Source: Selenomonadales bacterium 4137-cl (GTDB taxonomy: Bacteria; Bacillota; Negativicutes; Sporomusales; UBA7701). From it: 64,000 nucleotides of DNA. How positions within the stretch are numbered: the first letter of the stretch is position 1; each line of letters opens with the position of its first letter. Location: positions 1,214,501 to 1,278,500 of the forward strand of contig JAUOZS010000001.1 of the NCBI GenBank assembly GCA_032334055.1. The letters run 5' to 3'. The notes beneath the pieces are model-generated. The model was not told the DNA's origin. It saw only the letters and a program-made list of their open reading frames with translations, and did no database searches. Shown here piece after piece: positions 1 through 64,000 of this stretch. The position numbers and the translations under genes were made by a program.

Positions 1-942
1 ATCGGGCAGTTCGTGAGCGAGATCCAGTCGCTGAAGACGGCTTTTCTGCGGCAGATTATCAATAATACGGCGCTGAACAACGATTTGCCGGCGTTCGTGG
101 ATGAGAACCGGGTGAATATTCTCGATGTGGTGGAGCGGCGGAAGACGATCAGGGTGACGGGGTCGCCGCGGGATGCGATTTCGTTTCCGCCGCTACAGCC
201 GATGGCGCCATGGACGATGCAGTTTCTGGAGTATCTGGAGGGGGCGAAGGAGCAGGCGACGGGGGTGACGCGCTATAACCAGGGGTTGGATGCGAACAGT
301 CTGAATAAGACGGCGACGGGGATTTCGATTATCCACGAGTCGAGCAACCAGCGGCTGGAACTGGTGGCTCGCATTCTGCTGGAGACGGGGCTGACGCCGT
401 TTTTCCGGTTTTTGATTACGCTGAACCAGCGGTTTATCGATCAGCCGCAGGTGATCAGGCTGGCGAACGAGGCGCTGACGGTGCGGGGGGACGATGTGCA
501 GGGGAATTTCGACCTGGAGATCAACGCGGCTTTGGGGGTGGGATCGAAGACGACGGAGATGCAGAATATGCAGATGCTGCTGGGGATGTATCCGCAACTG
601 GCGCAGGCGGGGATCGTGCAGCCGGTGAATGTTTTCAACGCGGTGCGGAAGCTGCTGGAGATAATGGGTTATAAGAACGCGGGCGAGTTTATTTCGTCGC
701 CGCCGCCGCAGGCGCCCGGCGCCGGGCTGCCGGGGCTGCCGAGCGGGCCGAGGGCGGGGGCGCAGGGAATGCCAGGGCCGGGGCAGGCCGGGCCGGGGAT
801 GCCAGGGGCGGTGCAACCGGGGACGCCGGGGTTGCCGCCGGGTCTGGGCGGGACGGGAGAGCCGGCAGGCGGTCCGGGGAATCAGCCGGCGGATGCGGAG
901 TTTTGGCAGCGGGTGCTGCAGGGGGTAAGGCAGGGTGGATAG
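1..942 (+). CDS. phage portal protein, C-terminal part
   Basis: The reading frame is open from the first base, so the gene begins before the window and only about 313 residues are visible. The segment resembles the C-terminal half of P22-type portal proteins: a helix-rich part (residues about 1-150) that matches the portal-family pattern of long helices reading into the stem, followed by a Pro/Gly/Ala-rich tail (about residues 235-300). Portal proteins form the dodecameric ring through which DNA enters and leaves the capsid. The last codons overlap the GTG start of the next gene by 8 bases. The assignment rests on recognised sequence character and on phage-like neighbours. Confidence 0.75.
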   Translation: MGQFVSEIQSLKTAFLRQIINNTALNNDLPAFVDENRVNILDVVERRKTIRVTGSPRDAISFPPLQPMAPWTMQFLEYLEGAKEQATGVTRYNQGLDANSLNKTATGISIIHESSNQRLELVARILLETGLTPFFRFLITLNQRFIDQPQVIRLANEALTVRGDDVQGNFDLEINAALGVGSKTTEMQNMQMLLGMYPQLAQAGIVQPVNVFNAVRKLLEIMGYKNAGEFISSPPPQAPGAGLPGLPSGPRAGAQGMPGPGQAGPGMPGAVQPGTPGLPPGLGGTGEPAGGPGNQPADAEFWQRVLQGVRQGG

Positions 943-1183
943 GGAGCAGATAGAGAGGCTGACGGGGCAGGCGGGGCTGGGGGAGGAGGCGGAGCTGACG
1001 CTACGCTGCTGCGAGCGGCTTTTCCCGGCGATGAGGGAGGAGATATACCGGCAGATGGAGGGGGAGGAGACGCCGGATTTGGCGCTCCTCAGGGCGAGGC
1101 TGCTGGTACTCAGGAGCGTGGAGGAGCGGCTGGGGGCGTATATTCGCAGCGGACGGCTGGCGCTGAAGGAGCTGGAGGGGTAG
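935..1183 (+). CDS. small helical phage protein, unknown function
   Basis: This 82-residue acidic, probably all-helical protein starts with GTG, overlapping the portal stop codon, which suggests translational coupling. I do not recognise a family; position directly after the portal gene suggests a minor virion or assembly protein. Its last codons (ALKELEG and stop) lie within a 31-base sequence that recurs exactly at 2303-2333, so the end of this gene is one side of a duplication around the next gene. Confidence 0.55.
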   Translation: MDREQIERLTGQAGLGEEAELTLRCCERLFPAMREEIYRQMEGEETPDLALLRARLLVLRSVEERLGAYIRSGRLALKELEG

Positions 1184-1187
1184 GGAA
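1157..1187 (+). repeat. 31-bp direct repeat, left copy
   Basis: The 31 bases starting CTGGCGCTGAAGG are identical to 2303-2333. The left copy is the natural one, because it encodes the C-terminus and stop of the 82-residue gene. The two copies bracket the 294-codon gene and its terminator, marking a duplication or insertion boundary. Confidence 0.9.
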
Positions 1188-1287
1188 AAGGCGGGGTAAT
1201 AATCCGAACGACTAAATGGATAATAAAGGATTTTTGTGTATAAACGCCGAAGTCGCTCCGCAAGAAAAATAGAGGGGAACCGCTGAT

Positions 1288-2172
1288 GTGAAGACGCTGA
1301 AATTGATTCTGGCGGCAGTGATAGCGTATTGCTTCATCCATTTTGTCTTTCCGTTACTGTTCCTGGTAGGGGGCTTTGCCCTGGCGGAGTCCGAGGAAAT
1401 AATCAAAAGCGCAGAGTCGCCGAACGGGGAATATGTCGCCGAGCTTTACCGCTTCAGCCCCGGCTTCGGGCCGTCGCCATACGAGTATTACTTGACGGTG
1501 CGGGAAAAGGGCGAGAAGCCCGATATGCGAAAGAAGCAAATAGCCGATTCCCGCAAGGAGTTCGAGTTTGCCTGGACGGGGCCGGAGGAGCTTCTCGTGA
1601 CGGCACGTACAGCCAAACAATTAGGCGGAAAAGAAACATATAAAAAGGTACAGATCAGGTATGCCGCCAATATCCCGGCATGGGGCAGGTCGTTGCGGGA
1701 GGTTTATCCGGTGGCGGAGGACGTGGCGTACGGGTTGGGGGGACGAGAGATCGGGCTGGCGGATTTTGTGATGACTTTTCGCGGCCAAGAAGCTATAAGA
1801 GGCAGGAAAGGCGAAACAAGGTACGAGTTTCACGGCTGGGATATACATAGGAGCGCGTTGCTATATTCGGTGACGATAGACGGCAGAAAGAATGCAGTGG
1901 TGGGGGTGGAGAGAAAACCACGCCATGAGCAATACCGCAAAAGGGACATATGGGCGTGGCCGGATACGGGGGATTTTTTCCGCGTTTTGGAGGAGCAGGC
2001 GGGGCTGGGGAAAATAGTCAGCGGGTATGAGAATCCAGTGATGATAATAAAGTCAGATGCCGAACGGTGCGAAATAGTGATAGGCGAGGCATCGACCCCT
2101 GTCGAAGGGAGACAAACGAGGATATTCATCGACAGTGCCACCGGAAAGATAGTGCCGGGTATGGCAAAATAG
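1288..2172 (+). CDS. exported or membrane-anchored protein of unknown function, probable cargo gene
   Basis: This 294-residue protein starts with GTG behind AGAGGGG. Residues about 5-32 form one hydrophobic segment, a signal anchor or signal peptide; the remainder is polar and beta-rich (for example PNGEYVAELYRF), in the style of secreted beta-propeller-like or YycH-like proteins, but I cannot name a family. It interrupts a run of phage genes, has its own terminator (2204-2234) and lies between two copies of a 31-bp repeat, so it looks like a moron inserted into the phage. Its base composition is more balanced than the G-rich coding strand of its neighbours. Confidence 0.7.
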   Translation: MKTLKLILAAVIAYCFIHFVFPLLFLVGGFALAESEEIIKSAESPNGEYVAELYRFSPGFGPSPYEYYLTVREKGEKPDMRKKQIADSRKEFEFAWTGPEELLVTARTAKQLGGKETYKKVQIRYAANIPAWGRSLREVYPVAEDVAYGLGGREIGLADFVMTFRGQEAIRGRKGETRYEFHGWDIHRSALLYSVTIDGRKNAVVGVERKPRHEQYRKRDIWAWPDTGDFFRVLEEQAGLGKIVSGYENPVMIIKSDAERCEIVIGEASTPVEGRQTRIFIDSATGKIVPGMAK

Positions 2173-2203
2173 CCACTGAGCTAGGAAATTATAAAGGTTG
2201 GAA

Positions 2204-2234
2204 AAAGGAAGCGGCACAAGCGCTTCCTTTTATG
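2204..2234 (+). terminator. terminator of the cargo gene
   Basis: A perfect 10-bp stem AAAGGAAGCG / CGCTTCCTTT with a 7-base loop stands 32 bases after the stop of the 294-codon gene; the right arm ends in TTT followed by TA. Confidence 0.7.
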
Positions 2235-2302
2235 TGTCAGTATTTTTGAGGCTTGATTGTGCTTGAGAGCACTCGTTTGCTATGAATTGTAATGGATGGT
2301 GT

Positions 2303-2333
2303 CTGGCGCTGAAGGAGCTGGAGGGGTAGGGAA
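2303..2333 (+). repeat. 31-bp direct repeat, right copy
   Basis: This is an exact copy of 1157-1187. Here the sequence is not part of the 82-residue gene, so it is a scar of the event that placed the cargo gene between two copies. Confidence 0.9.
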
Positions 2334-2475
2334 CAAGAAGGCGACGTGCTTGGGATGCACGGTCGCCTGGTCTGTAAGCGGAAAGGACAGGGGGATTGTG
2401 CATGGGGAGTATCCGCGAATATCCGCCGGATTTTTGGGGGCATTATGCAAACCTGGTGCAAGGGGGCGGCGGGCT

Positions 2476-3075
2476 GTGTTAGGACAACTATCGGCTAAGT
2501 ACGAGTCGAGCGGCGATCCGGGGGCGATTGGGCGCAATGAGGGGGACGCGGGGGGAGCGTCGTACGGGGCGTATCAGTTCGCGACGAACGCGGGGGTTCC
2601 GGAAGTGTTCGTGGGGTGGCTGGCGGAGCAGGGGTACTGGGGAGCGGCGGTGCTGGTGCAGGCGGGGGAGCCGGGGACGGAGGGGTTCGACGCGGCGTGG
2701 CGGCAGGTGGCCACGGCTGATGCGGCGGGGTTTCTGGCGGCGCAGCACGGGTATGTGGAGCAGGCGTATTATGAGCCGGCGAGGGCGGCGCTGCTGGAAA
2801 CAGGGCTGGACGTAGACGCGAGGTCCGGCGCGCTGCGGCAGGTGGTGTGGTCGGCGGCGGTGCAGTACGGCCCGGGGTATGTGGGCGAGCTTTTCTGCAC
2901 GGCGGCGGCGCTGGCGGGGGAGGAGCCGGACAGGGTGGATGACGCGACGATGATCGCGAATGTTTACGCGGTGCGGGCGTCGGACGAGTGGACGGCGGGG
3001 AGTCCGGTCCTCAGGCCGGCGCTTAGGGCGCGGTTCGCGGAGGAGTGCCGGGAGGCGCTGGAGATGATGGGATGA
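2476..3075 (+). CDS. VgrG3-C-like peptidoglycan hydrolase domain, probably frameshifted at its start
   Basis: Residues after the GTG read LGQLSAKYESSGDPGAIG, then GGASYGAYQFAT. This is the pattern I associate with the lytic domain at the end of VgrG3-type spike proteins and related phage lysins. An open frame in phase extends up to 2296 but lacks a ribosome site. A better start is ATG 2402 behind ACAGGGGG in another frame; it reads MGSIREYPPDFWGHYAN and hits TAG at 2480, overlapping the GTG at 2476. The two pieces look like one gene broken by a one-base shift near 2477; translational coupling is the alternative. Role by inference: host lysis or injection. Confidence 0.6.
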   Translation: MLGQLSAKYESSGDPGAIGRNEGDAGGASYGAYQFATNAGVPEVFVGWLAEQGYWGAAVLVQAGEPGTEGFDAAWRQVATADAAGFLAAQHGYVEQAYYEPARAALLETGLDVDARSGALRQVVWSAAVQYGPGYVGELFCTAAALAGEEPDRVDDATMIANVYAVRASDEWTAGSPVLRPALRARFAEECREALEMMG

Positions 3076-3213
3076 ACGACTTATGAGAGTGTAATAAAGA
3101 TAAGGTTGTTTAAAAGGCGAAAGGTGATGGCTGTCTAGTAGGAAATACCATAAAAGGAGGGGAATATAGGTAAGATGCCGGGGAGGTGACGTGATGCAGG
3201 ATTTGGTAGCATC

Positions 3214-3498
3214 GTGCTTTTTTTGTTATCGATTGCCGTCAGCCTTTATATACTGTGGGTCAAAGAGGCGGCATCACAGGTTCTTGGCGTCATGACAGGA
3301 TTGTGGATTCCTTTTCGGTATTTTTTTAAGAACATGAGATTAAGGTTAATTGCAGCTGTATTAATGGCGGGAGTAATCGCTCTGGCGTTAGTGAAGATTG
3401 AGGACACATTCATAAGTGTGGTTTGGGTGATAGGTATTTCTGTCGCGCTATTTTTCGAGGTGCGGGAAATAGCTCGCAAGATTAGAAAGGAGGGTTAA
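3214..3498 (+). CDS. small membrane protein, probably 5'-frameshifted
   Basis: This open frame encodes about 94 residues with three hydrophobic helices (about 2-15, 41-61 and 67-84) and a basic C-terminus. The GTG at 3214 lacks a good ribosome site. A clear site (GGGAGGTGAC) precedes ATG 3194 in another frame, which reads MQDLVAS and then leaves the membrane-protein frame near 3212. One missing base there would join MQDLVAS to VLFLLSIAV. It is either a decayed gene or a sequencing error. Function is unknown; a holin is possible, but helix count alone does not show it. Confidence 0.5.
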   Translation: MLFLLSIAVSLYILWVKEAASQVLGVMTGLWIPFRYFFKNMRLRLIAAVLMAGVIALALVKIEDTFISVVWVIGISVALFFEVREIARKIRKEG

Positions 3499-3504
3499 GG
3501 TCTG

Positions 3505-3750
3505 GTGCTACAGGACGAGGAGAGGTTGAGAAAAGGTCAAATTCCTGAGATGCTTGAGTTTTTGCCTGTCGCAGGCGCGCTACATCCGCACCCGGCGGTG
3601 CGCGCTACGGCATGGGTAATGGGATTAATGCGCGCAATGGGAGGCCTTTATGCAGCTACTGATAAAGGTGAAAAAGCACCTAATCAACCCGATGATTTCG
3701 GCAATTATTACGGGGTAGGTGGGATGAATAATGAAGCCAAGGCCAACTGA
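3505..3750 (+). CDS. hypothetical phage protein
   Basis: This 81-residue protein starts with GTG behind AAAGGAGGG, directly after the small membrane protein, so the two are likely co-transcribed. It has no motif I recognise. The middle is Ala/Met-rich (VRATAWVMGLMRAMGGLYAA) and the C-terminus is polar and Asn/Gly-rich, as in some minor virion proteins. Confidence 0.45.
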   Translation: MLQDEERLRKGQIPEMLEFLPVAGALHPHPAVRATAWVMGLMRAMGGLYAATDKGEKAPNQPDDFGNYYGVGGMNNEAKAN

Positions 3751-3847
3751 AAGGTGGACGAGATGACCGACCGGATTATAAAAGCAAGGTGGTATTAGAT
3801 GTTGAGAAAGAAGTATAGCACCTATAACGTTAACTGAGTTTTACAAA

Positions 3848-4060
3848 TTGGTGCTGGGGTGGCAGCGGGCGAAGGGACACAGGGGGAAGGCGGCGCGGAA
3901 GGCAGCGATGGGGCTGCCGGTGGCGACAGCGGCGAACGCGGTGCCTGCGCATGTAAGGCGGTTTAACGAGGCGGCGCTGGAAGACGGGACGCCTCTGGAC
4001 GATTTGGCGATGCTGACGGCGGAGCTGGGGAGGCGGCTGCGGGATAAAAAGATAAGGTAG
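3848..4060 (+). CDS. small basic hypothetical protein, possibly a gene remnant
   Basis: This 70-residue frame begins with TTG and no convincing ribosome site, so it may be the 3' end of a larger lost gene. It is rich in Arg, Lys and Ala with a helical C-terminal part (LDDLAMLTAELGRRLRDKK). Codon use (G-ending codons) matches the surrounding phage genes. A short terminator follows. Confidence 0.35.
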   Translation: MVLGWQRAKGHRGKAARKAAMGLPVATAANAVPAHVRRFNEAALEDGTPLDDLAMLTAELGRRLRDKKIR

Positions 4061-4067
4061 CAGGATA

Positions 4068-4090
4068 AGCGCTGAATGGGGCGCTTTTTT
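4068..4090 (+). terminator. short intrinsic terminator
   Basis: AGCGC and GCGCT pair around an 8-base loop, followed directly by a run of T. It stands between the 70-residue frame and the scaffold-fusion gene. Confidence 0.6.
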
Positions 4091-4164
4091 TAATGCCAAA
4101 ACGCGGGGTAAGAGTGCGGCCCAGGCGATGGTCCGACCAAGCGGAAAGCAGTCGGAGGGAAAGG

Positions 4165-5385
4165 ATGGAAGGTATGATGGATAAGTTCGATTTACAGTTT
4201 TTCAATGATATCGGTGAGGAGACCGGAACAACCGCAGAGGATTCCGGCGCCGGTGAGCCGGTGGAGAAGGTGGCGCTGGACGAAAATGGCGAGGTGCGGG
4301 TTTTCCGCGAGGAGGCGGAGCCTGCCGCGGAGGAAGAGGACTATGGCATTCGCGAGGATGACGGCGAGCAAGCGTATTACTCTTCCGAGGAGGTGCGGGC
4401 GACGGACTTTGACAAGCTGGATCCGGAACGGATTCCGCGGGAATTGCTGCCGTGGTACAAGTCGATGCAGGCGGGGTTTACGCGGAAGACGCAGGAGCTG
4501 GCGGCTGAAAAGCGGGCGGTGCGGGAGATTTTGGAGCAGGCCAGGGATGGCGCTCAGCCGGCCGCCCCGGAGGACGCGCACAGGGCTTATGTCCGGCAGG
4601 TGGCGGAGGCCGCGCAGGGGCAGGTGGAACGGTATTTCAACGAGGGATACGACGCGTTCAATCCTGCCCACCAGACGGCGATGGCGCTGGCGGTACAGCA
4701 GATTTACGCTGATGTGGCCCGGGTGGCGGGCCAGCAGGAGGCGATGCTGGGGCTGGAGGCGGAGCTGAGAGGGCAAGAGGCGAATTACGAGGCGATTTAC
4801 GAATACGCCAAGGCGAGGGTGGCGGAGCTGCCGCATGCGGAATACGCACGGTTGCAGGAGGCTTTCGCCAGCGGAGACGTGAGGGCGTTGAGGACCTTGC
4901 TTAACGATACTATCGGCGGCAAGTATCTTAGCCCGGATACTAATCCTTACCTTAAGCAAAACTACAGCCTCGCGTCACAGAGTCTGGATAAAGATCTCAA
5001 CAAAACATACGACGCCCTTAACTCGCAGTTTAACCGCAACGGCCTGTATGACTCAAGCGCCAGGTATAATGCGTTGAAACGGCAGACGGACAAGATTGCG
5101 GAGCAGAAAACAAATCTGGCGACGCAAATGTTCACCGACAACTACAATCAGGAGAGGGGCTATCAGCTTCAGGCGCTCGGTGCCCAACAGCAGGCGCTCG
5201 GCAACCTTTTAAACGCCGGGAATGTCGAGCAGCAGAGCGGCCAGAACGCCTATGACCGGGATTATCGCGAATGGCTGCGGCAGATGGGGGTTGATGACTC
5301 CAACCTCGACCGGGCGATTAATTTCGTGATGGGGGTCAAAAGCCCTGTCGAGACGCAGTCGCAGTCTAAGAGCATGGGAAAATAA
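4165..5385 (+). CDS. scaffold protein fused to the C-terminal part of another virion protein
   Basis: ATG 4165 (MEGMMDKFDLQFF) is chosen because GGAGGG lies five bases upstream; the frame is open back to 4093. Residues about 1-250 are acidic and helical like tailed-phage scaffold proteins. From about 4910 the sequence changes: the codons lose their G-rich bias and the protein becomes Asn/Gln/Tyr-rich (PDTNPYLKQNYSLASQSLDK), resembling an internal or injection-type virion protein. The joint is in frame. I infer that a deletion removed the coat and tail genes and fused the ends of two genes. Both parts are phage-structural in character; neither is certain. Confidence 0.6.
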   Translation: MEGMMDKFDLQFFNDIGEETGTTAEDSGAGEPVEKVALDENGEVRVFREEAEPAAEEEDYGIREDDGEQAYYSSEEVRATDFDKLDPERIPRELLPWYKSMQAGFTRKTQELAAEKRAVREILEQARDGAQPAAPEDAHRAYVRQVAEAAQGQVERYFNEGYDAFNPAHQTAMALAVQQIYADVARVAGQQEAMLGLEAELRGQEANYEAIYEYAKARVAELPHAEYARLQEAFASGDVRALRTLLNDTIGGKYLSPDTNPYLKQNYSLASQSLDKDLNKTYDALNSQFNRNGLYDSSARYNALKRQTDKIAEQKTNLATQMFTDNYNQERGYQLQALGAQQQALGNLLNAGNVEQQSGQNAYDRDYREWLRQMGVDDSNLDRAINFVMGVKSPVETQSQSKSMGK

Positions 5386-5445
5386 CGGAGTTCAGGGATA
5401 CTTCGCCGGGTTGATATATCCGGCCTGTAAATGAGGAGGGACGAT

Positions 5446-5895
5446 ATGGGCGATTTGTACAAAGAGGCCGGGGGCTGGAAGGGGATCCGGAAGGATATTC
5501 TCGAACCGCTCGCGGAATACCAGAAAAGCTTGGGGATGAACACGTCGTTCACGCGGTTGTATGACGCTTATAATAAAATCCAAGGAATTCAAAAGAAACG
5601 TGAAGAAGCGGAAAAAAACGCAAAAAAACTGCCCGTGATTGGAGGCGGTGGTACGGGGCAAAATCTAACTGGCGTGAGTACGGGGACTGCAGCCGCTACC
5701 GGCGGCAAAGCAAGCGGTGGCACTGACAGAAGCTATTCTTTTAACCCTCAACAATATAATTACGGTGTTAATGACTATCACTATTACCTCGGTAGGCTCG
5801 GCGGCTACGATGTTCTTAATCGTGGACAGGGCTTGTATGGGCTGCAGCCATGGTATTCGGATAAAGCGTTGCCGTATCAGACCAGGAAGTGGTAA
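5446..5895 (+). CDS. phage structural-type hypothetical protein
   Basis: ATG 5446 follows GAGGAGGG; an earlier in-frame ATG at 5431 lies before that site. The 149-residue protein has a helical, basic first half (residues about 1-65), a Gly/Thr linker, and a Tyr/Asn-rich C-terminus (NYGVNDYHYYLGRLGGY). The style matches the C-terminal half of the preceding fusion, so both probably come from the same tail or injection module. Confidence 0.55.
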   Translation: MGDLYKEAGGWKGIRKDILEPLAEYQKSLGMNTSFTRLYDAYNKIQGIQKKREEAEKNAKKLPVIGGGGTGQNLTGVSTGTAAATGGKASGGTDRSYSFNPQQYNYGVNDYHYYLGRLGGYDVLNRGQGLYGLQPWYSDKALPYQTRKW

Positions 5896-6023
5896 ACTCC
5901 CATGCTTTGATCCGATACTTTGTAGTGGATTTTAGATTCAGCCGGTAGAGACAAGCTGACCAGGGGAAATGGGTTTATATGTAAAGAATATTAGGTGATA
6001 AGAAATTCTTATTGCCTTGAAGC

Positions 6024-6057
6024 CGGGGGAGGAACGGGTCCTCTCCCTTCATTTTTT
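6024..6057 (+). terminator. terminator before the second cargo gene
   Basis: GGGGGAGGA pairs with TCCTCTCCC around a short loop and is followed by TTCATTTTTT. It separates the structural remnant from the AT-rich membrane gene. Confidence 0.65.
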
Positions 6058-6119
6058 AGAAGGAAATATATGGTCTTTGCGCGAACGTTATTCGCCAAAA
6101 TATTTTAATGGAGGATGAC

Positions 6120-6905
6120 ATGTCACAAAATTATGACCTGGTGTCGTTCTTTGTTTTATACTTTATTTTTGGACCTTTAGGCTTTCTCGGCTATTTGGTT
6201 CTCAAAACAACGATCGGTTGGTATATGTGTCATCGATATCGTGCAATCATAACGCCGACCGGCATAAAATGGCTCAGAGACAAAGTGGAGGTTAATATAA
6301 GTGATATAGATATTATTAAGGCTGATTTTGAAGAAAGTGTTTTTTCGTCAAATGTCTTGAGTTTACATCTGTCAGATACCAATAAAAGTGTAAAAGCTTG
6401 TCTCGATGATCGAGAAATGGTTAAGCTGGCGCATACCAGATTAAATAAATGGGTTATCAACGGAAGCTCACTGTCAATAGAACAAGGAGGAACTGCCGGT
6501 CTATCTGTTTGTTACTCCGCTACTTCCAGAAAATACGATCTTGGGGCAAGATTATACAGTCCTGTTATGATGCTGACAATTATATTCATTGTCTTTTTTG
6601 GCATTTTTATGTTTTTTGAAAAGCTACAACTTTTATTTGTACTAATTGCTGTTTTCATTGCTTTTTTCGGTCTGGAACGTTACAAAAGAGTATCCGCGAT
6701 TCTTAATGGTCACAAATTATCGTTTGGGGATGAAAATGGACAACAGCATTGCATGGCTTTGGAAGATGTAAAGGAGATAGAAAAAGACCTTTTTGCCATA
6801 AAGGTAACCGGATCGGACGGTAGGGAGTTCTTTTTCCCGCGGGCTTTTTACTACTTGCCGGAATTAATTTGCTGCTATGCAGGCAGCTCTTCAAACCGAC
6901 GATAG
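6120..6905 (+). CDS. membrane protein of unknown function (bPH-like), probable cargo gene
   Basis: ATG 6120 is preferred because the upstream in-frame ATG at 6108 forms part of the ribosome site ATGGAGG. The 261-residue protein has an N-terminal hydrophobic stretch (about 9-35) and a central hairpin (about 145-190). Two soluble parts around these could be bacterial PH-like domains (ITPTGIKWL, LSFGDENGQ). The gene is clearly richer in A+T than its neighbours and is bracketed by terminators at 6024-6057 and 6967-6998, the layout of a lysogenic-conversion gene. No specific function can be read from the sequence. Confidence 0.6.
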   Translation: MSQNYDLVSFFVLYFIFGPLGFLGYLVLKTTIGWYMCHRYRAIITPTGIKWLRDKVEVNISDIDIIKADFEESVFSSNVLSLHLSDTNKSVKACLDDREMVKLAHTRLNKWVINGSSLSIEQGGTAGLSVCYSATSRKYDLGARLYSPVMMLTIIFIVFFGIFMFFEKLQLLFVLIAVFIAFFGLERYKRVSAILNGHKLSFGDENGQQHCMALEDVKEIEKDLFAIKVTGSDGREFFFPRAFYYLPELICCYAGSSSNRR

Positions 6906-6966
6906 AATTTATGGATTACTACGGCGACTGAAAGGAAACTATAAAGTCAAAAATGCAGAAAGAAGG

Positions 6967-6998
6967 CTAGGGATTTTCTGAAAGTCCCTGGCTTTTTT
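6967..6998 (+). terminator. terminator after the membrane cargo gene
   Basis: CTAGGGATTTT and AAAGTCCCTGG form an imperfect stem with a short loop, followed by a run of six T. Confidence 0.75.
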
Positions 6999-7016
6999 GC
7001 TAAAGGAGGCAAGGAA

Positions 7017-7283
7017 ATGGGAGAAGCGTTTGCGATTAAAAATATTTCCGATGTTACTATGGCATTGCAAGCGGCGAACGAGGCGAAGAAGCTGGCCGAC
7101 CCGCAGATCGAATTGTCGAAAAGCGGGCTGGCCAGGGATGTTATGGCGACGGGCGGCGGGGCGGGCCGCCAGGAGAATCCGAATTTCGCGGCGATCAAGC
7201 AGGTGGGGAGCGGGAAGGACGCTCCCCGCTTCGATTTTGTGCCATTCCAGGATTGGTTCAGCACGCCGCGGAGACGGCGATAG
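7017..7283 (+). CDS. hypothetical phage protein
   Basis: This 88-residue protein starts with ATG behind AAAGGAGG. It has a helical first half (residues about 8-45), then a Gly-rich linker and an aromatic C-terminal stretch (FDFVPFQDWF). It opens a tightly packed four-gene block with the XhlA-like, holin-like and one-TM genes. I recognise no family. Confidence 0.5.
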   Translation: MGEAFAIKNISDVTMALQAANEAKKLADPQIELSKSGLARDVMATGGGAGRQENPNFAAIKQVGSGKDAPRFDFVPFQDWFSTPRRRR

Positions 7284-7294
7284 GAGGCCGGGAA

Positions 7295-7525
7295 ATGAGC
7301 GAGGGCGATATTCAGGTGATTCTGGCGGAGCTCAAGAACATCAAGGACGACATGGCGGAAATAAAGGTGGATATCAAGGAGCGGTGCAAAAATTGCCTCA
7401 ACACGGCGGTGATGGAGGAGCGGGTCACGAACCAGTGGCGGCACATCGCGTCACTGTGGGCGGTGATCGTGTTTTTGTGCGGGACGGTGGGGGGGACGGT
7501 GCTGAACCGGCTGATGGGGAGGTAA
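7295..7525 (+). CDS. XhlA-like lysis protein
   Basis: The start is ATG 7295 behind AGGAGG; an open frame runs further up to 7253 without a ribosome site. The 76-residue protein has an N-terminal coiled-coil helix (VILAELKNIKDDMAEIKVDI), a Cys pair (KCKNC region) and one C-terminal membrane helix (about 53-70). This is the layout of XhlA-type haemolysins that accompany holins in defective prophages such as PBSX. The following gene is holin-like and overlaps the same module. Confidence 0.6.
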   Translation: MSEGDIQVILAELKNIKDDMAEIKVDIKERCKNCLNTAVMEERVTNQWRHIASLWAVIVFLCGTVGGTVLNRLMGR

Positions 7526-7530
7526 TGGAT

Positions 7531-7818
7531 ATGAAGAAAGATGTGAAGAGATTTTTCGTCGGGTTGCTGTATGAGAACAACGAGCCGAGTCTTACGCGGG
7601 TGCTGTTCGCCGCGTCTTTTTTATTGGTGGCAGCAGCGATGGTGTACGACTGGGTATATGGCTGGCCGCCTTTCCTGGATTTCGCCAAGCAGGTGCTGAC
7701 ACTTATTCTGGGGGCAAAAACGGCGGACAAGGTGGCGACGTATATCACCAATTCGTACAAGAACAGCCCGCCCGGGGAGGCGCCGAGGGTGCCGAAAAAT
7801 CCCGAGGGCGGGTGCTAG
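7531..7818 (+). CDS. holin-like protein
   Basis: ATG 7531 is spaced seven bases from GGGAGGT; ATG 7525 lies too close to that site. The 95-residue protein begins basic, has a strong hydrophobic helix (about 21-38) and a second weaker one (about 45-62, FAKQVLTLILGAKTADKV), and ends in a Pro-rich polar tail. Size, topology and position in the lysis block indicate a holin-type protein that would permeabilise the inner membrane for the lysin. No catalytic motif can prove it. Confidence 0.6.
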   Translation: MKKDVKRFFVGLLYENNEPSLTRVLFAASFLLVAAAMVYDWVYGWPPFLDFAKQVLTLILGAKTADKVATYITNSYKNSPPGEAPRVPKNPEGGC

Positions 7819-7833
7819 CAAAGGGGCGAGGGC

Positions 7834-8349
7834 ATGAGTGTTATTACCATGCAGTTTTCCTGGCGGGCGGTGGCGCTCGCTTTTTTTGTCGGCGCGGTTG
7901 TAAGTGGGGCGGGGGCGGTTTGGCTGTGCCCTCCGATACAAGGTGTCACGGAAAAGGCCGCCGCACCGGTGGAGGTGCAGGCGGCGGTTGAAACGACAAA
8001 GGAAATTGTGTACGTACCCAAAGGGGTGGGGGAAAAGACTGATGTCCAGGTAGAAACGGCCAAGCCTGCGGTGACGGTGACAGTGAACGGCAAGGAGGCG
8101 GAGCTTAAAACACTGACTGATGAAAAGCAGAAATTTGAGAAGGGGAAGCTGGTCATCACCGAGGAGACACAACTGAAGCTGGAAATAAAAACCCCGCCTC
8201 CGCCCCGCTATAGCTTCGGGCTGGGGTGGGGGACGAACGGCGCGGCGATGATGGCAAGCGGGCGAATGGGCGGCGGCCCTGTGGGATGGTGGCTGTACGG
8301 CGACCGGCGGACGGCGGCGGCGGGCATAATGCTGCCGCTGGGACGGTGA
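7834..8349 (+). CDS. one-TM phage membrane protein, possible spanin-type
   Basis: The start is ATG 7834 behind GGGGCGAGGGC. Residues about 10-30 form a single membrane helix; the rest is predicted to lie outside the membrane and contains a Lys/Glu/Thr-rich helical stretch (EAELKTLTDEKQKFEKGKL) and a Gly/Met-rich end. It is the last gene of the remnant, before the bidirectional terminator. By place and topology it could be a spanin or an anchored accessory lysis protein; I cannot confirm this. Confidence 0.5.
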   Translation: MSVITMQFSWRAVALAFFVGAVVSGAGAVWLCPPIQGVTEKAAAPVEVQAAVETTKEIVYVPKGVGEKTDVQVETAKPAVTVTVNGKEAELKTLTDEKQKFEKGKLVITEETQLKLEIKTPPPPRYSFGLGWGTNGAAMMASGRMGGGPVGWWLYGDRRTAAAGIMLPLGR

Positions 8350-8425
8350 TTAGCGGGTGATATGCGGCATTCCAAACGGCTGTAGTTTTTGTTGTTATAT
8401 TTTAATATTTATCTGTAAAATCCTG

Positions 8426-8459
8426 CAAAAAGGCCCGGCGCATATGCCGGGCCTTTTTG
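8426..8459. terminator. bidirectional terminator at the remnant boundary
   Basis: AGGCCCGGC and GCCGGGCCT pair around GCATAT, with A5 before and T5 after, so it can stop the phage genes (+) and the ABC operon (-). Confidence 0.9.
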
Positions 8460-8465
8460 CGCGCC

Positions 8466-9263
8466 CTAGTGGGCAAGCTCTATTTCTTTGCCTTTTAGCA
8501 CTTCGTCGCGCAGGGTGAGCCAGATGGTTTGGAAAAGCTGGTTATAGCGGAGGGTGGTGCGGATGGCGGCTATGTCGCGGGGGCGGGGGAGGTCAATATC
8601 GACGATTTTCTTGATGCGGCCGGGATGGGCGGTCATAACCATGACCCGGTCTCCGAGGCAGAGGGCTTCGTCGATGCTGTGGGTAATGAAGACGGTGGTT
8701 TTGCGGCTTTCTTCCCAGATGCGGAGTAGTTCCTGCTGGAGGAGGATGCGGTTTTGCTCGTCGAGGGCGCCGAAGGGTTCGTCCATGAGCAGTATTTCGG
8801 GGTCGTTGGCGAAGGCGCGGGCGACGCTGACTCGCTGCTTCATGCCGCCGGAGAGCTGATGGGGGTAGGCATCGGCGAAGCCGGTGAGGCCGATCATGCG
8901 GATGTAGCGGTCGGCGACGGCGAGGCGTTCTTTTTTGCCAATTCCACGTAATCTTAGTCCGTAAGCAACGTTATTTCTCACTGTCATCCAGGGAAAAACG
9001 CTCTGCTCTTGGAAGACCATCGAGTTGAGCGGCCGGCCGTTTCCGTTGGCGGTATTGATGATAACTCTGCCGCCGCTGCTGTCCTCTAAGCCGGCGAGGA
9101 TTCTTAGCAGGGTGGTTTTGCCACAGCCGGAGGGGCCGACGATGCAGAAGAATTCTCCGGCGCCGATGTCGAGGCTGATGCCCCGGAGGGCGTCGACGGA
9201 GCCGCCTCTGGCGATGAAAGTCTTGTTGACGTTTCTGATTTTTATCCCGGTTCCGCAGGCCAA
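8466..9263 (-). CDS. ABC importer ATP-binding protein, SsuB/TauB/NrtD type
   Basis: TTG at 9263 is favoured because GGGAGGT lies seven bases upstream; the open frame begins nine bases earlier with a GTG inside that site. The 265-residue ATPase shows Walker A (GPSGCGKTT), Q-loop (MVFQEQ), signature (LSGGMKQR), Walker B (ILLMDEPFGALD) and switch His (FITHS). It powers uptake through the membrane protein encoded just upstream. The family serves sulfonate, taurine, nitrate and pyrimidine precursors. It is the third gene of a leftward operon with a binding protein and a permease. Confidence 0.9.
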   Translation of the reverse strand: MACGTGIKIRNVNKTFIARGGSVDALRGISLDIGAGEFFCIVGPSGCGKTTLLRILAGLEDSSGGRVIINTANGNGRPLNSMVFQEQSVFPWMTVRNNVAYGLRLRGIGKKERLAVADRYIRMIGLTGFADAYPHQLSGGMKQRVSVARAFANDPEILLMDEPFGALDEQNRILLQQELLRIWEESRKTTVFITHSIDEALCLGDRVMVMTAHPGRIKKIVDIDLPRPRDIAAIRTTLRYNQLFQTIWLTLRDEVLKGKEIELAH

Positions 9264-9280
9264 AGCTGGCACCTCCCGGT

Positions 9281-10051
9281 TCAGGTCTGTTTCCAGGGGA
9301 CGACCCAGCGCTCGACGGCGTCGAGGAGCAGGGAGAAGATGTAGCCGAGGACGGATAGAACGATAAGGGCTACGAACATCTGCTCAATGTCGAACATGTC
9401 GTAGGCACGCCATATCATCCAGCCTACACCGGCCTTGGCGGCCGATAGCTCGGCGGCGACTATGAGGATGAGGGCCATGCCCATCCCTAGCTTAAGGCCG
9501 GCAAAGATCATCGGCAGGGCGCCGGGGAAGGCGACAGTAAGGTAGAAGTCCCGGCGGTTGGCCCCATAGTTTCGGGCTACGTCAAGATAAATTTTGTCGA
9601 TGTTTAGAACGCCGGCCATGGTGTTGATGACGACAAGGTAAAAGACGCCGATGGCGATGGTGAAAACCTTGGAGGTTTCCCCCAGACCGAAGACGAGCAG
9701 GATAAGGGGCATGATGGCTAGCTTGGGGATGGGATATGTAGCGGCGATCATTGGTTCGACGGCCGAACGGACGAAGGGTGACAACCCCATGCTTACCCCG
9801 AGGACGATACCCGGCACGGCGCCGACGGCAAAGCCAAGGATGACCCGTTGGACGCTTACCGCGGTGTTGTAGATCAGTTCTCCCGAGAGCAGGAGAGGGA
9901 CGAATGCCTGGATGATGAGGCTGGGGCTGGAAAAGAGCCTGGTGTCGATAGCATTTACACGGGCGAGAATTTCCCAGGCGAATAGCAGGGTGAGCGGCGA
10001 CAGAACGGAGACGACGCGGATGAACAGGCCGCCACTAGGTAATTTTTCCAT
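9281..10051 (-). CDS. ABC importer permease, SsuC/TauC type
   Basis: ATG 10051 follows GGAGGAGGTGACGTGA. The 256-residue protein has about six membrane helices and the EAA-type loop (ARNYGANRRDFYLTVAFPGA) that docks onto the ATPase. It is the membrane channel of the importer formed with the ATPase (8466-9263) and the lipoprotein (10077-11153), and the three genes are closely spaced. Confidence 0.9.
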   Translation of the reverse strand: MEKLPSGGLFIRVVSVLSPLTLLFAWEILARVNAIDTRLFSSPSLIIQAFVPLLLSGELIYNTAVSVQRVILGFAVGAVPGIVLGVSMGLSPFVRSAVEPMIAATYPIPKLAIMPLILLVFGLGETSKVFTIAIGVFYLVVINTMAGVLNIDKIYLDVARNYGANRRDFYLTVAFPGALPMIFAGLKLGMGMALILIVAAELSAAKAGVGWMIWRAYDMFDIEQMFVALIVLSVLGYIFSLLLDAVERWVVPWKQT

Positions 10052-10076
10052 TCACGTCACCTCCTCCATCAGAAGT

Positions 10077-11153
10077 TTATTTATACTTTCCGAGCACGTT
10101 GAGTGCGAAATCGACGTAGTTGTTGTCGACAGCATCGGGGAGTTTGATGTCGGCTTTCAGTAGATTGCGCTGTTTATACCAGGCGAGGTCCATTTCGATG
10201 CCTTTCAGGCGTAGATAGCCGTCCGGGTTTAGGCCTACGGGGAACATTTTTTCGTACATGACGGGGTCTTTGACAACCGAGTATTTGCAGAGGATGTCGA
10301 TGAGCTCCTTTTTCCCCTTGTCCTTGAAGAAGGCGTCGTTATAGTCGCGCAAGGATTTTACGTAGGCGGTCATGAAGCGGTTGGCAACGTCCGGCCGGGT
10401 GGTCATGCTTGTGCCGAATACCAGCAGGGCGGTCTGGGCATCGGGGTCATATGAGGACGGGTCTTTCCAGGGGTCGGCGAGGCCTTTGGCGACGCCCACG
10501 GCGATGAAGGGTTCGATGAGCATGGCGGCGTCGATGCTTTTGTTGCCCAGGGATACAAGCATGTCGGGGAAGGAGCGGATGACTTGCAGGTCGACATCTT
10601 TGGTGGTCATGCCGCCTTTGTTGAGAACACGGTCGAGGGCGATTTCGTCCAGCGAGGCGGTGCCTACGACGGCGATCTTGCGGCCGCGCAGGTCAGCGAA
10701 ATCATTGATTTGGCCAACGAGGTCCTTGCGGATGACAAGGCGGTAGTAACCTTTACCAGGGACGTTGACGCCCTTATCGGCGACTATTTTTACGGGGATA
10801 TCGCGGGACATAGCGTTGAACAGGCCTGATGCGGTTACGGTGGCTCCTACGTCAAGTTGCCCGGCCGCGAGGGCATTTATCATTTCCTGACCGGTGTTGA
10901 ACTGGACTGGCTCGATTTTGATGCCCAGATCTTTGTAGTAGCCTTTAGCCATGCCGACCAGGACGCCAGCGTCGGATACGACTTGTTTCATACCGACTTT
11001 GACAATTGTTTCTTGTTGAAGCGGTACGAGCGACGGCGCCCAGGCCGGGCCTTTGGTAGCCACCCGGGCGGTTTGCGGCTGGCCGCAGCCGCCGAGTACC
11101 AGGGTTAAGGCCAAGAATACGGCCGATAGGATAACGCCTGTTTTTTTCATCAT
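10077..11153 (-). CDS. ABC importer substrate-binding lipoprotein (SsuA/NMT1 type)
   Basis: The start is ATG 11153, six bases after GGGAGGG; an in-frame ATG at 11168 lies upstream of that site. A signal peptide ends in the lipobox LVLGGC, so the mature protein is a lipoprotein outside the membrane. The body has the periplasmic-binding fold of the SsuA/ThiY group (VSDAGVLVGMAKGYYKDLGI, AAGQLDVG, DLRGRKIAVVG). Substrate is unknown. Nearby thiD makes a thiamin pyrimidine precursor possible, but the genes are divergent and no TPP riboswitch is visible; alkyl-sulfonates are equally possible. Confidence 0.88.
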   Translation of the reverse strand: MMKKTGVILSAVFLALTLVLGGCGQPQTARVATKGPAWAPSLVPLQQETIVKVGMKQVVSDAGVLVGMAKGYYKDLGIKIEPVQFNTGQEMINALAAGQLDVGATVTASGLFNAMSRDIPVKIVADKGVNVPGKGYYRLVIRKDLVGQINDFADLRGRKIAVVGTASLDEIALDRVLNKGGMTTKDVDLQVIRSFPDMLVSLGNKSIDAAMLIEPFIAVGVAKGLADPWKDPSSYDPDAQTALLVFGTSMTTRPDVANRFMTAYVKSLRDYNDAFFKDKGKKELIDILCKYSVVKDPVMYEKMFPVGLNPDGYLRLKGIEMDLAWYKQRNLLKADIKLPDAVDNNYVDFALNVLGKYK

Positions 11154-11283
11154 GCATAACCCTCCCATGACTCATTTTAGAATAATACACGATATTCCCC
11201 GCGGCGTTTTTTGGTTACAGCCCTTGCGGGTTTTTGATTTGTCGGCGATAATATAGCATGAAAGTAAAAAGGGAAGGTTGCCG

Positions 11284-11964
11284 ATGAAGGAGATTATTGC
11301 CCAAGTTAATGAGTGGCCGTTCTTACGGCAGCTTCCGGCAAGGCAGGAAGAATTTTCCCTAAGTCTCGACTTATCTGAGGACGGGATGCAGTATAATATT
11401 TTTTCCTACCGGGACGCGGAGGAGCTGCGAAGCTTCTCCATCGTTTACGACCAGGCGACGAGGGATTTTCTGGCGCGGGTTGCGGTGGGGCTCAACGAGT
11501 TTTACGACGTGAGTTTCATCTGCCCTGATATCGTTTCACTGGAGAGGATTTTGACCGCCAAGCTCGTTTCCTCTCTGGTCGACTTGAGTGGTGAAAAGCA
11601 GTATGAAAGCATTTTTAGGGCCAAGAGAATCCTCGAGTGGCCGTACAGTGACCGCCTAGCCGGCGAAATAGCCGGTTTTCGTCTGTTCATCACACCGCGG
11701 CAACCGCTGAAGACGGTCAACGGCTCCTACGTTATCCTCGATTACAGTGATTTTGATACCGCCAGCAATCTCAGCATTAGCTATAACGTTTATCGCGACG
11801 AATTCTTCGGCCAGACCCGCTTACGCCGGACACCGCAAATGATCGGGACTTTTGATGCCCGAGACCTAGGTGAGCTGGCCGCTAAGCTTGACTGTGAATT
11901 GCAGCCCTCGCTGGCCGATCTTCGCTGGCGAGTTGAACAGTCGGAGGGAGAAGTCTTGTCATGA
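11284..11964 (+). CDS. protein of unknown function upstream of thiD
   Basis: ATG 11284 lies six bases after GGGAAGG. The 226-residue soluble protein has no signal peptide and alternates beta-rich and helical parts ([40 protein letters not shown]). I recognise no family. Its stop overlaps the thiD start (ATGA), so the two are translationally coupled, suggesting a shared role or simple co-expression. Confidence 0.65.
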
Positions 11965-12773
11965 AAACAGCTCTTACGATCGCAGGGTCCGATTCCAGCG
12001 GGGGCGCCGGAATCCAGGCCGACCTGAAGACTTTTTCCGCGCTGGGCGTTTTTGGTATGAGTGTGATTACCGCTATTACGGCGCAGAATACGTGTGGTGT
12101 GACTAATATCCGCGAGTTGGATGAGGAGATAATTGCCGACCAGATTGCGGCGGTTTACGACGATATCCCGGTGGGGGCGGTTAAGGTCGGTATGTTGTCG
12201 AGTGCGGAGATAACCCGTGTTGTTGCCGGGGCTCTTGTCAAGCATGGCGCCGCGAACGTCGTCGTTGACCCAGTGATGGTAGCCAAAAGCGGCAGTCGTC
12301 TTTTAAAGGTTGAGGCTGTTGAGGCGTTGATACAGTTTTTGTTCCCTATCGCCGATGTGGTTACGCCCAATCTTCACGAGGCGGCGGAGATTGTCGGCTT
12401 TCCCGTGGGCAACCGCGCCTCTATGGAGCGTGCGGCAATCGCCATCAAGGCTATGGGGCCGAAGTACGTAGTGGTAAAAGGCGGGCATTTGCCCGGCGCT
12501 GCATGCGATCTTTTCTATGATGGCAAAGAATTCGCTTATTTGACCAATGAACGTATCGAAACAAAGCATACCCACGGGACGGGATGTACTTTTTCCTCTG
12601 CTATTGCTGCGGGACTTGCTAAACGCATGCCGGTCTTCGAAGCTGTCGCTGTCGCAAAACGTTATATTACTGTTGCCATTTCCCATGGCTTCTCGTTAGG
12701 AAAAGGAGTGGGGCCAACACATCACTTTTATGAGCTTTATTCTCAGGCTGGTGTTGTTGGCGACGGGGAGTGA
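11961..12773 (+). CDS. thiD: hydroxymethylpyrimidine/phosphomethylpyrimidine kinase
   Basis: This 270-residue ribokinase-family enzyme phosphorylates HMP and HMP-P in thiamin synthesis. It shows the N-terminal [17 protein letters not shown], the DPVMVAKSG segment, and the C-terminal anion hole and catalytic Asp region ([18 protein letters not shown]), at the usual length for ThiD. The motif with GTGCTFSSA at the end is typical of ThiD rather than PdxK. It is coupled to the upstream unknown gene by a 4-base overlap. No THI box precedes the pair. Confidence 0.93.
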
Positions 12774-12889
12774 AAAGGTAAGGTAAGGAACTGGTTGCCG
12801 CCGGTCAAGCTCGCTGGCGGAGGTCGCTAGGGGCTTGGGAGAGATGTCCGTTGTGCGACAACGGTATTCCGTTAAGTGTCGGCTAACCA

Positions 12890-12918
12890 TTGACAATAAT
12901 CGTGTAACATGGTATTAT
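12890..12918 (+). promoter_or_regulatory. sigma-A promoter of the tRNA cluster
   Basis: TTGACA (12890-12895), a 17-base spacer and TATTAT (12913-12918) stand about 60 bases before tRNA-Asp. Confidence 0.75.
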
Positions 12919-12981
12919 CCATTTTGTGTTCATTGACAGGAAAACGTGAATCATATATACTAAATAATGCGGTTTTCAAAT

Positions 12982-13058
12982 GGCCCCGTGGTGTAGTGGT
13001 CTAACATGCCGCCCTGTCACGGCGGAGATCGTCGGTTCAAATCCGATCGGGGTCGCCA
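12982..13058 (+). tRNA. tRNA-Asp (GTC)
   Basis: Full cloverleaf: acceptor GGCCCCG with CGGGGTC, anticodon stem CCGCC/GGCGG with loop CTGTCAC, T-arm GGTTCAAATCC, and encoded CCA. First gene of a four-tRNA cluster. Confidence 0.97.
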
Positions 13059-13072
13059 TTTATATTTTCTTT

Positions 13073-13148
<76 letters not shown>

Positions 13149-13153
13149 TTTAT

Positions 13154-13228
13154 GCGGAAGTAGCTCAGTGGTAGAGCATCGCCTTGCCAAGGCGAGGGTC
13201 GCGAGTTCGAATCTCGTTTTCCGCTCCA
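13154..13228 (+). tRNA. tRNA-Gly (GCC)
   Basis: Acceptor GCGGAAG pairs with the 3' TTTCCGC. The anticodon stem CGCCT/AGGCG presents GCC; CCA is encoded. Confidence 0.97.
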
Positions 13229-13234
13229 ATTTCT

Positions 13235-13309
<75 letters not shown>

Positions 13310-13316
13310 AAAGTTA

Positions 13317-13341
13317 ACCACCCTATGCAGGGTGGTTTTTA
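13317..13341 (+). terminator. terminator of the tRNA cluster
   Basis: Perfect 8-bp stem ACCACCCT / AGGGTGGT with loop ATGC and a following T run. Confidence 0.9.
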
Positions 13342-13466
13342 AATTGGCGTATTTCGACAACAAAATATTGTGTTTTATGCTTAATGTTTCTCTATATTGC
13401 CACGATATTATGTTTAGCTCACCTGTTTTTTATAACAATGTGGTGTATTTAGGAGGAGGCCTTTCC

Positions 13467-14555
13467 GTGCGGAAGCTGATATCATTTGATTTGCAACCGG
13501 GCATGGTAACTGCAGAACCGATTTTTTCCCACGATGGCAGGCAGGTTCTAGTTCCGGCCGGCAGTCAGCTGACCGAGCAGGTTATCCGCAAAATACAAAA
13601 TTGGGATATACCTTTCATAATGGTTGCTGAAGCTCTGGAAGCCGAATTTCTGCCGACGCCCGTTGCCAACGACCCAGTGTTGGAGATTCTTCCGGAAATA
13701 ATGGCGAAGAAGTCAATTGATTTTTCCAGCAACTTGGAAGAAACGTTGTTCAATATCACCAACTTTTTTGAAGCGGTCAGATCCGGCGGCGCATTCGAAG
13801 CGGACGAATGCCGGAAGATTGCCGCCAAGGTCGCACGTCATCTCGTTACTCCTTCTGAGGCAATTAATAAGTTGCTGTTCAGGGTGACAGTCACCCGTGA
13901 ACGCGATTATCTCGAGCGTCATTCCGTATCGGTCGCGTCCCTGTCCGGGATGCTGGCATCGTGGATGGAACTGCCTCCTGCCGTAATTGAAGAGGTAGTT
14001 TTCGCCGGCCTTATTCACGATATCGGCAAGATAAAGATGCCGCGTAGTCTGATAACGGATGACAACCCAACTCCCGAACGGCAAGAAATGTTGAGGCAAC
14101 ATGTTCTGTTGGCTTACGAACTACTAAAGGATGTGCCCAGGTTGCCGCCGAACGTGCTAGCCGCCATAACACAGCATCACGAATACTGCGACGGCAGCGG
14201 CTATCCGCTCGCATTATCCGGCAATAGAATTGGTCAGTACGCCCGCCTTGTCACGGTAGCCAACCGTTTGTGCCATATAGTCGAAGGTTCCGGCGGACTT
14301 AACCCGTTCAATATGGTTGAGACAGTCAAAAGTGAGATGTTCACAAGACTTGATCCGACAGTGTGCGACACGTTTGTCCGCCGTATTAATGATTATTTGA
14401 TGAATAATCCGGTTAAGCTCAACGACGGACGCAAAGCAAAAGTGGTTTTTTTGCCGACAATAAATCCGACTTGCCCTGTTTTGGAAGCCGAGGACGGAAG
14501 GTTTATCGACCTGACAAAAACCCACGAAGTAGCAATTGTCGGGCTTACGTTTTAG
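13467..14555 (+). CDS. HD-GYP domain protein, probable c-di-GMP phosphodiesterase
   Basis: The start is GTG 13467 behind AGGAGGAGGC; an open frame upstream reaches 13332 but includes the tRNA terminator region. The 362-residue protein has an N-terminal regulatory part and then an HD-GYP domain: HSVSVASLSGMLA, the metal pair HDIGKIKMP, and HHEYCDGSGYP, a slight variant of HHERxDGxGYP. Such proteins hydrolyse c-di-GMP to pGpG or GMP. No membrane segment or receiver domain is seen, so the input signal is unknown. The nearby c-di-AMP riboswitch is a separate nucleotide system. Confidence 0.88.
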   Translation: MRKLISFDLQPGMVTAEPIFSHDGRQVLVPAGSQLTEQVIRKIQNWDIPFIMVAEALEAEFLPTPVANDPVLEILPEIMAKKSIDFSSNLEETLFNITNFFEAVRSGGAFEADECRKIAAKVARHLVTPSEAINKLLFRVTVTRERDYLERHSVSVASLSGMLASWMELPPAVIEEVVFAGLIHDIGKIKMPRSLITDDNPTPERQEMLRQHVLLAYELLKDVPRLPPNVLAAITQHHEYCDGSGYPLALSGNRIGQYARLVTVANRLCHIVEGSGGLNPFNMVETVKSEMFTRLDPTVCDTFVRRINDYLMNNPVKLNDGRKAKVVFLPTINPTCPVLEAEDGRFIDLTKTHEVAIVGLTF

Positions 14556-14676
14556 TTGCCGTATGGCAAGTTGATTCTGGGGTTCCGACCGACCTGGCGC
14601 CCTTGTCAGAAAGACCGATTTGCGATATAATAGCTATGCTGTCCCGGCAGTTGCGGCTGCCGGGATATTAATACAC

Positions 14677-14765
14677 GCCGGAGTGGCGGAACAGGCAGAC
14701 GCAACGGACTTAAAATCCGTCGGGTAGTAATACCCGTACCGGTTCGACCCCGGTCTCCGGCACCA
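14677..14765 (+). tRNA. tRNA-Leu (TAA)
   Basis: A class II tRNA with long variable arm (GTCGGGTAGTAATACCCGT). Acceptor GCCGGAG pairs with CTCCGGC. The anticodon loop CTTAAAA gives TAA; CCA is encoded. Confidence 0.95.
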
Positions 14766-14820
14766 TTCAAAAACAAGAGGACTCCCAGGTTACAACCTGG
14801 GAGTCCTCTTGTTTTTGAAT
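14766..14820 (+). terminator. long perfect hairpin terminator after tRNA-Leu
   Basis: TTCAAAAACAAGAGGACTCC and onwards is followed, after a 2-base gap, by its exact reverse complement: about 26 bp of unbroken stem with GTTTTTGAAT at the end. It begins at the last base of the tRNA and can act in both directions. Confidence 0.8.
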
Positions 14821-14918
14821 AACATGAGCGCGCCCCAGTAAAATGAACTGAACCCGAAAAAACGGACATTGAGCAAAAAAGCCTCCTGTTGTAGGATAAC
14901 TACGATAGGAGGTTTTGT

Positions 14919-15215
14919 ATGTCACGGAAATGGACAGATATGCAATCGGCTGAGCGGATTATCCTGCAAATGCGACAAGATGGAAGAACCAGGCGGGAGA
15001 TAGCAGATGCCTTGGGTCTTGAAAAAGTACAAATCAAGAACTGGATTAACCGGTACAATCGGAGACAGACCACCCTTCCGGCATCCCCCAAGAAGAAAGG
15101 CCGCCCCAGAAAAAGCCCGATAACTGCACACCACGCGATGGAGCTGCGGATACGGGAACTTGAAAGAGAAGTGGAACTATACCGGTCTTTTCTTCACGCT
15201 GCTGGAAGGATGTGA
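14919..15215 (+). CDS. IS3-family transposase OrfA
   Basis: A 98-residue protein with a helix-turn-helix (RIILQMRQDGRTRREIADALGL) that binds the element ends, followed by a basic linker (KKKGRPRKSP) and a C-terminal leucine-zipper-like helix (MELRIRELEREVELYRSF). ATG follows GATAGGAGG. It overlaps orfB by four bases, with orfB in the -1 frame, as expected for IS3 elements that make OrfAB by frameshifting; I cannot pin the slippery site. Confidence 0.9.
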   Translation: MSRKWTDMQSAERIILQMRQDGRTRREIADALGLEKVQIKNWINRYNRRQTTLPASPKKKGRPRKSPITAHHAMELRIRELEREVELYRSFLHAAGRM

Positions 15216-16066
15216 GAGCACAGGTTAAGTACATAGCCATAGCGCAAAATGCCGGCAAGCATCCGGTTGCGGTCATGTGTAATTTCTTTGAGGTATCAAG
15301 AAGCGGCTACTACGCGTATCTCAAACGGAAAGACCGGTCATCCGCCGAGGAGAAGTTGGCCGCCTTGATTCAAAAATGCCAGCGGCAGACTAATGGAACT
15401 TACGGTTATAGGCGTGTGGGGATATGGCTTGAGAGGCGAGGCATTAAGAAAAACCATAAGGCGGTGCTGCGCATCATGAACAAGTACGGGTTGCTGGCGC
15501 AAATCCGGCGCAGAAAAAAGTACCGGCAGATGAGCGGTCAACTGCACCGGTATCCGAATATCCTCGGCCGCGATTTCACAGCCATCAAACCTAATCAGAA
15601 ATGGGTAACGGATGTTTCCTATATCCAGACGCCGCAGGGAACCTTGTATCTATCCATGATTCGCGACCTGTTTGACAACAGTATTGTCGCCTACCAGACT
15701 GGAACCGAGCAGTCGGTCAACCTGGTTCTGCGAACCGTTCGGCAAGCCAAGGCAAAAGAAGCGGTCACTGCAGAGTTGCACCTCCACAGTGACCAGGGGT
15801 TTCAATACACTTCCCAGGCATATTTCACCCTAACTCAAAATTACGGCATTACTCCGTCCATGTCAAGGCGGGGAAACTGCTATGACAACGCGCCGGCAGA
15901 AAACTTCTTCAGCATCCTTAAGACCGAGTGTATCCGGCGGCATAAGCCAAAGACGGTCGATCAGGCGCGTCAGCTTATTGATAACTACATTTCTTTCTAC
16001 AACCACGAGCGTATTCAACTCAAAACAAAACTGACGCCGCTCGAAAAACGACGCCAGTTTGCGTAA
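15212..16066 (+). CDS. IS3-family transposase OrfB, DDE integrase domain
   Basis: The 284-residue catalytic part has an N-terminal HTH_21-like region (YGYRRVGIWLERRGI) and the DDE triad: D in WVTDVSYI, D in LHSDQGFQY, and E in AENFFSILKTE. The last two are 35 residues apart, as expected. All motifs and the full length are intact, so the element may be active. GTG start in a GTGA overlap with orfA. Confidence 0.92.
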   Translation: MRAQVKYIAIAQNAGKHPVAVMCNFFEVSRSGYYAYLKRKDRSSAEEKLAALIQKCQRQTNGTYGYRRVGIWLERRGIKKNHKAVLRIMNKYGLLAQIRRRKKYRQMSGQLHRYPNILGRDFTAIKPNQKWVTDVSYIQTPQGTLYLSMIRDLFDNSIVAYQTGTEQSVNLVLRTVRQAKAKEAVTAELHLHSDQGFQYTSQAYFTLTQNYGITPSMSRRGNCYDNAPAENFFSILKTECIRRHKPKTVDQARQLIDNYISFYNHERIQLKTKLTPLEKRRQFA

Positions 16067-16125
16067 TCTCATCTAATCCTACGATAGGGCTTTTTATCTG
16101 TGTCCATTGGCCGGGGTTCAGTGCA

Positions 16126-16150
16126 AAATTCCTGGGGGGGCTTTTTTTCA
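16126..16150 (+). terminator. right half of a terminator split by the IS
   Basis: CTGGGGGGGC followed by T7 is the 3' arm; its partner GCGCCCCAG is at 14830-14838, on the other side of the IS. Before insertion they formed a terminator with a short loop. Confidence 0.6.
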
Positions 16151-16254
16151 TATTTAGCGTGGACAAACAAGGTTTGCACAATATGCAGTGACAAATCAAC
16201 TAATTGCCGAAATACATATCGATATGTAGTAAATAACTCCAATATAACCATATG

Positions 16255-16283
16255 TTGACAAAATCGCACGTATGTTCTATAAT
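16255..16283 (+). promoter_or_regulatory. consensus sigma-A promoter of the M48 peptidase gene
   Basis: TTGACA (16255-16260), exactly 17 bases, TATAAT (16278-16283). The start codon lies only 38 bases after the -10. Confidence 0.9.
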
Positions 16284-16320
16284 GATTTACAGATAATGAC
16301 AAGTTATACGAGGTGCCGCG

Positions 16321-17481
16321 ATGAAAAAACTGTGCGCAACCCTCATCCTTGTCGTAATTTTCAATCTCGGTTTCGGCTTCGCATCTCCGACGCCGGCAAG
16401 GGCCGACACCTTCGACGCAATTCTCGACGTGCTGGACGCTGTAAGTACTTATGCATTAGTCCGCGAAATGATCAAGAAGACCGAATTTACCATGCAGAAC
16501 CAAGTGTTCCAAGAAACTAAGCAGAATTTTGGTGTTAGCCGGGATGTGGCTGCCAATGACATGCTGCACAGGATTTTTACCCGTGTGGGCGTTGCCCCCG
16601 GTAACGAAGAGGTTTTGGCGCGGCCGCCCAGCTATTTTATTATCCCTGATGGTTCCATTAATGGATTCCGCTCAATTGGCAATGTTATCGGCATAAACTT
16701 AGGCGTTTTTCACGGACTGGGTTTCAATGAGGATATGGTTGCTTTTATCGTGACTCACGAAATCGGTCACGGCACCAAACAGCACTCCTTACGACAGATA
16801 GAAGGCGTGCTTCCGTTGAAAGTAGTCGCGCAGCTTATCGCGAAACGATATGGGGAATATATCCCGGCATATCAACTGCAGCTTGCCGGATTGGTTCTTT
16901 TGCATATCCGAAATAGCGGTTATTCCGTTCCCTTCGAGTATGAGGCCGACAATACGGGCTTCGAGTATGCCGTCAACGCCGGGTATAATCCGGGAGGAGC
17001 CGCTGCCGCCTTTGTCCGGATGAAGCTCTTTTATGAAGATAAGCCTGACCTGCTGCGAGCTTTGTTTAATCCTCGTACACATCCGACACATCAACAGCGC
17101 ATCGAAAATTTTTCTTCCAAGCTTACCGCTTATTCCGGCAATAATGTCACCGTAAACGGCACCGCCGTAAATGTCAGGGGGCGACTCTTGCTTAATGCCA
17201 GGCCGATCGGGGCGCGGTTGGCTGAGGAGCGCGCTTTCCTGGTTGCCGGCAACCTTGCCCGCGTTTTCCATCAGTCGCCGCGACCGACGGAGCCGGCCAC
17301 AGTAGAGTTTGGCACGCTTAAGCTGGCCGGACGGACTATCATTACACCAGTGCCCGGCGAGCCGTCAGCCGAGGAATTGCAGGCCAGATTGAATGCTGTT
17401 TTAGGGTTTCCGGCAGTCGCGCCCGGTATGCCGGCGGCTGACAAGCCCAAGCCTTTGAACTCTCACTGGATTGAATTGTAG
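16321..17481 (+). CDS. secreted M48-family metallopeptidase
   Basis: A signal peptide (MKKLCATLILVVIFNLGFGF ... ARA) directs export. The 386-residue protein carries the zinc-protease motif HEIGH (in VTHEIGHGTKQHSL) and the downstream third ligand in FEYEADNTGFEYA, as in M48B peptidases of the BepA/LoiP type, followed by PTHQQRIENF, also typical. After about residue 265 there is an extra C-terminal region without recognised motif. It likely acts in quality control of exported or outer-membrane proteins. It is driven by a near-perfect promoter and may co-express the downstream binding protein. Confidence 0.88.
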   Translation: MKKLCATLILVVIFNLGFGFASPTPARADTFDAILDVLDAVSTYALVREMIKKTEFTMQNQVFQETKQNFGVSRDVAANDMLHRIFTRVGVAPGNEEVLARPPSYFIIPDGSINGFRSIGNVIGINLGVFHGLGFNEDMVAFIVTHEIGHGTKQHSLRQIEGVLPLKVVAQLIAKRYGEYIPAYQLQLAGLVLLHIRNSGYSVPFEYEADNTGFEYAVNAGYNPGGAAAAFVRMKLFYEDKPDLLRALFNPRTHPTHQQRIENFSSKLTAYSGNNVTVNGTAVNVRGRLLLNARPIGARLAEERAFLVAGNLARVFHQSPRPTEPATVEFGTLKLAGRTIITPVPGEPSAEELQARLNAVLGFPAVAPGMPAADKPKPLNSHWIEL

Positions 17482-17501
17482 TGTTGGAAGAGGTGAAGGG
17501 G

Positions 17502-18692
17502 ATGAGGAAAAGTCGTTTGCATTCAAGTCTCTTTTACGGGCTGGCAGTCGTTTTAATCGGCGCCGTAACCTGCTTCTCTCCGGTCGGAGCTGCAGCGGCA
17601 GGGGCGACTAGTTCTGCCGCTGCTACCATTCGCATCGGCGGAAATTTCGACCTCAGCGGGCGTTGCGCCTATATTGGCGAGATGGTGATGAGTGGGGCCA
17701 AATTGGCTTTTAAAGAAGCCAACGATGCCGGTGGAATGATTGGCCGCAAGATCGAATTCATACCTCTCGACAACGCTTTCGACAAAGCGAAGGCGGCGGT
17801 CGTGATGAAAAGCTTGGCCGCGCGGGGAGACGTATCGGCGGTTTTAGGCTGCCTTACTGCTACTAATACATCGGCAGCCTATACAATAGCTGAACAGAAC
17901 CGAATGCCTTTGATAAGCCCCTCGGCGGGAAATTATCTCTTGACAGGAAATGACGGTAAGGTGAAGGCCTACGCATTTCGGACATGCTTTCTGGATATAA
18001 AGCAAGCCGACCTTATGGCTTTATTCGCATTGGAGGACCTAGGGGCAAAAACGGCCGCAATCGTCTTTGACGATAAAGTCGATTTGTTCCGCGCCATGGC
18101 GTTTTATTTCGAGAAGAGCTTTACGGATGCCGGGGGGAAAATTGTCGCCAAGGAGCAGGTTGGCAGCAGCGGGGAAGTTTCTCAGGAAAATATCGCGCAG
18201 ATTCGGCAAGCCGAACCGGAAGTGATCTTCATGCCAATGGATTATCGCGAGGGCGGGCAGGGCATACGGTGTTTGCGCGAAAGTGGCATAGGTGTTCCGC
18301 TGTTGGGGCCAGACCTGTGGTTTACGCAGCGTATTGTTGCTTACGCAGGCGAAGAAGCGCTCAACAACATCTATTACGTTAGCTATTTCGCCCCAAGTGA
18401 TAAGCTCCCTAAACTAGACGCATTTATGTTTGCTTTTGCCAAGGAATTCAAACGGCCGGCCGATATATATGCGGCTATGGGCTATGAAGCGGCTGGCGTT
18501 CTTATTGAAGCAATAAAAAAGGCCGGCAGCGCCGACCCTGAAGATATCCGAACAGCTCTTGAAGGCATCGAGACGGAAGGGTTACTGGGGACAATCCGCA
18601 TAGAAGCCGCCAATCATGATGTAGTGAGGCCAATGACAATAGATAGGTTCGTAGAAGGACAAGGTTTTGCTTATCGACTGTTCAAACCTTAA
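17502..18692 (+). CDS. branched-chain amino acid-type ABC substrate-binding protein (LivK-like)
   Basis: ATG 17502 follows AGAGGTGAAGG; the frame opens at 17481 directly after the peptidase stop. A signal peptide without a lipobox Cys runs to about residue 35. The body is a type I binding-protein fold: IRIGGNFDLSGRCAYIGEMVMSGAKLAFKEAN, GCLTATNTSAAYTIAEQN, IVFDDKVDLFRAMAFYF. Such proteins bind amino acids, amides or urea. No permease or ATPase gene follows, so it is an orphan or a sensor-like component. A terminator follows at 18698. Confidence 0.85.
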   Translation: MRKSRLHSSLFYGLAVVLIGAVTCFSPVGAAAAGATSSAAATIRIGGNFDLSGRCAYIGEMVMSGAKLAFKEANDAGGMIGRKIEFIPLDNAFDKAKAAVVMKSLAARGDVSAVLGCLTATNTSAAYTIAEQNRMPLISPSAGNYLLTGNDGKVKAYAFRTCFLDIKQADLMALFALEDLGAKTAAIVFDDKVDLFRAMAFYFEKSFTDAGGKIVAKEQVGSSGEVSQENIAQIRQAEPEVIFMPMDYREGGQGIRCLRESGIGVPLLGPDLWFTQRIVAYAGEEALNNIYYVSYFAPSDKLPKLDAFMFAFAKEFKRPADIYAAMGYEAAGVLIEAIKKAGSADPEDIRTALEGIETEGLLGTIRIEAANHDVVRPMTIDRFVEGQGFAYRLFKP

Positions 18693-18697
18693 TAGAC

Positions 18698-18729
18698 AAA
18701 GCCACGTTCCCTGCCAGGAATGTGGCTTT
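18698..18729. terminator. terminator between convergent genes
   Basis: AAAGCCACGTTCC and GGAATGTGGCTTT form a stem with one mismatch around CTGCCA; it serves the LivK-like gene and possibly the leftward small gene. Confidence 0.8.
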
Positions 18730-18744
18730 CATTATATTTTCAAA

Positions 18745-18942
18745 TCACTTCTTTTTCCAGATTTTATAGGCCTGAACCAGATAGGCTATAAAAAGTAGTG
18801 CAACTGCCACAGCGAGCCAACTGCCGCTATAAGCGACCATGCGGGTCCCGAAGACGGCGTCGAGGATATCGAGTGTTGAGCCGATGATTACGATCGCCGC
18901 GATTGCGGCAACGAGATAAAAAGGGGTCGAGCGTTTCGCCAT
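18745..18942 (-). CDS. small two-TM membrane protein
   Basis: A 65-residue protein with two hydrophobic helices (about 8-27 and 41-58) and basic ends (MAKRST, KIWKKK). ATG lies behind AAGGAAGC on the complement. It is the last gene of a leftward run with DUF2284 and the amidohydrolase. No family recognised. Confidence 0.6.
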   Translation of the reverse strand: MAKRSTPFYLVAAIAAIVIIGSTLDILDAVFGTRMVAYSGSWLAVAVALLFIAYLVQAYKIWKKK

Positions 18943-18967
18943 AATTCAGCTTCCTTTCTAGCGATTA

Positions 18968-19537
18968 TTAGTCAACGAGCAAGAGCCCGGTTAACGTGAC
19001 ATGGCCGGGAACGAAGCCGGACGGGAGTCCGGCGGCGGAGCAGGTTTTTTCCACGTCGATTCCCACCGCTTCCAGAGATGGTCGAGCTTCCTCCGGGCGG
19101 CGACAGGCGGCGGGAAGGTCTCTGCCGGCACAGTCAGGGCAAAGCTGGCAGTGCCCGCAGACTAATCCTACGGCCAAGCTATGGCCATAGTGAAACGCGG
19201 CTTGTTCCAAGCTAACGATGATCGTATTCAGGGCAAGTTTTTCCCGGTCGAAAACGGCGCGGTAGTCAGCGGGTTCAGACAGTCTGGTGATTTGCAGCAG
19301 AAGCGAAAAAGTGTAGCGGGAAAGGACGGCAGATGTTTCGGTCAAATCCCAAACATTAGGCGGGCACATCAGGTTGCGGCCATACTGGCCGCATTGGTTG
19401 AGCCGACATTTAAGCCTTACTCGCGGATCGACGATGATATCACGCGCCAAAAGCGGCTCGGCTTCGCAGCAGCCTTTAGCTTTGGCCGTCTCGGCCAGCG
19501 CCAGCAGGTTTTTTATCGTTTGCGCCGTCTTTGCCAT
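18968..19537 (-). CDS. DUF2284 metal-binding protein
   Basis: ATG 19537 follows GGGGGGAACGGCA. The 189-residue protein is Cys-rich with the DUF2284 pattern: CRLNQCGQYGRNLMCPPNV, then a second cluster CGHCQLCPDCAG and a final CSAAG. The Cys spacing implies an Fe-S or zinc site. The family is common in anaerobes and its role is unknown. It lies 17 bases after the amidohydrolase and is probably co-transcribed with it. Confidence 0.8.
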   Translation of the reverse strand: MAKTAQTIKNLLALAETAKAKGCCEAEPLLARDIIVDPRVRLKCRLNQCGQYGRNLMCPPNVWDLTETSAVLSRYTFSLLLQITRLSEPADYRAVFDREKLALNTIIVSLEQAAFHYGHSLAVGLVCGHCQLCPDCAGRDLPAACRRPEEARPSLEAVGIDVEKTCSAAGLPSGFVPGHVTLTGLLLVD

Positions 19538-19554
19538 TGCCGTTCCCCCCCGAT

Positions 19555-21144
19555 TTACTTTTCGTAGATGACTCTGCCGCCGCAAACGGTGCAAACCACC
19601 TGGACGGTGGCGATTTCGTCCGGCGGTATCGTGAAGATGTCACGCGACAGAACGATAAAATCGGCCAGCATGCCGGGCGAAAGAGTACCCTTTTCATTTT
19701 CCGCGAACTCGGCAAAGGCAGCGTTGGCGGTGTAGGCTTTGACTGCCTCCTCGACAGTTATCCGTTGTTCGGGGTGCCAGGATTGACCGTCATCAAGTTT
19801 ACGGGTCACGGCGGCCTGGATGCCTTCAAGGGGATTGAGGGAAGCGACCGGCCAGTCGCTTCCGAAGGCCAGCATCACGCCGGCGTCAGTCAGCGATCGG
19901 AAAGGGTAGGCAAACTTTGCTCTTTCCGGGCCAATACGCCGTTCGGCCCAGCGGCCGTCATCAATAACGTGGCTTGGTTGCACCGAGGCGATTGCCCCCA
20001 GCGCGGCGATCCTGTCAATGTCGCCGGCGCTGAGGTGTTGGGCGTGCTCGACGCGGAAGCGCCGGTCGCGTCTGCCGTTGCGTGCGGCAACTTCGGAAAA
20101 AATATTCAGGAGTATGTTGTTTGCTTTATCGCCGATGGCGTGAACGGCAGCCTGCAGGCCCGTGATGTCGGCGTCGTTAAGCTGTTCGCACAGTTCGGCC
20201 ACGGGATGCATCAGCAGGCCGTTGTTGTCCGGTTCATCGTCATAGGGGGCGAAGAAGAGTGCGGTGGATGAACCGAGCGACCCGTCGACAAACGCCTTCA
20301 CGCCGGAAAGCCTCAGCCAGGCATCTTGCGCTCCGGTCGGCAACGCTTTGGTCTTGACCCAGTCGGCAAGGGGCATGTGTAGACTGAGCCTGACGGTCAA
20401 AGAATGCCGTCGATGGTAGGTCTGAAAGACGTCCCAGCTTTCCCATTCTTTCCCCACCGCCATATCCTGGAGCGAGGTCACGCCAAGCGATGCGGCGAGT
20501 TCAGACGCTTTGCCGACAGCGACGAGCGATTCATCGATACTGGGCGAAGGAATCGCCTGACGGACTAATTCGAGGGCCGCATCCTTCAATATACCTGTCG
20601 GCTCTCCGGTAACGGGATGGCGCATTATCGCCCCGCCGGAAGGCTCCGGCGTACCGGCGGTTATTCCCGCGGCAGCCAGGGCAGCGCTATTGGCAAGCCC
20701 CATATGGAGATCGCTGCGGGTGACGAATACCGGCGTCGTCGGCGTAAAAGGATCGATATCTTCTTTGACCGGCAATCGCTGGTCCGCCCATTTGCTGTTA
20801 TCCCAATTGCCGCCTGTAAGCCAGCGTCCCCGGGGGAGTAAACGGGAAGCGGACGCCACCATGGCGGCTAGTTCGTCGCGGTTGTTGGCGTTTCGCAGAT
20901 CAGCGGCCATCAGTTGGCGTCCGCCGAGCAGGAGGTGGGCATGGCTGTCGTTGAAGCCGGGTAGAACGAGTTTACCACCAGCATTGATCACCTTCGTTCC
21001 CGTTTCAGCAAGAGAAGATATGTCCGCGTTGCTTCCCGTTGCGACGATTCTGTCGTCGCTAACGGCTATGGCTTGGCAGCGGCCTGGCGACCTAAGTCCT
21101 GTCCACACAGCGGCGTTGAGTATTATAAGGCTGACATGAGCCAT
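19555..21144 (-). CDS. YtcJ-like amidohydrolase
   Basis: ATG 21144 follows GGGAGGT; the frame is open further to 21252 without a ribosome site. The 529-residue protein fits the metal-dependent amidohydrolase superfamily (YtcJ/NfdA branch): LPGFNDSHAHLLLGG with the metal His pair, later AVHAIGDKANNILL, EHAQHLS and AFGSDWPVASLNP with the metal Asp. Family members hydrolyse cyclic or N-formyl amides; the substrate here is unknown. It heads the leftward operon. Confidence 0.87.
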   Translation of the reverse strand: MAHVSLIILNAAVWTGLRSPGRCQAIAVSDDRIVATGSNADISSLAETGTKVINAGGKLVLPGFNDSHAHLLLGGRQLMAADLRNANNRDELAAMVASASRLLPRGRWLTGGNWDNSKWADQRLPVKEDIDPFTPTTPVFVTRSDLHMGLANSAALAAAGITAGTPEPSGGAIMRHPVTGEPTGILKDAALELVRQAIPSPSIDESLVAVGKASELAASLGVTSLQDMAVGKEWESWDVFQTYHRRHSLTVRLSLHMPLADWVKTKALPTGAQDAWLRLSGVKAFVDGSLGSSTALFFAPYDDEPDNNGLLMHPVAELCEQLNDADITGLQAAVHAIGDKANNILLNIFSEVAARNGRRDRRFRVEHAQHLSAGDIDRIAALGAIASVQPSHVIDDGRWAERRIGPERAKFAYPFRSLTDAGVMLAFGSDWPVASLNPLEGIQAAVTRKLDDGQSWHPEQRITVEEAVKAYTANAAFAEFAENEKGTLSPGMLADFIVLSRDIFTIPPDEIATVQVVCTVCGGRVIYEK

Positions 21145-21245
21145 AATAAACCTCCCGATCAAGTCTTCAGCTTTTAAGATATCATGTCCGTGCGGGTACA
21201 GCAATAACGCCGCAACAATTTGGGGAAAATTTTGCTGCAGCAGTA

Positions 21246-21275
21246 TTGACAAACAACCGCGGTGAAATCTATAAT
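21246..21275 (+). promoter_or_regulatory. promoter of the glutamine synthetase leader
   Basis: TTGACA (21246-21251), an 18-base spacer and TATAAT (21270-21275). It lies about 330 bases before the coding start, giving a long leader. Confidence 0.8.
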
Positions 21276-21297
21276 AAATACAAAATTAATAACAAAC

Positions 21298-21346
21298 AAG
21301 TCGATGAGGACTTCCTAAACTTTTTTGGGAAGTCCTTTGCGCTTTT
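21298..21346 (+). promoter_or_regulatory. candidate transcription attenuator in the glutamine synthetase leader
   Basis: A terminator stem GGACTTCC (21308-21315) / GGAAGTCC (21328-21335) is followed by TTTGCGCTTTT. Upstream, AAGTC (21298-21302) can pair with GACTT (21309-21313) around the six-base loop GATGAG, which would consume the left terminator arm. The two hairpins are mutually exclusive, the hallmark of an attenuator. Firmicute glutamine-synthetase leaders are known targets of ANTAR antiterminators with hexaloops; only one such hairpin is seen here and its loop lacks the usual first A, so that assignment is open. Confidence 0.55.
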
Positions 21347-21391
21347 CTCGGTCGCCGTTTTGCAGCGGCCGGACGGCGCCGAGTTTCTCGG
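21347..21391 (+). promoter_or_regulatory. second leader hairpin
   Basis: CTCGG-T-CGCCG pairs with CGGCG-CCGAG around a 20-odd-base loop. It forms a strong stem between the attenuator and the small leader ORF, without a T run. Confidence 0.4.
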
Positions 21392-21429
21392 TAATCAAGC
21401 CCGGTCAGATCGATAAAGGAGGGATAATG

Positions 21430-21555
21430 ATGTTAGCCGGCAGCGAAGAGTTCACCCGCATGCCATTGTATTGGCAGGTCGCTTCCTTGCTGCAGTTCTG
21501 GTCAAGCGGCGATTGCGGGGAATGCCCCCCGGCCAGGGGCGGTATAATAACTTAG
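21430..21555 (+). CDS. 41-codon leader ORF before glutamine synthetase
   Basis: AAGGAGGG six bases before ATG 21430 is the best ribosome site in this leader. The peptide (MLAGSEEFTRMPLYWQVASL...) contains two Trp, two Cys and a Pro pair and ends 45 bases before the main gene. It may be a true small protein or a regulatory leader peptide. I recognise no homologue; it is listed because of the site and its place. Confidence 0.45.
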   Translation: MLAGSEEFTRMPLYWQVASLLQFWSSGDCGECPPARGGIIT

Positions 21556-21600
21556 TGGCTAAAAGCAGTATTTTGAATTTATTGAGAGGTGGATTTCTGT

Positions 21601-23496
21601 ATGTCGAAAGATTTGCTTTACTACATCCCGGCAGGCAAATACACCAACGGACAGTTGGTCAATCTGCTGAAAGAGCATCCCGAAATCAAGTTTGTATCAT
21701 TGGTCGGCATCGATCTCGCCGGCAACGATACCGACGAAAAAATCCCTATCAATCTGTTCTTGAAAGATATCGAGAAATTCTTCCTGGGTGGAGCGGTAGA
21801 AACTGACGGATCGTCAGTCGTTCTCACCGGCGTGGCGACCCTTAACAACGCTAAGGTTGACATGCTGGTAGACCCCAACGTCAACTGGTTTATCGATTAT
21901 AACTGGGACAGCGTTGACGAAGAGACCGGCAAGCCGATCGGTTCCCTGCGCATTCCCGCTTTTCTCGTTCACAATGGCCTGAGGGTCGACTCCCGCTCTG
22001 TTTTGGCGCAGAGCCTCGAGTATGTCAAAGGGGAAATCATCGGTTTGCTGAAAAAAGCCGGTAAAGTATCCGGTTTGGAGCATCTTGACCCTGCTGAAAT
22101 CGACGATATAGTATTTACGGTCGGCACAGAACTCGAATTCTGGGTAAAGACGCCGGATGAGGCCGCCGAAATCGAAGAACTTTCCGCCACCCAGGTCATG
22201 CAGGAGAATTATTGGGCTCGGGCGCGCGGCCAGGCCCGCACCGCCCTCGAAGAAGCCATCCTCATGCTGGGTAAATACGGCCTCGAGCCCGAGATGGGCC
22301 ACAAAGAGGTCGGTGGTCTCAAGGCTCGTATCGGCGAATCCGGCAGCCTTGCCCACGTCGTTGAGCAGATGGAAATCGACTGGCGCTTCACCAACGCCAT
22401 GCAGGCCGCCGACAACGAACTCCAGGCCCGCATCCTTGTAAAAGAAGCATTCCGCAAAAACGGCCTTGAAGTAACCTTTAAGGCGAAACCCATCATCGGC
22501 GTCGCCGGCAGCGGCGAGCACACTCATGTGGGGATGGCCGCCCGCTTGAAGTCGGGTAAATTGGTAAACCTCTTCGCTCCTGGCGATATGAAAGGCGACT
22601 TTCTGAGCGCCGTCGGTTACGGCGCCATCATGGGGCTGCTCAAGAACTACGAAGTAATAAATCCTTTCGTTTCCGCCACCAATGACTCCCTCAACCGCCT
22701 TAAGCCCGGCTTTGAGGCCCCGGTTTGCATCGTTACTTCCCTCGGCCACAGCCCGGCCATTCCGTCCCGCAACCGCACCATCCTGGCCGGCCTTGTCCGC
22801 GATGTCAACAACCCGCTGGCCACCCGTTTCGAAGTCCGCGCCCCGAATCCCTTCACCAACACGTATATTGCCGTCGCCGCCTTTTACCTTGGCATGCTCG
22901 ACGGTATCAAAGCCGCCGTCAGCGCCGGCAAAACCACCAAAGAACTTGAGTCCGAGCTTTCCAAAGAACCGTCGGCTGAAGGCTTCTACCTGGAAAAAGG
23001 TCGCGCCTATCGCAGCGAACACGACGTTTTCGAAGACTACACCGCCGAGGAACGGGACCGTCTCTTCAGCAAGCCGCCTGCGACCGTTTGGGAGAACATG
23101 CTGGGCATGGAAAAGTACCCGCAGAAGGTTGCAGTTCTCACCTCCGGCAACGCCTTCCGCAAGGAACTTATCGACGCTTTCGTGGCCGGGGCGCTTCTGC
23201 GCTGGCGGACAGAACTAGTTAATCGCATTATTGGCGAGAATTGCGAGTTAATTAAAGAGTGCAAGCCCCTGCATGACGCCAAAGATGAGGTTGACGAAAA
23301 AGCCTGGCAGAAAGTAAGCGCTCTTCGCAACTATCTAGCCAAAGACACAACCGCTGCCAAGAGCCTGTTCAGCCGGATCAGGGAAGCGGTGGCGAACGCA
23401 GACTATGCCGTCGCCTCGAATATGCAGATAGAGATGGCCGCAAAAATGGATGAACTTAAAGCAATGTATTGCCAGTATAAACGCAACATAATCTAA
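21601..23496 (+). CDS. glutamine synthetase-family enzyme, long form
   Basis: ATG 21601 follows GAGAGGTGG. The 631-residue protein carries the glutamine-synthetase catalytic barrel: glutamate/metal motif VGTELEFWVK, MGHKEVGG, the ATP/His motif GSGEHTHVGMA, and NRTILAGLVRD with the arginine that binds substrate. The C-terminal 130 residues form a helical extension not present in the 440-470 residue GSI. It is therefore a long, less studied form seen in anaerobic Firmicutes; ammonia assimilation is the expected role. A structured leader and an adjacent Lrp-type gene suggest nitrogen or amino-acid control. Confidence 0.85.
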   Translation: MSKDLLYYIPAGKYTNGQLVNLLKEHPEIKFVSLVGIDLAGNDTDEKIPINLFLKDIEKFFLGGAVETDGSSVVLTGVATLNNAKVDMLVDPNVNWFIDYNWDSVDEETGKPIGSLRIPAFLVHNGLRVDSRSVLAQSLEYVKGEIIGLLKKAGKVSGLEHLDPAEIDDIVFTVGTELEFWVKTPDEAAEIEELSATQVMQENYWARARGQARTALEEAILMLGKYGLEPEMGHKEVGGLKARIGESGSLAHVVEQMEIDWRFTNAMQAADNELQARILVKEAFRKNGLEVTFKAKPIIGVAGSGEHTHVGMAARLKSGKLVNLFAPGDMKGDFLSAVGYGAIMGLLKNYEVINPFVSATNDSLNRLKPGFEAPVCIVTSLGHSPAIPSRNRTILAGLVRDVNNPLATRFEVRAPNPFTNTYIAVAAFYLGMLDGIKAAVSAGKTTKELESELSKEPSAEGFYLEKGRAYRSEHDVFEDYTAEERDRLFSKPPATVWENMLGMEKYPQKVAVLTSGNAFRKELIDAFVAGALLRWRTELVNRIIGENCELIKECKPLHDAKDEVDEKAWQKVSALRNYLAKDTTAAKSLFSRIREAVANADYAVASNMQIEMAAKMDELKAMYCQYKRNII

Positions 23497-23501
23497 AGGT
23501 G

Positions 23502-23540
23502 AATTAAATCCCCCGGCCACTTAGGCCGGGGGATTTAATT
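23502..23540 (+). terminator. terminator of the glutamine synthetase gene
   Basis: A perfect 17-bp stem starting AATTAAATCCCCCGGCC with a 5-base loop. Confidence 0.92.
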
Positions 23541-23616
23541 ATTTGCGGATTAATCACTTGAAATCGGAATAATATTAACCTAAAATGAATTATGATACTT
23601 AATAATGAGGTGGAGT

Positions 23617-24051
23617 ATGGACAATATCGACTTGAGGATCATAGACATCCTCCAGACCGACGGGCGTATAACCATGAAGGAACTGGGCCAGCGGGTAGGA
23701 TTGACTAGCCCGGCCACCATAGAACGGGTCAAGAAACTGGAAGAAAGCGGCATCATCGGCGGCTACCGGGCCGACATCGATATCGTCAAAGCCGGCCTGC
23801 CTGTCAAGGCTTTCATTCTGGTCACAATCGGCGGCTGCGCTGGAGATGCTTTGATAAACTTTTGCCGGAATCAGGCTCGGCTACTCGAGTGCCACCGCCT
23901 TGCCGGCAGCGCCTCCTATCTGATCTCCGTGGCCGTGACCGACACTGCCGAACTAGAGAAATTGCTTGATGAACTGGCGGCCTTTGGGCGCGTCGAAACC
24001 CACCTTGTGTTGTCCACGCCCTTCACCGCGGAAAAAATCAATCTTCCCTGA
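23617..24051 (+). CDS. Lrp/AsnC-family transcription regulator
   Basis: The start ATG 23617 lies just after GAGGTGG; an in-frame ATG at 23605 is part of that site. The 144-residue protein has an N-terminal winged HTH (DNIDLRIIDILQTDGRITMKELGQRVGLTSPATIERVKKLE) and a C-terminal RAM-type domain (VKAFILVTIGG ... LISVAVTD). Such regulators sense amino acids. Its place next to glutamine synthetase suggests, but does not prove, that it regulates it. A terminator on both sides makes it monocistronic. Confidence 0.9.
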   Translation: MDNIDLRIIDILQTDGRITMKELGQRVGLTSPATIERVKKLEESGIIGGYRADIDIVKAGLPVKAFILVTIGGCAGDALINFCRNQARLLECHRLAGSASYLISVAVTDTAELEKLLDELAAFGRVETHLVLSTPFTAEKINLP

Positions 24052-24063
24052 CAATTTGTTGCC

Positions 24064-24097
24064 AGCAAACCCCGGAGATTGCCTCCGGGGTTTAAAA
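24064..24097. terminator. bidirectional terminator after the Lrp-type gene
   Basis: AAACCCCGGA and TCCGGGGTTT pair around GATTGCC. It lies between the Lrp-type gene and the leftward 54-codon gene. Confidence 0.8.
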
Positions 24098-24256
24098 ATC
24101 GGTTATTTCGCCGCCCTTTATGGGGCGGTAATTTTGGCTGTCGACATCGAAATTCTTTCCAGGCGCGATATCGCCGCGGGTGTAAATAGCCACGAAGTTC
24201 CCAGTAACCCGAAGCATATCTGTCCGTAAAAGCGAGCCTCGTCGTATACTATACAT
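24092..24256 (-). CDS. small conserved-looking hypothetical protein
   Basis: ATG 24256 follows GGGGAGAGCCT on the complement; the frame stays open to 24310. The 54-residue protein ends VTGNFVAIYTRGDIAPGKNF...GGEITDF, a balanced sequence that reads like a real small beta-rich protein. No family is recognised. Its stop lies within the terminator that ends the Lrp-type gene. Confidence 0.45.
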   Translation of the reverse strand: MYSIRRGSLLRTDMLRVTGNFVAIYTRGDIAPGKNFDVDSQNYRPIKGGEITDF

Positions 24257-24359
24257 AGGCTCTCCCCGCAGACCGCGCCGCAGGAATCGCCAGGTAGCGG
24301 GCCGTATCATAATAAATTAGGCTCAATTAAAAGGCTAATCGGGATCAAAGGAGAAATAC

Positions 24360-26096
24360 ATGGATTTTTTTCGCCACAGCCATATCCTTGTCCCTTTCTT
24401 CAGGCGGCGCTGGCAATACTACGTGCTTGGCATCCTTGTACTTGTAGCCGTTGACTTACTACAGTTGGCCATACCTCGCATTACCGGAAAGGCGGTCGAC
24501 CTGCTGGTCGCCGGCGACGCGGGCATCGCCAGGCTGCTGTTCGCCTTGACGGCCCTGGCCGTTATGATCGCCATTCTTCGCTATTTCTACCGGGTGCTCA
24601 TTATGGGCACTACCCGCCACCTCGAATTTTATTTGCGGGAGAAACTCTTCGCCCACACTCTCCGTCTTCCCTCCGTTTACTTCGACCGCCGCGGCCCGGG
24701 GCAGGTTATGGCTCTCACCACCAACGACGTCACCGCTGTCCGCGTCGCCGTCGGCCTCGGCGCCGTTCTGCTTGTGGACGCCCTCATCATGGGGCTGGCC
24801 TCTATGTTTGTAATGGTTGAGGTGGTCAACTGGCGTCTGACTTGGCAGTCGGTTGTACCGCTGCCGTTCGTGCTGTTAGGCACCGCTCTGATGGGCCGAC
24901 CGATTCACCACCGCTTCCGCACTGTCCAGGAGAAGTTCAGCCAGCTCACGGAGATGGTGCAGGAAACCTTCGCCGGCGCCAGAGTAGTAAAAGGCTTTGC
25001 GGCTGAACCTGTGGCTATCGACCGCTTTACCGTCGCCAGCCGGGAAAACGTCGCCGCCAATTTGGCCATGGCCCGCCTGCAGGCCGCATATTTCCCCGTC
25101 ACCCATACTGCGCCGCTGTTCTGCTATGCGATCGCCCTTTATGGCGGTGGGCAGCTTATCGTCGGCGGAATTCTTACTGTCGGCGACCTTGTGGCCTTTC
25201 TCGGTTACCTGGGTTTGATGATCTGGCCGGTTACCGGTTTCAGTTACCTCGTCTCAACTGTTCAGCGCGGTTCGGCGTCGCTGACCCGTATCGCCGCCTT
25301 GCTGGCCGAGCCGGCCTACGAAACCGGCCTGCCGGCGCGGCCTGCCGAAATCCCCGGCAGCAGCATCGAAATACGTCGTCTGACCTTCCACTACCCGGAC
25401 AGCCCCAGCCCCGCGCTCAGCGACGTCAGCTTATCCATCCCCGCGGGCGCCGTCGTCGGCTTCGTCGGGCGAACCGGCGCAGGCAAATCGACCTTGCTTA
25501 AGCTCCTGCTTCGCCTGTACGAGCCTCCTGCCGGCGCCGTCCTCATCGGCGGGCGGGATATACTCTCTCTGGACTTTCTTTCCCTGCGCCATGGGATAGG
25601 CTATGTACCGCAGGATAGCTTCCTGTTCGCCCGTACCATCGGAGAGAACATCGCCTTCGACCGCGACTACCGCCGGGACGACATTGAGAAAGCGGCCGGC
25701 CTGGCGGCGGTCAGGGAAGCAATCGACGACAAGCCTTTCGGCTTCGGTACCGTTCTCGGCGAAAGGGGCCATCGTCTGTCCGGCGGTCAGCAGCAAAGGG
25801 TGGCGATTGCCCGCGCCTTGGTAAAAGCTCCGGAAATTCTCCTCCTCGATGACGTCTTTTCCGCCCTGGATTACGAGACCCAGACCGAGCTGCTCGCCAA
25901 CATGAAGGATTTCAGGGGCGGTCGAACCACCATAATAGTTTCGCAGCGGATTGCGGCGGTCAAAGACGCCGATTTCGTCGTCGTCCTGGATGAAGGAGCC
26001 GTTGTCGAACAAGGCTCGCATGCCGAACTAATCTCCCGGGGCGGACTCTACTTCAAGCTGTACGAGCAGCAACTGGTCAACGGTGAATTGTCATGA
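24360..26096 (+). CDS. heterodimeric ABC exporter, subunit with degenerate catalytic site
   Basis: ATG follows AAAGGAGAAATAC. The 578-residue half-transporter has six membrane helices (residues about 20-310) and a nucleotide-binding domain: Walker A GRTGAGKSTL, signature LSGGQQQR and Walker B EILLLDDVFSALD, where the catalytic Glu is Asp. The partner gene starts inside its stop (ATGA) and has a non-canonical signature. In paired exporters such as TM287/288 the degenerate site uses Walker motifs of one subunit and signature of the other, which is what is seen here. Substrate unknown; lipid or drug export is usual. Confidence 0.92.
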   Translation: MDFFRHSHILVPFFRRRWQYYVLGILVLVAVDLLQLAIPRITGKAVDLLVAGDAGIARLLFALTALAVMIAILRYFYRVLIMGTTRHLEFYLREKLFAHTLRLPSVYFDRRGPGQVMALTTNDVTAVRVAVGLGAVLLVDALIMGLASMFVMVEVVNWRLTWQSVVPLPFVLLGTALMGRPIHHRFRTVQEKFSQLTEMVQETFAGARVVKGFAAEPVAIDRFTVASRENVAANLAMARLQAAYFPVTHTAPLFCYAIALYGGGQLIVGGILTVGDLVAFLGYLGLMIWPVTGFSYLVSTVQRGSASLTRIAALLAEPAYETGLPARPAEIPGSSIEIRRLTFHYPDSPSPALSDVSLSIPAGAVVGFVGRTGAGKSTLLKLLLRLYEPPAGAVLIGGRDILSLDFLSLRHGIGYVPQDSFLFARTIGENIAFDRDYRRDDIEKAAGLAAVREAIDDKPFGFGTVLGERGHRLSGGQQQRVAIARALVKAPEILLLDDVFSALDYETQTELLANMKDFRGGRTTIIVSQRIAAVKDADFVVVLDEGAVVEQGSHAELISRGGLYFKLYEQQLVNGELS

Positions 26097-27865
26097 GCAT
26101 GTATTATCGCGGCCGGGAATACGACACCGCTTCGTCGAATCGACTACTGGACCGGGATGTGGCGAAAGTTCTGTGGGGCTTCGCACGGCCTTTCAGGGGA
26201 TTGATGGCGGTCGCACTACTCGTTATGCTTCTTGGCACAGCCGCCGACCTGGTCAGGCCATACCTTCTCAAGGTAGCCATCGACAATCAGGTACTCACCG
26301 GCGACCTGGCGGGCCTTCGCCAGACCGCGTGGCTGTACGCGGCCGCCATCGCCGCCGGCATGGTTTTTTCCTGGGGCCAGACCATCCTTCTCCAGTACAT
26401 CGGCCAGAAAATAATCTTTGATGTCCGGCAAAAGGTGTTTCGGCAGCTCATCTATATGCGCTACACCGATATAGAGGGCCAGCCTGTGGGGCGCATCGTC
26501 ACGAGGGTCACCAACGACACCGACGCCATCAAAGATCTTTATACCGATGTGCTTGTCGCCTTCGCGAGCGACCTGTTGGTACTTATCGGCATTATTGCCG
26601 TAATGCTCGCCATTGACTGGCGATTGGCACTGGTTTCGTTCACCGTCATCCCGGTTATGGTCATAGTTGCCGCCCTCTACCAAAGGTACGCCCGGCAGGC
26701 ATACCGCCTGGTCCGGGAAAAAACAGCCGCCATCAACAGCTTCCTGCAGGAAAACTTCAACGGCATCAGCGTAGTCAAGGCGTTTGCCCGTTTCCCGCGC
26801 AGCGAGGCGGAATACGATACGGTCAACCACGAATACTTGGCAGCCGGCCTGAAAGAAATGCGTACTTTTGCCCTTTTCCGGCCATTCGTCGACCTTGTCT
26901 ATACGCTGGCCGTCGTTCTCCTTTTATGGTACGGCAACTGGCAAAGCACCTTAGGGGGCGTTGAGATCGGCGTAGTTGCCGCGTTTCTGCGTTATATGGA
27001 GAAGTTCTTCTGGCCAATCAGAGACCTGGCCGAGAAATACAGCCTGTTGCAGTCTGCCCTGGCGGCGGCCGAAAGGGTCTATGAAATGCTGGCGACCGAG
27101 CGGCCTGCCGAAGAACCTGTAGAGAGAAATCCCCACCCCCAAGTCAAAGGTGAAATAACCTTCGAAGATGTATGGTTTGCCTACGAAGAGCCGCGCTGGG
27201 TGCTCTGCGGCCTGTCCTTCTCAGTGGCCGCCGGCGAATTCATAGGTATCGCCGGCCTTTCAGGCTCGGGCAAGACCACGGTTATCAACCTCCTGCTTCG
27301 CCTGTACCAGCCGCAGCGGGGCAGGATACTGGTCGACGGCGTCGATATACTCAATATTCCGCTTGACGTTCTCCGGCGAACAGTTGGCGTGGTTTTTCAG
27401 GACGTTCACCTGTTTAACGGCACAGTCGCAGAGAACATCAGCCTGTTCGACCCGCAGGTTTCCCGCAGCGATATCATCGCCGCCGCCACCGCCGCAAACT
27501 GCCATGGATTCATTACCAAGCTCCCGCTGGGTTATGATACGCCGATCGGCTATCAGGGAGCGATGATCTCGGTAGGGCAACGTCAGTTGCTTTCTCTCGC
27601 CAGGATGCTTGCCTGCCGCGCAGACGTGCTCGTACTGGATGAAGCAACCTCCAATATCGACGGTGAGACCGAGGCTCTCATCCATGGCGCCCTCGCCCGT
27701 ATCGCCAAACAGCGTACCATGATCGTCGTCGCCCATCGCCTTTCCACCATCCGGGACGCCGACAGCATCTTTGTCCTCCATCGAGGCGTGATCGCCGAGG
27801 CGGGCACCCACGATCAGCTTGTCGCCGGCCGTGGACTGTACTGGCGCCTTTACAACAGTCAGTGA
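26093..27865 (+). CDS. heterodimeric ABC exporter, partner subunit
   Basis: The 590-residue half-transporter overlaps the previous gene by four bases, so equal synthesis is expected. It has six membrane helices in the first 330 residues, Walker A GLSGSGKTTV, a canonical Walker B VLVLDEATSNID with catalytic Glu, switch VAHRLSTI, and an unusual signature ISVGQRQ in place of LSGGQ. Thus it gives the catalytic Walker site and the weak signature, complementing the upstream subunit. Function: ATP-driven export across the inner membrane. Confidence 0.92.
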   Translation: MSMYYRGREYDTASSNRLLDRDVAKVLWGFARPFRGLMAVALLVMLLGTAADLVRPYLLKVAIDNQVLTGDLAGLRQTAWLYAAAIAAGMVFSWGQTILLQYIGQKIIFDVRQKVFRQLIYMRYTDIEGQPVGRIVTRVTNDTDAIKDLYTDVLVAFASDLLVLIGIIAVMLAIDWRLALVSFTVIPVMVIVAALYQRYARQAYRLVREKTAAINSFLQENFNGISVVKAFARFPRSEAEYDTVNHEYLAAGLKEMRTFALFRPFVDLVYTLAVVLLLWYGNWQSTLGGVEIGVVAAFLRYMEKFFWPIRDLAEKYSLLQSALAAAERVYEMLATERPAEEPVERNPHPQVKGEITFEDVWFAYEEPRWVLCGLSFSVAAGEFIGIAGLSGSGKTTVINLLLRLYQPQRGRILVDGVDILNIPLDVLRRTVGVVFQDVHLFNGTVAENISLFDPQVSRSDIIAAATAANCHGFITKLPLGYDTPIGYQGAMISVGQRQLLSLARMLACRADVLVLDEATSNIDGETEALIHGALARIAKQRTMIVVAHRLSTIRDADSIFVLHRGVIAEAGTHDQLVAGRGLYWRLYNSQ

Positions 27866-27933
27866 CATATCAAGGAGGAATACGTTGCCGCCGCAAGGAA
27901 TATAATACCAAAACATATTAGGAGTGATATGGT

Positions 27934-28428
27934 ATGGCCAACATGTTCAGCGATCTTGAAGGGGTACGCATCGCCATGGCGATGGAGGCCCGCGGCCGGG
28001 ACTTTTATCAGCAGGCTTACCAGCTAACACCTAACCCGACACACAAAGAATTGTTCCTGTGGCTTAAAAATGAGGAAATACATCATTTGACCAGGTTTAC
28101 CGCTCTTTTCGAAATGCTTGAAAACCGCAAAGAGGCCCATTCGGCCGAATACCTTTTCGACACTGATACTTCCCGCTACCTTACGGTTATCGCCGAAGAG
28201 CACGTTTTTCCCAAACCAAACGACGCCGGTGAGCAATTCGCCGGGCTGACAAGCGTGCAGGCGATCCTGCAGGCAGCCTTGCAGGCGGAGAAAGACTCCG
28301 TGCTGTTCTATGATGAATTGGCCGCAAAGGCGAAGTTCCCCGAGGCAAGGGATGTTTTCCGCCTCCTGAAAGGAGAAGAACAGGCTCACGTTGTGAAAAT
28401 ACGCGAAATGGTCGACGCCTGGGCGTGA
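27934..28428 (+). CDS. ferritin-like / rubrerythrin-type diiron protein
   Basis: The 164-residue helical protein has diiron-type ligand pairs: EARGRDFYQQAY (Glu in helix 1), NEEIHHLTRF (ExxH), AEKDSVLFYDEL and GEEQAHVVKI (ExxH). This four-helix pattern is that of erythrin/rubrerythrin-like proteins, without a rubredoxin domain. Likely role: peroxide reduction or iron handling in an anaerobe. It is followed within 20 bases by a glutaredoxin-like gene, supporting a redox function. Promoter-like sequence lies in 27866-27930. Confidence 0.85.
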   Translation: MANMFSDLEGVRIAMAMEARGRDFYQQAYQLTPNPTHKELFLWLKNEEIHHLTRFTALFEMLENRKEAHSAEYLFDTDTSRYLTVIAEEHVFPKPNDAGEQFAGLTSVQAILQAALQAEKDSVLFYDELAAKAKFPEARDVFRLLKGEEQAHVVKIREMVDAWA

Positions 28429-28444
28429 CGAAGGAGGAGTCGTA

Positions 28445-28711
28445 ATGGAAGCGAGACTTGTATTGTATAACCTCCATGCCTGTCCGGAGTGTCAGAGCAT
28501 CAGGGAAAAACTCGCCGAGCTTGAGCTGACTTACGTGTGTGTTAATGTCAGTCCGTCGAAGGCCAAGCGTACCCAGGTCTTTGAGCTTACCGGCCAGTAT
28601 TCGGTGCCGGTACTGGTGGACGGCGACACGATTCTCACCTCTGCGGACAACATTCTGGAGCATCTTGTGGAAAAGTATGCCCACAACGTGATCAAACCCG
28701 TAAAGTACTGA
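28445..28711 (+). CDS. glutaredoxin-like protein
   Basis: The 88-residue protein has a thioredoxin fold core: LVLYNLHACPECQSIREKL with redox motif CPEC, then YSVPVLVDGDTI with the cis-Pro. ATG follows AAGGAGGAGTCGTA. It belongs to small glutaredoxin/thioredoxin-like proteins that reduce disulfides; the upstream diiron protein may be its partner (inference). Confidence 0.85.
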   Translation: MEARLVLYNLHACPECQSIREKLAELELTYVCVNVSPSKAKRTQVFELTGQYSVPVLVDGDTILTSADNILEHLVEKYAHNVIKPVKY

Positions 28712-28762
28712 CGTTTCCGGCGCTGCCCGCCCCGCATATCATGTTAGCGGGAGGGATGCGCG

Positions 28763-28924
28763 ATGACTAGACGGCGCCGGCGCCGCAAATGTCCGATCGA
28801 AAAAGGGATTAAGATCATCTGCCCCCACTGCGGCGCCATCGTAGTCGTTCCTATGTGCAAGGCTGTCAACGGCGAACAAATAAATTGTTCGAAATGCCAG
28901 CAGGATTTTGTCTTTGGGGCTTAG
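28763..28924 (+). CDS. small zinc-ribbon protein
   Basis: The 53-residue protein starts at ATG 28763 behind GGGAGGG. After an Arg-rich start (MTRRRRRRKC) there are two Cys knuckles, CPHCG and CSKCQ, separated by about 20 residues, a typical zinc ribbon. It probably binds nucleic acid or a protein partner; the family is not recognised. Confidence 0.65.
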   Translation: MTRRRRRRKCPIEKGIKIICPHCGAIVVVPMCKAVNGEQINCSKCQQDFVFGA

Positions 28925-28996
28925 GAACAGCTTGAATTATTCGCCAAATACTGTAAAATTATTTTAGGGACGAACTTCTGAATAGGGGGATGGGCG

Positions 28997-29128
28997 ATGC
29001 CTAGGGGGCCCAGCAAGCGCGGCTATCACAAGCAGGATATGCAGAAGGTGAACCGTACCGCCCTTGTCGTCGGAGGTATTGCTGCAGCCGTTCTTTTGTT
29101 GGTGATGGTTGTTTCCTTCATCAGGTGA
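28997..29128 (+). CDS. small one-TM protein
   Basis: ATG 28997 follows AGGGGGATGGGC. The 43-residue peptide has a basic N-terminus (MPRGPSKRGYHKQ) and one hydrophobic helix (about 21-41), ending at a terminator. Likely an integral membrane microprotein; function unknown. Confidence 0.55.
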   Translation: MPRGPSKRGYHKQDMQKVNRTALVVGGIAAAVLLLVMVVSFIR

Positions 29129-29136
29129 TTTTTCAG

Positions 29137-29166
29137 CCCAAGCGCCGCATGGCGCTTATTTTTTGA
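29137..29166 (+). terminator. terminator after the small gene cluster
   Basis: AAGCGCC and GGCGCTT pair around GCAT and are followed by ATTTTTTG. Confidence 0.85.
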
Positions 29167-29273
29167 AAGATGGGGGAGGATACGGATGCCCCTGCCTATG
29201 AACACCAATTAAGCTTACTGGCTACGATAGCAATAGAAAAACAGCGGACAAAAATAATTTAGGAGGTATGGCC

Positions 29274-30494
29274 GTGGACAGAGAATGGGTTTTGGCCACA
29301 ATCGCAGAATTGGCCGGCTTCAGCGAGGGAGGTCCTGGAATTACGCGCCTGGCTTTCAGCGACGAAGACCGCCGGGCCGGAGAATACATTCAGGAACTAA
29401 TGAGGCAGGCGGGCCTTACCGTGCGCCGCGATACATTCGGCAATATTATCGGGCGGCTGGACGGCGCGCTGCCGGGAGCGCCCGCTGTGGCCACCGGATC
29501 ACACCTCGACACCGTTCCCGAAGGAGGCCGCTTCGACGGCGTCCTGGGGGTCGTCGGCGGCCTTGCGGCCATCCGGCGCTTGGCAAAACAAGGACCGCTC
29601 ACCCATCCTCTGGAACTCATCGTATTCATGGCGGAAGAATCCAGCCGCTTCGGCTTCGCCACTATGGGCAGCAAAGCGATGACCGGGCTCGTAAATCCCG
29701 CCTGGGCGAAAGCCAAAGATCATGCCGGTATAAGCTTTGCCGACGCCCTCGGACGACAGGGCCTCAACTTGGCTGACGCACGGTCCTCTTTCCGCCCGCG
29801 GGACGAACTCAAAGCCTTTATCGAGCTGCATATCGAACAGGGACCGGTTCTCGAAAGGACCGGAAAAACGATCGGCATCGTCGAAGCAATCGCCGCCCCC
29901 ACCCGACTAAAGATCATCGTCGAGGGAATGGCGGGGCACTCGGGAACGACGCCGATGGATGACCGTCAGGACGCCCTGGTGAGCGCGGCGATGATAATCC
30001 TCGCGGTGCAGGAGATTGCCATGGAGCAGCACCATCGGGGCACCGTAGGGACGGTGGGCGTAATTCGCAACCATCCCAACGTAATGAACGTTATCCCTGG
30101 ACGGGTCGAGATGGGTGTCGACATCCGCGGCGTCGACCACGACAGCATAATTGAAACCATCCAGGATATCAAGGACGCCGTCAGCACCATCGCCGACGGG
30201 CAGGAAACGCCGGTGGCCATCGAGGTGGTTACCGCCGACAAACCGGTGCCTATGAACAACGAAATCATTGAGACGATCGAATCCGTCTGCGGCCAGCTCG
30301 ACATGCCCTACAGGCTGATGAACAGCGGCGCGGGGCACGACGCCATGAACATGGCCGCCATAACCTCCACAGGGATGATCTTCATCCCCTGCCGGGGCGG
30401 TGTCAGTCACAACCCCGCCGAGGATTCCGCCCCTGACGATATTATGAAAGGCATTGACGTCCTTACGGCCACCATCCGCCAACTCGCCAAGTAG
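29274..30494 (+). CDS. M20-family amidohydrolase (allantoate/N-carbamoyl amino acid type)
   Basis: GTG 29274 is seven bases after AGGAGG; ATG 29268 would leave one base. The 406-residue enzyme shows the M20 metal motifs: ATGSHLDTVPEGGRFDGVLG, EESSRFGFATMGSKAMTG and FIELHIEQGPVLE, plus PCRGGVSHNPAE. This set marks the allantoate amidohydrolase / L-carbamoylase / hydantoinase group that cleaves ureido groups using two metal ions. The exact substrate cannot be told. It lies eight bases before comB. Confidence 0.9.
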   Translation: MDREWVLATIAELAGFSEGGPGITRLAFSDEDRRAGEYIQELMRQAGLTVRRDTFGNIIGRLDGALPGAPAVATGSHLDTVPEGGRFDGVLGVVGGLAAIRRLAKQGPLTHPLELIVFMAEESSRFGFATMGSKAMTGLVNPAWAKAKDHAGISFADALGRQGLNLADARSSFRPRDELKAFIELHIEQGPVLERTGKTIGIVEAIAAPTRLKIIVEGMAGHSGTTPMDDRQDALVSAAMIILAVQEIAMEQHHRGTVGTVGVIRNHPNVMNVIPGRVEMGVDIRGVDHDSIIETIQDIKDAVSTIADGQETPVAIEVVTADKPVPMNNEIIETIESVCGQLDMPYRLMNSGAGHDAMNMAAITSTGMIFIPCRGGVSHNPAEDSAPDDIMKGIDVLTATIRQLAK

Positions 30495-30502
30495 GTGCTT
30501 GC

Positions 30503-31219
30503 ATGACAATTGATGTATACTTTACTCCCCAGGACTATATAGCCAGGCCGCCGTCAGGTGAATGCGCCGTCGCCGTCCTCGATATCTTCCGGGCGACGAC
30601 GTCGATGGTCACCGCCTTCGCCAACGGCTCTCGCCGCATTATACCCGTAAAGACGGTAGAAGAGGCCCTCGCTCTCAAGAAACGGCATCCGGGGGGGCTG
30701 CTGGCGGGTGAGCGTCAGGCACGCCCCATAGCGGGCTTCGATCTCGGCAACTCGCCCTTCGAATACAATCGGTCCGCGGTGGACGGCAAGACAATAATCA
30801 TGACCACCACGAACGGCACGACCGCTTTGAAGACGGCCGAACAGGCGACAAAAGTCTACATAGGCGCGTTTGTCAACGCCGCTGCCCTCTGCCGGATACT
30901 CTCCTCGTTATCGTCCGATATCGTTATTCTCTGCGCCGGTACCCGTGGGCAGCTGACCATCGAGGACGCTTTGTGCGCCGGGCTGCTGGCCGATAGGCTC
31001 GCCGGCCGCGGCGACCTGAGCGATGCCGCGGTTGCCGCCCTGGCGATATACAACGATTACCGCACCGACCTTGTCCGGCGGACTTCTTTGGGAACCCATG
31101 CCAGGTATCTCGCCGCGATCGGCTATGGCGCAGATATCGATTATTGCCTGCGGCAAGATCTTTTTGACATTGTCCCCGTATTTCAAAACGGCGAAGTAAC
31201 AGACCCGGCCGCTACTTAG
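30503..31219 (+). CDS. comB: 2-phosphosulfolactate phosphatase
   Basis: The 238-residue protein matches ComB: ECAVAVLDIFRATTSMVTA at the start, LAGERQARPIAGFDLGNSPFEY, TTNGTTAL, and CAGTRGQLTIEDALCAGL. ComB removes phosphate from 2-phosphosulfolactate, known from coenzyme M synthesis, but homologues occur in many bacteria that lack coenzyme M, where the role is unclear. It follows the M20 enzyme closely and ends within a terminator. Confidence 0.88.
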   Translation: MTIDVYFTPQDYIARPPSGECAVAVLDIFRATTSMVTAFANGSRRIIPVKTVEEALALKKRHPGGLLAGERQARPIAGFDLGNSPFEYNRSAVDGKTIIMTTTNGTTALKTAEQATKVYIGAFVNAAALCRILSSLSSDIVILCAGTRGQLTIEDALCAGLLADRLAGRGDLSDAAVAALAIYNDYRTDLVRRTSLGTHARYLAAIGYGADIDYCLRQDLFDIVPVFQNGEVTDPAAT

Positions 31220-31233
31220 CGGCCGGGTCTTTC
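31200..31233 (+). terminator. terminator overlapping the comB stop
   Basis: AGACCCGGCCGCT and AGCGGCCGGGTCT form a 13-bp stem including the stop codon, followed by TTCTTC. Confidence 0.85.
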
Positions 31234-31312
31234 TTCAGGTAAATATTTCGCCTTTAGTTTACGTAATGTACGTGATAAAATGAAGGCTGAGCAACATGGA
31301 AAGGGGATGTCT

Positions 31313-31771
31313 ATGAGGAAAATCATTATCATGGCCATGCTCGCCATGGCTATCGGCGTCTCTTCGCCCCTGATGCCCGTAGCGCACGCAGCAACCGCCA
31401 ACGATGTGCTCGCGCAGATAATGGCTCAGAACCCAAAAGCCGCCCAGGTACAGGAACTGCTTGCCCTCAAGCAGGACATAGAGCAAGGCGGCCGTGGTGC
31501 GATTGTCAGCCGTGTGACTCAAGCCGCCCTTGACCGGGTTGGCCAGGGAGAACTGGCCGGGCTGGTGGGCTCCGCCGCAAACGGCGGGGAATTCCGGGCC
31601 GCGGTGGAAACAGCCGTGAGGCAGGAAGTGACAGCTCAGCTGGCAGCAAAATTCGGTCCTTACGAGGATAGTCTCAACCTACTCGCCACGCTTCTGCAGA
31701 ACGCCGGACTGATTCCCCAAACAGTCCGCGATAGCAACAGCCTGGCGGCAGGCGGGCAAATCCTGCAGTAA
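31313..31771 (+). CDS. small secreted protein of unknown function
   Basis: ATG 31313 is chosen because AAAGGGG lies seven bases before it; in-frame ATGs at 31280 and 31307 are less well placed. A clear signal peptide ends at AHA (about residue 26). The mature part is helical, rich in Ala and Gln, with repeats of amphipathic helices (NDVLAQIMAQNPKAAQVQELLALKQDIEQG). No family is recognised; it may be an export-linked or envelope protein. A stand-alone gene between terminators. Confidence 0.6.
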   Translation: MRKIIIMAMLAMAIGVSSPLMPVAHAATANDVLAQIMAQNPKAAQVQELLALKQDIEQGGRGAIVSRVTQAALDRVGQGELAGLVGSAANGGEFRAAVETAVRQEVTAQLAAKFGPYEDSLNLLATLLQNAGLIPQTVRDSNSLAAGGQILQ

Positions 31772-31857
31772 CACACAAACAGACATTCGCGGTTTACAGG
31801 TGTTGGATCGCCAGGCGGTAAGACGGCATGGCCGGCTTGCCGCTACATAAAGACAAA

Positions 31858-31882
31858 ATTAACCGGCTTGGCCGGTTTTTTT
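31858..31882 (+). terminator. terminator
   Basis: AACCGGC and GCCGGTT pair around TTG, followed by T7; it lies about 90 bases after the secreted-protein gene. Confidence 0.8.
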
Positions 31883-31959
31883 ACTAGGAACGGGAGCATA
31901 CAACGCCGAATCCGCACCCGCCGCTCCGCCCCCCGTCCAGTACGAGAAGGGCTTGGAGC

Positions 31960-32320
31960 TTTCAGTCGCCCCGGTTTTGTCGGCGTTAAGACGGGCTTCG
32001 TGATCGGCTTTTCCACCGCCCTGATAGTTTAGGTCTATATCGGTCAGGTGCTGGCCAGGCAGATTGACCTGAGGGAGTTCTATTTTCGGGCATGGTTTGC
32101 GGGGCTCTCGGCGCTGTAATGGATGTCGCCATCTCGATAGCGTCAGCCCTCTATGAGGTGAAAGCAATCCGGCCGGATATCGACAGGAAAAGTCTCTTCC
32201 TGACCGGCATGAATGTTGATCGTCACCGAAATCGCCCGCGCGCTCACCGGCAGCATCGGCCTCATCTGCGTCATCCCGCTGACCGCTCTGCTAACAGCCT
32301 TCCTTATGCGCGGCCAGTAG
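31960..32320 (+). pseudogene. YibE/F-family membrane protein, degraded remnant
   Basis: Translated pieces in three frames resemble the C-terminal half of YibE/F proteins. The piece around 31990-32085 reads VKTGFVIGFSTALIV, a TAG stop, then VYIGQVLARQIDLREFY. After a one-base loss in a T run, 32085-32215 reads FSGMVCGALGAVMDVAISIAS and on to MNV. Then a further shift and a deletion lead to IVTEIARALTGSIGLICVIP and the true stop. The family is a predicted multi-helix membrane protein of unknown function. The gene is non-functional here. Confidence 0.75.
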
Positions 32321-32335
32321 CGGCGATATATCCGG

Positions 32336-33538
32336 TTATTTGCAGACGTCCGCGCGGGCCGCCCGCAGGGCATCTTCCAGTTTGTCGCTCCAGTTTCCGC
32401 CGCCCTGCGCCCAACTGGCGGTCCCGCCGCCGTTGCCGCCCATAACCGCAAGCGTCTGCTTCAGCAGCTTGCCCATATCGGCCGGGGTGCCGGGAGTGCA
32501 GGCGAAGACGAAATGAGCTTTGCCGAGTTCGGCACTGCCGGTCGCCAGCAATACGACGGCGCGGCCGCGGGCCAGCACCGCCCTGGCGAGATCCGCCAAT
32601 TCGGCCGCCGTGGCGTCCGGGATGACAGAAACCGCCAGCTTTAAGTCAGAGAGCATGTCAGCTTTTTCGTACAACTCGCCGGCCTGATGGCCGGCGAGTT
32701 CCCGTTTCGCAGCCTGCAACTGGCGGCTCAGAGTCTCAGTCTTGCCCAACTGGCGTTCTACCGCCGCCGGGACCTCTTCTACAGGCACGGAAAAACGGAC
32801 CGAGAGGTCGCGGGTCACCGCGCTGTTGAGCCGGTAGTCTTCTAAGGCCCGGCCGCCGCACACGAAGTCGACCCGGACAATCCCGGCCTTTCGTTCCCAG
32901 GAGCGAAGCTTGATCAGACCGATTTCGCCGCTGGCCGCAACATGCGTTCCGCCGCAGGGGCAACAGTCCACCCCCGTTACGCTGACCAGCCTGATTTTGG
33001 CGTAGTCTTTCGCCGGTTGTTTACGGAGAGGAAATGAGGCGAGGTCGCCGCCGGTGACGAATTCACTCTTTACCGGCAGATTCGCGAATACGAACGCGTT
33101 GGCCGCCGATTCCGCAGTCGCCGCTTGCTCGCCGGTCAGCGCTCCCATGGTGACGTCGATGTATACCGCTTCGTCGCCGAGATGGAACCCGACATTCTCC
33201 CCGCCGAAGAGGTCGGAAAAAACCGCCGACAGGATGTGCTCGCCACTGTGCTGCTGCATATGGTCGAAGCGCCGCGCCCAGTCCAGGCGTCCCAGGACCG
33301 TTTCCCCATTCGGCCTGGCTGCGGTGACATGCACGATCAAGCCGTTATCCTCCGACACCGCCAGCACAGGGATATCGTTCAACCATCCGGTGTCGTAAGG
33401 CTGGCCGCCGCCCTCGGGGTAAAAGGCTGTCCGGTCGAGGACGACGCCAAATTTGCCATCAGGCAGGGAGTGAAGATCCTGTACCTTTGCTGTGAACTCT
33501 TTTTGATAAGGATTGGTATAATATAACTTTTCGGTCAC
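32336..33538 (-). CDS. alanyl-tRNA editing protein AlaX-L
   Basis: The 400-residue protein matches the free-standing editing domain of alanyl-tRNA synthetase: an N-terminal segment (DRTAFYPEGGGQPYDTGWL), zinc ligands HMQQHSGEH and CCPCGGTH, and a DHHA1-type C-terminal domain (GGNGGGTASWAQGGG). It hydrolyses Ser- or Gly-tRNA-Ala formed by mischarging. Length fits AlaX-L with DHHA1. The gene stands alone on the minus strand. Confidence 0.92.
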   Translation of the reverse strand: MTEKLYYTNPYQKEFTAKVQDLHSLPDGKFGVVLDRTAFYPEGGGQPYDTGWLNDIPVLAVSEDNGLIVHVTAARPNGETVLGRLDWARRFDHMQQHSGEHILSAVFSDLFGGENVGFHLGDEAVYIDVTMGALTGEQAATAESAANAFVFANLPVKSEFVTGGDLASFPLRKQPAKDYAKIRLVSVTGVDCCPCGGTHVAASGEIGLIKLRSWERKAGIVRVDFVCGGRALEDYRLNSAVTRDLSVRFSVPVEEVPAAVERQLGKTETLSRQLQAAKRELAGHQAGELYEKADMLSDLKLAVSVIPDATAAELADLARAVLARGRAVVLLATGSAELGKAHFVFACTPGTPADMGKLLKQTLAVMGGNGGGTASWAQGGGNWSDKLEDALRAARADVCK

Positions 33539-33676
33539 CGGTGCTCTTACCTCCGATCTGCGTGTACAAACTCATTATACCCGACCCCGGCGGAGCTGGC
33601 AAAAGACGCCTGCAGGGATATCACCGGCAGGCGTTACATATATTTGACCAGACAGAGCTGGGAGGGGGAGAGGCGG

Positions 33677-34387
33677 TTGCTTACCGCATTAAGGGGCAGG
33701 GGGTCCCGCGTATTTTTAAGTGTTGCCCTGCTGGCTTTTTTTGGGCTGCTTACCGGCCTGGCCGGCTTCGAATATTGGGACGAGCGGGAACTGGCGGTCG
33801 CTCCCGGCCAGCCGCAAACACGGCCTGAAGGAAGGATAACCCTGGTAGTGAATGTACCTGCCCGCTACCTCGAAGTGCTCAACGACGGCAAACAATACAA
33901 GAAATACCGTATCGCCGTTGGACGTTCCGACACCCCATCGCCGTTCGGCGAATGGATCGTGACCTGGAAGGCATATCACTCCGGAGACATTTTCGGCACC
34001 AGATTCCTGGGCCTCAATGTACCGTGGGGAGGCTATGGTATCCACGGCACTAACAGGCCGTGGTCGATAGGTCAGTTTGCCAGCAAGGGCTGCATCCGTA
34101 TGCGGAACAGAGACATTGAGGAATTGTTCGAATGGGTGCCTGTCGGCACCCCTGTGCGCATCGAAGGCAGCAGGATTCGTATCGCGCGCCCGCTGCGCTA
34201 CACCGCGGCCGGCCCTGACGTTGTCATGCTGCAGATGCGGCTGCGCAGAACGGGTTATTATGAAGGACGGGCCGACGGACTATTCAGTCGGGAAATTGAG
34301 GTGGCCTTGAAAAGGTTCCAGCACGACAAGGGTCTCAAGCCCACCGGAATCGCCGATCGCAAAACCTTGGAACTGCTCGGGCTTTAA
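33677..34387 (+). CDS. L,D-transpeptidase with a peptidoglycan-binding domain
   Basis: TTG 33677 is favoured because GGGAGGGGG lies just before it; the frame opens at 33644. After a signal-anchor helix (about residues 10-27), the YkuD domain shows YGIHGTNRPWSIGQFASKGCIRM with catalytic Cys and His. The C-terminal part (VVMLQMRLRRTGYYEGRADGLFS ... TLELLGL) is a PG_binding_1 domain. The enzyme forms 3-3 cross-links or attaches proteins to peptidoglycan outside the membrane. The next gene, also a peptidoglycan-binding protein, is under a c-di-AMP riboswitch. Confidence 0.9.
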   Translation: MLTALRGRGSRVFLSVALLAFFGLLTGLAGFEYWDERELAVAPGQPQTRPEGRITLVVNVPARYLEVLNDGKQYKKYRIAVGRSDTPSPFGEWIVTWKAYHSGDIFGTRFLGLNVPWGGYGIHGTNRPWSIGQFASKGCIRMRNRDIEELFEWVPVGTPVRIEGSRIRIARPLRYTAAGPDVVMLQMRLRRTGYYEGRADGLFSREIEVALKRFQHDKGLKPTGIADRKTLELLGL

Positions 34388-34464
34388 CTGATCTGGCGGT
34401 AATGCCGCGGCAGCGTCACAGCACATTTTTCGCAAAAAAGATGATTTTGCCGTCTTATGTCGAA

Positions 34465-34600
34465 TATATTTCATGCCGAATCCTAACCGGTAGGGGAAAA
34501 CCGACACAGACACAGGGGTGAATCCGCACCAGCGGAAGGGCGTCTAATCCTCTTCGCCCGAACCCGACAGCTAATCCCCGAGGCATATTGGCCCTATTGC
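34465..34600 (+). promoter_or_regulatory. c-di-AMP riboswitch (ydaO/yuaA type)
   Basis: The conserved ydaO/yuaA blocks are present in order: GCCGAATCCT near 34475, GGTAGGGGAAAACCGACA, GGGGTGAATCCGCACCAGCG, and CGCCCGAACCCGACAGCTAA followed by TCCCCGAGGCA. This class binds c-di-AMP and usually turns off cell-wall hydrolase and osmolyte genes. It precedes a 3D-domain cell-wall protein, a classic target. The expression platform between 34590 and 34650 is not obvious. Confidence 0.88.
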
Positions 34601-34655
34601 ACTGCTCCAGTCACCGGGGCAGACGCTTTGGCCACTCAACAAGAGGGGTGAATGG

Positions 34656-35249
34656 ATGAAAAAAGTGTATATCGCAGCCGTGCTGGCGGTGCTGTTGTTG
34701 GTCAACGCCACCGTGCTGGCGGCTGTTGCGCCGACGGCGGACAAGCTCCTCAGGGAGGGCGCGCGCGGCGAGAACGTGAAGATGGTCCAGAAGCTGCTGG
34801 CCGATACCGGCTATTACGCAGGGCAGATCGATGGCATCTTCGGCGGCGCTACCCTGGAGGCGGTCAGAAGATTTCAGACTTATAACGGTCTGAAGGCGGA
34901 CGGCGTAGTCGGCAAGGAAACCATTGCCTTTCTCCAGCGTGAGCGGACCAGCGCCACTCCCAACCGCTACAGCCGCGAACTGACGATGACCGCTACCGCC
35001 TACACCTCTGAGGATGACGGCAACGGCAGCCACACCTACCGCGGCAACGAGCTCCGGAGAGGTCTGGCCGCGGTTGATCCCCGGGTTATCCCGCTCGGCA
35101 CGCGGTTATTCATCAAAGGCTACGGTTATGCAATCGCCGACGATATCGGCGGCGCCATCAAAGGCAACAAAATCGACCTGGCGTTTGAAAACCGGGCCGA
35201 GGCCCTCCAGTTCGGCGTACAGAAAGTTACAGTCTATATTCTCGATTAA
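34656..35249 (+). CDS. 3D-domain cell-wall hydrolase with a peptidoglycan-binding domain
   Basis: ATG 34656 follows AGAGGGGTG. The 197-residue protein has a signal peptide (to about residue 23), a PG_binding_1 domain (LLREGARGENVKMVQKLLADTGYYAGQIDGIFGG ... LQ) and a 3D domain (MTATAYTSEDDG ... RRGLAAVDPRVIPLGTRLFIKGYGYAIADDIGGAIKGNKIDLAF) with the three Asp of the MltA-like fold. Such enzymes cleave glycan strands during spore germination or growth. It is preceded by the c-di-AMP riboswitch, so its expression likely drops when c-di-AMP is high. Confidence 0.92.
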   Translation: MKKVYIAAVLAVLLLVNATVLAAVAPTADKLLREGARGENVKMVQKLLADTGYYAGQIDGIFGGATLEAVRRFQTYNGLKADGVVGKETIAFLQRERTSATPNRYSRELTMTATAYTSEDDGNGSHTYRGNELRRGLAAVDPRVIPLGTRLFIKGYGYAIADDIGGAIKGNKIDLAFENRAEALQFGVQKVTVYILD

Positions 35250-35250
35250 A

Positions 35251-35276
35251 AAGCAGGTTTAACCTGCTCTTTTTTC
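35251..35276 (+). terminator. terminator of the 3D-domain gene
   Basis: AGCAGGT and ACCTGCT pair around TTA, followed by CTTTTTTC, directly after the stop. Confidence 0.85.
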
Positions 35277-35339
35277 GTAGAAAATGTAAAGTGCTGGCGG
35301 TGGCGTATATCATACAAAACTATCCGGAAGGAGAATTCG

Positions 35340-35483
35340 ATGTACGAAGTAACTTACATCGGCCTGGCAGTTAAAGATTCCGACCGGTCCGGCCGTTTTT
35401 GCCGGGATGTGCTCGGCTGGACCTTGTTTTTCGCCGGCCCGGACGGGGAGAGACAGGAACTAATCCAGGAGGCGGCGTTGTGA
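35340..35483 (+). pseudogene. truncated VOC/glyoxalase-family fragment
   Basis: ATG behind AAGGAGAATTCG opens a 47-codon frame: MYEVTYIGLAVKDSDRSGRF, then CRDVLGWTLFFAGPDGERQELI, the first beta-alpha unit of VOC (glyoxalase-like) proteins, which normally run to about 120-130 residues. It ends at a TGA that overlaps the GTG of the next gene by four bases. It is either a truncated gene or a short leader that couples translation to the thioesterase. Confidence 0.6.
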
Positions 35484-35908
35484 CAGACAGAATCGATGTA
35501 CTCAAAGAAAAATTGCAGAATCTTTACAAGCGCAATCCGTTCGTCGGGCTTCTGAAAATGAAGGTGGAGGATGTCAAGGAAGGGGAAGCGACGCTTTCCA
35601 TGCCGATCGTCCAAGCAATTCATGGCAACCTGTTCGGGATGGCGCACGGCGGGGCCACCGCATCACTGGCCGATACGGCTATGGGGTTGGTCTGTATTTC
35701 CCTTGGCAAGAAGGTCGTTACCCTGGACTTAAACATCAACTACATTTATGGCGCCACTGACGGAGAGACAGTGACCGCCGTGGCGAAGGTCGTGCACAAC
35801 GGCCGGCAAACCGTTGTTGTGGAGGCGGAGCATCGCGATACGGCCGGTAGACTTTTGGCGAAAGCGAGGGGGACCTTCTTTGTCGTCGGTAGCATTGAAC
35901 TCGGGTAA
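35480..35908 (+). CDS. PaaI-type hotdog-fold thioesterase
   Basis: GTG 35480 is seven bases after AGGAGG; the frame is open to 35399. The 142-residue protein has the PaaI pattern: GEATLSMPIVQAIHGNLFGMAHGGATASLADTAMG, with the catalytic Asp/Asn site around HGG, then VTLDLNINYIYGA. It hydrolyses acyl-CoA thioesters. The next gene, an alpha/beta hydrolase, begins 13 bases after its stop. Confidence 0.87.
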   Translation: MTDRIDVLKEKLQNLYKRNPFVGLLKMKVEDVKEGEATLSMPIVQAIHGNLFGMAHGGATASLADTAMGLVCISLGKKVVTLDLNINYIYGATDGETVTAVAKVVHNGRQTVVVEAEHRDTAGRLLAKARGTFFVVGSIELG

Positions 35909-35921
35909 ACCGCGGGAACTA

Positions 35922-36668
35922 ATGATACCGACGGCGGTGGGCAACCTGAACGCCGCCTTGTACCCTCCTGAGGGCAGCCGCCGCGATTACACCGTTATAT
36001 TCTGTCACGGTTTCCGGGGCTCCAAAGAAGGGGGCGGCAGGGCTTCTTCACTGGCTGCCAGGGTGGCGGGGCTTGGTTTTGCCGCCCTGTTGTTCGATTT
36101 CACACCGCTCAGCATGCTTTCCGCCCAGGTCGGTGAACTGCGGGCGGTAGTGGACTACTGCCGTCATGAGGTCGGCAGGCAAGTGATTCTTTTCGGCCGC
36201 AGCATGGGCGGCAGCGCCGCCCTGGCAGTTGCCGCCGCCGACAAGTTCATCGGCGGTCTCTGCCTGTGGGCCACACCGTTCGATCTCCACGAGACTTTCC
36301 GCCTCTCCCTGGGGGATGGGTATAATCGTTTGCTGGACGGCGAGCCGGTCAGCATCGCCGACGAGTTCGGTGAGCTCCGCCTTTCCCCGTCTTTCCTCCA
36401 CGATTTCGACCGTTTCGATCTCCTGGCGTGCGCAACGCAGGTCAGTGGCCGGCCGCTTCTCGTGGTGCACGGAGAAAATGACGAAATCGTTCCCTGTCGA
36501 CAGGCCGCCGTAATATTCGGACAGGCGGGTGAGCCCAAAAGCATGGCCGTTATACCGGGAGCCGACCACCGCTTCCTTCACGGCCACGGTCAAGCGTCAG
36601 CGGCGGTGCTCGCTTGGCTTGCGGCCAGTTTTCCGGTCGGCGCGACGGATAAGCCAAGCTGCATATAA
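35922..36668 (+). CDS. alpha/beta hydrolase
   Basis: ATG 35922 (MIPTAVGNLNAALY) is the most plausible start; the frame opens at 35814 inside the thioesterase. The 248-residue protein has the oxyanion segment FCHGFRGSKEGGG, nucleophile elbow GRSMGGSAA, an acid near HGENDEIVP and His in GADHRFLHGHG. It is a serine hydrolase of the YqiA/esterase style; substrate unknown. Closely spaced with the thioesterase, so likely co-transcribed. Confidence 0.85.
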   Translation: MIPTAVGNLNAALYPPEGSRRDYTVIFCHGFRGSKEGGGRASSLAARVAGLGFAALLFDFTPLSMLSAQVGELRAVVDYCRHEVGRQVILFGRSMGGSAALAVAAADKFIGGLCLWATPFDLHETFRLSLGDGYNRLLDGEPVSIADEFGELRLSPSFLHDFDRFDLLACATQVSGRPLLVVHGENDEIVPCRQAAVIFGQAGEPKSMAVIPGADHRFLHGHGQASAAVLAWLAASFPVGATDKPSCI

Positions 36669-36728
36669 TCGCGAAATGGGCTTATACTACCCAGGAAAGT
36701 AGTCTGCTTGACAAGGGAGGCTAGCCCT

Positions 36729-37181
36729 TTGGACTTGGTACCCGCCCATTTGCTGCCGCTGCTCTTGGCGCTTGTGTCCGGCGTGCTGATGGCTGTGCAG
36801 GGTTCGCTCAATACTGCGCTGAGCAAGACAGTCGGCCTGTGGGAAGCGACGTTCGTCGTTCATGCCGTCGGGACGCTAGTCTTGCTTGTCGTTTTGTACC
36901 TCCTCAAAATGGGGCAGGGCGATTTAGGCGCTTTGCCACAGGCGCCGTGGTATTCTTATCTCGGAGGGGTAATCAGCGTTTTCATCATCTATCTGGTGGC
37001 CGCCAGCATCCCCCGCGTGGGCGTTGCAAACGCCACCACCGCCATCATCGTCGGTCAGGTGCTGACCGCCGTTATAATCGACCACGTAGGAGGCTTTGGG
37101 TTGCAGAAGATACCCTGCGGCTGGAACCAGGTCGCCGGGTTGGCTCTCCTGGCGGTTGGGGCAAAGCTGCTGCTGAAATAG
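36729..37181 (+). CDS. YdcZ/DUF606-family membrane protein
   Basis: TTG 36729 is nine bases after GGGAGG; a TTG at 36708 lies upstream of that site. The 150-residue protein has five membrane helices and the DUF606 pattern: ALVSGVLMAVQGSLNTALSKTVG at the start and ANATTAIIVGQVLTAVIIDHVGGFG near the end. The family is a half-size relative of drug/metabolite transporters, usually acting as dimers. Substrate unknown. Confidence 0.85.
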   Translation: MDLVPAHLLPLLLALVSGVLMAVQGSLNTALSKTVGLWEATFVVHAVGTLVLLVVLYLLKMGQGDLGALPQAPWYSYLGGVISVFIIYLVAASIPRVGVANATTAIIVGQVLTAVIIDHVGGFGLQKIPCGWNQVAGLALLAVGAKLLLK

Positions 37182-37289
37182 ATTTTCCTTCACAAAAAAA
37201 ATAATATAAGGTATACTTATTTTTAGGGTTTTTGGCCCGCCATCATAGGTATATTTTGCCACGCCGAATCTTAACAAGGAGGATAAGTA

Positions 37290-38426
37290 ATGGATTTTAA
37301 CTTTACTCCCGACCAGCTTGCCCTCAAGAAGATGGCTCAGGAAGTAGTTGCCAAAGAGATTACTCCCTACGCCCTTGAGATGGACCACAACGGGAAAATG
37401 CGGCCTGGTCTGCTCGAAAAGCTCGACGAAGCCGGTCTCGTTGGCCTGGTCGTGCCGGAAGAATTCGACGGTCCGGGGCTTGATGCGGTCACTATCGCCC
37501 TCATCTACGAAGAACTCGGCAAAGGATGCGCCGGCGTAGCCACCAGTGTCGCCGCCAATGCCCTGGCCTCATATCCTGTCATTCTCATGGGTACCGATGC
37601 GCAAAAAAAGCACTACTTTGATATCATCAACAGCGGAAAACTAGCGGCGTTTGCCCTTACCGAGCCGGGCGCCGGTTCCGACGCCGGCGCGGTAGCCACC
37701 ACCGCTGTAAAGGACGGCGACGACCACTATATTCTCAACGGCACCAAATGCTTCATCACCAACGGGGGTATCGCCGACGTCTTCGTCATCTTCGCCAACG
37801 CCCGCAAATCGGCCGGCATCCGAGGCCTGACCGCCTTCATCGTCGACCGCGGCACCCCTGGGTTCTCGGTTGGCAAAGAAGAAGAAAAGATGGGCATCCG
37901 CGCCTCCAACACCTGCGAACTCATTCTCGACAACGTTCGTATACCCACCACCAATCGCCTTGGCAGAGAAGGCGAAGGCTTCAAAATAGCCATGAAAACC
38001 CTTGATGCCGCCCGCCCGCTGGTCGGGGCCGTATCGGTCGGCATTGCCCAGGCAGCTTTCGACGCCGCCGTAAAATACTCCAAAGAACGCGAGCAGTTCG
38101 GCAAGCCTATCGCCTCCTTTCAACTTGTACAGGCAATGCTCGCCGACATGGCCATCGCCGTAGAAACGGCGCGGCTTCTGGTTTACAAAGCCTGCTGGCT
38201 CAAAGACCAGAACCTGCCGTTCGCCAAAGAGGCGGCCATGGCAAAATGCTACGCGGCCGACGTCGCAATGAAAGTCACCACCGACGCTGTTCAGGTTCTC
38301 GGCGGCTACGGCTATATCAAGGAATATCCCACCGAGAAATACATGCGTGACGCCAAAATCATGCAGATATATGAAGGCACCAACCAGATCCAGCGTCTTG
38401 TAATTGCCAACCAGATATTGTATTAA
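37290..38426 (+). CDS. acyl-CoA dehydrogenase
   Basis: ATG 37290 follows AAGGAGGATAAGTA. The 378-residue flavoenzyme shows the N-terminal helix set, FALTEPGAGSDAGAVATTA (FAD/substrate), KCFITNGG, REQFGKPIASFQLVQ and the C-terminal VLGGYGYIKEYPTEKYMRDAKIMQIYEGTNQIQRLVIA, where the Glu of YEGTNQIQR is the catalytic base as in short-chain enzymes. Likely butyryl-CoA-type dehydrogenase. No etfAB or thiolase is visible in the window. It is the last host gene before tRNA-Val and the prophage. Confidence 0.93.
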   Translation: MDFNFTPDQLALKKMAQEVVAKEITPYALEMDHNGKMRPGLLEKLDEAGLVGLVVPEEFDGPGLDAVTIALIYEELGKGCAGVATSVAANALASYPVILMGTDAQKKHYFDIINSGKLAAFALTEPGAGSDAGAVATTAVKDGDDHYILNGTKCFITNGGIADVFVIFANARKSAGIRGLTAFIVDRGTPGFSVGKEEEKMGIRASNTCELILDNVRIPTTNRLGREGEGFKIAMKTLDAARPLVGAVSVGIAQAAFDAAVKYSKEREQFGKPIASFQLVQAMLADMAIAVETARLLVYKACWLKDQNLPFAKEAAMAKCYAADVAMKVTTDAVQVLGGYGYIKEYPTEKYMRDAKIMQIYEGTNQIQRLVIANQILY

Positions 38427-38435
38427 CCAGCCCCC

Positions 38436-38464
38436 TTGACAAGTCTTGTTTACGGTAATATAAT
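38436..38464 (+). promoter_or_regulatory. perfect sigma-A promoter of tRNA-Val
   Basis: TTGACA (38436-38441), a 17-base spacer and TATAAT (38459-38464); the tRNA begins 39 bases later. Confidence 0.92.
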
Positions 38465-38502
38465 GTTTCTTGCGGCAGTTGATATGGCTGCCGCAAAAAT
38501 AT

Positions 38503-38579
38503 GGGGTTATAGCTCAGTTGGTTAGAGCGCCTCGTTGACATCGAGGAGGCCAGCGGTTCGAGTCCGTTTAACCCCACCA
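38503..38579 (+). tRNA. tRNA-Val (GAC), prophage attachment-site gene
   Basis: Acceptor GGGGTTA pairs with TAACCCC. The anticodon stem CCTCG/CGAGG has loop TTGACAT and anticodon GAC; CCA is encoded. A leftward tyrosine integrase and phage genes begin right after it, so its 3' half is the likely attachment core. Confidence 0.96.
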
Positions 38580-38587
38580 TAAGAAAA

Positions 38588-38624
38588 ATCAAGGCTCCGA
38601 GGCATTTCGCCCGGAGCCTTTTTC
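38588..38624 (+). terminator. terminator after tRNA-Val
   Basis: AAGGCTCCG and CGGAGCCTT pair around a 12-base loop, followed by TTT. Confidence 0.85.
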
Positions 38625-38655
38625 TTGTCTTTTACCCCAACCTTACCCCTACTGA

Positions 38656-38937
38656 CTATTTTTCTTGTTTGGGCGGAGACTGGCGGATATCAAACTCTAA
38701 ATCCAAGGCCAGAGTCTCAATCTCACCGCCTATGACGGTGTCGGGAGGGGAGTTCACGATGAGTTGAGCCAACCTTAGAGCCTTCTCAATTACCCCATCA
38801 TTTGGGGTGGAAGTTGGGGTGGATTTTTGGTTGGCTTTCGTTAGTTCTTGAGCTATTACCGTAAGTGCGGCGGCGATCTGTGGAACATGCCTGTCGTAAA
38901 AACGCTGCCCCATCTTAGTTTCGTGAAACTGTGGCAT
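38656..38937 (-). CDS. hypothetical protein of integrated elements
   Basis: The 93-residue protein begins MPQFHETKMGQRFYDRHVPQ, a start I associate with small proteins next to integrases in Firmicute elements, and ends in an acidic helix (GGEIETLALDLEFDIRQS). ATG follows CAGGGGGTAATCAGT. Role unknown. It is the gene nearest the attachment site, downstream of the integrase in the same leftward unit. Confidence 0.6.
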   Translation of the reverse strand: MPQFHETKMGQRFYDRHVPQIAAALTVIAQELTKANQKSTPTSTPNDGVIEKALRLAQLIVNSPPDTVIGGEIETLALDLEFDIRQSPPKQEK

Positions 38938-38942
38938 ACTGA

Positions 38943-39188
38943 TTACCCCCTGTCCATAATAAAATGGTCTATTGTACTTGAACCCATTACCGTCACACTA
39001 CCTTGGTCGATGCACCACCGCACCGATTCTTCCCTATCCTTGTCAAAGTCACCGGAGTTAAAAAGCTTGGATTCCGATGACTTGCCGCCGTTCTCGTAAG
39101 TGATGACAGTAGCCTCGATCCCACGATAGGTAGTGGTATCCGGCTCATCATATCTGGCGGTGATAAAGCCTGTCTTAATCGGCCCCAT
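38943..39188 (-). CDS. hypothetical protein overlapping the integrase end
   Basis: The 81-residue protein starts within the last codons of the integrase gene (14-base overlap), so it is translationally linked. The sequence (FITARYDEPDTTTYRGIEATVITYENGG) is beta-rich and acidic. No family is recognised. Confidence 0.5.
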   Translation of the reverse strand: MGPIKTGFITARYDEPDTTTYRGIEATVITYENGGKSSESKLFNSGDFDKDREESVRWCIDQGSVTVMGSSTIDHFIMDRG

Positions 39189-40362
39189 TCTTCTTATCCT
39201 TCTCGCTTACCTTCTGTACTAAGTCTACCACATTTTGGACGGCGGCGCGTTGCCTTCTGGCGGAAGCTTTCACATACCGCCTAGTTGATCTGTAGTCTTT
39301 GTGGCGAAGTCTCTCCTGTACGGTGAACGAGTCGGCGCCGGATTCCATCATCAGATAGCCATGGGTATGCCGCATGTCGTGAAAGCGTGTTCCATCAAGC
39401 CCCGCATCCACCGCCGTGTCGGCAACCATCTTGGTAAACCACCGTGGCGATACCGGCGTTGAAGGATTCTTAGTGGAAGGGAAGAGGTGAATGCTATTCG
39501 GAAAAACTTCGGCGTGCCATTTGAGGTAGTCTTGAATGACGGTGCATTGGCTATCGGTCAAGAGTACCGGATTGTAGGATGTTTCGTTTTTTAGACCCTT
39601 CTTGACACCCTTGCCGTTGACGGTTCCAAAAGCTTCTCTCGGCCTAATCATCTTCCGGCGAGTATCGATGTCGCTCTTTCTGAGTCCTAAGACCTCGCCC
39701 CGGCGGAAGCCGCAGGTAGAACCTAACCACAGAGCCATTGCTAAACGCCTATCCGGCTTCCGTTCCTTTACGCCTTTGTTGGGCGGTAGCAGGCGCTTCT
39801 TGGCGTGGTCGAGAAGACTCTGGAGGTCTTCCAATTCCAGCGGGTTAGACTTCTCATGGTCAGGCTTGTCCTTCGGCAACTTGATCTTTTTGCGGGATCG
39901 GGCGGGGTTTCGTGCGATGAGTTGGTCTTCGACGGCGATGTCCAGTACCGAGGCGACCAAAGTCTTCGCCATCCTCACGGTGTAGGGGGCATAGTCATTG
40001 TTCTTCTCGTTGATGAAATTTTGGATGGTTGTTTCGTTGATGTCGCTGACCTTCATGCCGCCGAAATATGGTAATATATGCTTGTTGAATAGGTAAAGAT
40101 ACTGAGATTTAGTGGCATCGGCGACAGGGTCAAGTCCAAACGGCTTCCAATTTTCGTAAACCTCAGAAAAACAGACCTTGCTTGGTTCTATGTAAGTGCC
40201 ACGATTGATTTCAGCTAAAATTTTCGACAATTTCTGGTTGACCTCTTGTCGCGTTTTACCATATACTGATTTTCGCTCACCGCTTTTTGTGGTATACCGC
40301 CCTTCCCATGATCCATCCTTGCGCTTGCGGATGGAACCTTCATTCTGGCCCCTTTTACCCAT
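39175..40362 (-). CDS. int: tyrosine-recombinase phage integrase
   Basis: ATG 40362 follows AAGGAGGTTCTGAC; an open frame upstream reaches 40416. The 395-residue protein has an N-terminal arm-binding domain (MGKRGQNEGSIRKRKDGSWEGRYTTKSGERK), a SAM-like core-binding domain and a catalytic domain with Arg in CGFRRGEVLGL, the H-x-x-R box HDMRHTHGYLM, His in LRHKDYRSTRRY and the Tyr nucleophile in RYVKAS. It inserts and excises the prophage at tRNA-Val, which lies next to the gene. Confidence 0.95.
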   Translation of the reverse strand: MGKRGQNEGSIRKRKDGSWEGRYTTKSGERKSVYGKTRQEVNQKLSKILAEINRGTYIEPSKVCFSEVYENWKPFGLDPVADATKSQYLYLFNKHILPYFGGMKVSDINETTIQNFINEKNNDYAPYTVRMAKTLVASVLDIAVEDQLIARNPARSRKKIKLPKDKPDHEKSNPLELEDLQSLLDHAKKRLLPPNKGVKERKPDRRLAMALWLGSTCGFRRGEVLGLRKSDIDTRRKMIRPREAFGTVNGKGVKKGLKNETSYNPVLLTDSQCTVIQDYLKWHAEVFPNSIHLFPSTKNPSTPVSPRWFTKMVADTAVDAGLDGTRFHDMRHTHGYLMMESGADSFTVQERLRHKDYRSTRRYVKASARRQRAAVQNVVDLVQKVSEKDKKNGAD

Positions 40363-40409
40363 GTCAGAACCTCCTTGATACAGCTTATGTGTTAATAATA
40401 ACACCAAAC

Positions 40410-40423
40410 GTATCAAATGACAA
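40410..40423. promoter_or_regulatory. candidate operator in the int/xis divergent region
   Basis: GTATCAAATGACAA matches the dispersed consensus GTATCAAATGATAC at 12 of 14 positions. It lies between the integrase start and the rightward early promoter. Confidence 0.45.
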
Positions 40424-40463
40424 TGGGCCGGTTCGAAATAGAACTTTTGAACCTAAAGTCCTA

Positions 40464-40493
40464 TTGACAGAACATGTGTTCGTAGTCTATACT
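40464..40493 (+). promoter_or_regulatory. early promoter with an SOS-like palindrome in its spacer
   Basis: TTGACA (40464-40469), an 18-base spacer and TATACT (40488-40493). The spacer contains the perfect palindrome GAACATGTGTTC (40470-40481), which fits the Gram-positive LexA box CGAACRNRYGTTYG at 13 of 14 positions. This would tie early expression, including the excisionase gene, to DNA damage. Confidence 0.65.
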
Positions 40494-40509
40494 ATTCTCA
40501 GAAAAGGTT

Positions 40510-40566
40510 ATGACTGAACATGACCCTTATAAACCATGTCTGAAACGGACGGAGGTGATGCTATGA
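40510..40566 (+). CDS. 18-codon leader ORF before the excisionase gene
   Basis: ATG 40510 behind GAAAAGG reads MTEHDPYKPCLKRTEVML and stops at a TGA overlapping the ATG of the next gene. It could couple translation. Only position supports it. Confidence 0.25.
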   Translation: MTEHDPYKPCLKRTEVML

Positions 40567-40766
40567 TTGTGGACAACCTCGCCGAGGTTCGGCGACTAAC
40601 CTACACGGTTACTGAACTCACCCAGGTACTTGGCGTGTCATATCCCACGGCGAGGAAACAGGTGCTTGAGTGGAAAAAAACGAAAAAGGTTCCTGTACGC
40701 AAGGTGGGTCGTGAATGGCGTATCCCAAAAGAGAGCGTTCACGCTTGGCTGAGAGGAACCGGCTAA
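40563..40766 (+). CDS. excisionase-like HTH protein
   Basis: ATG 40563 follows GGAGGTGATG. The 67-residue protein is one winged-helix domain of the MerR/HTH_17 excisionase group: RRLTYTVTELTQVLGVSYPTARKQV, then VPVRKVGREWRIPKESVHAWL. In prophages such a protein directs integrase toward excision or acts as a Cro-like regulator. It is the first gene of the rightward early operon and lies opposite the integrase gene; no separate CI-type repressor is seen in this segment. Confidence 0.8.
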   Translation: MIVDNLAEVRRLTYTVTELTQVLGVSYPTARKQVLEWKKTKKVPVRKVGREWRIPKESVHAWLRGTG

Positions 40767-40782
40767 AAGGGGAGAAAATTGC

Positions 40783-40965
40783 TTGACTAAGTTTGACAAA
40801 CCCTACCTCATTTTGTACCCCCCCATGACCGCAGTCCTATTGAACAAGTCGTGGGATAATGTAGCCACAGTCGAAGAAGTAAACGCTCTCACCGCCGAAT
40901 GGAAAGGCGTACAGGAAGACATGCTCCCTGTTGTGATACATATCCCCGTTCCCATCACGGCTTAA
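40783..40965 (+). CDS. small hypothetical phage protein
   Basis: The 60-residue protein starts with TTG behind AAAGGGGAG. It begins FDKPYLILYPPMTAVL and has a central acidic helix. It sits between the excisionase-like and Rad52-like genes. No family recognised. Confidence 0.4.
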   Translation: MTKFDKPYLILYPPMTAVLLNKSWDNVATVEEVNALTAEWKGVQEDMLPVVIHIPVPITA

Positions 40966-41071
40966 ATCGGTTATCCTGTGGAGAGGAGAAGGCCGATTGT
41001 AAGGTGTCGGTCTTTTTCTATACCCATGTGAACCGATTTTAGTATCAAACAAATCTCAAGGAGGATTAGTA

Positions 41072-41824
41072 GTGTCCAAAGCAGAAACCCTTAAAAGGCT
41101 CACCGCACCGTTCTCGCCGAAGGATATTGAGTGGCGGATTATGCGGAGAACCAAGGACGGCACAAAAGCTGCCGTTATGCCTTTCGTCGATGCCAGAACT
41201 CTGGAAGAGCGGCTAGATGCAGTCGTGGGACCGGACAACTGGTCGGCACAGTACAGCCCCGTCGATATGGGCGTAATCACCATCGACACCAAGAACGGCC
41301 CCAAGGAAGTTGACGCAAAAGGTTTTCTCTGCACCATCACCATCCGCATCAATGCGGGTGAGAACCTCATCGTCCGCACCAACGGAGCCGGATGCACCGA
41401 CATCGAACCCATCAAGGGCGGCATTACTCAAGCCTTCCGGCGTGCGTGTTCTTCCATCGGTATGGGTCGTTACCTGTACGACCTTCCGGACTTCTGGGTT
41501 CCGGTTGACCAGTACGGCAAGTTCACCCCTCCGCAACTCCCCGCTTGGGCTTTGCCTTCGGCTACGCCTGCACCCGCCGCAGCGGCTCCCGATATCGAAG
41601 ATGACGGCGAACCGGATGAGGACTTCGACGGTAGCGAACCCATCGATGATGACGGCTCCAACGATAACGATCCGCTCATCGACTTCGGCGTAAACCGTGG
41701 CAAACGGTTTTCCGAACTGACCGGACGGTATGTGCAATGGCTTGCCAGCACCTGGACTCCGCAACCAGGCAATGCTCTGCACGAACATATCAAACAACTG
41801 GCGGTTCAAAGAGTAGCCAACTAA
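41072..41824 (+). CDS. Rad52/22-like single-strand annealing protein
   Basis: GTG 41072 follows AAGGAGG. The first 140 residues match the Rad52/Rad22-like (DdrA-related) annealing domain: RLTAPFSPKDIEWRIMRRTKDGTKAAVMPFVDARTLEERLDAVVGPDNWSAQY, then NGAGCTDIEPIKGGITQAFRRACSSIGMGRYLYDLP. An acidic linker (DIEDDGEPDEDFDGSEPIDDD) leads to a C-terminal segment (DFGVNRGKRFSELTGRYVQWL) similar to the exonuclease-type putative quorum/zinc domain of phage recombinases. It would pair complementary single strands in phage recombination, together with the nuclease (44825) and resolvase (46873). Confidence 0.87.
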   Translation: MSKAETLKRLTAPFSPKDIEWRIMRRTKDGTKAAVMPFVDARTLEERLDAVVGPDNWSAQYSPVDMGVITIDTKNGPKEVDAKGFLCTITIRINAGENLIVRTNGAGCTDIEPIKGGITQAFRRACSSIGMGRYLYDLPDFWVPVDQYGKFTPPQLPAWALPSATPAPAAAAPDIEDDGEPDEDFDGSEPIDDDGSNDNDPLIDFGVNRGKRFSELTGRYVQWLASTWTPQPGNALHEHIKQLAVQRVAN

Positions 41825-41830
41825 TAGGCG

Positions 41831-41860
41831 GAGCCGGGGTTCAATGCCCCGGCTCTCTCT
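41831..41860 (+). terminator. terminator after the annealing-protein gene
   Basis: GAGCCGGGG and CCCCGGCTC pair around TTCAATG, followed by TCTCTATA. Confidence 0.75.
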
Positions 41861-42057
41861 ATACTTAGTATTATATTATATATAATATATATTATATATA
41901 TATTAATTAATACTTAAAGAGAATTATATATGTCTTTAATAATACTGATAATTATCAGTATATATAAATCTTAGTATTCGTAATCCTAAAGGATTACTCA
42001 TACTAAGATGGTGTTTCTCACCGCCAAAAGTTTTAACGGTTAAGAGAAACGAATGGC
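41861..42057. other. AT-rich non-coding stretch with clustered inverted repeats, candidate replication origin
   Basis: No gene fits here. From 41861 the DNA is almost only A and T for about 100 bases, then carries stem-forming repeats: TACTGATAATTATCAGTA (near 41945-41962), CTTAGTATTCGTAATCC ... GGATTACTCATACTAAG (41971-42007), and GTTTCTC ... GAGAAAC (42012-42050). The primase-helicase gene follows. An unwinding element with hairpins beside replication genes fits a phage origin, but there are no clear iterons. Confidence 0.45.
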
Positions 42058-42101
42058 GGTTCAAATGAACCTTGACACGAATCACCGCCGAGTGCTAAAC
42101 T
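42058..42101 (+). promoter_or_regulatory. promoter with upstream operator-like palindrome
   Basis: GGTTCAAATGAACC (42058-42071), a perfect-arm palindrome around TCAAATGA, directly abuts TTGACA (42072-42077); after 18 bases comes TAAACT (42096-42101). It drives the 114-residue gene and the primase-helicase. Confidence 0.6.
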
Positions 42102-42138
42102 GGATGTACAGACCGAACACATGTACGGAGGTGAGCCA

Positions 42139-42483
42139 ATGACGTTGGACGAGTTCATGCAACTACCGCCTAACCTACAACTAGATAGGGCGGTGAAGTT
42201 GTTCATCGAGGTCTGTACGGCGGAACCCCTATTCCTACCGACCAAGAAAATCAATCCTGTTTACTTCCGCATTCGCAACTATATGGCAAGCCAGAAGGTG
42301 TCTCCGGTATCGGTATGGGAGTTCCTCCAGACATGGGAGCCTGGCTCCTTGATTTCAGTCGGCGAATTGATGGTACTGGCCAGAGACTTCCAGAACGCCA
42401 AGCGGTTCAGAGAGGGGGTGCAGAAAACCAAGCAGGCCGACATCAAAGAGTACGACCAATACCATCTAGACATGTTGAGGTGA
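42139..42483 (+). CDS. hypothetical phage replication-region protein
   Basis: ATG 42139 follows GGAGGTGAGCCA; an ATG at 42121 lies before that site. The 114-residue helical protein (TLDEFMQLPPNLQLDRAVKLFIEVCT ... RFREGVQKTKQADIKEYDQYHLDML) has no recognised motif. Its stop is four bases before the primase-helicase GTG. A helicase-loader or accessory role is possible by position only. Confidence 0.55.
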   Translation: MTLDEFMQLPPNLQLDRAVKLFIEVCTAEPLFLPTKKINPVYFRIRNYMASQKVSPVSVWEFLQTWEPGSLISVGELMVLARDFQNAKRFREGVQKTKQADIKEYDQYHLDMLR

Positions 42484-42487
42484 CAAA

Positions 42488-44548
42488 GTGGGCAACATTG
42501 CCGAAGTAATCATCGCCAAGGTCGATCCGGTGGAGTACCTTACCTATAACTACGGAGTCAAGTTCCGCAAAGAGCCACGGTCATACCGCTCCCAATGTCC
42601 GGTGCATGACGGCTCCAGAGGCGACAGCTTCTCCGTACTGGGGAATAGGCTTACTTGCTTCGCCTGCGGCTTCTACGGCAACATTATCGACGCGGTGGCG
42701 GAGATAGAGGGCATCGACCAAACCTCCGCCATCGAGAAACTGGCAAACGAACTGAATCTGCCGATAGGTAGCTACGAGGAGTTCCAACGTCAGAAGACGC
42801 TTGCCGAACAGAATAAGGCCAAGCTTGCCAAGTACCGCCGAGGAATCACCCCCTACAAGGACTATCTCAATGGGGACAGATCGATATCGGATGAAACCAT
42901 CGAGGCTTTGCAACTGGGCGGCGACATCGATGGAATCATCATCCCCCTCATCAATTTGCAAGGCCAAGTGGTGGCTTTCGCCAGGCGGAACATGAACTAC
43001 AAGGCCAAGGGGCAACCGAAGTACACCAACACCCGCAATAACGAACTGTACGAGAAAGCCGAGTTCCTCTACAACTTCAACAGGGCGTTGAAGGAGATGA
43101 GGAAGCAACGTAGGGTTTACGTCTGCGAGGGCTACTTCGATGCGGCGGCAGCCGACCAACAAGGACTTCCCTGTGTGGCCTATGCCTCTGCCGACCTGAC
43201 CAGAGGCCACATCAAGGCTTTGAACGAAAGGGCAGAAGACCTATATCCCCAGTTTACCTTCTTTCTGGCGCCGGATAACGACGAAGAAGGTCAGAAGCGT
43301 ATCCCCCGGATGCGTGACAAGTTCCGCCAATTGGCTCCGAGAGCCAACGTCAGGGTGGTGCTACTGCCGGAGGGTATCAAGGATTTTAACGATGCCCATC
43401 ACGCCGGAATCCAGATCGGTGAGCTGCCAACCGAACCCCTTGACCTCTATGTACTAAAAAAGATAGTTAGTGACTGTCAGGGCGAGGACGAGGAATTCAC
43501 AGCCGCCAAGGAGTTCATGTCCACGGTGACCAACGAAATCGTCAAGGCCGAATGCGCGAAGTACCTGTCGCATAAGTGGCAACGCCAAGAGGACACGGTG
43601 CAGGGGTGGCTACAGGCCAAGTCCAACGACGATGACATGGCGAAGAGGTTTAAGGAACCGGAAGCCGCTATCGATGACCTCCTTGCCCTCTACGCATCCG
43701 GAGCCATGACTCTGGGATGGGAAACCATCGACTGGGGAGCCAACTCCTTCTATAAGACCGAGGTAATCATCCTAGCGGCACGCCCTGGCGTAGCGAAGAC
43801 ATGGATAGCATGTATGGTGGCCTTGCATCTGGCGATCCGCGAGAAGAAGCGTGGCATATTCTTTAGCCTTGAGATGTCTGCCGGGAGCCTCTATAACCGA
43901 ATGGTGGCTATTTTCCTTGGCAAGCCGATGTGGGAAGTTGAAAAACTAGTCAAGGAGAAAGACCCAACGGTACTAAATATAAAGGCGGCTTTGGAGAGTC
44001 GGCTCTATGTGGTGGATGACAACGACATCAACGTAGAGATGATGGACAAGATTATCGCCTACGCTAACCAACGGAAGTTTGATGAGCCGTGCGATTTCGT
44101 GGTCATCGACTACATGCAATTTATTAAGGGTTGTTCCAAGTACGATATTTTGGCGGAGGAAACCAAGGCTCTCAAGCCGCTTGCCAAGAAGAACAAGTTA
44201 TTGGTCATCGCCCTCTCCCAAATCTCACGCCAAGGCCGAGACTACGAGAGGCCGACCATGGAGATGCTCAAGGGGGCCGGTGAACTGGAACAGACTGGAG
44301 ACACAGTTGGTGGCCTCTGGGTTCCCGGTAACAATCCGGAACTGTCCGATGCGGAGCAGAAGAAGTTGGACGGCATCATTATGTTCGGCTTCCTCAAGCA
44401 CCGCAGGGGCGCCAGAATCCGTGACGTAGCCCTCCGGTTCGATACCGCCACTACACGCATCGTAGAGGTCAAGGAGCAAGCCGAGGTAGTAGTACAGAAG
44501 AAGAGGAGGACGCAAAATGCCAAACCTAAAGATTCCGCTCAAAGCTAA
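42488..44548 (+). CDS. phage primase-helicase (CHC2 zinc finger, TOPRIM, DnaB-type ATPase)
   Basis: GTG start behind GAGGTGA. The 686-residue protein joins three parts: a CHC2 zinc finger (CPVHDGSRGDSF ... CFACGFYG, residues 36-62), a TOPRIM core (RVYVCEGYFDAAAADQQG and FLAPDNDEEGQKR, about 215-275), and a RecA/DnaB-type helicase from about 380 on (FFSLEMSAGS, FVVIDYMQF, ALSQISRQGR). This is the layout of T7 gp4. The Walker A reads AARPGVAKT: the Gly before Lys is Ala, which is unusual and may weaken ATP binding. It would prime and unwind phage DNA. Confidence 0.9.
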   Translation: MGNIAEVIIAKVDPVEYLTYNYGVKFRKEPRSYRSQCPVHDGSRGDSFSVLGNRLTCFACGFYGNIIDAVAEIEGIDQTSAIEKLANELNLPIGSYEEFQRQKTLAEQNKAKLAKYRRGITPYKDYLNGDRSISDETIEALQLGGDIDGIIIPLINLQGQVVAFARRNMNYKAKGQPKYTNTRNNELYEKAEFLYNFNRALKEMRKQRRVYVCEGYFDAAAADQQGLPCVAYASADLTRGHIKALNERAEDLYPQFTFFLAPDNDEEGQKRIPRMRDKFRQLAPRANVRVVLLPEGIKDFNDAHHAGIQIGELPTEPLDLYVLKKIVSDCQGEDEEFTAAKEFMSTVTNEIVKAECAKYLSHKWQRQEDTVQGWLQAKSNDDDMAKRFKEPEAAIDDLLALYASGAMTLGWETIDWGANSFYKTEVIILAARPGVAKTWIACMVALHLAIREKKRGIFFSLEMSAGSLYNRMVAIFLGKPMWEVEKLVKEKDPTVLNIKAALESRLYVVDDNDINVEMMDKIIAYANQRKFDEPCDFVVIDYMQFIKGCSKYDILAEETKALKPLAKKNKLLVIALSQISRQGRDYERPTMEMLKGAGELEQTGDTVGGLWVPGNNPELSDAEQKKLDGIIMFGFLKHRRGARIRDVALRFDTATTRIVEVKEQAEVVVQKKRRTQNAKPKDSAQS

Positions 44549-44714
44549 AACCCCGTTACTGTTTATCTGCTACGCCCTGTGTATCACCATGATGGTCGTG
44601 GCGTTCATGGAGGTAATGACCAAGGATTATGGCTCCGCCTTATTTAGTGCCTTGGGAGCCGTGGGTTGGGGATGGGCTTGGCCTAGCATCATCGAAGAAC
44701 TCTCGGAAAAATAA
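44517..44714 (+). CDS. small two-TM protein
   Basis: ATG follows GAGGAGGACGCAAA and overlaps the primase-helicase end by 32 bases. The 65-residue protein has two hydrophobic stretches (about 13-32 and 38-55). Function unknown; a terminator-like hairpin follows its stop. Confidence 0.5.
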   Translation: MPNLKIPLKAKTPLLFICYALCITMMVVAFMEVMTKDYGSALFSALGAVGWGWAWPSIIEELSEK

Positions 44715-44736
44715 TCGAATATGTGTTCGATTTTTT
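44714..44736. terminator. hairpin with T run, also an SOS-box-like palindrome
   Basis: ATCGAA and TTCGAT pair around TATGTG, followed by T7, so it can terminate the primase operon. The same bases, CGAATATGTGTTCG (44716-44729), fit the Gram-positive LexA box at 13 of 14 positions, so a dual role is possible. Confidence 0.6.
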
Positions 44737-44748
44737 TACCCAAACCTA

Positions 44749-44777
44749 TTGTAATTCGTATCAAATGATGCTATACT
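44749..44777 (+). promoter_or_regulatory. promoter with operator in the spacer
   Basis: TTGTAA (44749-44754), 17 bases, TATACT (44772-44777). The spacer holds GTATCAAATGATGC (44758-44771), 13 of 14 matches to the dispersed palindrome. A bound regulator would block this promoter of the nuclease-kinase operon. Confidence 0.65.
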
Positions 44778-44824
44778 AGGGTTAGTGAAATACTATATTA
44801 GACGAAAGGAGGTTCACCCAAGAG

Positions 44825-45628
44825 TTGATAACCCACCTATCACCTTCCACGGTGCAGTCTTACCGGAAGTGTGGTAGACTCGTGTATTACCGGAAAATCA
44901 TGGGACTCCCTGACACAACCGTATATGCGGCTACTGCCTACGGAACGGCTATCCACCGATCCATCGAAACTCTCCTCCGTGAGAAGAAGATGGGCTTCAT
45001 CCCCTCAGTAGACGAAGTTATCCACCTATTTGACCAAGAACTCCGTGGCCTAGCCGACACTATTACGGTCTGGGGCGAAGACACCAAAGAACACCTGTTT
45101 GAACAGGGCGCGGCCTCACTTGATGAGTTCTGCAAGAAATGGTTGCCTCGTATCGCCCCGGCGGAGATCGAGAAGGAGTTCATGGTTCGAAGGGAAGGCC
45201 GGATGCCCATCAAGTGCATCGCAGACTGTGTAGATACCAACGATGCGGTCTGGGACTGGAAGACCGGACGAGGATTCACAGGTACTGCCAATTCGGCGGA
45301 GTATGGACTAAATATGGCTACATACGCCAAAGCCTTCTACGATGAACACGGCTACTTCCCCAAGTCCATCCGGATTCTACGCACCAAGTGGAACGGTAAA
45401 CTCAACCAGGCGACCCGCAAGAAAAAGTGGTATCACTCCTCATGGGAAATGGATGAACTGGTCATCCCTCCGGAAAGCATCCCCTATTACATGGGACTCT
45501 ACGACGAAACAGAAAAGGGTATTGCAGCCGGAGTCTTCCTACCCATCTCCGATGGAGGTGGCCTGTGTAAGAATTGCTCCTATCGAGGCAACCCCTGTGA
45601 TGTCCACATCGTGGAGGTAGGCAAATGA
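44825..45628 (+). CDS. PD-(D/E)XK nuclease, RecB/Cas4-like
   Basis: TTG 44825 follows AAAGGAGG at a 12-base distance. The 267-residue protein begins HLSPSTVQSYRKCGRLVYYRK (first Cys of an Fe-S site), has YGTAIHRSIE, the nuclease core AVWDWKTGRG, and ends with CKNCSYRGNPC, giving four Cys as in Cas4/RecB nucleases with an Fe-S cluster. It would resect DNA ends for the Rad52-like annealing protein. It overlaps the next gene by four bases. There is no CRISPR array nearby. Confidence 0.85.
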   Translation: MITHLSPSTVQSYRKCGRLVYYRKIMGLPDTTVYAATAYGTAIHRSIETLLREKKMGFIPSVDEVIHLFDQELRGLADTITVWGEDTKEHLFEQGAASLDEFCKKWLPRIAPAEIEKEFMVRREGRMPIKCIADCVDTNDAVWDWKTGRGFTGTANSAEYGLNMATYAKAFYDEHGYFPKSIRILRTKWNGKLNQATRKKKWYHSSWEMDELVIPPESIPYYMGLYDETEKGIAAGVFLPISDGGGLCKNCSYRGNPCDVHIVEVGK

Positions 45629-46287
45629 CCCAGTTACCTTCGCCCCAACTCAAGATAGGCTTGATAGGCCGGATATGCTCCGGTAAGGACACGGTAGGGG
45701 AGGTTCTCATCAAGACCCTCGGCTACCAGAGGTTCGCCTTCGGTGACCCGATCCGCTCCGTCTATCAAGTATATCTAGACGGTGGATGGCAACCTGCCTT
45801 CGAACTCCTCTGCCTCTATTCCGACACCATAGCAAGATTCACCACCACCGCCACCACCTTTAAGGACATCGCCAACAGTTCACCGACTCGGCGTGAGTTC
45901 CTCCAGAAGGTGGGGACATGGGCAAGGCAGCTTGACGATGACATCTGGGTTCGCACCACCTTCCGCCAACTCCCTTATTTAGTACAGGGTTATGGCGTGG
46001 GTGCGGTCTGTACCGATGTCCGCCGCCGCAGGGAGTACGAAGTCCTTCGGGACGCAGGTTTCAAGTTCATCCATGTCACCGCCCCGGAAGCCATACGCCG
46101 TGAGCGTATGCTTGCCAGAGATGCGTCCGCCGACACCTCGGTATTTGGACATGTCTCGGAACAGGAAATCGATGAAATCGGCAAGATGGCACACGCCACC
46201 GTCGAGAACGACGAAGGCAAGGCCAAGCTACTGACCGCCACCTTCGAAGCCATCGACACAATCCGGCAGTCTTTTTTTACCCCCTAG
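45625..46287 (+). CDS. P-loop deoxynucleotide kinase-like protein
   Basis: ATG overlaps the nuclease stop. The 220-residue protein has Walker A GLIGRICSGKDTV, an FGDPIRSVYQVYL segment and a lid with Arg residues (VTAPEAIRRERMLARD), as in phage dNMP kinases and dephospho-CoA-kinase-like proteins. Likely a deoxynucleoside monophosphate kinase that feeds phage DNA synthesis, in line with nrdD and dut downstream. Confidence 0.78.
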   Translation: MTQLPSPQLKIGLIGRICSGKDTVGEVLIKTLGYQRFAFGDPIRSVYQVYLDGGWQPAFELLCLYSDTIARFTTTATTFKDIANSSPTRREFLQKVGTWARQLDDDIWVRTTFRQLPYLVQGYGVGAVCTDVRRRREYEVLRDAGFKFIHVTAPEAIRRERMLARDASADTSVFGHVSEQEIDEIGKMAHATVENDEGKAKLLTATFEAIDTIRQSFFTP

Positions 46288-46329
46288 TGATACTAAAAAA
46301 GAATCAAATGAATCTAAGGAGGAATCAGA

Positions 46330-46869
46330 ATGAAAGACAATCTCGTACAGTTCCCCATCCAGGTAGCCAAATCCGACCTCGCCCTCGGCGACAAAGTCCG
46401 CGCCACCGCCATTCCGTCCGATATCAAGGATGAGGAAGACCTGGCGAAGTTCTTCGGTCAGATCATCGGCAAAGAAGGCTATGTCGCCCACCTCATCGAC
46501 GGCAGCGACCGTGTTGTCATCGACTTCGGCGGCACTCGCGGAACCCCCGGCCATGTCGCCATGTCGCCGGATGAGTTCAAACTCGTCGCCAAGGGTGACG
46601 GCAAGGTCTTCGACTGGGGACGTAAGTGGAAGATGGAAGAGATCGCCGTCCTCGCCTCGATCCCGCAGGATGTTCTCGCTGAGAACCCGATGGCGGAAAT
46701 GCTCAAGGGCATCCCTGTCAAGGTTATCAAGTCTGGCCTGCCCGACCACGACTACCAAGTGGTCCTGCCCCTCGGCCTCGGTCATGTCTGCGTGAACGAA
46801 GACAACCTCGTTACGCCGGATGACTTCAAGGCCCAGAAGGCCGTTGCTGTCGCCCCTAACCTTCACTAG
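46330..46869 (+). CDS. hypothetical phage protein
   Basis: ATG follows AAGGAGGAATCAGA, just after an operator-like palindrome at 46301-46314. The 179-residue protein is beta-rich with two similar halves (GKEGYVAHLIDGSDRVVIDFGG and VKVIKSGLPDHDYQVVLPLGLGHVCV), in a style that recalls small beta-barrel domains such as SH3-like folds. No family recognised. Codon use is C-ending, suggesting a well-expressed gene. Confidence 0.55.
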   Translation: MKDNLVQFPIQVAKSDLALGDKVRATAIPSDIKDEEDLAKFFGQIIGKEGYVAHLIDGSDRVVIDFGGTRGTPGHVAMSPDEFKLVAKGDGKVFDWGRKWKMEEIAVLASIPQDVLAENPMAEMLKGIPVKVIKSGLPDHDYQVVLPLGLGHVCVNEDNLVTPDDFKAQKAVAVAPNLH

Positions 46870-46872
46870 GAG

Positions 46873-47526
46873 GTGGGGGAGATAGAGTGTGAAGTCTTTA
46901 GCAACTGCCAAAACAGAGTCCTCTGTTGGCGTTGCGACGATTACGCCCTCTACTATCCCCTTGACAAAAAGATTAAATGCCCTCGCCAAGTGAGGGTCAA
47001 AGAAGAGCGAAAGCAAGCGAAAAAAGAGAAGAAGCAAACCTCCGCATCCAAGCGCGGCAGAGCCAATCGCAACGCAGGGAAAAGGGCGGAGAAGGGTCTT
47101 GAAAACCTCTTGACCAGTTGGGGCTATGAGTGTCGCCGGGTTCCATTGTCTGGAGCATTAAAAGGGTTAAACCTTGTTGGATGCTTGGATGACAAGCTAT
47201 CCGGCGACCTTCGCCTAACTGTCGGGGGTAAAGAGTTCAAGATCGAGTCAAAGAAGAGGGCAGACCTAAACACCTATTACAGGATGGTCGAAGAAACAGG
47301 TCCATTCGTTATCGATGGCTTTTGTATCGTGATGGGTGAGCAGAACTTCGAATTCCTGCTAAATGGTGCAAGGCTTTCGCCGGATACCGTACTACCCGAC
47401 AAACGGTTCAAGCGGCTCCATGACTGGTTCGACCAAGACGGTAGCGACATTGTCGCTATGAAGTCCAACCACCGCCAATGGCTGTTCGCCATCACACTAA
47501 ATAAAGCGAAGGAGTTAGCAACATGA
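46873..47526 (+). CDS. Holliday-junction resolvase-like nuclease
   Basis: The 217-residue protein has an N-terminal zinc-binding part (CQNRVLCWRCDDY), a Lys-rich linker, and an Hjc-like PD-(D/E)XK core: NAGKRAEKGLENLLTSWGYECRRVPLSGALKG, SGDLRL, KIESKKR. Hjc-type enzymes cut four-way junctions. The open frame starts with GTG at 46873, which directly abuts AGGAGG, so the exact start is unclear. It adds to the recombination set of this prophage. Confidence 0.75.
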   Translation: MGEIECEVFSNCQNRVLCWRCDDYALYYPLDKKIKCPRQVRVKEERKQAKKEKKQTSASKRGRANRNAGKRAEKGLENLLTSWGYECRRVPLSGALKGLNLVGCLDDKLSGDLRLTVGGKEFKIESKKRADLNTYYRMVEETGPFVIDGFCIVMGEQNFEFLLNGARLSPDTVLPDKRFKRLHDWFDQDGSDIVAMKSNHRQWLFAITLNKAKELAT

Positions 47527-47789
47527 CCAAGCCCGAAGTGCCGGAAGCCATCCAGCCGTATGTGACTTAGTTCACCGACCTCTGCAAGAAGATTGGGGAC
47601 GGCGCAGGTATCCCCGATGTAATCGTCGCTCTGATGATTACTAACGCCGCAGAGGCTCTGGAAGACCTCCTCAACGACTACGCCGAAGGCGACGAGGCCA
47701 AGGAGCAGGACATCATCGATGCTCTCAAAACCTGTATTCGCGGCGCCCACGTTGCCGCCCAGATCGATAACCAATTCCCGCCGAACTAG
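47523..47789 (+). pseudogene. 88-codon phage gene interrupted by an in-frame TAG
   Basis: ATG 47523 overlaps the resolvase stop and reads MTKPEVPEAIQPYVT, then TAG at 47568-47570, then continues in the same frame to a second TAG at 47787: FTDLCKKIGDGAGIPDVIVALMITNAAEAL and on. The rest is a sound helical, acidic protein with no other disruption. A G to T change (GAG to TAG) explains it. It is probably a nonsense mutation; read-through is possible. Confidence 0.6.
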
Positions 47790-47801
47790 GAGGAAAGAAC
47801 A

Positions 47802-48086
47802 TTGTTAGCCTTCCAAAGTGAAAAGGACAATCGCATCGTAATTCCCGGCATGGGTACTTTGGAAATCGGCTCGTACACCGACAAAGCAGAGAAGGAAGTC
47901 TTCGCCATCTACTTCGAGGACACTTCCAAACGCCGGAAACGTACTGGCGGCGAAGACGGCGGTACTCAAGAGGTTGACCAACGCTATCTATTAGCTAGAA
48001 AGGCCACCTTTGCCGAAGCCCAAGAAGCCATGCGGAACATCGCCAACGAGATGCGTGAGACTGGCAAAGTCATCAAGGTGATGTAA
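47802..48086 (+). CDS. hypothetical phage protein
   Basis: TTG 47802 follows AGGAGGAAAGAAC. The 94-residue protein begins with a beta-rich part (RIVIPGMGTLEIGSYTDKAEKEVFAIYFED) and ends in a helix. It sits in the tightly packed operon before nrdD. No family recognised. Confidence 0.5.
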   Translation: MLAFQSEKDNRIVIPGMGTLEIGSYTDKAEKEVFAIYFEDTSKRRKRTGGEDGGTQEVDQRYLLARKATFAEAQEAMRNIANEMRETGKVIKVM

Positions 48087-48478
48087 TGGATTACGGAGAA
48101 ATCCGTGAAGCTTATCTGTCCCTCCCAGATAACGACCTGTATGGGGCTTACATTCTCAAAACGCAGGCCGTTACCTTACAGGAGACTTTCGAATCCGAAC
48201 TAGCCCAAATCCGCCACATGGCAAACGACTTCAAGGTCGATGTGGACTTCACACAGGCCAGGCGGTCCAAGGAACTGGCTCCGGATAAAGTCAACGAGGG
48301 GGAACGCCTGTCCAAGCAAGACGAGCAAGTCTTGCAGGCCAAGCGGAACTACAACCAAGCACTTCTCGCCGTAGAACTCAAAGAAGCACAGGTCAGGTTC
48401 CTTGAAAAGGTATACTTCGACTGCCGTGCCTTACTTGCCAGAGGGGAGAAGAAAATCCATTCAGACCGGAGTGAGTGA
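48086..48478 (+). CDS. coiled-coil hypothetical phage protein
   Basis: ATG overlaps the previous stop by one base. The 130-residue protein is nearly all helix with a probable coiled coil over residues about 60-120 (LSKQDEQVLQAKRNYNQALLAVELKEAQVRF). Its stop (TGA) abuts the TTG start of nrdD. Function unknown. Confidence 0.5.
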   Translation: MDYGEIREAYLSLPDNDLYGAYILKTQAVTLQETFESELAQIRHMANDFKVDVDFTQARRSKELAPDKVNEGERLSKQDEQVLQAKRNYNQALLAVELKEAQVRFLEKVYFDCRALLARGEKKIHSDRSE

Positions 48479-50191
48479 TTGTTGCAGAAGACTCGCAAAC
48501 TCATCTGGGACTACATCAAGAAATCCTCATGGCGTGTGAAGGAAAACGCAAATATGACCTTTAGCCATTCCGGAATGGTAGGCTTCGTGGCGAACTACTG
48601 CATCTCCGACTTCGTCCTCGCCGAAGTCCTACCGCCGGAAGCGGCGGAAGCCCACACCGAAGGTTATATCCACATCCACGACCTGTCCGGAGGGACGCAG
48701 GACTACTGCATGGGCATCGCCCTGGATTCCCTCCTGTACAAGGGTCTGGAGGATGGGGAAGTTCCCAGACACTTCCTCTCCGCCATGGGCATTATGATGA
48801 ACGCCCTGTACACCATCTCCCAAGAGGTGGCCGGAGCTGTGGCCTTCAATGCGGTAGACGCATTAATGGCTCCGTACATCAAGAAAGACAAACTCAGTTA
48901 CGACTGGGTGAAGCAAATCATCCAGACCATCATCTACAGTATCAATGTCAAGGGTAGAATCGGCTTCCAAGCACCGTTCTGCAACTTCCAGTTGGACATC
49001 ACCGTCCCCAAGCGGCTCAAAGACCAGACGGTGGTCATCGACGGCGAGGTAATGCCGTTTACTTACGGCGACTGCCAAGCGGAGATGGACATGTTCAACA
49101 AGGCTCTGCTTGAGGTGATGATGGAAGCACGCCGTGTCCTCTCCTTTCCGGTCATCAACATCGGCGTGACCCGCGACTTCGATTGGGATTCGCCTCTCGC
49201 CGAAACCATCTTCCGGGCTGTCGGCTCCATGGGTCAACCCACTATAAATAACTATGTTAGTGGAGAGTACGACCCCGACTCCGTGAAGAGCATGTGTTGC
49301 TCCCTCCGCCTAGATATGACTAAATTATTCAAACAAGCCGGTGGACAGTTCGGCAGCGGAGATAACACCGGATCGATAGGCGTGGTGACCATCAACATGC
49401 CGATGCTTGCGGCGGAGGCCGCAGGGGACAAGGCCAAGCTGTTCGACCTCATCGACCACTACATGGACATCGCCGACATCGCCCTGACTGAGAAGCGCGG
49501 CTTTATCGAGATGATGATGAAGAACGGTATGTTCCCCTACCTCAAGCGGTTCGTCGATGACTTCTCCAATTTCTTCTCGACTATCGGGGTTATCGGCCTC
49601 AATGAGATGTGCCTAAATATGGGGTTGCCGGATATCAGTCACGATGAGTCGGTTCTCTTCGTGGAAGAGGTTATGGACCACATGAACTCCAGACTGGTTC
49701 ACTACCAAGAGATGCGAAAGACTTTCTACGGTTCGTATCGCGGCGTGGTGTACAATCTGGAGTTGGTTCCCGGCGAAGGTGCTACCTACCGCCTAGCCAA
49801 GCACATGAAGAAGAAGTACCCCAACGCCCACACCGCCAATGGCACAGGCGGCATGTACTTAACCAGGGGATGCTGGCTCCCTGCCGACAAACAATTTTCG
49901 CTACGCTTCTCTGCTCAACACCAGAGCAGGCTCCAGAAGTTATTTAGCGGGGGTGCGAACTGGCAATGGCACTTTGGTCAAGTCATTCACGACTGGAGAG
50001 CCGTCAGGGACATTATCTACAAACTGGTCAACGAAACGGAGTTGCCGTTCATATCCCTCTCGCCAGTCATCGCCGTCTGCCCGATCTGCGGCAAGCTTCA
50101 AGATGACAGGCAATGGTGTGAACACGAACTCACGCCGGAGCAAATCGCCGAACTTCGGCAAAGGGGGATTGAGATTGATGAAACCCGCTAA
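48479..50191 (+). CDS. nrdD: anaerobic ribonucleotide reductase large subunit, lacking the glycyl-radical end
   Basis: The 570-residue protein is a class III reductase: HTEGYIHIHDLSGGTQDYC, the active-site segment SVKSMCCSLRLDM with the thiyl-type Cys pair, TINNYVSGEYDPDSVKS, NGTGGMYLTRGCWLPAD, and a C-terminal zinc region VCPICGKLQDDRQWCEHELT. It makes deoxynucleotides without oxygen. NrdD proteins normally continue past this zinc region to an R-V-x-G-Y motif with the radical Gly; this one stops at GIEIDETR. That missing part appears as a separate gene at 51253-51378. The gene lies in an operon with nrdG and dut. Confidence 0.93.
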   Translation: MLQKTRKLIWDYIKKSSWRVKENANMTFSHSGMVGFVANYCISDFVLAEVLPPEAAEAHTEGYIHIHDLSGGTQDYCMGIALDSLLYKGLEDGEVPRHFLSAMGIMMNALYTISQEVAGAVAFNAVDALMAPYIKKDKLSYDWVKQIIQTIIYSINVKGRIGFQAPFCNFQLDITVPKRLKDQTVVIDGEVMPFTYGDCQAEMDMFNKALLEVMMEARRVLSFPVINIGVTRDFDWDSPLAETIFRAVGSMGQPTINNYVSGEYDPDSVKSMCCSLRLDMTKLFKQAGGQFGSGDNTGSIGVVTINMPMLAAEAAGDKAKLFDLIDHYMDIADIALTEKRGFIEMMMKNGMFPYLKRFVDDFSNFFSTIGVIGLNEMCLNMGLPDISHDESVLFVEEVMDHMNSRLVHYQEMRKTFYGSYRGVVYNLELVPGEGATYRLAKHMKKKYPNAHTANGTGGMYLTRGCWLPADKQFSLRFSAQHQSRLQKLFSGGANWQWHFGQVIHDWRAVRDIIYKLVNETELPFISLSPVIAVCPICGKLQDDRQWCEHELTPEQIAELRQRGIEIDETR

Positions 50192-50297
50192 AGGATTTTA
50201 TTTCTGGGAACTGGTTCGCTTCAATATCGGCCGGGACTACGACCCTAAGTTAGTAGGCATGGTGGGCAAAATCCACCGCCAGTACGCAGGGGTGTAA
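50178..50297 (+). CDS. 39-codon ORF after nrdD
   Basis: ATG 50178 lies inside the last codons of nrdD in another frame. The peptide begins MKPAKGFYFWELVRFNIGRD and is well formed (aromatic start, basic end) but matches nothing known to me. Its place exactly where nrdD loses its radical domain is notable. The gene may be an insertion product or a small partner. Confidence 0.35.
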   Translation: MKPAKGFYFWELVRFNIGRDYDPKLVGMVGKIHRQYAGV

Positions 50298-50299
50298 CC

Positions 50300-50878
50300 A
50301 TGAGAATCTTCAATACGCAGGTTTACGGACTTCGTGAGAGCCTCATCCGTTCCGGTTATCCGATGTCTACCGAGATTCCGGACATGATGGAAGCTATCGC
50401 CCAGGCGGACTGGGTGAATGTCAACGACAGGGCATCGCGGCTTGGACAGTCCACGCCCGGCTCCGGTCACGACTGCTTCCTCAAGGGCATCCGTGTTCAA
50501 TGCGATATCGAAGCGCCGTCCTACTGGTGGCCCCAGTTCCAACGCTATCACTTCGCCGACATCATATCGTCGCAGAGCAAGATGCACAGAATAACCAAGT
50601 TCGATATCTCCTCCCAATGCACCGAGGATGTCCACCCGATGGCAATCGCCCTCGCCGAAGACCATATTGCTAAATATATCAGGGGCGAGATAACCATCGA
50701 CCAGATGATGGCGAATATCCCCATGGGTTTGCAGCTCACCGCCGGAATTGACCTCAGTTACCTGCAAATCAAGACGATGTGCAGGCAGAGGGACGCTCAC
50801 AGACTGGAGATGTGGAGGATATTCAAAGCATGGGCAAACACCCTACCGATGGCAAGGATGTTAGGCGTGGTAGTGTAG
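50300..50878 (+). CDS. hypothetical protein inserted between nrdD and its radical domain
   Basis: ATG 50300 is three bases after the preceding stop. The 192-residue protein (FLKGIRVQCDIEAPSYWWPQFQRYHFADIISSQSKMHRI ... FDISSQCTEDVHPMAIALAEDHI) has a His/Arg/Ser-rich core. The QxQRYHF ... SxQSKMHR pattern vaguely recalls the RHR motif of ThyX-type enzymes, but I would not assign it. It lies in the nucleotide-metabolism operon, so a role with nucleotides is a fair guess. Confidence 0.55.
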   Translation: MRIFNTQVYGLRESLIRSGYPMSTEIPDMMEAIAQADWVNVNDRASRLGQSTPGSGHDCFLKGIRVQCDIEAPSYWWPQFQRYHFADIISSQSKMHRITKFDISSQCTEDVHPMAIALAEDHIAKYIRGEITIDQMMANIPMGLQLTAGIDLSYLQIKTMCRQRDAHRLEMWRIFKAWANTLPMARMLGVVV

Positions 50879-51066
50879 GCAAATGCCTACGGTGCGGCGC
50901 CGAAACGATGCCGGAGGCCAGTCAATGCACGAACTGTGGTCAAATTCTAGCTAGGAGGTTCAAGAAGCGTGACCTTTCACGAAAGAGTATCCATGTATGC
51001 GGATATCTGCGGCAAAGCGATGAGCGAAGCCATGGACAAAAATTTCACCGAAGCCAAAAGCGTTGA
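50830..51066 (+). CDS. possible zinc-ribbon ORF overlapping its neighbours
   Basis: An open frame from ATG 50830 (GGAGG eleven bases upstream) has a clean zinc ribbon, CLRCG ... CTNCG. It overlaps the previous gene by 49 bases and the next by 98. The overlap with two better genes makes it doubtful as a full-length protein. If real it may be a short zinc-binding protein. Confidence 0.3.
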   Translation: MGKHPTDGKDVRRGSVGKCLRCGAETMPEASQCTNCGQILARRFKKRDLSRKSIHVCGYLRQSDERSHGQKFHRSQKR

Positions 51067-51247
51067 TCCTTTCGAATTCTTCTGCGGCATGGTGATAGCC
51101 ATGGATATCTTCCGCAAACAGGTTCTGGGCGGACAGGAAAACCCCCTCAATCTTGTATCCAAAGTCAATGAGGCGGTCTTCACCATCCTTCTCGCCGATA
51201 TGGCAAAGGGCGGCAAGGTGGTAGTTAGTGAGGCCGAAGGGGGGTAA
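50969..51247 (+). CDS. hypothetical phage protein before the radical-domain gene
   Basis: GTG 50969 follows AGGAGGTTCAAGAAGC. The 92-residue helical protein (ERVSMYADICGKAMSEAMDKNFTEAKSVDPFEFFCGMVIAMD) has two Cys and no known motif. The next gene, the glycyl-radical segment, starts six bases after its stop. Confidence 0.55.
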   Translation: MTFHERVSMYADICGKAMSEAMDKNFTEAKSVDPFEFFCGMVIAMDIFRKQVLGGQENPLNLVSKVNEAVFTILLADMAKGGKVVVSEAEGG

Positions 51248-51252
51248 AAGCC

Positions 51253-51378
51253 GTGAAGCAGAAAGTGCAGGTGCGAACTGAACGTTATCTCCGGTGTGTG
51301 GGCTACTACGCCAAGGAATCGTCCCTCAACGAGGGCAAGCGCCAGGAGTTCGCAGATCGCCAACCCTTCGTAAGCTAG
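51253..51378 (+). CDS. detached glycyl-radical domain of the class III ribonucleotide reductase
   Basis: GTG 51253 lies nine bases after AGGGGGG. The 41-residue protein begins MKQKVQVRTERYLRCVGYY and continues AKESSLNEGKRQEFADR. This corresponds to the end of NrdD proteins, where R-x-V-G-Y-Y holds the radical Gly (here Gly17) and a W/L-N-x-G-K-x-x-E-F stretch follows. The upstream nrdD stops just before this segment. nrdG, the activase that makes the radical, starts 10 bases downstream. I infer that the reductase works as a two-piece enzyme, as the separate radical protein YfiD does for pyruvate formate-lyase. Confidence 0.8.
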   Translation: MKQKVQVRTERYLRCVGYYAKESSLNEGKRQEFADRQPFVS

Positions 51379-51388
51379 GAGGGGTGCT

Positions 51389-51823
51389 ATGAGGTTAGCG
51401 GGGGTTGTGCCAGAGGTTGTGACTTGCTATCCTGCCATGGCTACGGAAGTGTTCTTCCAAGGTTGCGACAGGGGGTGCAAGGACTGCCACAATCCCTCCC
51501 TCCTCCCCTTCGATGGGGGAGAGGAGTGGGGCATCGAGCAGGTAGTCAACGCCATCGATGACTGGTCTGGGGTAATATCTCTGACAGGCGGTGATCCCCT
51601 TCGCCAAGGGGCCGACTGCAAAGCATTGGCACTTCGGCTCCGCGAGTGCTACCCAGGCAAGCAACTGTGGCTTTTCACCGGAGAGGTTCCGGAGCGGCTA
51701 CCACTATGGGTTTACCGGGTCTTCGACGTTATCAAGACCGGTCCCTATATATATTATTTAGCAACAGGAGGCTTCCCGGCCTCATCAAACCAACAACTTT
51801 TGCAAAGGGGTGTCCACTATTAG
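51389..51823 (+). CDS. nrdG: anaerobic ribonucleotide reductase activating protein (radical SAM)
   Basis: ATG 51389 follows AGGAGGGGTGCT. The 144-residue protein has the radical-SAM Cys motif CDRGCKDCHNPSLLPF (CxxxCxxC), the GGDPL segment (SLTGGDPLRQGADC) that binds SAM, and LWLFTGEVPE, at the usual NrdG size. It uses a 4Fe-4S cluster and SAM to create the glycyl radical. Its neighbour is the separate radical-domain gene. Confidence 0.93.
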   Translation: MRLAGVVPEVVTCYPAMATEVFFQGCDRGCKDCHNPSLLPFDGGEEWGIEQVVNAIDDWSGVISLTGGDPLRQGADCKALALRLRECYPGKQLWLFTGEVPERLPLWVYRVFDVIKTGPYIYYLATGGFPASSNQQLLQRGVHY

Positions 51824-52342
51824 ATGGAGCCTATAAAAGTCGTAGTCAAGAAGAACCAGGACAAAGCCGTCCTACCGGAGTACGCCACTGATGGTGCGGC
51901 CTGCTTCGACCTCGTGGCAGCGGAGACTGTGGTAATACCGCCGGGGGAAACCAAGAAGATAACCACCGGACTCATCTTTGAAGTTCCGGCAGGGCATGTG
52001 ATGCGTGTCTATCCCAGAAGTGGGGTATCCCTCAAAACCCCCTTGCGGTTAGCCAACTCGGTTGGCATCATCGACTCCGACTACCGTGGCGAGGTAGCCA
52101 TCCTTCTGACTAACACCGCCTCACGGAGCCAACACTTCTCCCATTGTGTCTACGCCATCGACGGTTCCGAACTCTCCTATGGCCCTTACGGCGGCATCCC
52201 CTATGACCAGACCTACGTCATCCGGGCGGGGGAACGCATCGCACAGGGTGAGATTATACCTCTGCCGAGGGTAGAATTCGTAGAGAACGAACCATCCGCC
52301 ACCAAGCGTGGCAAGAAAGGCTTCGGCTCTACGGGTACATGA
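51824..52342 (+). CDS. dut: dUTP diphosphatase
   Basis: ATG directly follows the nrdG stop. The 172-residue protein shows dUTPase motifs in order: ATDGAACFDLVAAE (1), YPRSGVSLKT (2, RSG), NSVGIIDSDYRGEVAILLTN (3, with the catalytic Asp), RIAQGEIIPL (4), and KRGKKGFGSTGT (5, the P-loop-like tail). There is an insertion of about 25 residues between motifs 3 and 4 (SHCVYAIDGSELSYGPYGG). It removes dUTP and supplies dUMP. Confidence 0.93.
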   Translation: MEPIKVVVKKNQDKAVLPEYATDGAACFDLVAAETVVIPPGETKKITTGLIFEVPAGHVMRVYPRSGVSLKTPLRLANSVGIIDSDYRGEVAILLTNTASRSQHFSHCVYAIDGSELSYGPYGGIPYDQTYVIRAGERIAQGEIIPLPRVEFVENEPSATKRGKKGFGSTGT

Positions 52343-52614
52343 TACACATCTTCCTCGTTGATTATGGCGACGAGGGACACTACTACAGATTCCTGACAAA
52401 GGGCGATAAAGAGCGGATAGAGCAATACCTTCGGCAATTCTCCAACGATGTAAGATTCGTCGATACGAAAGCAGAAGACAAGAAAACGCCCAGAAAAGGC
52501 AAAGCAATCCCAGGCGGCTTCATCCTCAAGGTTACTTATGGCTATGACAAGTGCGACACGTTTAGTTCGCGCAAGTCGAAAGCGGACCCGGATGTGAGAC
52601 ACCATGCCATATGA
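52339..52614 (+). CDS. hypothetical phage protein
   Basis: ATG overlaps the dut stop (ATGA). The 91-residue protein starts MIHIFLVDYGDEGHYYRFLTKGD and ends basic (SRKSKADPDVRHHAI). It overlaps the sigma-like gene by 11 bases. No family recognised. Confidence 0.5.
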   Translation: MIHIFLVDYGDEGHYYRFLTKGDKERIEQYLRQFSNDVRFVDTKAEDKKTPRKGKAIPGGFILKVTYGYDKCDTFSSRKSKADPDVRHHAI

Positions 52615-53317
52615 CCGGATTGAGGCAATCCTAACCGAGGTGAAGGAGGGGCGGTTGTCGGAAGCATCCGCCGTCCGCCGTCTGGAAGCTATCTATGAAC
52701 TGGATGAAGAAGATCAGAGTAGGCGGCAACGCCAAGTGGCTGAGAAGGTAGCCCCCCATATTCGGCTATATTCCGCCTCTCCGGAGGAGGTATTGCTGGA
52801 GAAGGAACGCCTCGCCACCATCGCGGAGTTTTACCACAACTTCAAGGAGCATCTATCGGAACGCTACCAGACCCTACTAGACTTATATATAGTGAGCGGT
52901 TGGAGCCTTGCCAAGGTAGCGGACGAGATGGGCATTGAGAGACAGACCGTCAACAGTTACTTGCAAAAAATCCAGAAAAAATTCCGGAAATGGGCTTACA
53001 AAGACCCCAAAAAAATCCCTTATATATGGGGGGACATTTACGACTCCCTTCAAGGTAGGGTTCGTGAAGTGTATCATACCTCCACCTCCAAGCCTCCGGG
53101 GCTACCGTTTGAAAGTGCTATGAAGGTGGAGAGTGCAGGATGGTACACCACGAAACAATATGGGCAACGCAAAACCATCTACGGAACAAAGACGGAATGT
53201 CGGTTGCAGGAATACTTCCGGAGCCGTTTCGGAGATGACATCACAACCTGCCCATTACTATGTGGGAGGGTTAGATGTACAAGCACCATGAAGACGCTCT
53301 CAATGCCATCACCGTAA
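52604..53317 (+). CDS. sigma-factor region 4-like HTH protein
   Basis: The 237-residue protein has an N-terminal coiled-coil region and, at residues about 85-130, a sigma-70 region 4-type HTH: LSERYQTLLDLYIVSGWSLAKVADEMGIERQTVNSYLQKIQKKF. Phage proteins of this type act as late activators or as ArpU-like regulators. The C-terminal 100 residues carry no known motif. It overlaps the start of the next gene by 43 bases. It could recognise the phage-specific promoter motifs noted elsewhere (inference). Confidence 0.65.
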   Translation: MPYDRIEAILTEVKEGRLSEASAVRRLEAIYELDEEDQSRRQRQVAEKVAPHIRLYSASPEEVLLEKERLATIAEFYHNFKEHLSERYQTLLDLYIVSGWSLAKVADEMGIERQTVNSYLQKIQKKFRKWAYKDPKKIPYIWGDIYDSLQGRVREVYHTSTSKPPGLPFESAMKVESAGWYTTKQYGQRKTIYGTKTECRLQEYFRSRFGDDITTCPLLCGRVRCTSTMKTLSMPSP

Positions 53318-54060
53318 TCAAGCGTGTGGATGCGGATGAAGTAAGAGTTATCGACCTGGCGGATATACATTACGGCGCACTAGCGTGCCTCAAGACTAAA
53401 TTAATTAATTTAGTGCAGAGGATACTGGCGATTCCCAACCTGTTCGTCATCATCGGCGGTGATTCCACCGAGTCCGCAAATACCGTTTCAAGGTCTAGCC
53501 TCTACGACGAGGCTTGCCACGGTAGCGACCAGATTCTTCAACTCCGCGAAATACTTAAACCTCTGGCGGATGCCAAGCGGATATTGTTCGTCCGTTCCGG
53601 CAACCACGGAATGAAGAGAGCCAAAGCCACCAACGGCATACCGCCGGAACAGATGCTTGCAGCTCTCCTCGATGTGCCGTTCTTCCGAGGCGGCGGCATC
53701 GTGATACTGAACGCCCGAAAGAACCAATACATCATCGCCACATGGCATACCGGAAAGGCTCCGGCAAGATTTGCGTGGCTACAGACCAACGTCAACTTCT
53801 TTGAGCATAAGCACGATGTAGGGCAGAGAACGGTTCTCTTCGCCACGCCCAACCGCCTGACCAAGCAATGGCTAGTGAGGCCGACCATAAACGTACAGAC
53901 CTCCAGCTTTCTGGGATGGGCCGGTTACGCCATGGACGAGGGATACGCACCCTTGCCGAACCATGTACCTGTCGCCGTGTTTAGCGGACGCAAAGAGGAC
54001 TGGGATGTCTACGTTCTGGATGACATCCGGTTACTTGAACGTAGCCTTGGTATGCCCTAA
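53275..54060 (+). CDS. calcineurin-like metallophosphoesterase
   Basis: ATG 53275 follows GGGAGGGTTAG. The 261-residue protein shows the metal motifs of the family: DLADIHYG, VIIGGDSTES, RSGNHGMKR and a late His in TWHTG. It may cleave phosphodiester or nucleotide bonds, or act as an SbcD-like phage nuclease. The codons for TKLINLV include a 20-bp perfect palindrome at 53395-53414 without any need from the protein. Confidence 0.8.
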   Translation: MYKHHEDALNAITVIKRVDADEVRVIDLADIHYGALACLKTKLINLVQRILAIPNLFVIIGGDSTESANTVSRSSLYDEACHGSDQILQLREILKPLADAKRILFVRSGNHGMKRAKATNGIPPEQMLAALLDVPFFRGGGIVILNARKNQYIIATWHTGKAPARFAWLQTNVNFFEHKHDVGQRTVLFATPNRLTKQWLVRPTINVQTSSFLGWAGYAMDEGYAPLPNHVPVAVFSGRKEDWDVYVLDDIRLLERSLGMP

Positions 54061-54073
54061 AGGCACGGAAGAA

Positions 54074-54087
54074 GCATCGTTTGATGC
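54074..54087. promoter_or_regulatory. operator-like palindrome before the methyltransferase gene
   Basis: GCATCGTTTGATGC is a symmetric variant (11 of 14 positions) of the dispersed palindrome, placed 29 bases before the methyltransferase start. Confidence 0.4.
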
Positions 54088-54115
54088 GCGAAGAGAATCA
54101 AGAAAGGACGCTTGT

Positions 54116-55930
54116 ATGAGCATTAACCAGGGATTGTTTTCTTCTGCGACAGACGAATGGGCAACGCCCCAAGACCTTTTTGACCAACTAGATAAGGAGT
54201 TTGGCTTTGAGGTCGATGTCTGCGCCCTTCCCCATAATGCCAAGTGCGCTAAATATTACAGCCCTGAGATGGACGGTCTTTCTCAAACTTGGCGTGGGGT
54301 TTGTTGGATGAATCCGCCCTATGGCAGAACAATCGGACAATGGGTGAAAAAAGCTTACGAATCCAGTCTGTATGGAGCAACGGTGGTTTGCCTTCTGCCA
54401 GCGAGAACAGATACCAGTTGGTGGCACGACTACTGTATGAAAGGCGAAATAAGGCTAATCCGTGGGCGGCTAAAGTTCGGCAATAGCAAGAATAGCGCCC
54501 CATTCCCAAGTGCCATAGTGATTTTCCGCCCGAAACCATCGCCAGTTCCTAAACTTAAACGACTAAAGCTTGGCTCCCTGTTCGACGGGATCGCCGCGTT
54601 CCCTTTCGCTGCCAGGATGTACGGAATCGAATCTGTCTGGGCAAGCGAGATAGGGCCTTTCCCCATTAAGGTCACATCCTTCTGGTTCCCCGATATGAAG
54701 CACCTTGGCGATATAACTAAAGTTAGTGGGTACGACATCGAGCCTGTCGATATCATCACTTTCGGCAGTCCCTGCCAAGACCTCTCCATCGCCGGAGAGC
54801 GGAAGGGTCTTGATGGTGAACGTTCCGGCCTGTTCATGGAGGCCATTCGCATTATCCGAGAAATGAGGGAAGCGACGAATGGCGTATATCCAAGAATCAT
54901 TGTTTGGGAGAATGTCCCCGGAGCCTTTAGCAGTAACAAGGGTAGAGACTTCCAAGCCGTTATCGAGGAAATCCTCGAATGTCCGGTTCCTCTTCCTCGA
55001 TCTGGACGATGGGAACCAAGCGGAATGGTCGTCCGGAGAGGGCGCTCTCTTGCGTGGAGGGTTCTCGATGCCCAATATTGGGGAGTCCCCCAAAGACGTA
55101 AGAGAATCTTTCTTGTCGCAGATTTTGGAGGTCAATCCGCACCCCAAATACTATTTGAGTGGGCAGGCTTGCAGGGGGATTCTGAATCGTGCCAATGCCA
55201 GGGGCAAGCAGATACCGGATTTACTCCGCCAAGCTTTGGAGCAACAGGCACAGAACCCATAACCTTTAGCGTGGGCAATCTCGTCCGCCGCGCCGATGCA
55301 GACCCCGACGATAGCGGAATCGTGAAGACGCTCCGCAGCGACATGGGCGACCAACATCCCTGTCTGGTGGAGCCGTCCTTACTAGATATATCTAGTACCT
55401 ACCGAATCTCTTACGCCATGCAGTCATTCGGAGAATACAAGCAATCGGAGCAGGCATCCTCTCTCAAGCAAAGGGACTACAAGGACGCAACCGACCTTGT
55501 CTTCGAATGGCACAACCAGGATAGCCGTATCACAGGCCCCATCGATGTCGCCTGCACCCTCAACACCAACGCCAACGGCAGGGAGGGGCATCTGGTAGCC
55601 ATACCGATTACGGACAAGGCAACTAGATATAAGGGCGGCGGCCCGACCCGCAACAACGATGGCTCTGGCAACGGTCTGGGCATAGGCAAGGATGGCGACC
55701 CATCGCCAACCCTCACCGCCAACGATAAGCATTCGGTATTCGACGGCTACTACCGTGTCCGCCGCCTGACTCCTCTGGAGTGTGAAAGATTACAGGGATT
55801 CCCAGATGGGTGGACGGACATGGGCAGCGACACCGCCAGGTATAAAGCACTAGGCAATAGCGTGGCAGTACCGTGTGTCCGGTTCCTGATGTGCCAGATA
55901 CGCCGCTTCCTCGCCATGCCGATTCACTAA
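54116..55930 (+). CDS. fused adenine-N6 / cytosine-C5 DNA methyltransferase
   Basis: ATG 54116 lies after AGAAAGGACG; the frame is open to 53963. The 604-residue protein joins two enzymes. Residues about 1-145 match phage Dam-type adenine methyltransferases (EWATPQDLFDQLDKEFGFEVDVCA, CWMNPPYGRTI). From about 150 on it is a C5-cytosine methyltransferase: LGSLFDGIAAFPFA (motif I), GSPCQDLSIAGE (IV, catalytic Cys), WENVPG (VI), QRRKRIF (VIII), RRLTPLECERLQGFP (IX) and ALGNSVAVP (X), with a long target-recognition region. No restriction enzyme is nearby, so it likely protects phage DNA against host restriction. Confidence 0.92.
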   Translation: MSINQGLFSSATDEWATPQDLFDQLDKEFGFEVDVCALPHNAKCAKYYSPEMDGLSQTWRGVCWMNPPYGRTIGQWVKKAYESSLYGATVVCLLPARTDTSWWHDYCMKGEIRLIRGRLKFGNSKNSAPFPSAIVIFRPKPSPVPKLKRLKLGSLFDGIAAFPFAARMYGIESVWASEIGPFPIKVTSFWFPDMKHLGDITKVSGYDIEPVDIITFGSPCQDLSIAGERKGLDGERSGLFMEAIRIIREMREATNGVYPRIIVWENVPGAFSSNKGRDFQAVIEEILECPVPLPRSGRWEPSGMVVRRGRSLAWRVLDAQYWGVPQRRKRIFLVADFGGQSAPQILFEWAGLQGDSESCQCQGQADTGFTPPSFGATGTEPITFSVGNLVRRADADPDDSGIVKTLRSDMGDQHPCLVEPSLLDISSTYRISYAMQSFGEYKQSEQASSLKQRDYKDATDLVFEWHNQDSRITGPIDVACTLNTNANGREGHLVAIPITDKATRYKGGGPTRNNDGSGNGLGIGKDGDPSPTLTANDKHSVFDGYYRVRRLTPLECERLQGFPDGWTDMGSDTARYKALGNSVAVPCVRFLMCQIRRFLAMPIH

Positions 55931-55947
55931 ATATAGCGGAGGACAAC

Positions 55948-56193
55948 ATGGTCTATATTGTGCTGAGTAGCAATGGTATTTACGGCGGCTACACCGACGA
56001 GGCCAGAGCCAAAGCCGTGATGGAACGGTTCAACGACGATGAACTGTACATCGCACGGAAGAAGAATCCTGACACGCCGATGTTCCACACCAACATCGTA
56101 GACGAATCCTTTGTCTACGTCTACGAGGACGAGATGTTCGTGGAAAAGATTCGGGACGAGAGGTATTACGAAGACCCGAACAAGATGGAGTAG
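55948..56193 (+). CDS. small acidic hypothetical phage protein
   Basis: ATG 55948 follows GCGGAGGACAAC; the frame is open into the methyltransferase gene. The 81-residue protein (MVYIVLSSNGIYGGYTDEARAKAVMER) is acidic and rich in Tyr and Asp/Glu. This alpha-beta start recalls a small family of phage proteins but I cannot name it. Confidence 0.5.
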   Translation: MVYIVLSSNGIYGGYTDEARAKAVMERFNDDELYIARKKNPDTPMFHTNIVDESFVYVYEDEMFVEKIRDERYYEDPNKME

Positions 56194-56253
56194 GACGCGG
56201 AGCCTCGATGAAACCGAAACTGGAATCGTTGAGGCTCTCCTCTTACTAACTAT

Positions 56254-56307
56254 ATAAGTCTTTAATTCTTTATAAAGAAAAATCTTTATAAAGAATTAAA
56301 GACTTAT
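56254..56307. repeat. 24-bp perfect inverted repeat
   Basis: ATAAGTCTTTAATTCTTT... and its exact complement flank a 6-base loop AAAAAT (56278-56283). There is no T run after it. It lies in an intergenic stretch (56194-56557) that carries no gene. Confidence 0.85.
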
Positions 56308-56330
56308 GCAACTCAAGGTTTTCATGTTTG

Positions 56331-56348
56331 CTAGATATATATATTTAG
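56331..56348. repeat. paired CTARATATA words
   Basis: CTAGATATATATATTTAG joins one CTAGATATA and one inverted CTAAATATA. It is intergenic. Confidence 0.5.
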
Positions 56349-56432
56349 AATTAGGACTTGCCTGCCTGGCTGATCGCAGCAGCTCGATCCGGGGCGAAGG
56401 TCAAAAGCCCCAATGCTAAATACATGTATATC

Positions 56433-56446
56433 GTATCATTTGACAC
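56433..56446. promoter_or_regulatory. operator-like palindrome in intergenic DNA
   Basis: GTATCATTTGACAC differs from the dispersed palindrome at one position and contains TTGACA. The 18 bases GTATCATTTGACACGCCA recur with one change on the other strand near 61705, so this is a repeated regulatory unit. Confidence 0.5.
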
Positions 56447-56557
56447 GCCACCAGAATCAATTGGAGCCTGTCTGCCTTGAGAAGGGGTATGGGGGTATAG
56501 GTTGATACCCAAGCCGTATAAAAAACGCCCACAGGGCGAATATGGAGGTCACAGGAT

Positions 56558-56704
56558 ATGAAACCGAAGAGGATTGAACTGGACAGACTAGCCGGATGTA
56601 AAGGATGCACGAAAATCTGCCAATGGAGAACTGCCTGTGCCGTCAAGACCAAAGATGATTCCGCCATGCTTTATAGGTGCAATAGCCAGAGGATAGAGTC
56701 GTGA
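56558..56704 (+). CDS. small Cys-rich protein
   Basis: ATG 56558 follows GGAGGTCACAGGAT. The 48-residue peptide has CKGCTKIC and two later Cys (ACAV, YRCN), which could bind zinc. It overlaps the next gene by four bases (GTGA). No family recognised. Confidence 0.55.
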   Translation: MKPKRIELDRLAGCKGCTKICQWRTACAVKTKDDSAMLYRCNSQRIES

Positions 56705-56835
56705 ACGTCTACGTCTGGATATGTCCGAAGTGTGGACGCAAGGTAGAGATGCTAGTCAAAACCCATGGGTGTGTCTGCAAGTGCGGCAGAGCCATGGAAG
56801 AGGCAAAAAAAATAAGCCCCCACGCCGAAGCGTGA
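56701..56835 (+). CDS. small zinc-ribbon protein
   Basis: GTG in a GTGA overlap. The 44-residue peptide has CPKCG and CVCKCG, a compact zinc ribbon. Its last codons form the left part of a terminator hairpin. Likely a nucleic-acid or protein-binding microprotein. Confidence 0.55.
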   Translation: MNVYVWICPKCGRKVEMLVKTHGCVCKCGRAMEEAKKISPHAEA

Positions 56836-56842
56836 GGGCTAT
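56811..56842. terminator. terminator at the convergent junction
   Basis: AGCCCCCACGC and GCGTGAGGGCT pair around CGAA with T-rich sequence after it; it stands between rightward and leftward genes. Confidence 0.75.
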
Positions 56843-56856
56843 TTCTTTGGCTTTCT

Positions 56857-57084
56857 CTAGTGGATAACTACCTCTTGGAGTTCCATACCGATACCATGGG
56901 TATATCCCCAGTCCTTCACTGATTCAAGGTTAGAGGATATTTCGTTATGTACTGCCTTGCGAACCTCATACGCCAAGTCCTGTTGCCGAATAAGCATCTC
57001 CTTTGGGGTGAGTTCCTCATCCTCGGCATCGACAAGGAAAATGCAGGTGACTGGTAGGGTGACCTTGATTTTAACTTTCGCCAT
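56857..57084 (-). CDS. hypothetical phage protein
   Basis: ATG 57084 follows AAGGGGGAATTGACC; the frame extends to 57132. The 75-residue protein (MAKVKIKVTLPVTCIFLVDAEDEELTP ... MELQEVVIH) starts with a beta strand and ends helical. It is the last gene of the leftward block. Confidence 0.5.
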   Translation of the reverse strand: MAKVKIKVTLPVTCIFLVDAEDEELTPKEMLIRQQDLAYEVRKAVHNEISSNLESVKDWGYTHGIGMELQEVVIH

Positions 57085-57086
57085 GG

Positions 57087-57179
57087 TCAATTCCCCCTTG
57101 TTATGATTATAACCGCCATCTGGTGAACGCACAACCCATAGAGCAGAACCAGGGTGGCTATCTCAATCACCCTAGCCAT
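57087..57179 (-). CDS. 30-codon one-TM microprotein
   Basis: The ATG overlaps the stop of the 55-codon gene (ATGGCTAG) and the stop is three bases before the next ATG. The peptide MARVIEIATLVLLYGLCVHQ continues with a second hydrophobic part, so it is a short membrane peptide. It is translationally coupled on both sides. Confidence 0.4.
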   Translation of the reverse strand: MARVIEIATLVLLYGLCVHQMAVIIITRGN

Positions 57180-57339
57180 TAGCAACTCTTCTCCGGTCTA
57201 CGAAGGTGCAACCGCAACCAAGAACGGCAGAAGTGGAGCCGTCATTGTAGGTCAGGACAGAGGCGAAGGAATATTTCTTTCCACACCGCAAGCACTTGCA
57301 TTCTTTCTGGTAAAGCTTGGCCTTGACTATCTTTCTCAT
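57172..57339 (-). CDS. small zinc-ribbon protein
   Basis: ATG 57339 follows GGAGGTCACA. The 55-residue protein has CKCLRCGKKY and GCGC, a zinc-ribbon pattern with basic residues. It overlaps the microprotein that follows. Confidence 0.55.
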   Translation of the reverse strand: MRKIVKAKLYQKECKCLRCGKKYSFASVLTYNDGSTSAVLGCGCTFVDRRRVANG

Positions 57340-57380
57340 TGTGACCTCCAATCACAAAGGGAGCCTTGCGGCCCCCTTTG

Positions 57381-57399
57381 CTAAATATAATATATTTAG
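57381..57399. repeat. perfect CTAAATATA inverted pair
   Basis: CTAAATATA-A-TATATTTAG is a 19-bp palindrome between two leftward genes, the most symmetric copy of the dispersed word. Confidence 0.7.
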
Positions 57400-57427
57400 T
57401 TTTAGCCGATCTATCGGATCTGAATTG

Positions 57428-58468
57428 CTACTTCACCGACATGATGGCTTGGTAGCAATTGTTGCAGATATCCGGATACAGGGTGGAGGCATCTCCTACA
57501 GGGTATTCGCCGCCGCATTCTTGGCAGATGAAGGTGACAATCTCGTTGTCATTTTCCCATGTGTCCTCGCCTGTGCAGATGATGCAATACCCTTTGGTGC
57601 TAGGTATCTTCGACTCGTTGTATTCGGTCAACGCGCAATGGCAGGTTTTGCAGTATGACTTGACTATGGTCTGGCCTTTGGGTTTTCTGCCAGTCGATGT
57701 TGAAGGGAAGTATGAACCACGCCGCCGTGATGATCTCGTATCCCAGTCATAGTCTTTGTAGTATCCGCCGTATCCGCCGCCGTAATATCCGCCGACATAC
57801 TTGAATACCTCGGCAGGCGGCGTGCGAAGCATTTCCTTGATCTTGGAGATGCAATCCCTCATGTGGAACAGGTTGATATATTCCTGCTTAGTGTGGGCTT
57901 CATAGTAGCCGATTGAAAGGTTGACTCCGGATATCCCCCATGAAGGGCATAGGGTCGAGATATCGGAGAAGGAACCATAGGCTTCCATCCATCCGAAAGT
58001 CTTGACATACTTGTGAAATTCCTCGTTACGGTCAGAGTAGAATACGCAATCGTTCTTGCCTTTACGGTCTAGTTCGATGATGTACTTCACATCCGGAGCC
58101 TTGGGCATTGCTTTGACAACCGCCCTAGCACCTTTGCACCCGCTTTCCTCATCGGTGCAGAAGAGTAGGTGCGGCTTGTAGCAGGAGATTTCAAGCATGG
58201 CGTATACGCCACACCTGTCATCTCCGCCGATCCCTTGGGGCGACCATAGAACGCCTTGCTTCTTATCGTGAAAGATATCCTTGGGCTTGCCGTAGTGTAC
58301 CGTGTCAAGGTGAGAAACAAGGAGGATGGGGACATCCCCCTTGGCATAGATAAAATCATCATTGGCGGTTACTTCGTAGCCTCTGGCCTCAAGGACTTTG
58401 GGGATGAGGGTCAGGAGTTCCTTTTGGCTCGATTTTAGGATACCTTCGAAGGTGATGGATTTTGTCAT
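57428..58468 (-). CDS. M20/M28-type zinc peptidase with a C-terminal zinc-ribbon tail
   Basis: The 346-residue protein has dinuclear-zinc peptidase motifs: LLVSHLDTVHYGKP, GIGGDDRCGVYA, LLFCTDEESGCKGA and YIIELDRKG, as in tripeptidase/aminopeptidase T-like enzymes. After residue 220 a Tyr/Gly-rich linker leads to two Cys clusters (CKTCHCALTE ... CIICTGE and FICQECGGEYP ... CNNCYQ). A peptidase with a zinc tail in a prophage is uncommon; the target is unknown. Confidence 0.75.
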   Translation of the reverse strand: MTKSITFEGILKSSQKELLTLIPKVLEARGYEVTANDDFIYAKGDVPILLVSHLDTVHYGKPKDIFHDKKQGVLWSPQGIGGDDRCGVYAMLEISCYKPHLLFCTDEESGCKGARAVVKAMPKAPDVKYIIELDRKGKNDCVFYSDRNEEFHKYVKTFGWMEAYGSFSDISTLCPSWGISGVNLSIGYYEAHTKQEYINLFHMRDCISKIKEMLRTPPAEVFKYVGGYYGGGYGGYYKDYDWDTRSSRRRGSYFPSTSTGRKPKGQTIVKSYCKTCHCALTEYNESKIPSTKGYCIICTGEDTWENDNEIVTFICQECGGEYPVGDASTLYPDICNNCYQAIMSVK

Positions 58469-58471
58469 GGC

Positions 58472-59911
58472 TTATGCCCTCCTCGCTTGATTTAGTGCTT
58501 CGCCGTAGCAGGTGCGGCAATAGTTAGCACCGTTGTACTGGTAGGTTTGGCTTCTGCGGTGGATTACGCGACAGGTCTTGCAGATACGGTAATTGGCGTT
58601 GCGGCATTTTTTGCAAACGCCATCAAGCGTGGTGGACATGGATTCCGGCATGTGCCATTCGTGGCAATCGCGGCATTGTCTGGCGCCGGACTGTTGAAGG
58701 CAATGCGGACACATCCGGACACGACTACCATCCTCGCGGCGGATATACACCAAGCGGTTTTCGCTAGTGGATTGGCCGCAATTTGGGCAGGAGCAACGAT
58801 TCCGGCAATCGCTACAAAGGAAAGAACCTCCGTTTGACACGTTATTTACACCGCAGATGGGGCATTTCGGGGATGTGCCGACATGAATCTTCGCAGGTTC
58901 TTGCAGGGCAGGCCGCATCCGCACGCCGTAATGATTTCCCGACTGGCCGCGATATTGCCATCCGGACTGTACGTCATGGTAGTGGGTGGAGCCTCTGCCG
59001 CCCTCGTAGGTTTCGTGCAGGTTATTTTGTTGCTTAGTGACCATCCATTGGATGGGCTTGCCGTTGATTTTGCGGAACAGAGCCTGTACCATTTTGCGAA
59101 CCTCTTTGTTGAGTACAGGGTTTTCGGTGGGATATTCACGGCTAAATATAGCCGTTTGACTGGGGATATCGATATAGACCATCTGCCGCCATTGTTTGGA
59201 ATTCCACTTGAATTCCTTGCCGTTGTGCAGATAGGCGACTTCTTTGCCGTTATAGGCATAGGCGACCATAGACACCTTGTCCGCCATGTAGGAAAGCACA
59301 CCACCTTGATACATTCCGCCTATACGGTGGCAGGACTGCCAGTCATTCTGGTTATAGGACATCGTCAGGTAGTCAATCGGGTCTATAGATAAGACCACCT
59401 TTCCGGTGGCCTTGAATTTTTGGACTATTTCCGACCAGACAAGGTCGAAGGCATCGCGGATACCTCTTTCTTTGCCACGCAGGACATATGTGCCGGAATC
59501 CGGCAGGAGGGACTTGAGAACCGCACCAAGCTTTTGGCCTTTGTTGTACCGTTGCAATCCCATTTCGGTGGCCTGTTCTTGGGTGAAATTACTGGTATTC
59601 TTGGGGATATCGGTATAGTCACCTTCATAGCCGTAGTCGCTAGGGTTAATGACTTTACGCAGAGCCTGAAATACCGGAGAGGGAAACAGAGGGTTAAAAT
59701 CGCGGATGTACTGGTCAACGACCGCGACAACATCTTCGCGGCTAGGTGTTACAACCAATTCCTTCTCGACTTTCAAGCCGCCAAGCAGATTGTACAGGTC
59801 GGCCTTGTTCTCTTGCCATTGGGCAAGCAGGGCATTAGGGGAATCCGGCTTGTGCCGCGTGAACGCTTGAATTACCTGTTCATAGCGTTCTTTCTGTTCT
59901 TGCGTGTACAT
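58472..59911 (-). CDS. phage protein with multiple zinc-ribbon knuckles
   Basis: The 479-residue protein has an alpha-beta N-terminal two thirds (residues about 1-330; DWQSCHRIGGMYQGGVLSYMADKVSMVAY is a conserved-looking stretch) and a C-terminal third with many CxxC pairs: CPICG, CSDC, CSCPNCG, CPHC, CRDC, CKKC, CKTC, CRTC. That is a chain of small zinc ribbons. The gene ends three bases before the upstream peptidase gene. The function is unknown; the tail suggests RNA, DNA or protein binding. Confidence 0.65.
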   Translation of the reverse strand: MYTQEQKERYEQVIQAFTRHKPDSPNALLAQWQENKADLYNLLGGLKVEKELVVTPSREDVVAVVDQYIRDFNPLFPSPVFQALRKVINPSDYGYEGDYTDIPKNTSNFTQEQATEMGLQRYNKGQKLGAVLKSLLPDSGTYVLRGKERGIRDAFDLVWSEIVQKFKATGKVVLSIDPIDYLTMSYNQNDWQSCHRIGGMYQGGVLSYMADKVSMVAYAYNGKEVAYLHNGKEFKWNSKQWRQMVYIDIPSQTAIFSREYPTENPVLNKEVRKMVQALFRKINGKPIQWMVTKQQNNLHETYEGGRGSTHYHDVQSGWQYRGQSGNHYGVRMRPALQEPAKIHVGTSPKCPICGVNNVSNGGSFLCSDCRNRCSCPNCGQSTSENRLVYIRREDGSRVRMCPHCLQQSGARQCRDCHEWHMPESMSTTLDGVCKKCRNANYRICKTCRVIHRRSQTYQYNGANYCRTCYGEALNQARRA

Positions 59912-59985
59912 GGTTAACCTCCTTCGTTTTTTGTGCCGCCAGGGCGGCTGCCAGGGACGAGGGAGGACTAGCTATATATATTTAA

Positions 59986-60882
59986 CTAATCCTCGCTAAT
60001 CTCCACATCATCTTCGAGGGCATCCATCGACAGGATGTAACGGACGGCCTTTTCGGCTTGAGCGGTGGCAAGCACCATCGCCCTCGGGTCATTACGCAGG
60101 TATTGGAGCCAATGTTGGATATAGGCGACAGAGTTGTCCATGGTGCGCCTAAAATCCATGCCGCACATAGCTACAAGCATTGACGCGCCAATTTCGGCAA
60201 CTAATTCTTCCCTGCTATACGGGTCAGTCCCAAAGGCCGGATTATCCGCTACTGTCGGTCTGTTAAGCCGTGCCGCGTGGCCTGTGCTATGCACGAGTTG
60301 ATGGAATAGGGTGGAATGGTAAGATTCAGGATTACGGAAATTGCTAGGAGAGGCTATTTGGACACGGTCAAGGGATGGAGAATAATCTGCATCGCCTCTG
60401 CCGTGTTGTATGGTCGGCTTGTTAGCCATGAGCCGCACGACATCCGCCGCTATCAAGCTAGGCCGAACATTCCGGACTACCTCGCCGCCTGTCCATCTTA
60501 ACTCTAGGCCGGTGGTCTGTGTCTCGATGTTGAAGACTGTGTAATAACGCAGGTACGGCGTTCTGACGGTCCTTTGCGTGCCGTCTTCCTCGGTCACGGT
60601 GCGGGGGATAATCTTCCAGTAGACCACGGTAGTACCTTTGGCACCTTTGTTCACTCTGCCGCCTGCCTGCGAAATGGCCTTGAAAGTGGCGTATTCGCCT
60701 GCATCAAGCAGAATGCGGTTAATGCCGTTATACGGCTTGCCGGATACCCATGAAACCGCCTGTTGATGAGAGCCGCCGGAGAGCGACCACGGCTTACGCC
60801 ATGGTAGGGTATTGGTTGACATCCGGCGTTGAATCTCATCCGAAACCATTTTGAACACGAAATCTTTGTCGCTTACCGCCAT
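59986..60882 (-). CDS. ArdC-like antirestriction protein with a mutated HExxH motif
   Basis: The 298-residue protein fits ArdC: an N-terminal ssDNA-binding domain (LPWRKPWSLSGGSHQQAVSWVSGKPYNGINRILL, VYWKIIPRTVTEEDGTQRTVRTPYLRYYTVFNIEQT-type) and a C-terminal metallopeptidase-like domain (SREELVAEIGASMLVAMCG). The expected HELxH reads HQLVHSTGH: the catalytic Glu is Gln (CAA). It may bind but not cut. ArdC-type proteins shield incoming DNA from restriction. Confidence 0.82.
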   Translation of the reverse strand: MAVSDKDFVFKMVSDEIQRRMSTNTLPWRKPWSLSGGSHQQAVSWVSGKPYNGINRILLDAGEYATFKAISQAGGRVNKGAKGTTVVYWKIIPRTVTEEDGTQRTVRTPYLRYYTVFNIETQTTGLELRWTGGEVVRNVRPSLIAADVVRLMANKPTIQHGRGDADYSPSLDRVQIASPSNFRNPESYHSTLFHQLVHSTGHAARLNRPTVADNPAFGTDPYSREELVAEIGASMLVAMCGMDFRRTMDNSVAYIQHWLQYLRNDPRAMVLATAQAEKAVRYILSMDALEDDVEISED

Positions 60883-60983
60883 TGTTGTCCCTCCTCAAAT
60901 TTTTGAGATTTTACCAGAGCCAGAGCCATGAAACCAAACATGCCAAAGATACCAAGCAGACCATAGAGCCAATCCAATCGCAT
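60873..60983 (-). CDS. 36-codon one-TM microprotein before ardC
   Basis: ATG 60983 follows AAGGGAGGTG. The peptide MRLDWLYGLLGIFGMFGFMA continues ALALVKSQKFEEG, one membrane helix and a charged tail, and overlaps the ardC-like start by 10 bases. Confidence 0.45.
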   Translation of the reverse strand: MRLDWLYGLLGIFGMFGFMALALVKSQKFEEGQQWR

Positions 60984-61004
60984 CACCTCCCTTATTTAGG
61001 ACAC

Positions 61005-61035
61005 CAAAAAACCCATGACCGCTTTAGTCATGGGC
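61005..61035 (-). terminator. terminator of the leftward 108-codon gene
   Basis: On the minus strand CCCATGAC and GTCATGGG pair around an 8-base loop and are followed by T6. Confidence 0.85.
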
Positions 61036-61042
61036 TTGCGTG

Positions 61043-61369
61043 CTATCCTAAATTGTCTTCGTGTTCCCTAGCGATTTTTTCGACGTAGTACCAGACCATT
61101 AGAGCCTTAAAGGTGTCGATATCGTCAATCATATCCGAGCGGCGGAATTCCGCTACCATTGCACAGACGTTTTTATATCCTATCGCCTCCGCATCTTCAT
61201 AAGCGGCATCCCATATTTCCTTTTCGAACCTGTTGAAAAGCTTTACCATGTCGCTATTGTAAGTAATGCCATAATAACCGCAGTCCGCCCCATGGCTTGC
61301 TATGTCGGAAAGACTATCCTTGAGATTCGCCATAATCCACGCCCTCATGGTTTTCGCCCTAATAATCAT
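61043..61369 (-). CDS. hypothetical phage protein
   Basis: The 108-residue acidic, helical protein (WDAAYEDAEAIGYKNVCAMVAEFRRSDMIDDIDTFKALMVWYYVEKIA) begins at ATG 61369 without a strong ribosome site; later Met codons (MRAW, MANL) are possible. It is the first leftward gene of the accessory block. No family recognised. Confidence 0.5.
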   Translation of the reverse strand: MIIRAKTMRAWIMANLKDSLSDIASHGADCGYYGITYNSDMVKLFNRFEKEIWDAAYEDAEAIGYKNVCAMVAEFRRSDMIDDIDTFKALMVWYYVEKIAREHEDNLG

Positions 61370-61417
61370 GTTTCTGCCCCCTAAAATTTATTTGGACGGC
61401 CAAGCCGCCCCACCATC

Positions 61418-61437
61418 ACTAGATATAAAAATCTAGT
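61418..61437. repeat. ACTAGAT inverted repeat
   Basis: ACTAGAT and ATCTAGT flank ATAAAA; one arm extends to CTAGATATA. It belongs to the dispersed CTARATATA set. Confidence 0.45.
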
Positions 61438-61577
61438 AATCGTGGGAGGGCTTGAATCAAGGGATACCGGAATCTGACTACCATTTCTCGCGCATGGGCT
61501 TCGCTCCGTCCGTCCCTTGTCCGCCTATAGCGTCCATCCGTTTGGCTACCGAATGGCGGCGGCTTGCTGCGGCAGGA

Positions 61578-61591
61578 GTATCGTTTGATAC
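61578..61591. promoter_or_regulatory. operator-like palindrome
   Basis: GTATCGTTTGATAC matches the dispersed palindrome at 13 of 14 positions. The stretch 61370-61919 holds no convincing gene and appears to be a regulatory hub between the leftward block and the terminase gene. Confidence 0.55.
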
Positions 61592-61689
61592 TGTAGCCGT
61601 GTGTTGTGGGCATATGTCAAGGTGCTGCCGTATCACCTCCCTGTCTATTGAACCGTTAACCGGGTCAGTCGGTACGGCTAAATAATATA

Positions 61690-61718
61690 TTTAATCCGCT
61701 TGGCGTGTCAAGTGATAC
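61690..61718 (-). promoter_or_regulatory. leftward promoter overlapped by an operator
   Basis: On the minus strand GTATCACTTGACAC (61718-61705) contains TTGACA, followed after 16 bases by TATATT. A regulator bound to the palindrome would cover the -35. Confidence 0.45.
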
Positions 61719-61728
61719 GAATAAAAAA

Positions 61729-61764
61729 TAGGACTTTAGTCCCGGTGAGATAGGACTTTAGTCC
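61729..61764. repeat. tandem TAGGACTTTAGTCC repeat
   Basis: TAGGACTTTAGTCC occurs at 61729-61742 and 61751-61764, a period of 22 bases, about two turns of DNA. Its core GGACTTTAGTCC is symmetric. A related copy (CTAAAGTCCTAT) stands just before the early promoter at 40453-40464. Confidence 0.6.
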
Positions 61765-61882
61765 TGGCCTGCGTGCAGTAGGTCGAGCGGCGGGGAGATG
61801 GAGAATTTCCCTACCGCAGAGTGTCTCTATGTACTATGGGGATATATCCAATAGAGAGATAAGACAATACAGTCATGTAATG

Positions 61883-61898
61883 CTAAATATATATCTAG
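61883..61898. repeat. CTAAATATATATCTAG inverted pair
   Basis: One CTAAATATA and one inverted CTAGATATA overlap here, 22 bases before the terminase small-subunit start. Confidence 0.5.
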
Positions 61899-61919
61899 CT
61901 AGAAAGGAGGTAACACGAT

Positions 61920-62345
61920 ATGCCTAAAGACCTAACACCAAAACAAGAGAAATTCGTAGAAGCATATATAGAGCATGGCAATGCAACAGAAGCAGTAATA
62001 CAGGCGGGATATGATGTCAAAGACAGAACAGTAGCAAAGGCAGTAGGATGTGAAAACCTTACCAAGCCTTACCTTTCCAGAGAAGTAGAAAGAAGAAAAG
62101 AAGAATTATTGGAAAAAATGAGGTATCATGCTATTGATGCCTTAAATTGTTTAGTTGATACGATAAACGACGATGCTGCCCCCAGAGCCGTGCGAGTGCA
62201 GGCTAGTCGTGACCTTCTAGACCGCGTGGGACTTGGTGCGGAACAGAATATAAACATTACTGGGAGTCTATCCCATCACCATATAGCTAGTGTTCTTGAC
62301 CGTGCTAGAGGTGTTATTGCAGAACGCCAACAGGGCAGGGAATAG
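61920..62345 (+). CDS. terminase small subunit
   Basis: ATG follows GAAAGGAGGTAACACGAT. The 141-residue protein starts with the HTH typical of small terminases: LTPKQEKFVEAYIEHGNATEAVIQAGYDVKDRTVAKAVGCENLTKPYLSREVERRKEELL. The C-terminal half is helical. It recognises the packaging site and guides the large subunit. The next 1650 bases hold no large subunit. The first part is richer in A than neighbours. Confidence 0.88.
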   Translation: MPKDLTPKQEKFVEAYIEHGNATEAVIQAGYDVKDRTVAKAVGCENLTKPYLSREVERRKEELLEKMRYHAIDALNCLVDTINDDAAPRAVRVQASRDLLDRVGLGAEQNINITGSLSHHHIASVLDRARGVIAERQQGRE

Positions 62346-62714
62346 TGGTAACGTAGGGGTATGATAGGCCACGAACCTGCATGATTACTGATATAATCGC
62401 CTCGTCGTCCATCAAGTGGCGTGTCGCGCATACCATTAAAATGCAGGCAGGCAGGTGGGTGGACGTAGGCGGACGGCGGGTGTGATCGAGCAGGCAGGCC
62501 CCCGGGGGTGTTCGCCTGGACGGCCCCGCGCCCTCGCGGCGCACGCGGTTCCAATCGTGGGTTATATCCCATTTTAAGGTTCCTTTTAAACCTTCACCTT
62601 GGTAGGATTTTTTTTCAATGGGTTCCTATAGTGATTTTTAGTCCCATGGGTGGGTAGGTATTTTTTTCAACTGGTTCCATCTGGGTTCCCATATGGTTCC
62701 AATAGGAGGAGATT
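62346..62714. other. non-coding stretch after terS with GGTTCC repeats, candidate packaging region
   Basis: No gene is seen. A GC-rich core (about 62485-62545) with CCCCCGGGGG and GCGCCCTCGCGGCGC is followed by six GGTTCC words between 62548 and 62700 (for example GGTTCCATCTGGGTTCCCA). Small-terminase genes often lie beside cos or pac sites, so this is a candidate recognition region. Confidence 0.4.
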
Positions 62715-63123
62715 ATGAATATAGAAAATCCGTTGCATCTCGGTAGCCTAATCATTATGGTTGGGTTCCCATTAAGCGGTAAAAGTACATTGGCAAGAAA
62801 GTGTGCCGAGGCACAAAAGAAGGTTGCCATTGTTTGTAGTGATGGTTCGTACCCTATTGAAAGAGGGTTATACGGTTATAGTCGATGCCACCAATACTAC
62901 TGTTGAACGCCGTAAGATGTGGAGGGCAATGGCGAAGGAGTTTAATCAAAAGCTAGTTATGTTTTTGGTGGATACGCCTGCGAGTGTATGCCACGAAAGA
63001 AACAATGAGTTGCAGCGGCTTGATCCCAAGATTATCGATAGGATGTCTTCTCAATATGAAGTCCCCACCCTCGATGAGGGTCTTATTTTTACCCAAGAGT
63101 TTGTCGAGAAATATCTTGGTTGA
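62715..63123 (+). pseudogene. P-loop kinase gene, broken by a frameshift
   Basis: ATG 62715 follows AGGAGGAGATT. The first frame has Walker A VGFPLSGKSTLARKCAE and IVCSDG and stops at 62904. The second frame (from about 62845 on) continues the kinase: VRTLLKEGYTVIVDATNTTVERRKMW ... FLVDTPASVCHERN ... YEVPTLDEG, to 63123. This matches AAA/polynucleotide-kinase-like proteins whose middle part (after the SD/DD) seems lost together with the frame. It is non-functional unless the sequence has an error. Confidence 0.7.
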
Positions 63124-63133
63124 GGAGGTAAAT

Positions 63134-63607
63134 ATGACCAAACACTTTAGATACTTATGGTATGTTCTAAGGCATAAATGGTACGTCTTTATCGAGTGTT
63201 GCAAAATGGGGATACCTTGGCGGGGCGTTGTTCACGATCTGAGTAAGTTCTCCCCCACTGAGTGGTTTCCATATGTCGAAACGTTCTACGGCGATAAACC
63301 ATCACCGAGAGATTCAACTGGAGCCTATGACCCTAGTAAGGTCGGAGGCTCTTTTGATTTGGCGTGGCTACATCACCAACATTGCAATCCGCATCATTGG
63401 CAATGGTGGGTATTGCGCGGCGACCAGGATGCACAGAAGATACTGCCGATGCCAGACCAATATCGCAAGGAGATGCTTTGTGATTGGCGCGGAGCTGGTA
63501 GGGCGCAGGGCAAACCGGACACCAAGGCTTGGTATCTAACTAACAAAGATAAGATGGTTCTTCATCCCGACACTAGGTCGTGGATTGAGCAACAGTTGGA
63601 TTTATAA
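63134..63607 (+). CDS. DUF5662-family protein
   Basis: ATG 63134 follows GAGGAGGTAAAT; the frame extends upstream through the kinase remnant. The 157-residue protein shows the DUF5662 pattern: FRYLWYVLRHKWYVFIECCKMGIPWRGVVHDLSKFSPTEWFPY, then AWLHHQHCNPHHWQWWV with many His, then MLCDWRGAGRAQG. The HD and His pairs suggest a metal-binding HD-like hydrolase (inference). It is common in phages. Confidence 0.8.
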   Translation: MTKHFRYLWYVLRHKWYVFIECCKMGIPWRGVVHDLSKFSPTEWFPYVETFYGDKPSPRDSTGAYDPSKVGGSFDLAWLHHQHCNPHHWQWWVLRGDQDAQKILPMPDQYRKEMLCDWRGAGRAQGKPDTKAWYLTNKDKMVLHPDTRSWIEQQLDL

Positions 63608-63637
63608 AAAAAATAGACTTCCGTGGAAAATTTCTCC

Positions 63638-63694
63638 TTGACTTGTTGAACCGTTTGAAGTATCATAAGATACAGAAACAGGTTCAAATGAAAC
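63638..63694 (+). promoter_or_regulatory. promoter with two operator-like palindromes
   Basis: TTGACT (63638-63643), 17 bases and TATCAT (63661-63666). GTATCATAAGATAC (63660-63673) covers the -10 and GGTTCAAATGAAAC (63681-63694) follows. Both are variants of the dispersed palindromes. It drives the next gene. Confidence 0.55.
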
Positions 63695-63711
63695 GGGAGG
63701 AGAAATGCCAC

Positions 63712-63972
63712 ATGAAGTACAGAGAGAAAATGATATTGTTGGTCGATGGTGATATCCGTCACGACGATATCGACATGGTCACCATGATGTGCGTTGACCG
63801 CATCGAAAATGCGTACAAGCAGGTGACTGGTAAGGAGATCGAGTTGAATCCCAAGGTTCTCGACATCGAAGTCGGTGTTGGCCTTGACCTCAACTCCAAG
63901 ATGCAGGTCATCCAGGTGATCGCCGAGTACGACCCTGCGGGAGTATGTGCAAAGTGTGGTGCTTGCCGATGA
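63712..63972 (+). CDS. hypothetical phage protein with a C-terminal CxxCxxC
   Basis: ATG 63712 follows GGGAGGAG. The 86-residue protein is alpha-beta (KMILLVDGDIRHDDIDMVTMMCVDRIENAYKQVTGKEIE) and ends CAKCGACR, perhaps a half zinc or Fe-S site. It overlaps the next start by four bases. No family recognised. Confidence 0.55.
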   Translation: MKYREKMILLVDGDIRHDDIDMVTMMCVDRIENAYKQVTGKEIELNPKVLDIEVGVGLDLNSKMQVIQVIAEYDPAGVCAKCGACR

Positions 63973-64000
63973 TTCAGTTAGGCCAGAAGGGCAGAGACAA
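63969..64000 (+). CDS. start of a phage gene cut by the window end
   Basis: ATG in an ATGA overlap reads MIQLGQKGRD and runs off the window. Only the first ten codons are seen. The start resembles small phage proteins opening with a beta barrel (IQLGQKxxD), but nothing more can be said. Confidence 0.4.
   Translation, partial: MIQLGQKGRD

Follow-up and report, generated by a model that had tools for sequence, protein, structure and literature searches.

A prophage class III ribonucleotide reductase that is probably composed of two subunits, with the glycyl-radical segment on a separate 41-residue protein

In descriptions of the class III ribonucleotide reductase NrdD, a single chain carries its own radical. 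Continuous NrdDs of the PRK08270/NF006126 type share the fold, the finger-loop cysteine pair, the zinc knuckle, the nrdG partner and the radical motif with a prophage locus of Selenomonadales bacterium 4137-cl, which lies in the 64,000-nucleotide stretch of DNA analysed here (the window). They differ from it in that the radical segment of the window is on another polypeptide and the N-terminal ATP-cone region is missing. A split nrdD operon, the Cupriavidus type, is known from plasmids of Pseudomonadota. It has in common with the window an nrdD that ends after the zinc knuckle, a short radical ORF and nrdG. On pHG1 of Cupriavidus necator H16, an nrdD without the radical motif, a 66-aa radical gene that annotation pipelines already name nrdD, and nrdG stand in a row. 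NrdDG of this strain is reported as essential for complete denitrification (passages of PMC2864759). In the literature searched, no publication describes an NrdD radical subunit that acts in trans.

Small free proteins that supply a large barrel enzyme with its radical glycine include YfiD/GrcA and Y06I of phage T4 (passages of PMC8683613). YfiD repairs a damaged continuous enzyme, whereas the NrdD of the window is made without a radical segment. In the same passages, Andorfer et al. give YfiD and Y06I, spare parts for pyruvate formate-lyase (PFL), as the only validated ones and consider spare parts for other glycyl-radical enzymes possible. The split NrdA of Aeromonas phage Aeh1 is also a two-polypeptide phage ribonucleotide reductase and is still functional (excerpts of PMC3653736), but it belongs to class I, was split by insertion of a homing endonuclease and has no radical-domain split. 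NrdJa/NrdJb is another natural two-chain ribonucleotide reductase (excerpts of PMC9669993). It differs from the window in being class II, in its cobalamin radical and in its split point.

All genes of the locus are on the + strand. The nrdD gene for the catalytic subunit (48479..50191, TTG start) encodes 570 aa, with neither the ATP-cone region nor the C-terminal glycyl-radical segment. The protein matches Pfam NRDD at profile positions 1-525 of 562 (E 2.6e-112) and NCBIfam PRK08270 at positions 100-646 of 684 (E 9.5e-174). The first ~99 positions of the latter profile, left unmatched, are presumably the ATP-cone. The finger-loop cysteines expected of a class III enzyme are present, with the codons of Cys273-Cys274 (SMCCSLRLD, 49295..49300) aligned to the near-invariant pair C273, C274. 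By analogy with the class III literature, they may act as they do in that class. Alignment with relatives places a zinc knuckle, C534-x2-C537-x9-C547-x-H549, at 50078..50125, and C534, C537, C547 and H549 can possibly bind zinc. An AlphaFold model of the large subunit (pLDDT 87.5, pTM 0.89) has the class III fold and matches the NrdDs of P. copri and T4 at Z 34 (8p2s_A, Z 34.5; T4 NrdD 1h7b, Z 34.3). Model residues 26-541 superpose on residues 26-576 of the 1h7b chain. The radical segment is absent from this subunit, as the NRDD match stops at 525 of 562 and the best T4 alignment stops at 576, short of Gly580. The first-pass annotation had reported the CCSLRLD motif, a zinc region and a stop before the radical motif, and each was found.

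The missing end appears to be encoded by a GTG-started ORF of 41 aa (51253..51378), as had been proposed along with the coordinates of both genes. The ORF matches NRDD at positions 533-561 (E 5.5e-5; 22.5 bits, below the Pfam curated whole-protein cut-off of 26.2) and TIGR02487 at positions 550-579 of 581 (E 3.5e-5). The parts of the NRDD profile covered by the two proteins do not overlap. A radical-domain HMM, built from 54 distinct tails with none from the window, gave E 1.3e-8 and 30.3 bits (Z=1000). This is lower than at 20 other loci (38.3-75.9 bits), and only L130 scored less (21.0). The next of the window's 1498 stop-to-stop ORFs of at least 25 aa had E 3.3. The HMM gives nothing else with E <3 in this ORF set, and loss of the NrdD end through a frameshift was rejected on this ground. 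The motif is R-C-V-G-Y-Y with Gly17 as the candidate radical glycine (codon 51301..51303), which is an invariant column in the 20 rows of alignment A2. Codon-position GC is 62/36/71 in the radical ORF and 53/36/73 in nrdD. For the radical ORF, codon log-odds are +0.22 in frame, against -0.29 and -0.37 when the strand is read in its two alternative frames. By both measures the radical ORF looks like coding sequence.

The gene for the radical-SAM activase, nrdG (51389..51823, 144 aa), begins 10 nt past the radical ORF, as first described. It matches Fer4_12 (E 5.4e-15), phrog_626 (E 7.1e-17) and TIGR02826 (E 1.8e-14, below the curated cut-off of that family). A dUTPase gene (51824..52342; phrog_135, E 2e-63) belongs to the same nucleotide-metabolism gene run. 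The gap from the nrdD stop to the radical ORF, first given as ~1.06 kb, measures 1061 nt and holds other ORFs, so that the two genes do not adjoin; in C. necator the small gene is 142 nt past nrdD, and the large part of the window differs from that of C. necator in lacking the ATP-cone region.

Three ORFs separate the pieces. The first, of 39 aa (50178..50297), overlaps the nrdD stop, has a codon log-odds of +0.29 in frame and has no Pfam, PHROG or NCBIfam match with E up to 1. The second encodes a 192-aa phage protein (50300..50878; phrog_6721, E 1.4e-50) with relatives in Clostridioides, Fusobacterium and Desulfovibrio phages. A PDB profile search with it returned only two phosphoglucomutase chains (E 0.014 and 0.04), its single-sequence model was useless (pLDDT 33), and hhalign against one ThyX gave nothing. 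A ThyX-like identity is unproven, with one relative (L110) matching Thy1 at E 0.13 only. The third, of 92 aa (50969..51247), has a codon score of +0.33 to +0.44 and no family with E <0.1 in Pfam, PHROG or NCBIfam. A further, doubtful gene with a weak zinc ribbon (50830..51066; Zn_Ribbon_1, E 8e-4, below its cut-off) overlaps its neighbours and has a codon score of -0.40 where it overlaps the 92-aa ORF. Its sequence (CLRCG...CTNCG...HVCGYL) resembles an NrdD end (phrog_487, E 0.38). The resemblance was taken as chance, because the codon score is negative at HVCGYL and this stretch scores as coding in another frame.

These ORFs bear on whether the pieces could still end up joined in one product at the RNA or protein level, through an intron, an intein, trans-splicing or recoding. 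In other phages, group I introns and inteins do split nrdD (excerpts of PMC3653736), and the doubtful zinc-ribbon ORF has a weak match to phrog_20467, 'HNH endonuclease' (E 0.024). However, no intein or homing-endonuclease Pfam family was found in the ORFs between nrdD and the radical ORF, and the three ORFs themselves stand between the pieces. RNA splicing into one protein had been named as the result that would speak against two polypeptides. In the 12 kb around the locus (44000-56000), Rfam gave no match with E up to 1, and its models recognise no self-splicing intron between the pieces. With related pieces also lying far apart on opposite strands in two phage contigs (L121 and L125), joining is scarcely credible.

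The split of NrdD recurs. A search for NrdDs that end before the radical motif and have a separate radical ORF, as the first-pass annotation suggested, found 21 other records that keep both pieces. Among 168 NrdD proteins of sufficient length to be judged, the radical segment is present in 143, the chain ends directly behind the zinc knuckle in 24, and one is cut by a contig end. The set consists of 175 loci, minus eight without a long enough NrdD ORF, plus the NrdD of the window. Four of those dropped (L037, L082, L115 and L162) are broken by stops or frameshifts, and the others (L075, L078, L081 and L216) run into contig ends or are fragmented. The NrdDs of the relatives in L089-L106, which are of another type, and the T4-like NrdD in L108 were left out. 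Split NrdDs were found in the window (1/1), genome contigs (5/75), viral contigs (10/78) and plasmids (8/11), with 0/2 in phage records and 0/1 in a relative's genome. A broader tally of NrdD-like ORFs in the loci then collected gave 159 with and 39 without the radical domain, the 39 including truncated, broken and repeated window copies as well as NrdD types missed by the radical HMM. On the tree, the split or fused state changes 10 times, and at least seven changes are forced by the starred branches.

A separate radical ORF is on the same record for 22 of the 24 split NrdDs. In the other two, L111 and L148, whose nrdD is near a contig end, no match was found in the whole 22-kb records. The radical motif is at most 230 nt past nrdD in 17 of the 24 cases, and fission and insertion were thus probably separate events. 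Small genes had been said to be inserted at the split point; ORFs do lie between the pieces, but insertion as part of the split goes beyond the evidence. The radical ORF lies beyond other ORFs in three cases, the window, L139 and L175, and the L175 phage contig clearly carries a homing endonuclease (HNH_3, E 2.2e-15; NUMOD4, E 1e-11). In the large metagenomic phage contigs L121 and L125, as assembled, the radical ORF is unlinked and on the opposite strand, 69 kb and about 135 kb away, which argues for a subunit that acts in trans. The recurrence and the unlinked pairs support the proposal that this putative reductase is formed from two polypeptides, with the radical domain supplied in trans.

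The host genome has a continuous 682-aa NrdD with an adjoining nrdG-like ORF. Such an NrdD, if it were the only functional one, had been set against the two-piece proposal. It exists, but its presence by itself is no proof that the phage pair has no use. Standalone NrdD-type radical proteins also occur beside intact NrdD in the window's genome, and phage T4 carries the YfiD-like Y06I (passages of PMC8683613). The 41-aa protein could then be a spare part for oxygen-cleaved host NrdD, as YfiD is for pyruvate formate-lyase, and not an obligate subunit. This is very unlikely, as the NrdD of the same locus itself lacks a radical segment and the 41-aa sequence shares only 8 of 26 aligned residues with the host NrdD tail. 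PRK08270-type tails are closer to the 41-aa protein (30.3 bits) than to the host tail (16.7), by an HMM that contains neither. The A2 profile gives 60 and 18.5 bits, respectively, but the window ORF is itself a row of A2. Another standalone NrdD-type radical protein is present in 46 of 60 genomes. When 90-aa standalone proteins were compared with the host NrdD tail in five genomes, the own tail was not clearly closer (0.60-0.73 against means of 0.60-0.72 for others).

The NrdD of the window is divergent. Its branch on the tree is very long (2.43), and it deviates at 51 columns, at three of these by a gap, that are conserved in at least 14 of 15 relatives, R309M, H365F, N463R and S464G being among these changes. 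Its chemistry or substrate could therefore be altered or lost. Among 60 genomes, its own included, the best match in the other 59 has only 39% identity. No close relatives of the locus appeared in single-protein scans of the viral contigs that used NrdD or the 192-aa protein as query, and scans with NrdG gave three distant viral loci and 720 phage records with <60% identity. This divergence, together with the complete host NrdD and its nrdG-like ORF, would fit a remnant, a once continuous phage nrdD that gene insertions disrupted and that now decays while the host NrdD does the work. A remnant appears improbable, because the reading frames of nrdD, the radical ORF and nrdG are intact from start to stop, codon use in the radical ORF is coding-like, and many genomes retain this split, in some cases as unlinked pairs.

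The prophage element is probably a two-subunit class III ribonucleotide reductase with its radical segment on the 41-residue subunit. This reading is based on how the sequences are built, on the fold predicted for the large part, on the family that the small part matches, on gene order, and on the recurrence of the split in distant genomes, unlinked pairs among them. NrdD would supply the barrel, the finger-loop cysteines and the zinc knuckle, and the second subunit the glycyl-radical loop. The small subunit would dock where the C-terminal loop of an ordinary NrdD enters the barrel. NrdG would abstract hydrogen from Gly17, and the radical would pass to a finger-loop cysteine and then to the nucleotide. 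Docking, radical formation, catalysis and activity of the phage pair are inferred.

What was long assumed to be a one-chain enzyme looks like a natural two-part machine, with related splits in phages, plasmids and cellular genomes. More tentatively, class III ribonucleotide reductases might repeatedly have become true two-subunit glycyl-radical enzymes with a replaceable radical cartridge, a protein of 39 to 82 residues, or longer with a redoxin-like domain. Since oxygen cleaves the chain at its radical glycine, a split-off cartridge could be discarded and renewed alone and the costly barrel kept. If this is true, a cell or phage could set the dose of the cartridge separately, even from a distant locus. 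With the recurrent free-peptide form, the installation of the radical by NrdG and the movement of the loop into and out of the barrel can be studied in a system of two parts. It can also be asked with split pairs whether a peptide swap repairs an oxygen-damaged enzyme. Together with the standalone spare-part candidates, they make the question of spare parts beyond PFL testable in harmless organisms, C. necator being one example.

The window belongs to a 4.5-Mb genome in three contigs, and, judging by gene content, the surroundings of nrdD look like a phage early-gene region. A PHROG match was found for nine of the ten neighbouring proteins scanned. The neighbours include an Erf-like annealing protein, a primase/helicase, an exonuclease, a dNMP kinase, a RusA-like resolvase, and a dUTPase, as well as a sigma factor, a DNA repair exonuclease, and a DNA methyltransferase. 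The nrdD gene (48479-50191) encodes 570 aa that match NRDD 1-525 of 562 and PRK08270 100-646 of 684. These profile matches indicate that the protein lacks the N-terminal 99 positions (the ATP-cone region) and the radical segment. A 41-aa ORF (51253-51378) matches NRDD 533-561 and TIGR02487 550-579 of 581. It is followed after 10 nt by nrdG, with the dUTPase directly downstream of nrdG. The 1061-nt gap between nrdD and the radical ORF holds two ORFs of 39 and 92 aa, a phage protein of 192 aa (phrog_6721), and a zinc-ribbon ORF that is doubtful as a gene. The phrog_6721 protein (50300-50878) also occurs in phages of Clostridioides, Fusobacterium, and Desulfovibrio, and a single relative gives a weak Thy1 match.

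At the sequence level, the match of the 41-aa ORF to the radical domain is beyond chance. An HMM trained on 54 different NrdD tails, with window sequences excluded, matched it with an E-value of 1.3e-8 (Z=1000) and gave E < 3 for no further ORF of the window. GC content at the three codon positions is 62/36/71, compared with 53/36/73 for nrdD; the codon score is positive in the ORF's own frame and in neither of the other two frames of that strand. In a 20-row alignment of radical domains, four columns are invariant: that of the Gly, plus N26, G28, and R36. Curated models alone match the ORF weakly (22.5 bits, Pfam cut-off 26.2), as is expected for a stretch of 30 residues.

An AlphaFold model of the window NrdD, built with 48 relatives, reached a pLDDT of 87.5 and a pTM of 0.89. 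Its sole stretch below 50 pLDDT is 275-293, directly after two cysteines. With VIA-align, the model matched Prevotella copri NrdD 8p2s_A (Z 34.5, rmsd 2.0, 453 residues) and T4 NrdD 1h7b (Z 34.3, rmsd 2.3, 459 residues), the latter with model residues 26-541 placed onto 26-576 of the chain. The radical glycine of T4 NrdD is residue 580 (PMC2795772). Since the match ends just short of Gly580, the barrel of the modelled protein looks complete, and the absent part is the radical loop.

The recurrence of this arrangement was explored in the best 80 of 88 chromosomal loci, the best 80 of 252 viral loci, 12 plasmid records from 33 found, two phage records, one relative's genome, and the window. There were 168 NrdDs long enough to be judged. 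The radical domain is on the same ORF in 143, 24 are split, and another one is cut by a contig end. Split forms were found in the window (1/1), genome contigs (5/75), viral contigs (10/78), and plasmids (8/11, a share that is no rate because these records were hand-picked from the matches), with none in the phage records (0/2) or the relative's genome (0/1). Two loci from the viral collection, L142 and L190, have a chromosome-like gene order. Split nrdD was also seen in metagenome assemblies of Margulisbacteria (L048), Diapherotrites (L006), and Micrarchaeota (L037, with an additional internal stop), so the architecture appears in bacteria and archaea alike. In a comparison of 15 split and 34 continuous rows, the split proteins end shortly past the zinc knuckle, where continuous NrdDs enter a segment such as EVYSRVxGY. 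A common tail, H-[ST or LT]-x-E-x-[LI]...GI, is found in the NrdDs of the window, L111, L130, and L139 and may be a docking or capping segment.

The radical gene is usually close to nrdD. In 17 of the 24 split loci the motif starts at most 230 nt past the last nrdD codon; in one of these, L006, the small ORF continues past the contig end. In three loci (the window, L139, and L175) it lies beyond other ORFs. L139 has it 1.4 kb downstream of nrdD; small ORFs, a zinc ribbon among them, lie in the interval, and thyX comes next. In the phage contig L175 (4211-4817), an HNH/NUMOD4 homing-type endonuclease sits precisely at the junction of nrdD and the radical gene, which parallels the Aeh1 nrdA split, and a dUTPase is next. 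The two genes are unlinked in two large phage contigs. L125 has nrdD at about 80905-82548 on the plus strand and the radical ORF at 151600-151728 on the minus strand. Its profile match includes one TAG, and the radical ORF itself is complete with 55 aa open. L121 has nrdD at about 165994-168012 (minus), adjoined by an ORF that is nrdG-like by motif, and the radical ORF at 30547-30672 (plus). No radical ORF was found on the 22-kb contigs L111 and L148.

Two other arrangements were seen outside the 168. In Treponema vincentii (L206 and L082), a frameshift disrupts nrdD mid-gene, and about 167 kb away an ORF adjoining an nrdG-like ORF combines the radical domain with a glutaredoxin-like tail. In the viral contig L115 the radical gene comes first, followed by an nrdG-like ORF and then by nrdD (4932-6677), which one in-frame stop interrupts. 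The tail of a Spirochaetales radical gene (L063, 7732-8298) resembles glutaredoxin or thioredoxin (Glutaredoxin E 0.0021, below the cut-off); by eye, a similar-looking CPNC tail ends many continuous NrdDs.

With 21 split and 36 fused catalytic domains (57 in all) on a careful maximum-likelihood tree, 10 changes of state in either direction are required, at least seven of them forced by starred branches, or nine once L111 and L148 are left out. The split/fused label is still clustered, as shuffling gave a mean of 17 changes. On this tree, the NrdD of the window stands alone on a long branch (2.43), and its placement is uncertain.

The host also possesses other standalone radical proteins. One of about 90 aa (L003; 3469775-3470047 of the host contig G000:C1) has a conserved front part and an NrdD-type radical motif with 0.73 identity to the host NrdD tail over 30 residues. 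ORFs of this type (frame below 250 aa, match from query position 6 or earlier to 86 or later) were counted by eye in 46 of 60 genomes, the host included, and the protein matched no dedicated model in Pfam or NCBIfam. Like YfiD for PFL, it may serve NrdD as a spare part. A 162-aa version (L004, 1171-1656; about 447 kb on G000:C1) is flanked, by eye, by apparent DNA polymerase and DNA methyltransferase genes, and the region is possibly another prophage. Weak relatives occur in two gut phage contigs.

Split nrdD genes have been noted before: section 9 of Dwivedi et al., 2013 (PMC3653736) counts six in phages. The cases described in that section are introns, inteins, or fragmentation, and a separate radical gene is not mentioned there. 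Split class II NrdJa/NrdJb is already described in PMC9669993, and PMC8683613 gives YfiD and Y06I, both for PFL, as the only validated spare parts. Among the best matches listed from the open-licence literature, no title or abstract opening announced a trans-acting NrdD radical subunit, and no paper in that literature was found under phrases for a split or truncated NrdD or a glycyl radical subunit. Genome pipelines label the small radical genes "nrdD" and once "hypothetical." The six standalone radical proteins scanned matched no dedicated Pfam or NCBIfam model; their matches were confined to the ends of models for full-length NrdD.

Even if split enzymes work as a class, the window pair itself may be altered or failing, because its NrdD departs from relatives at 51 conserved columns and no close relative was found in the collections searched. 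The best natural support for function comes from C. necator H16, where pHG1 carries nrdD, a 66-aa gene named nrdD, and nrdG in that order. In C. metallidurans, NrdDG is listed in PMC2864759 as Rmet_5137 and Rmet_5139, with one number skipped, and in that region (L196) a radical ORF lies directly behind nrdD. The same source reports, citing Siedow et al., 1999, that NrdDG of H16 is essential for complete denitrification. Thus, a split class III enzyme seems to be functional in vivo, the cited essentiality being stated for NrdDG.
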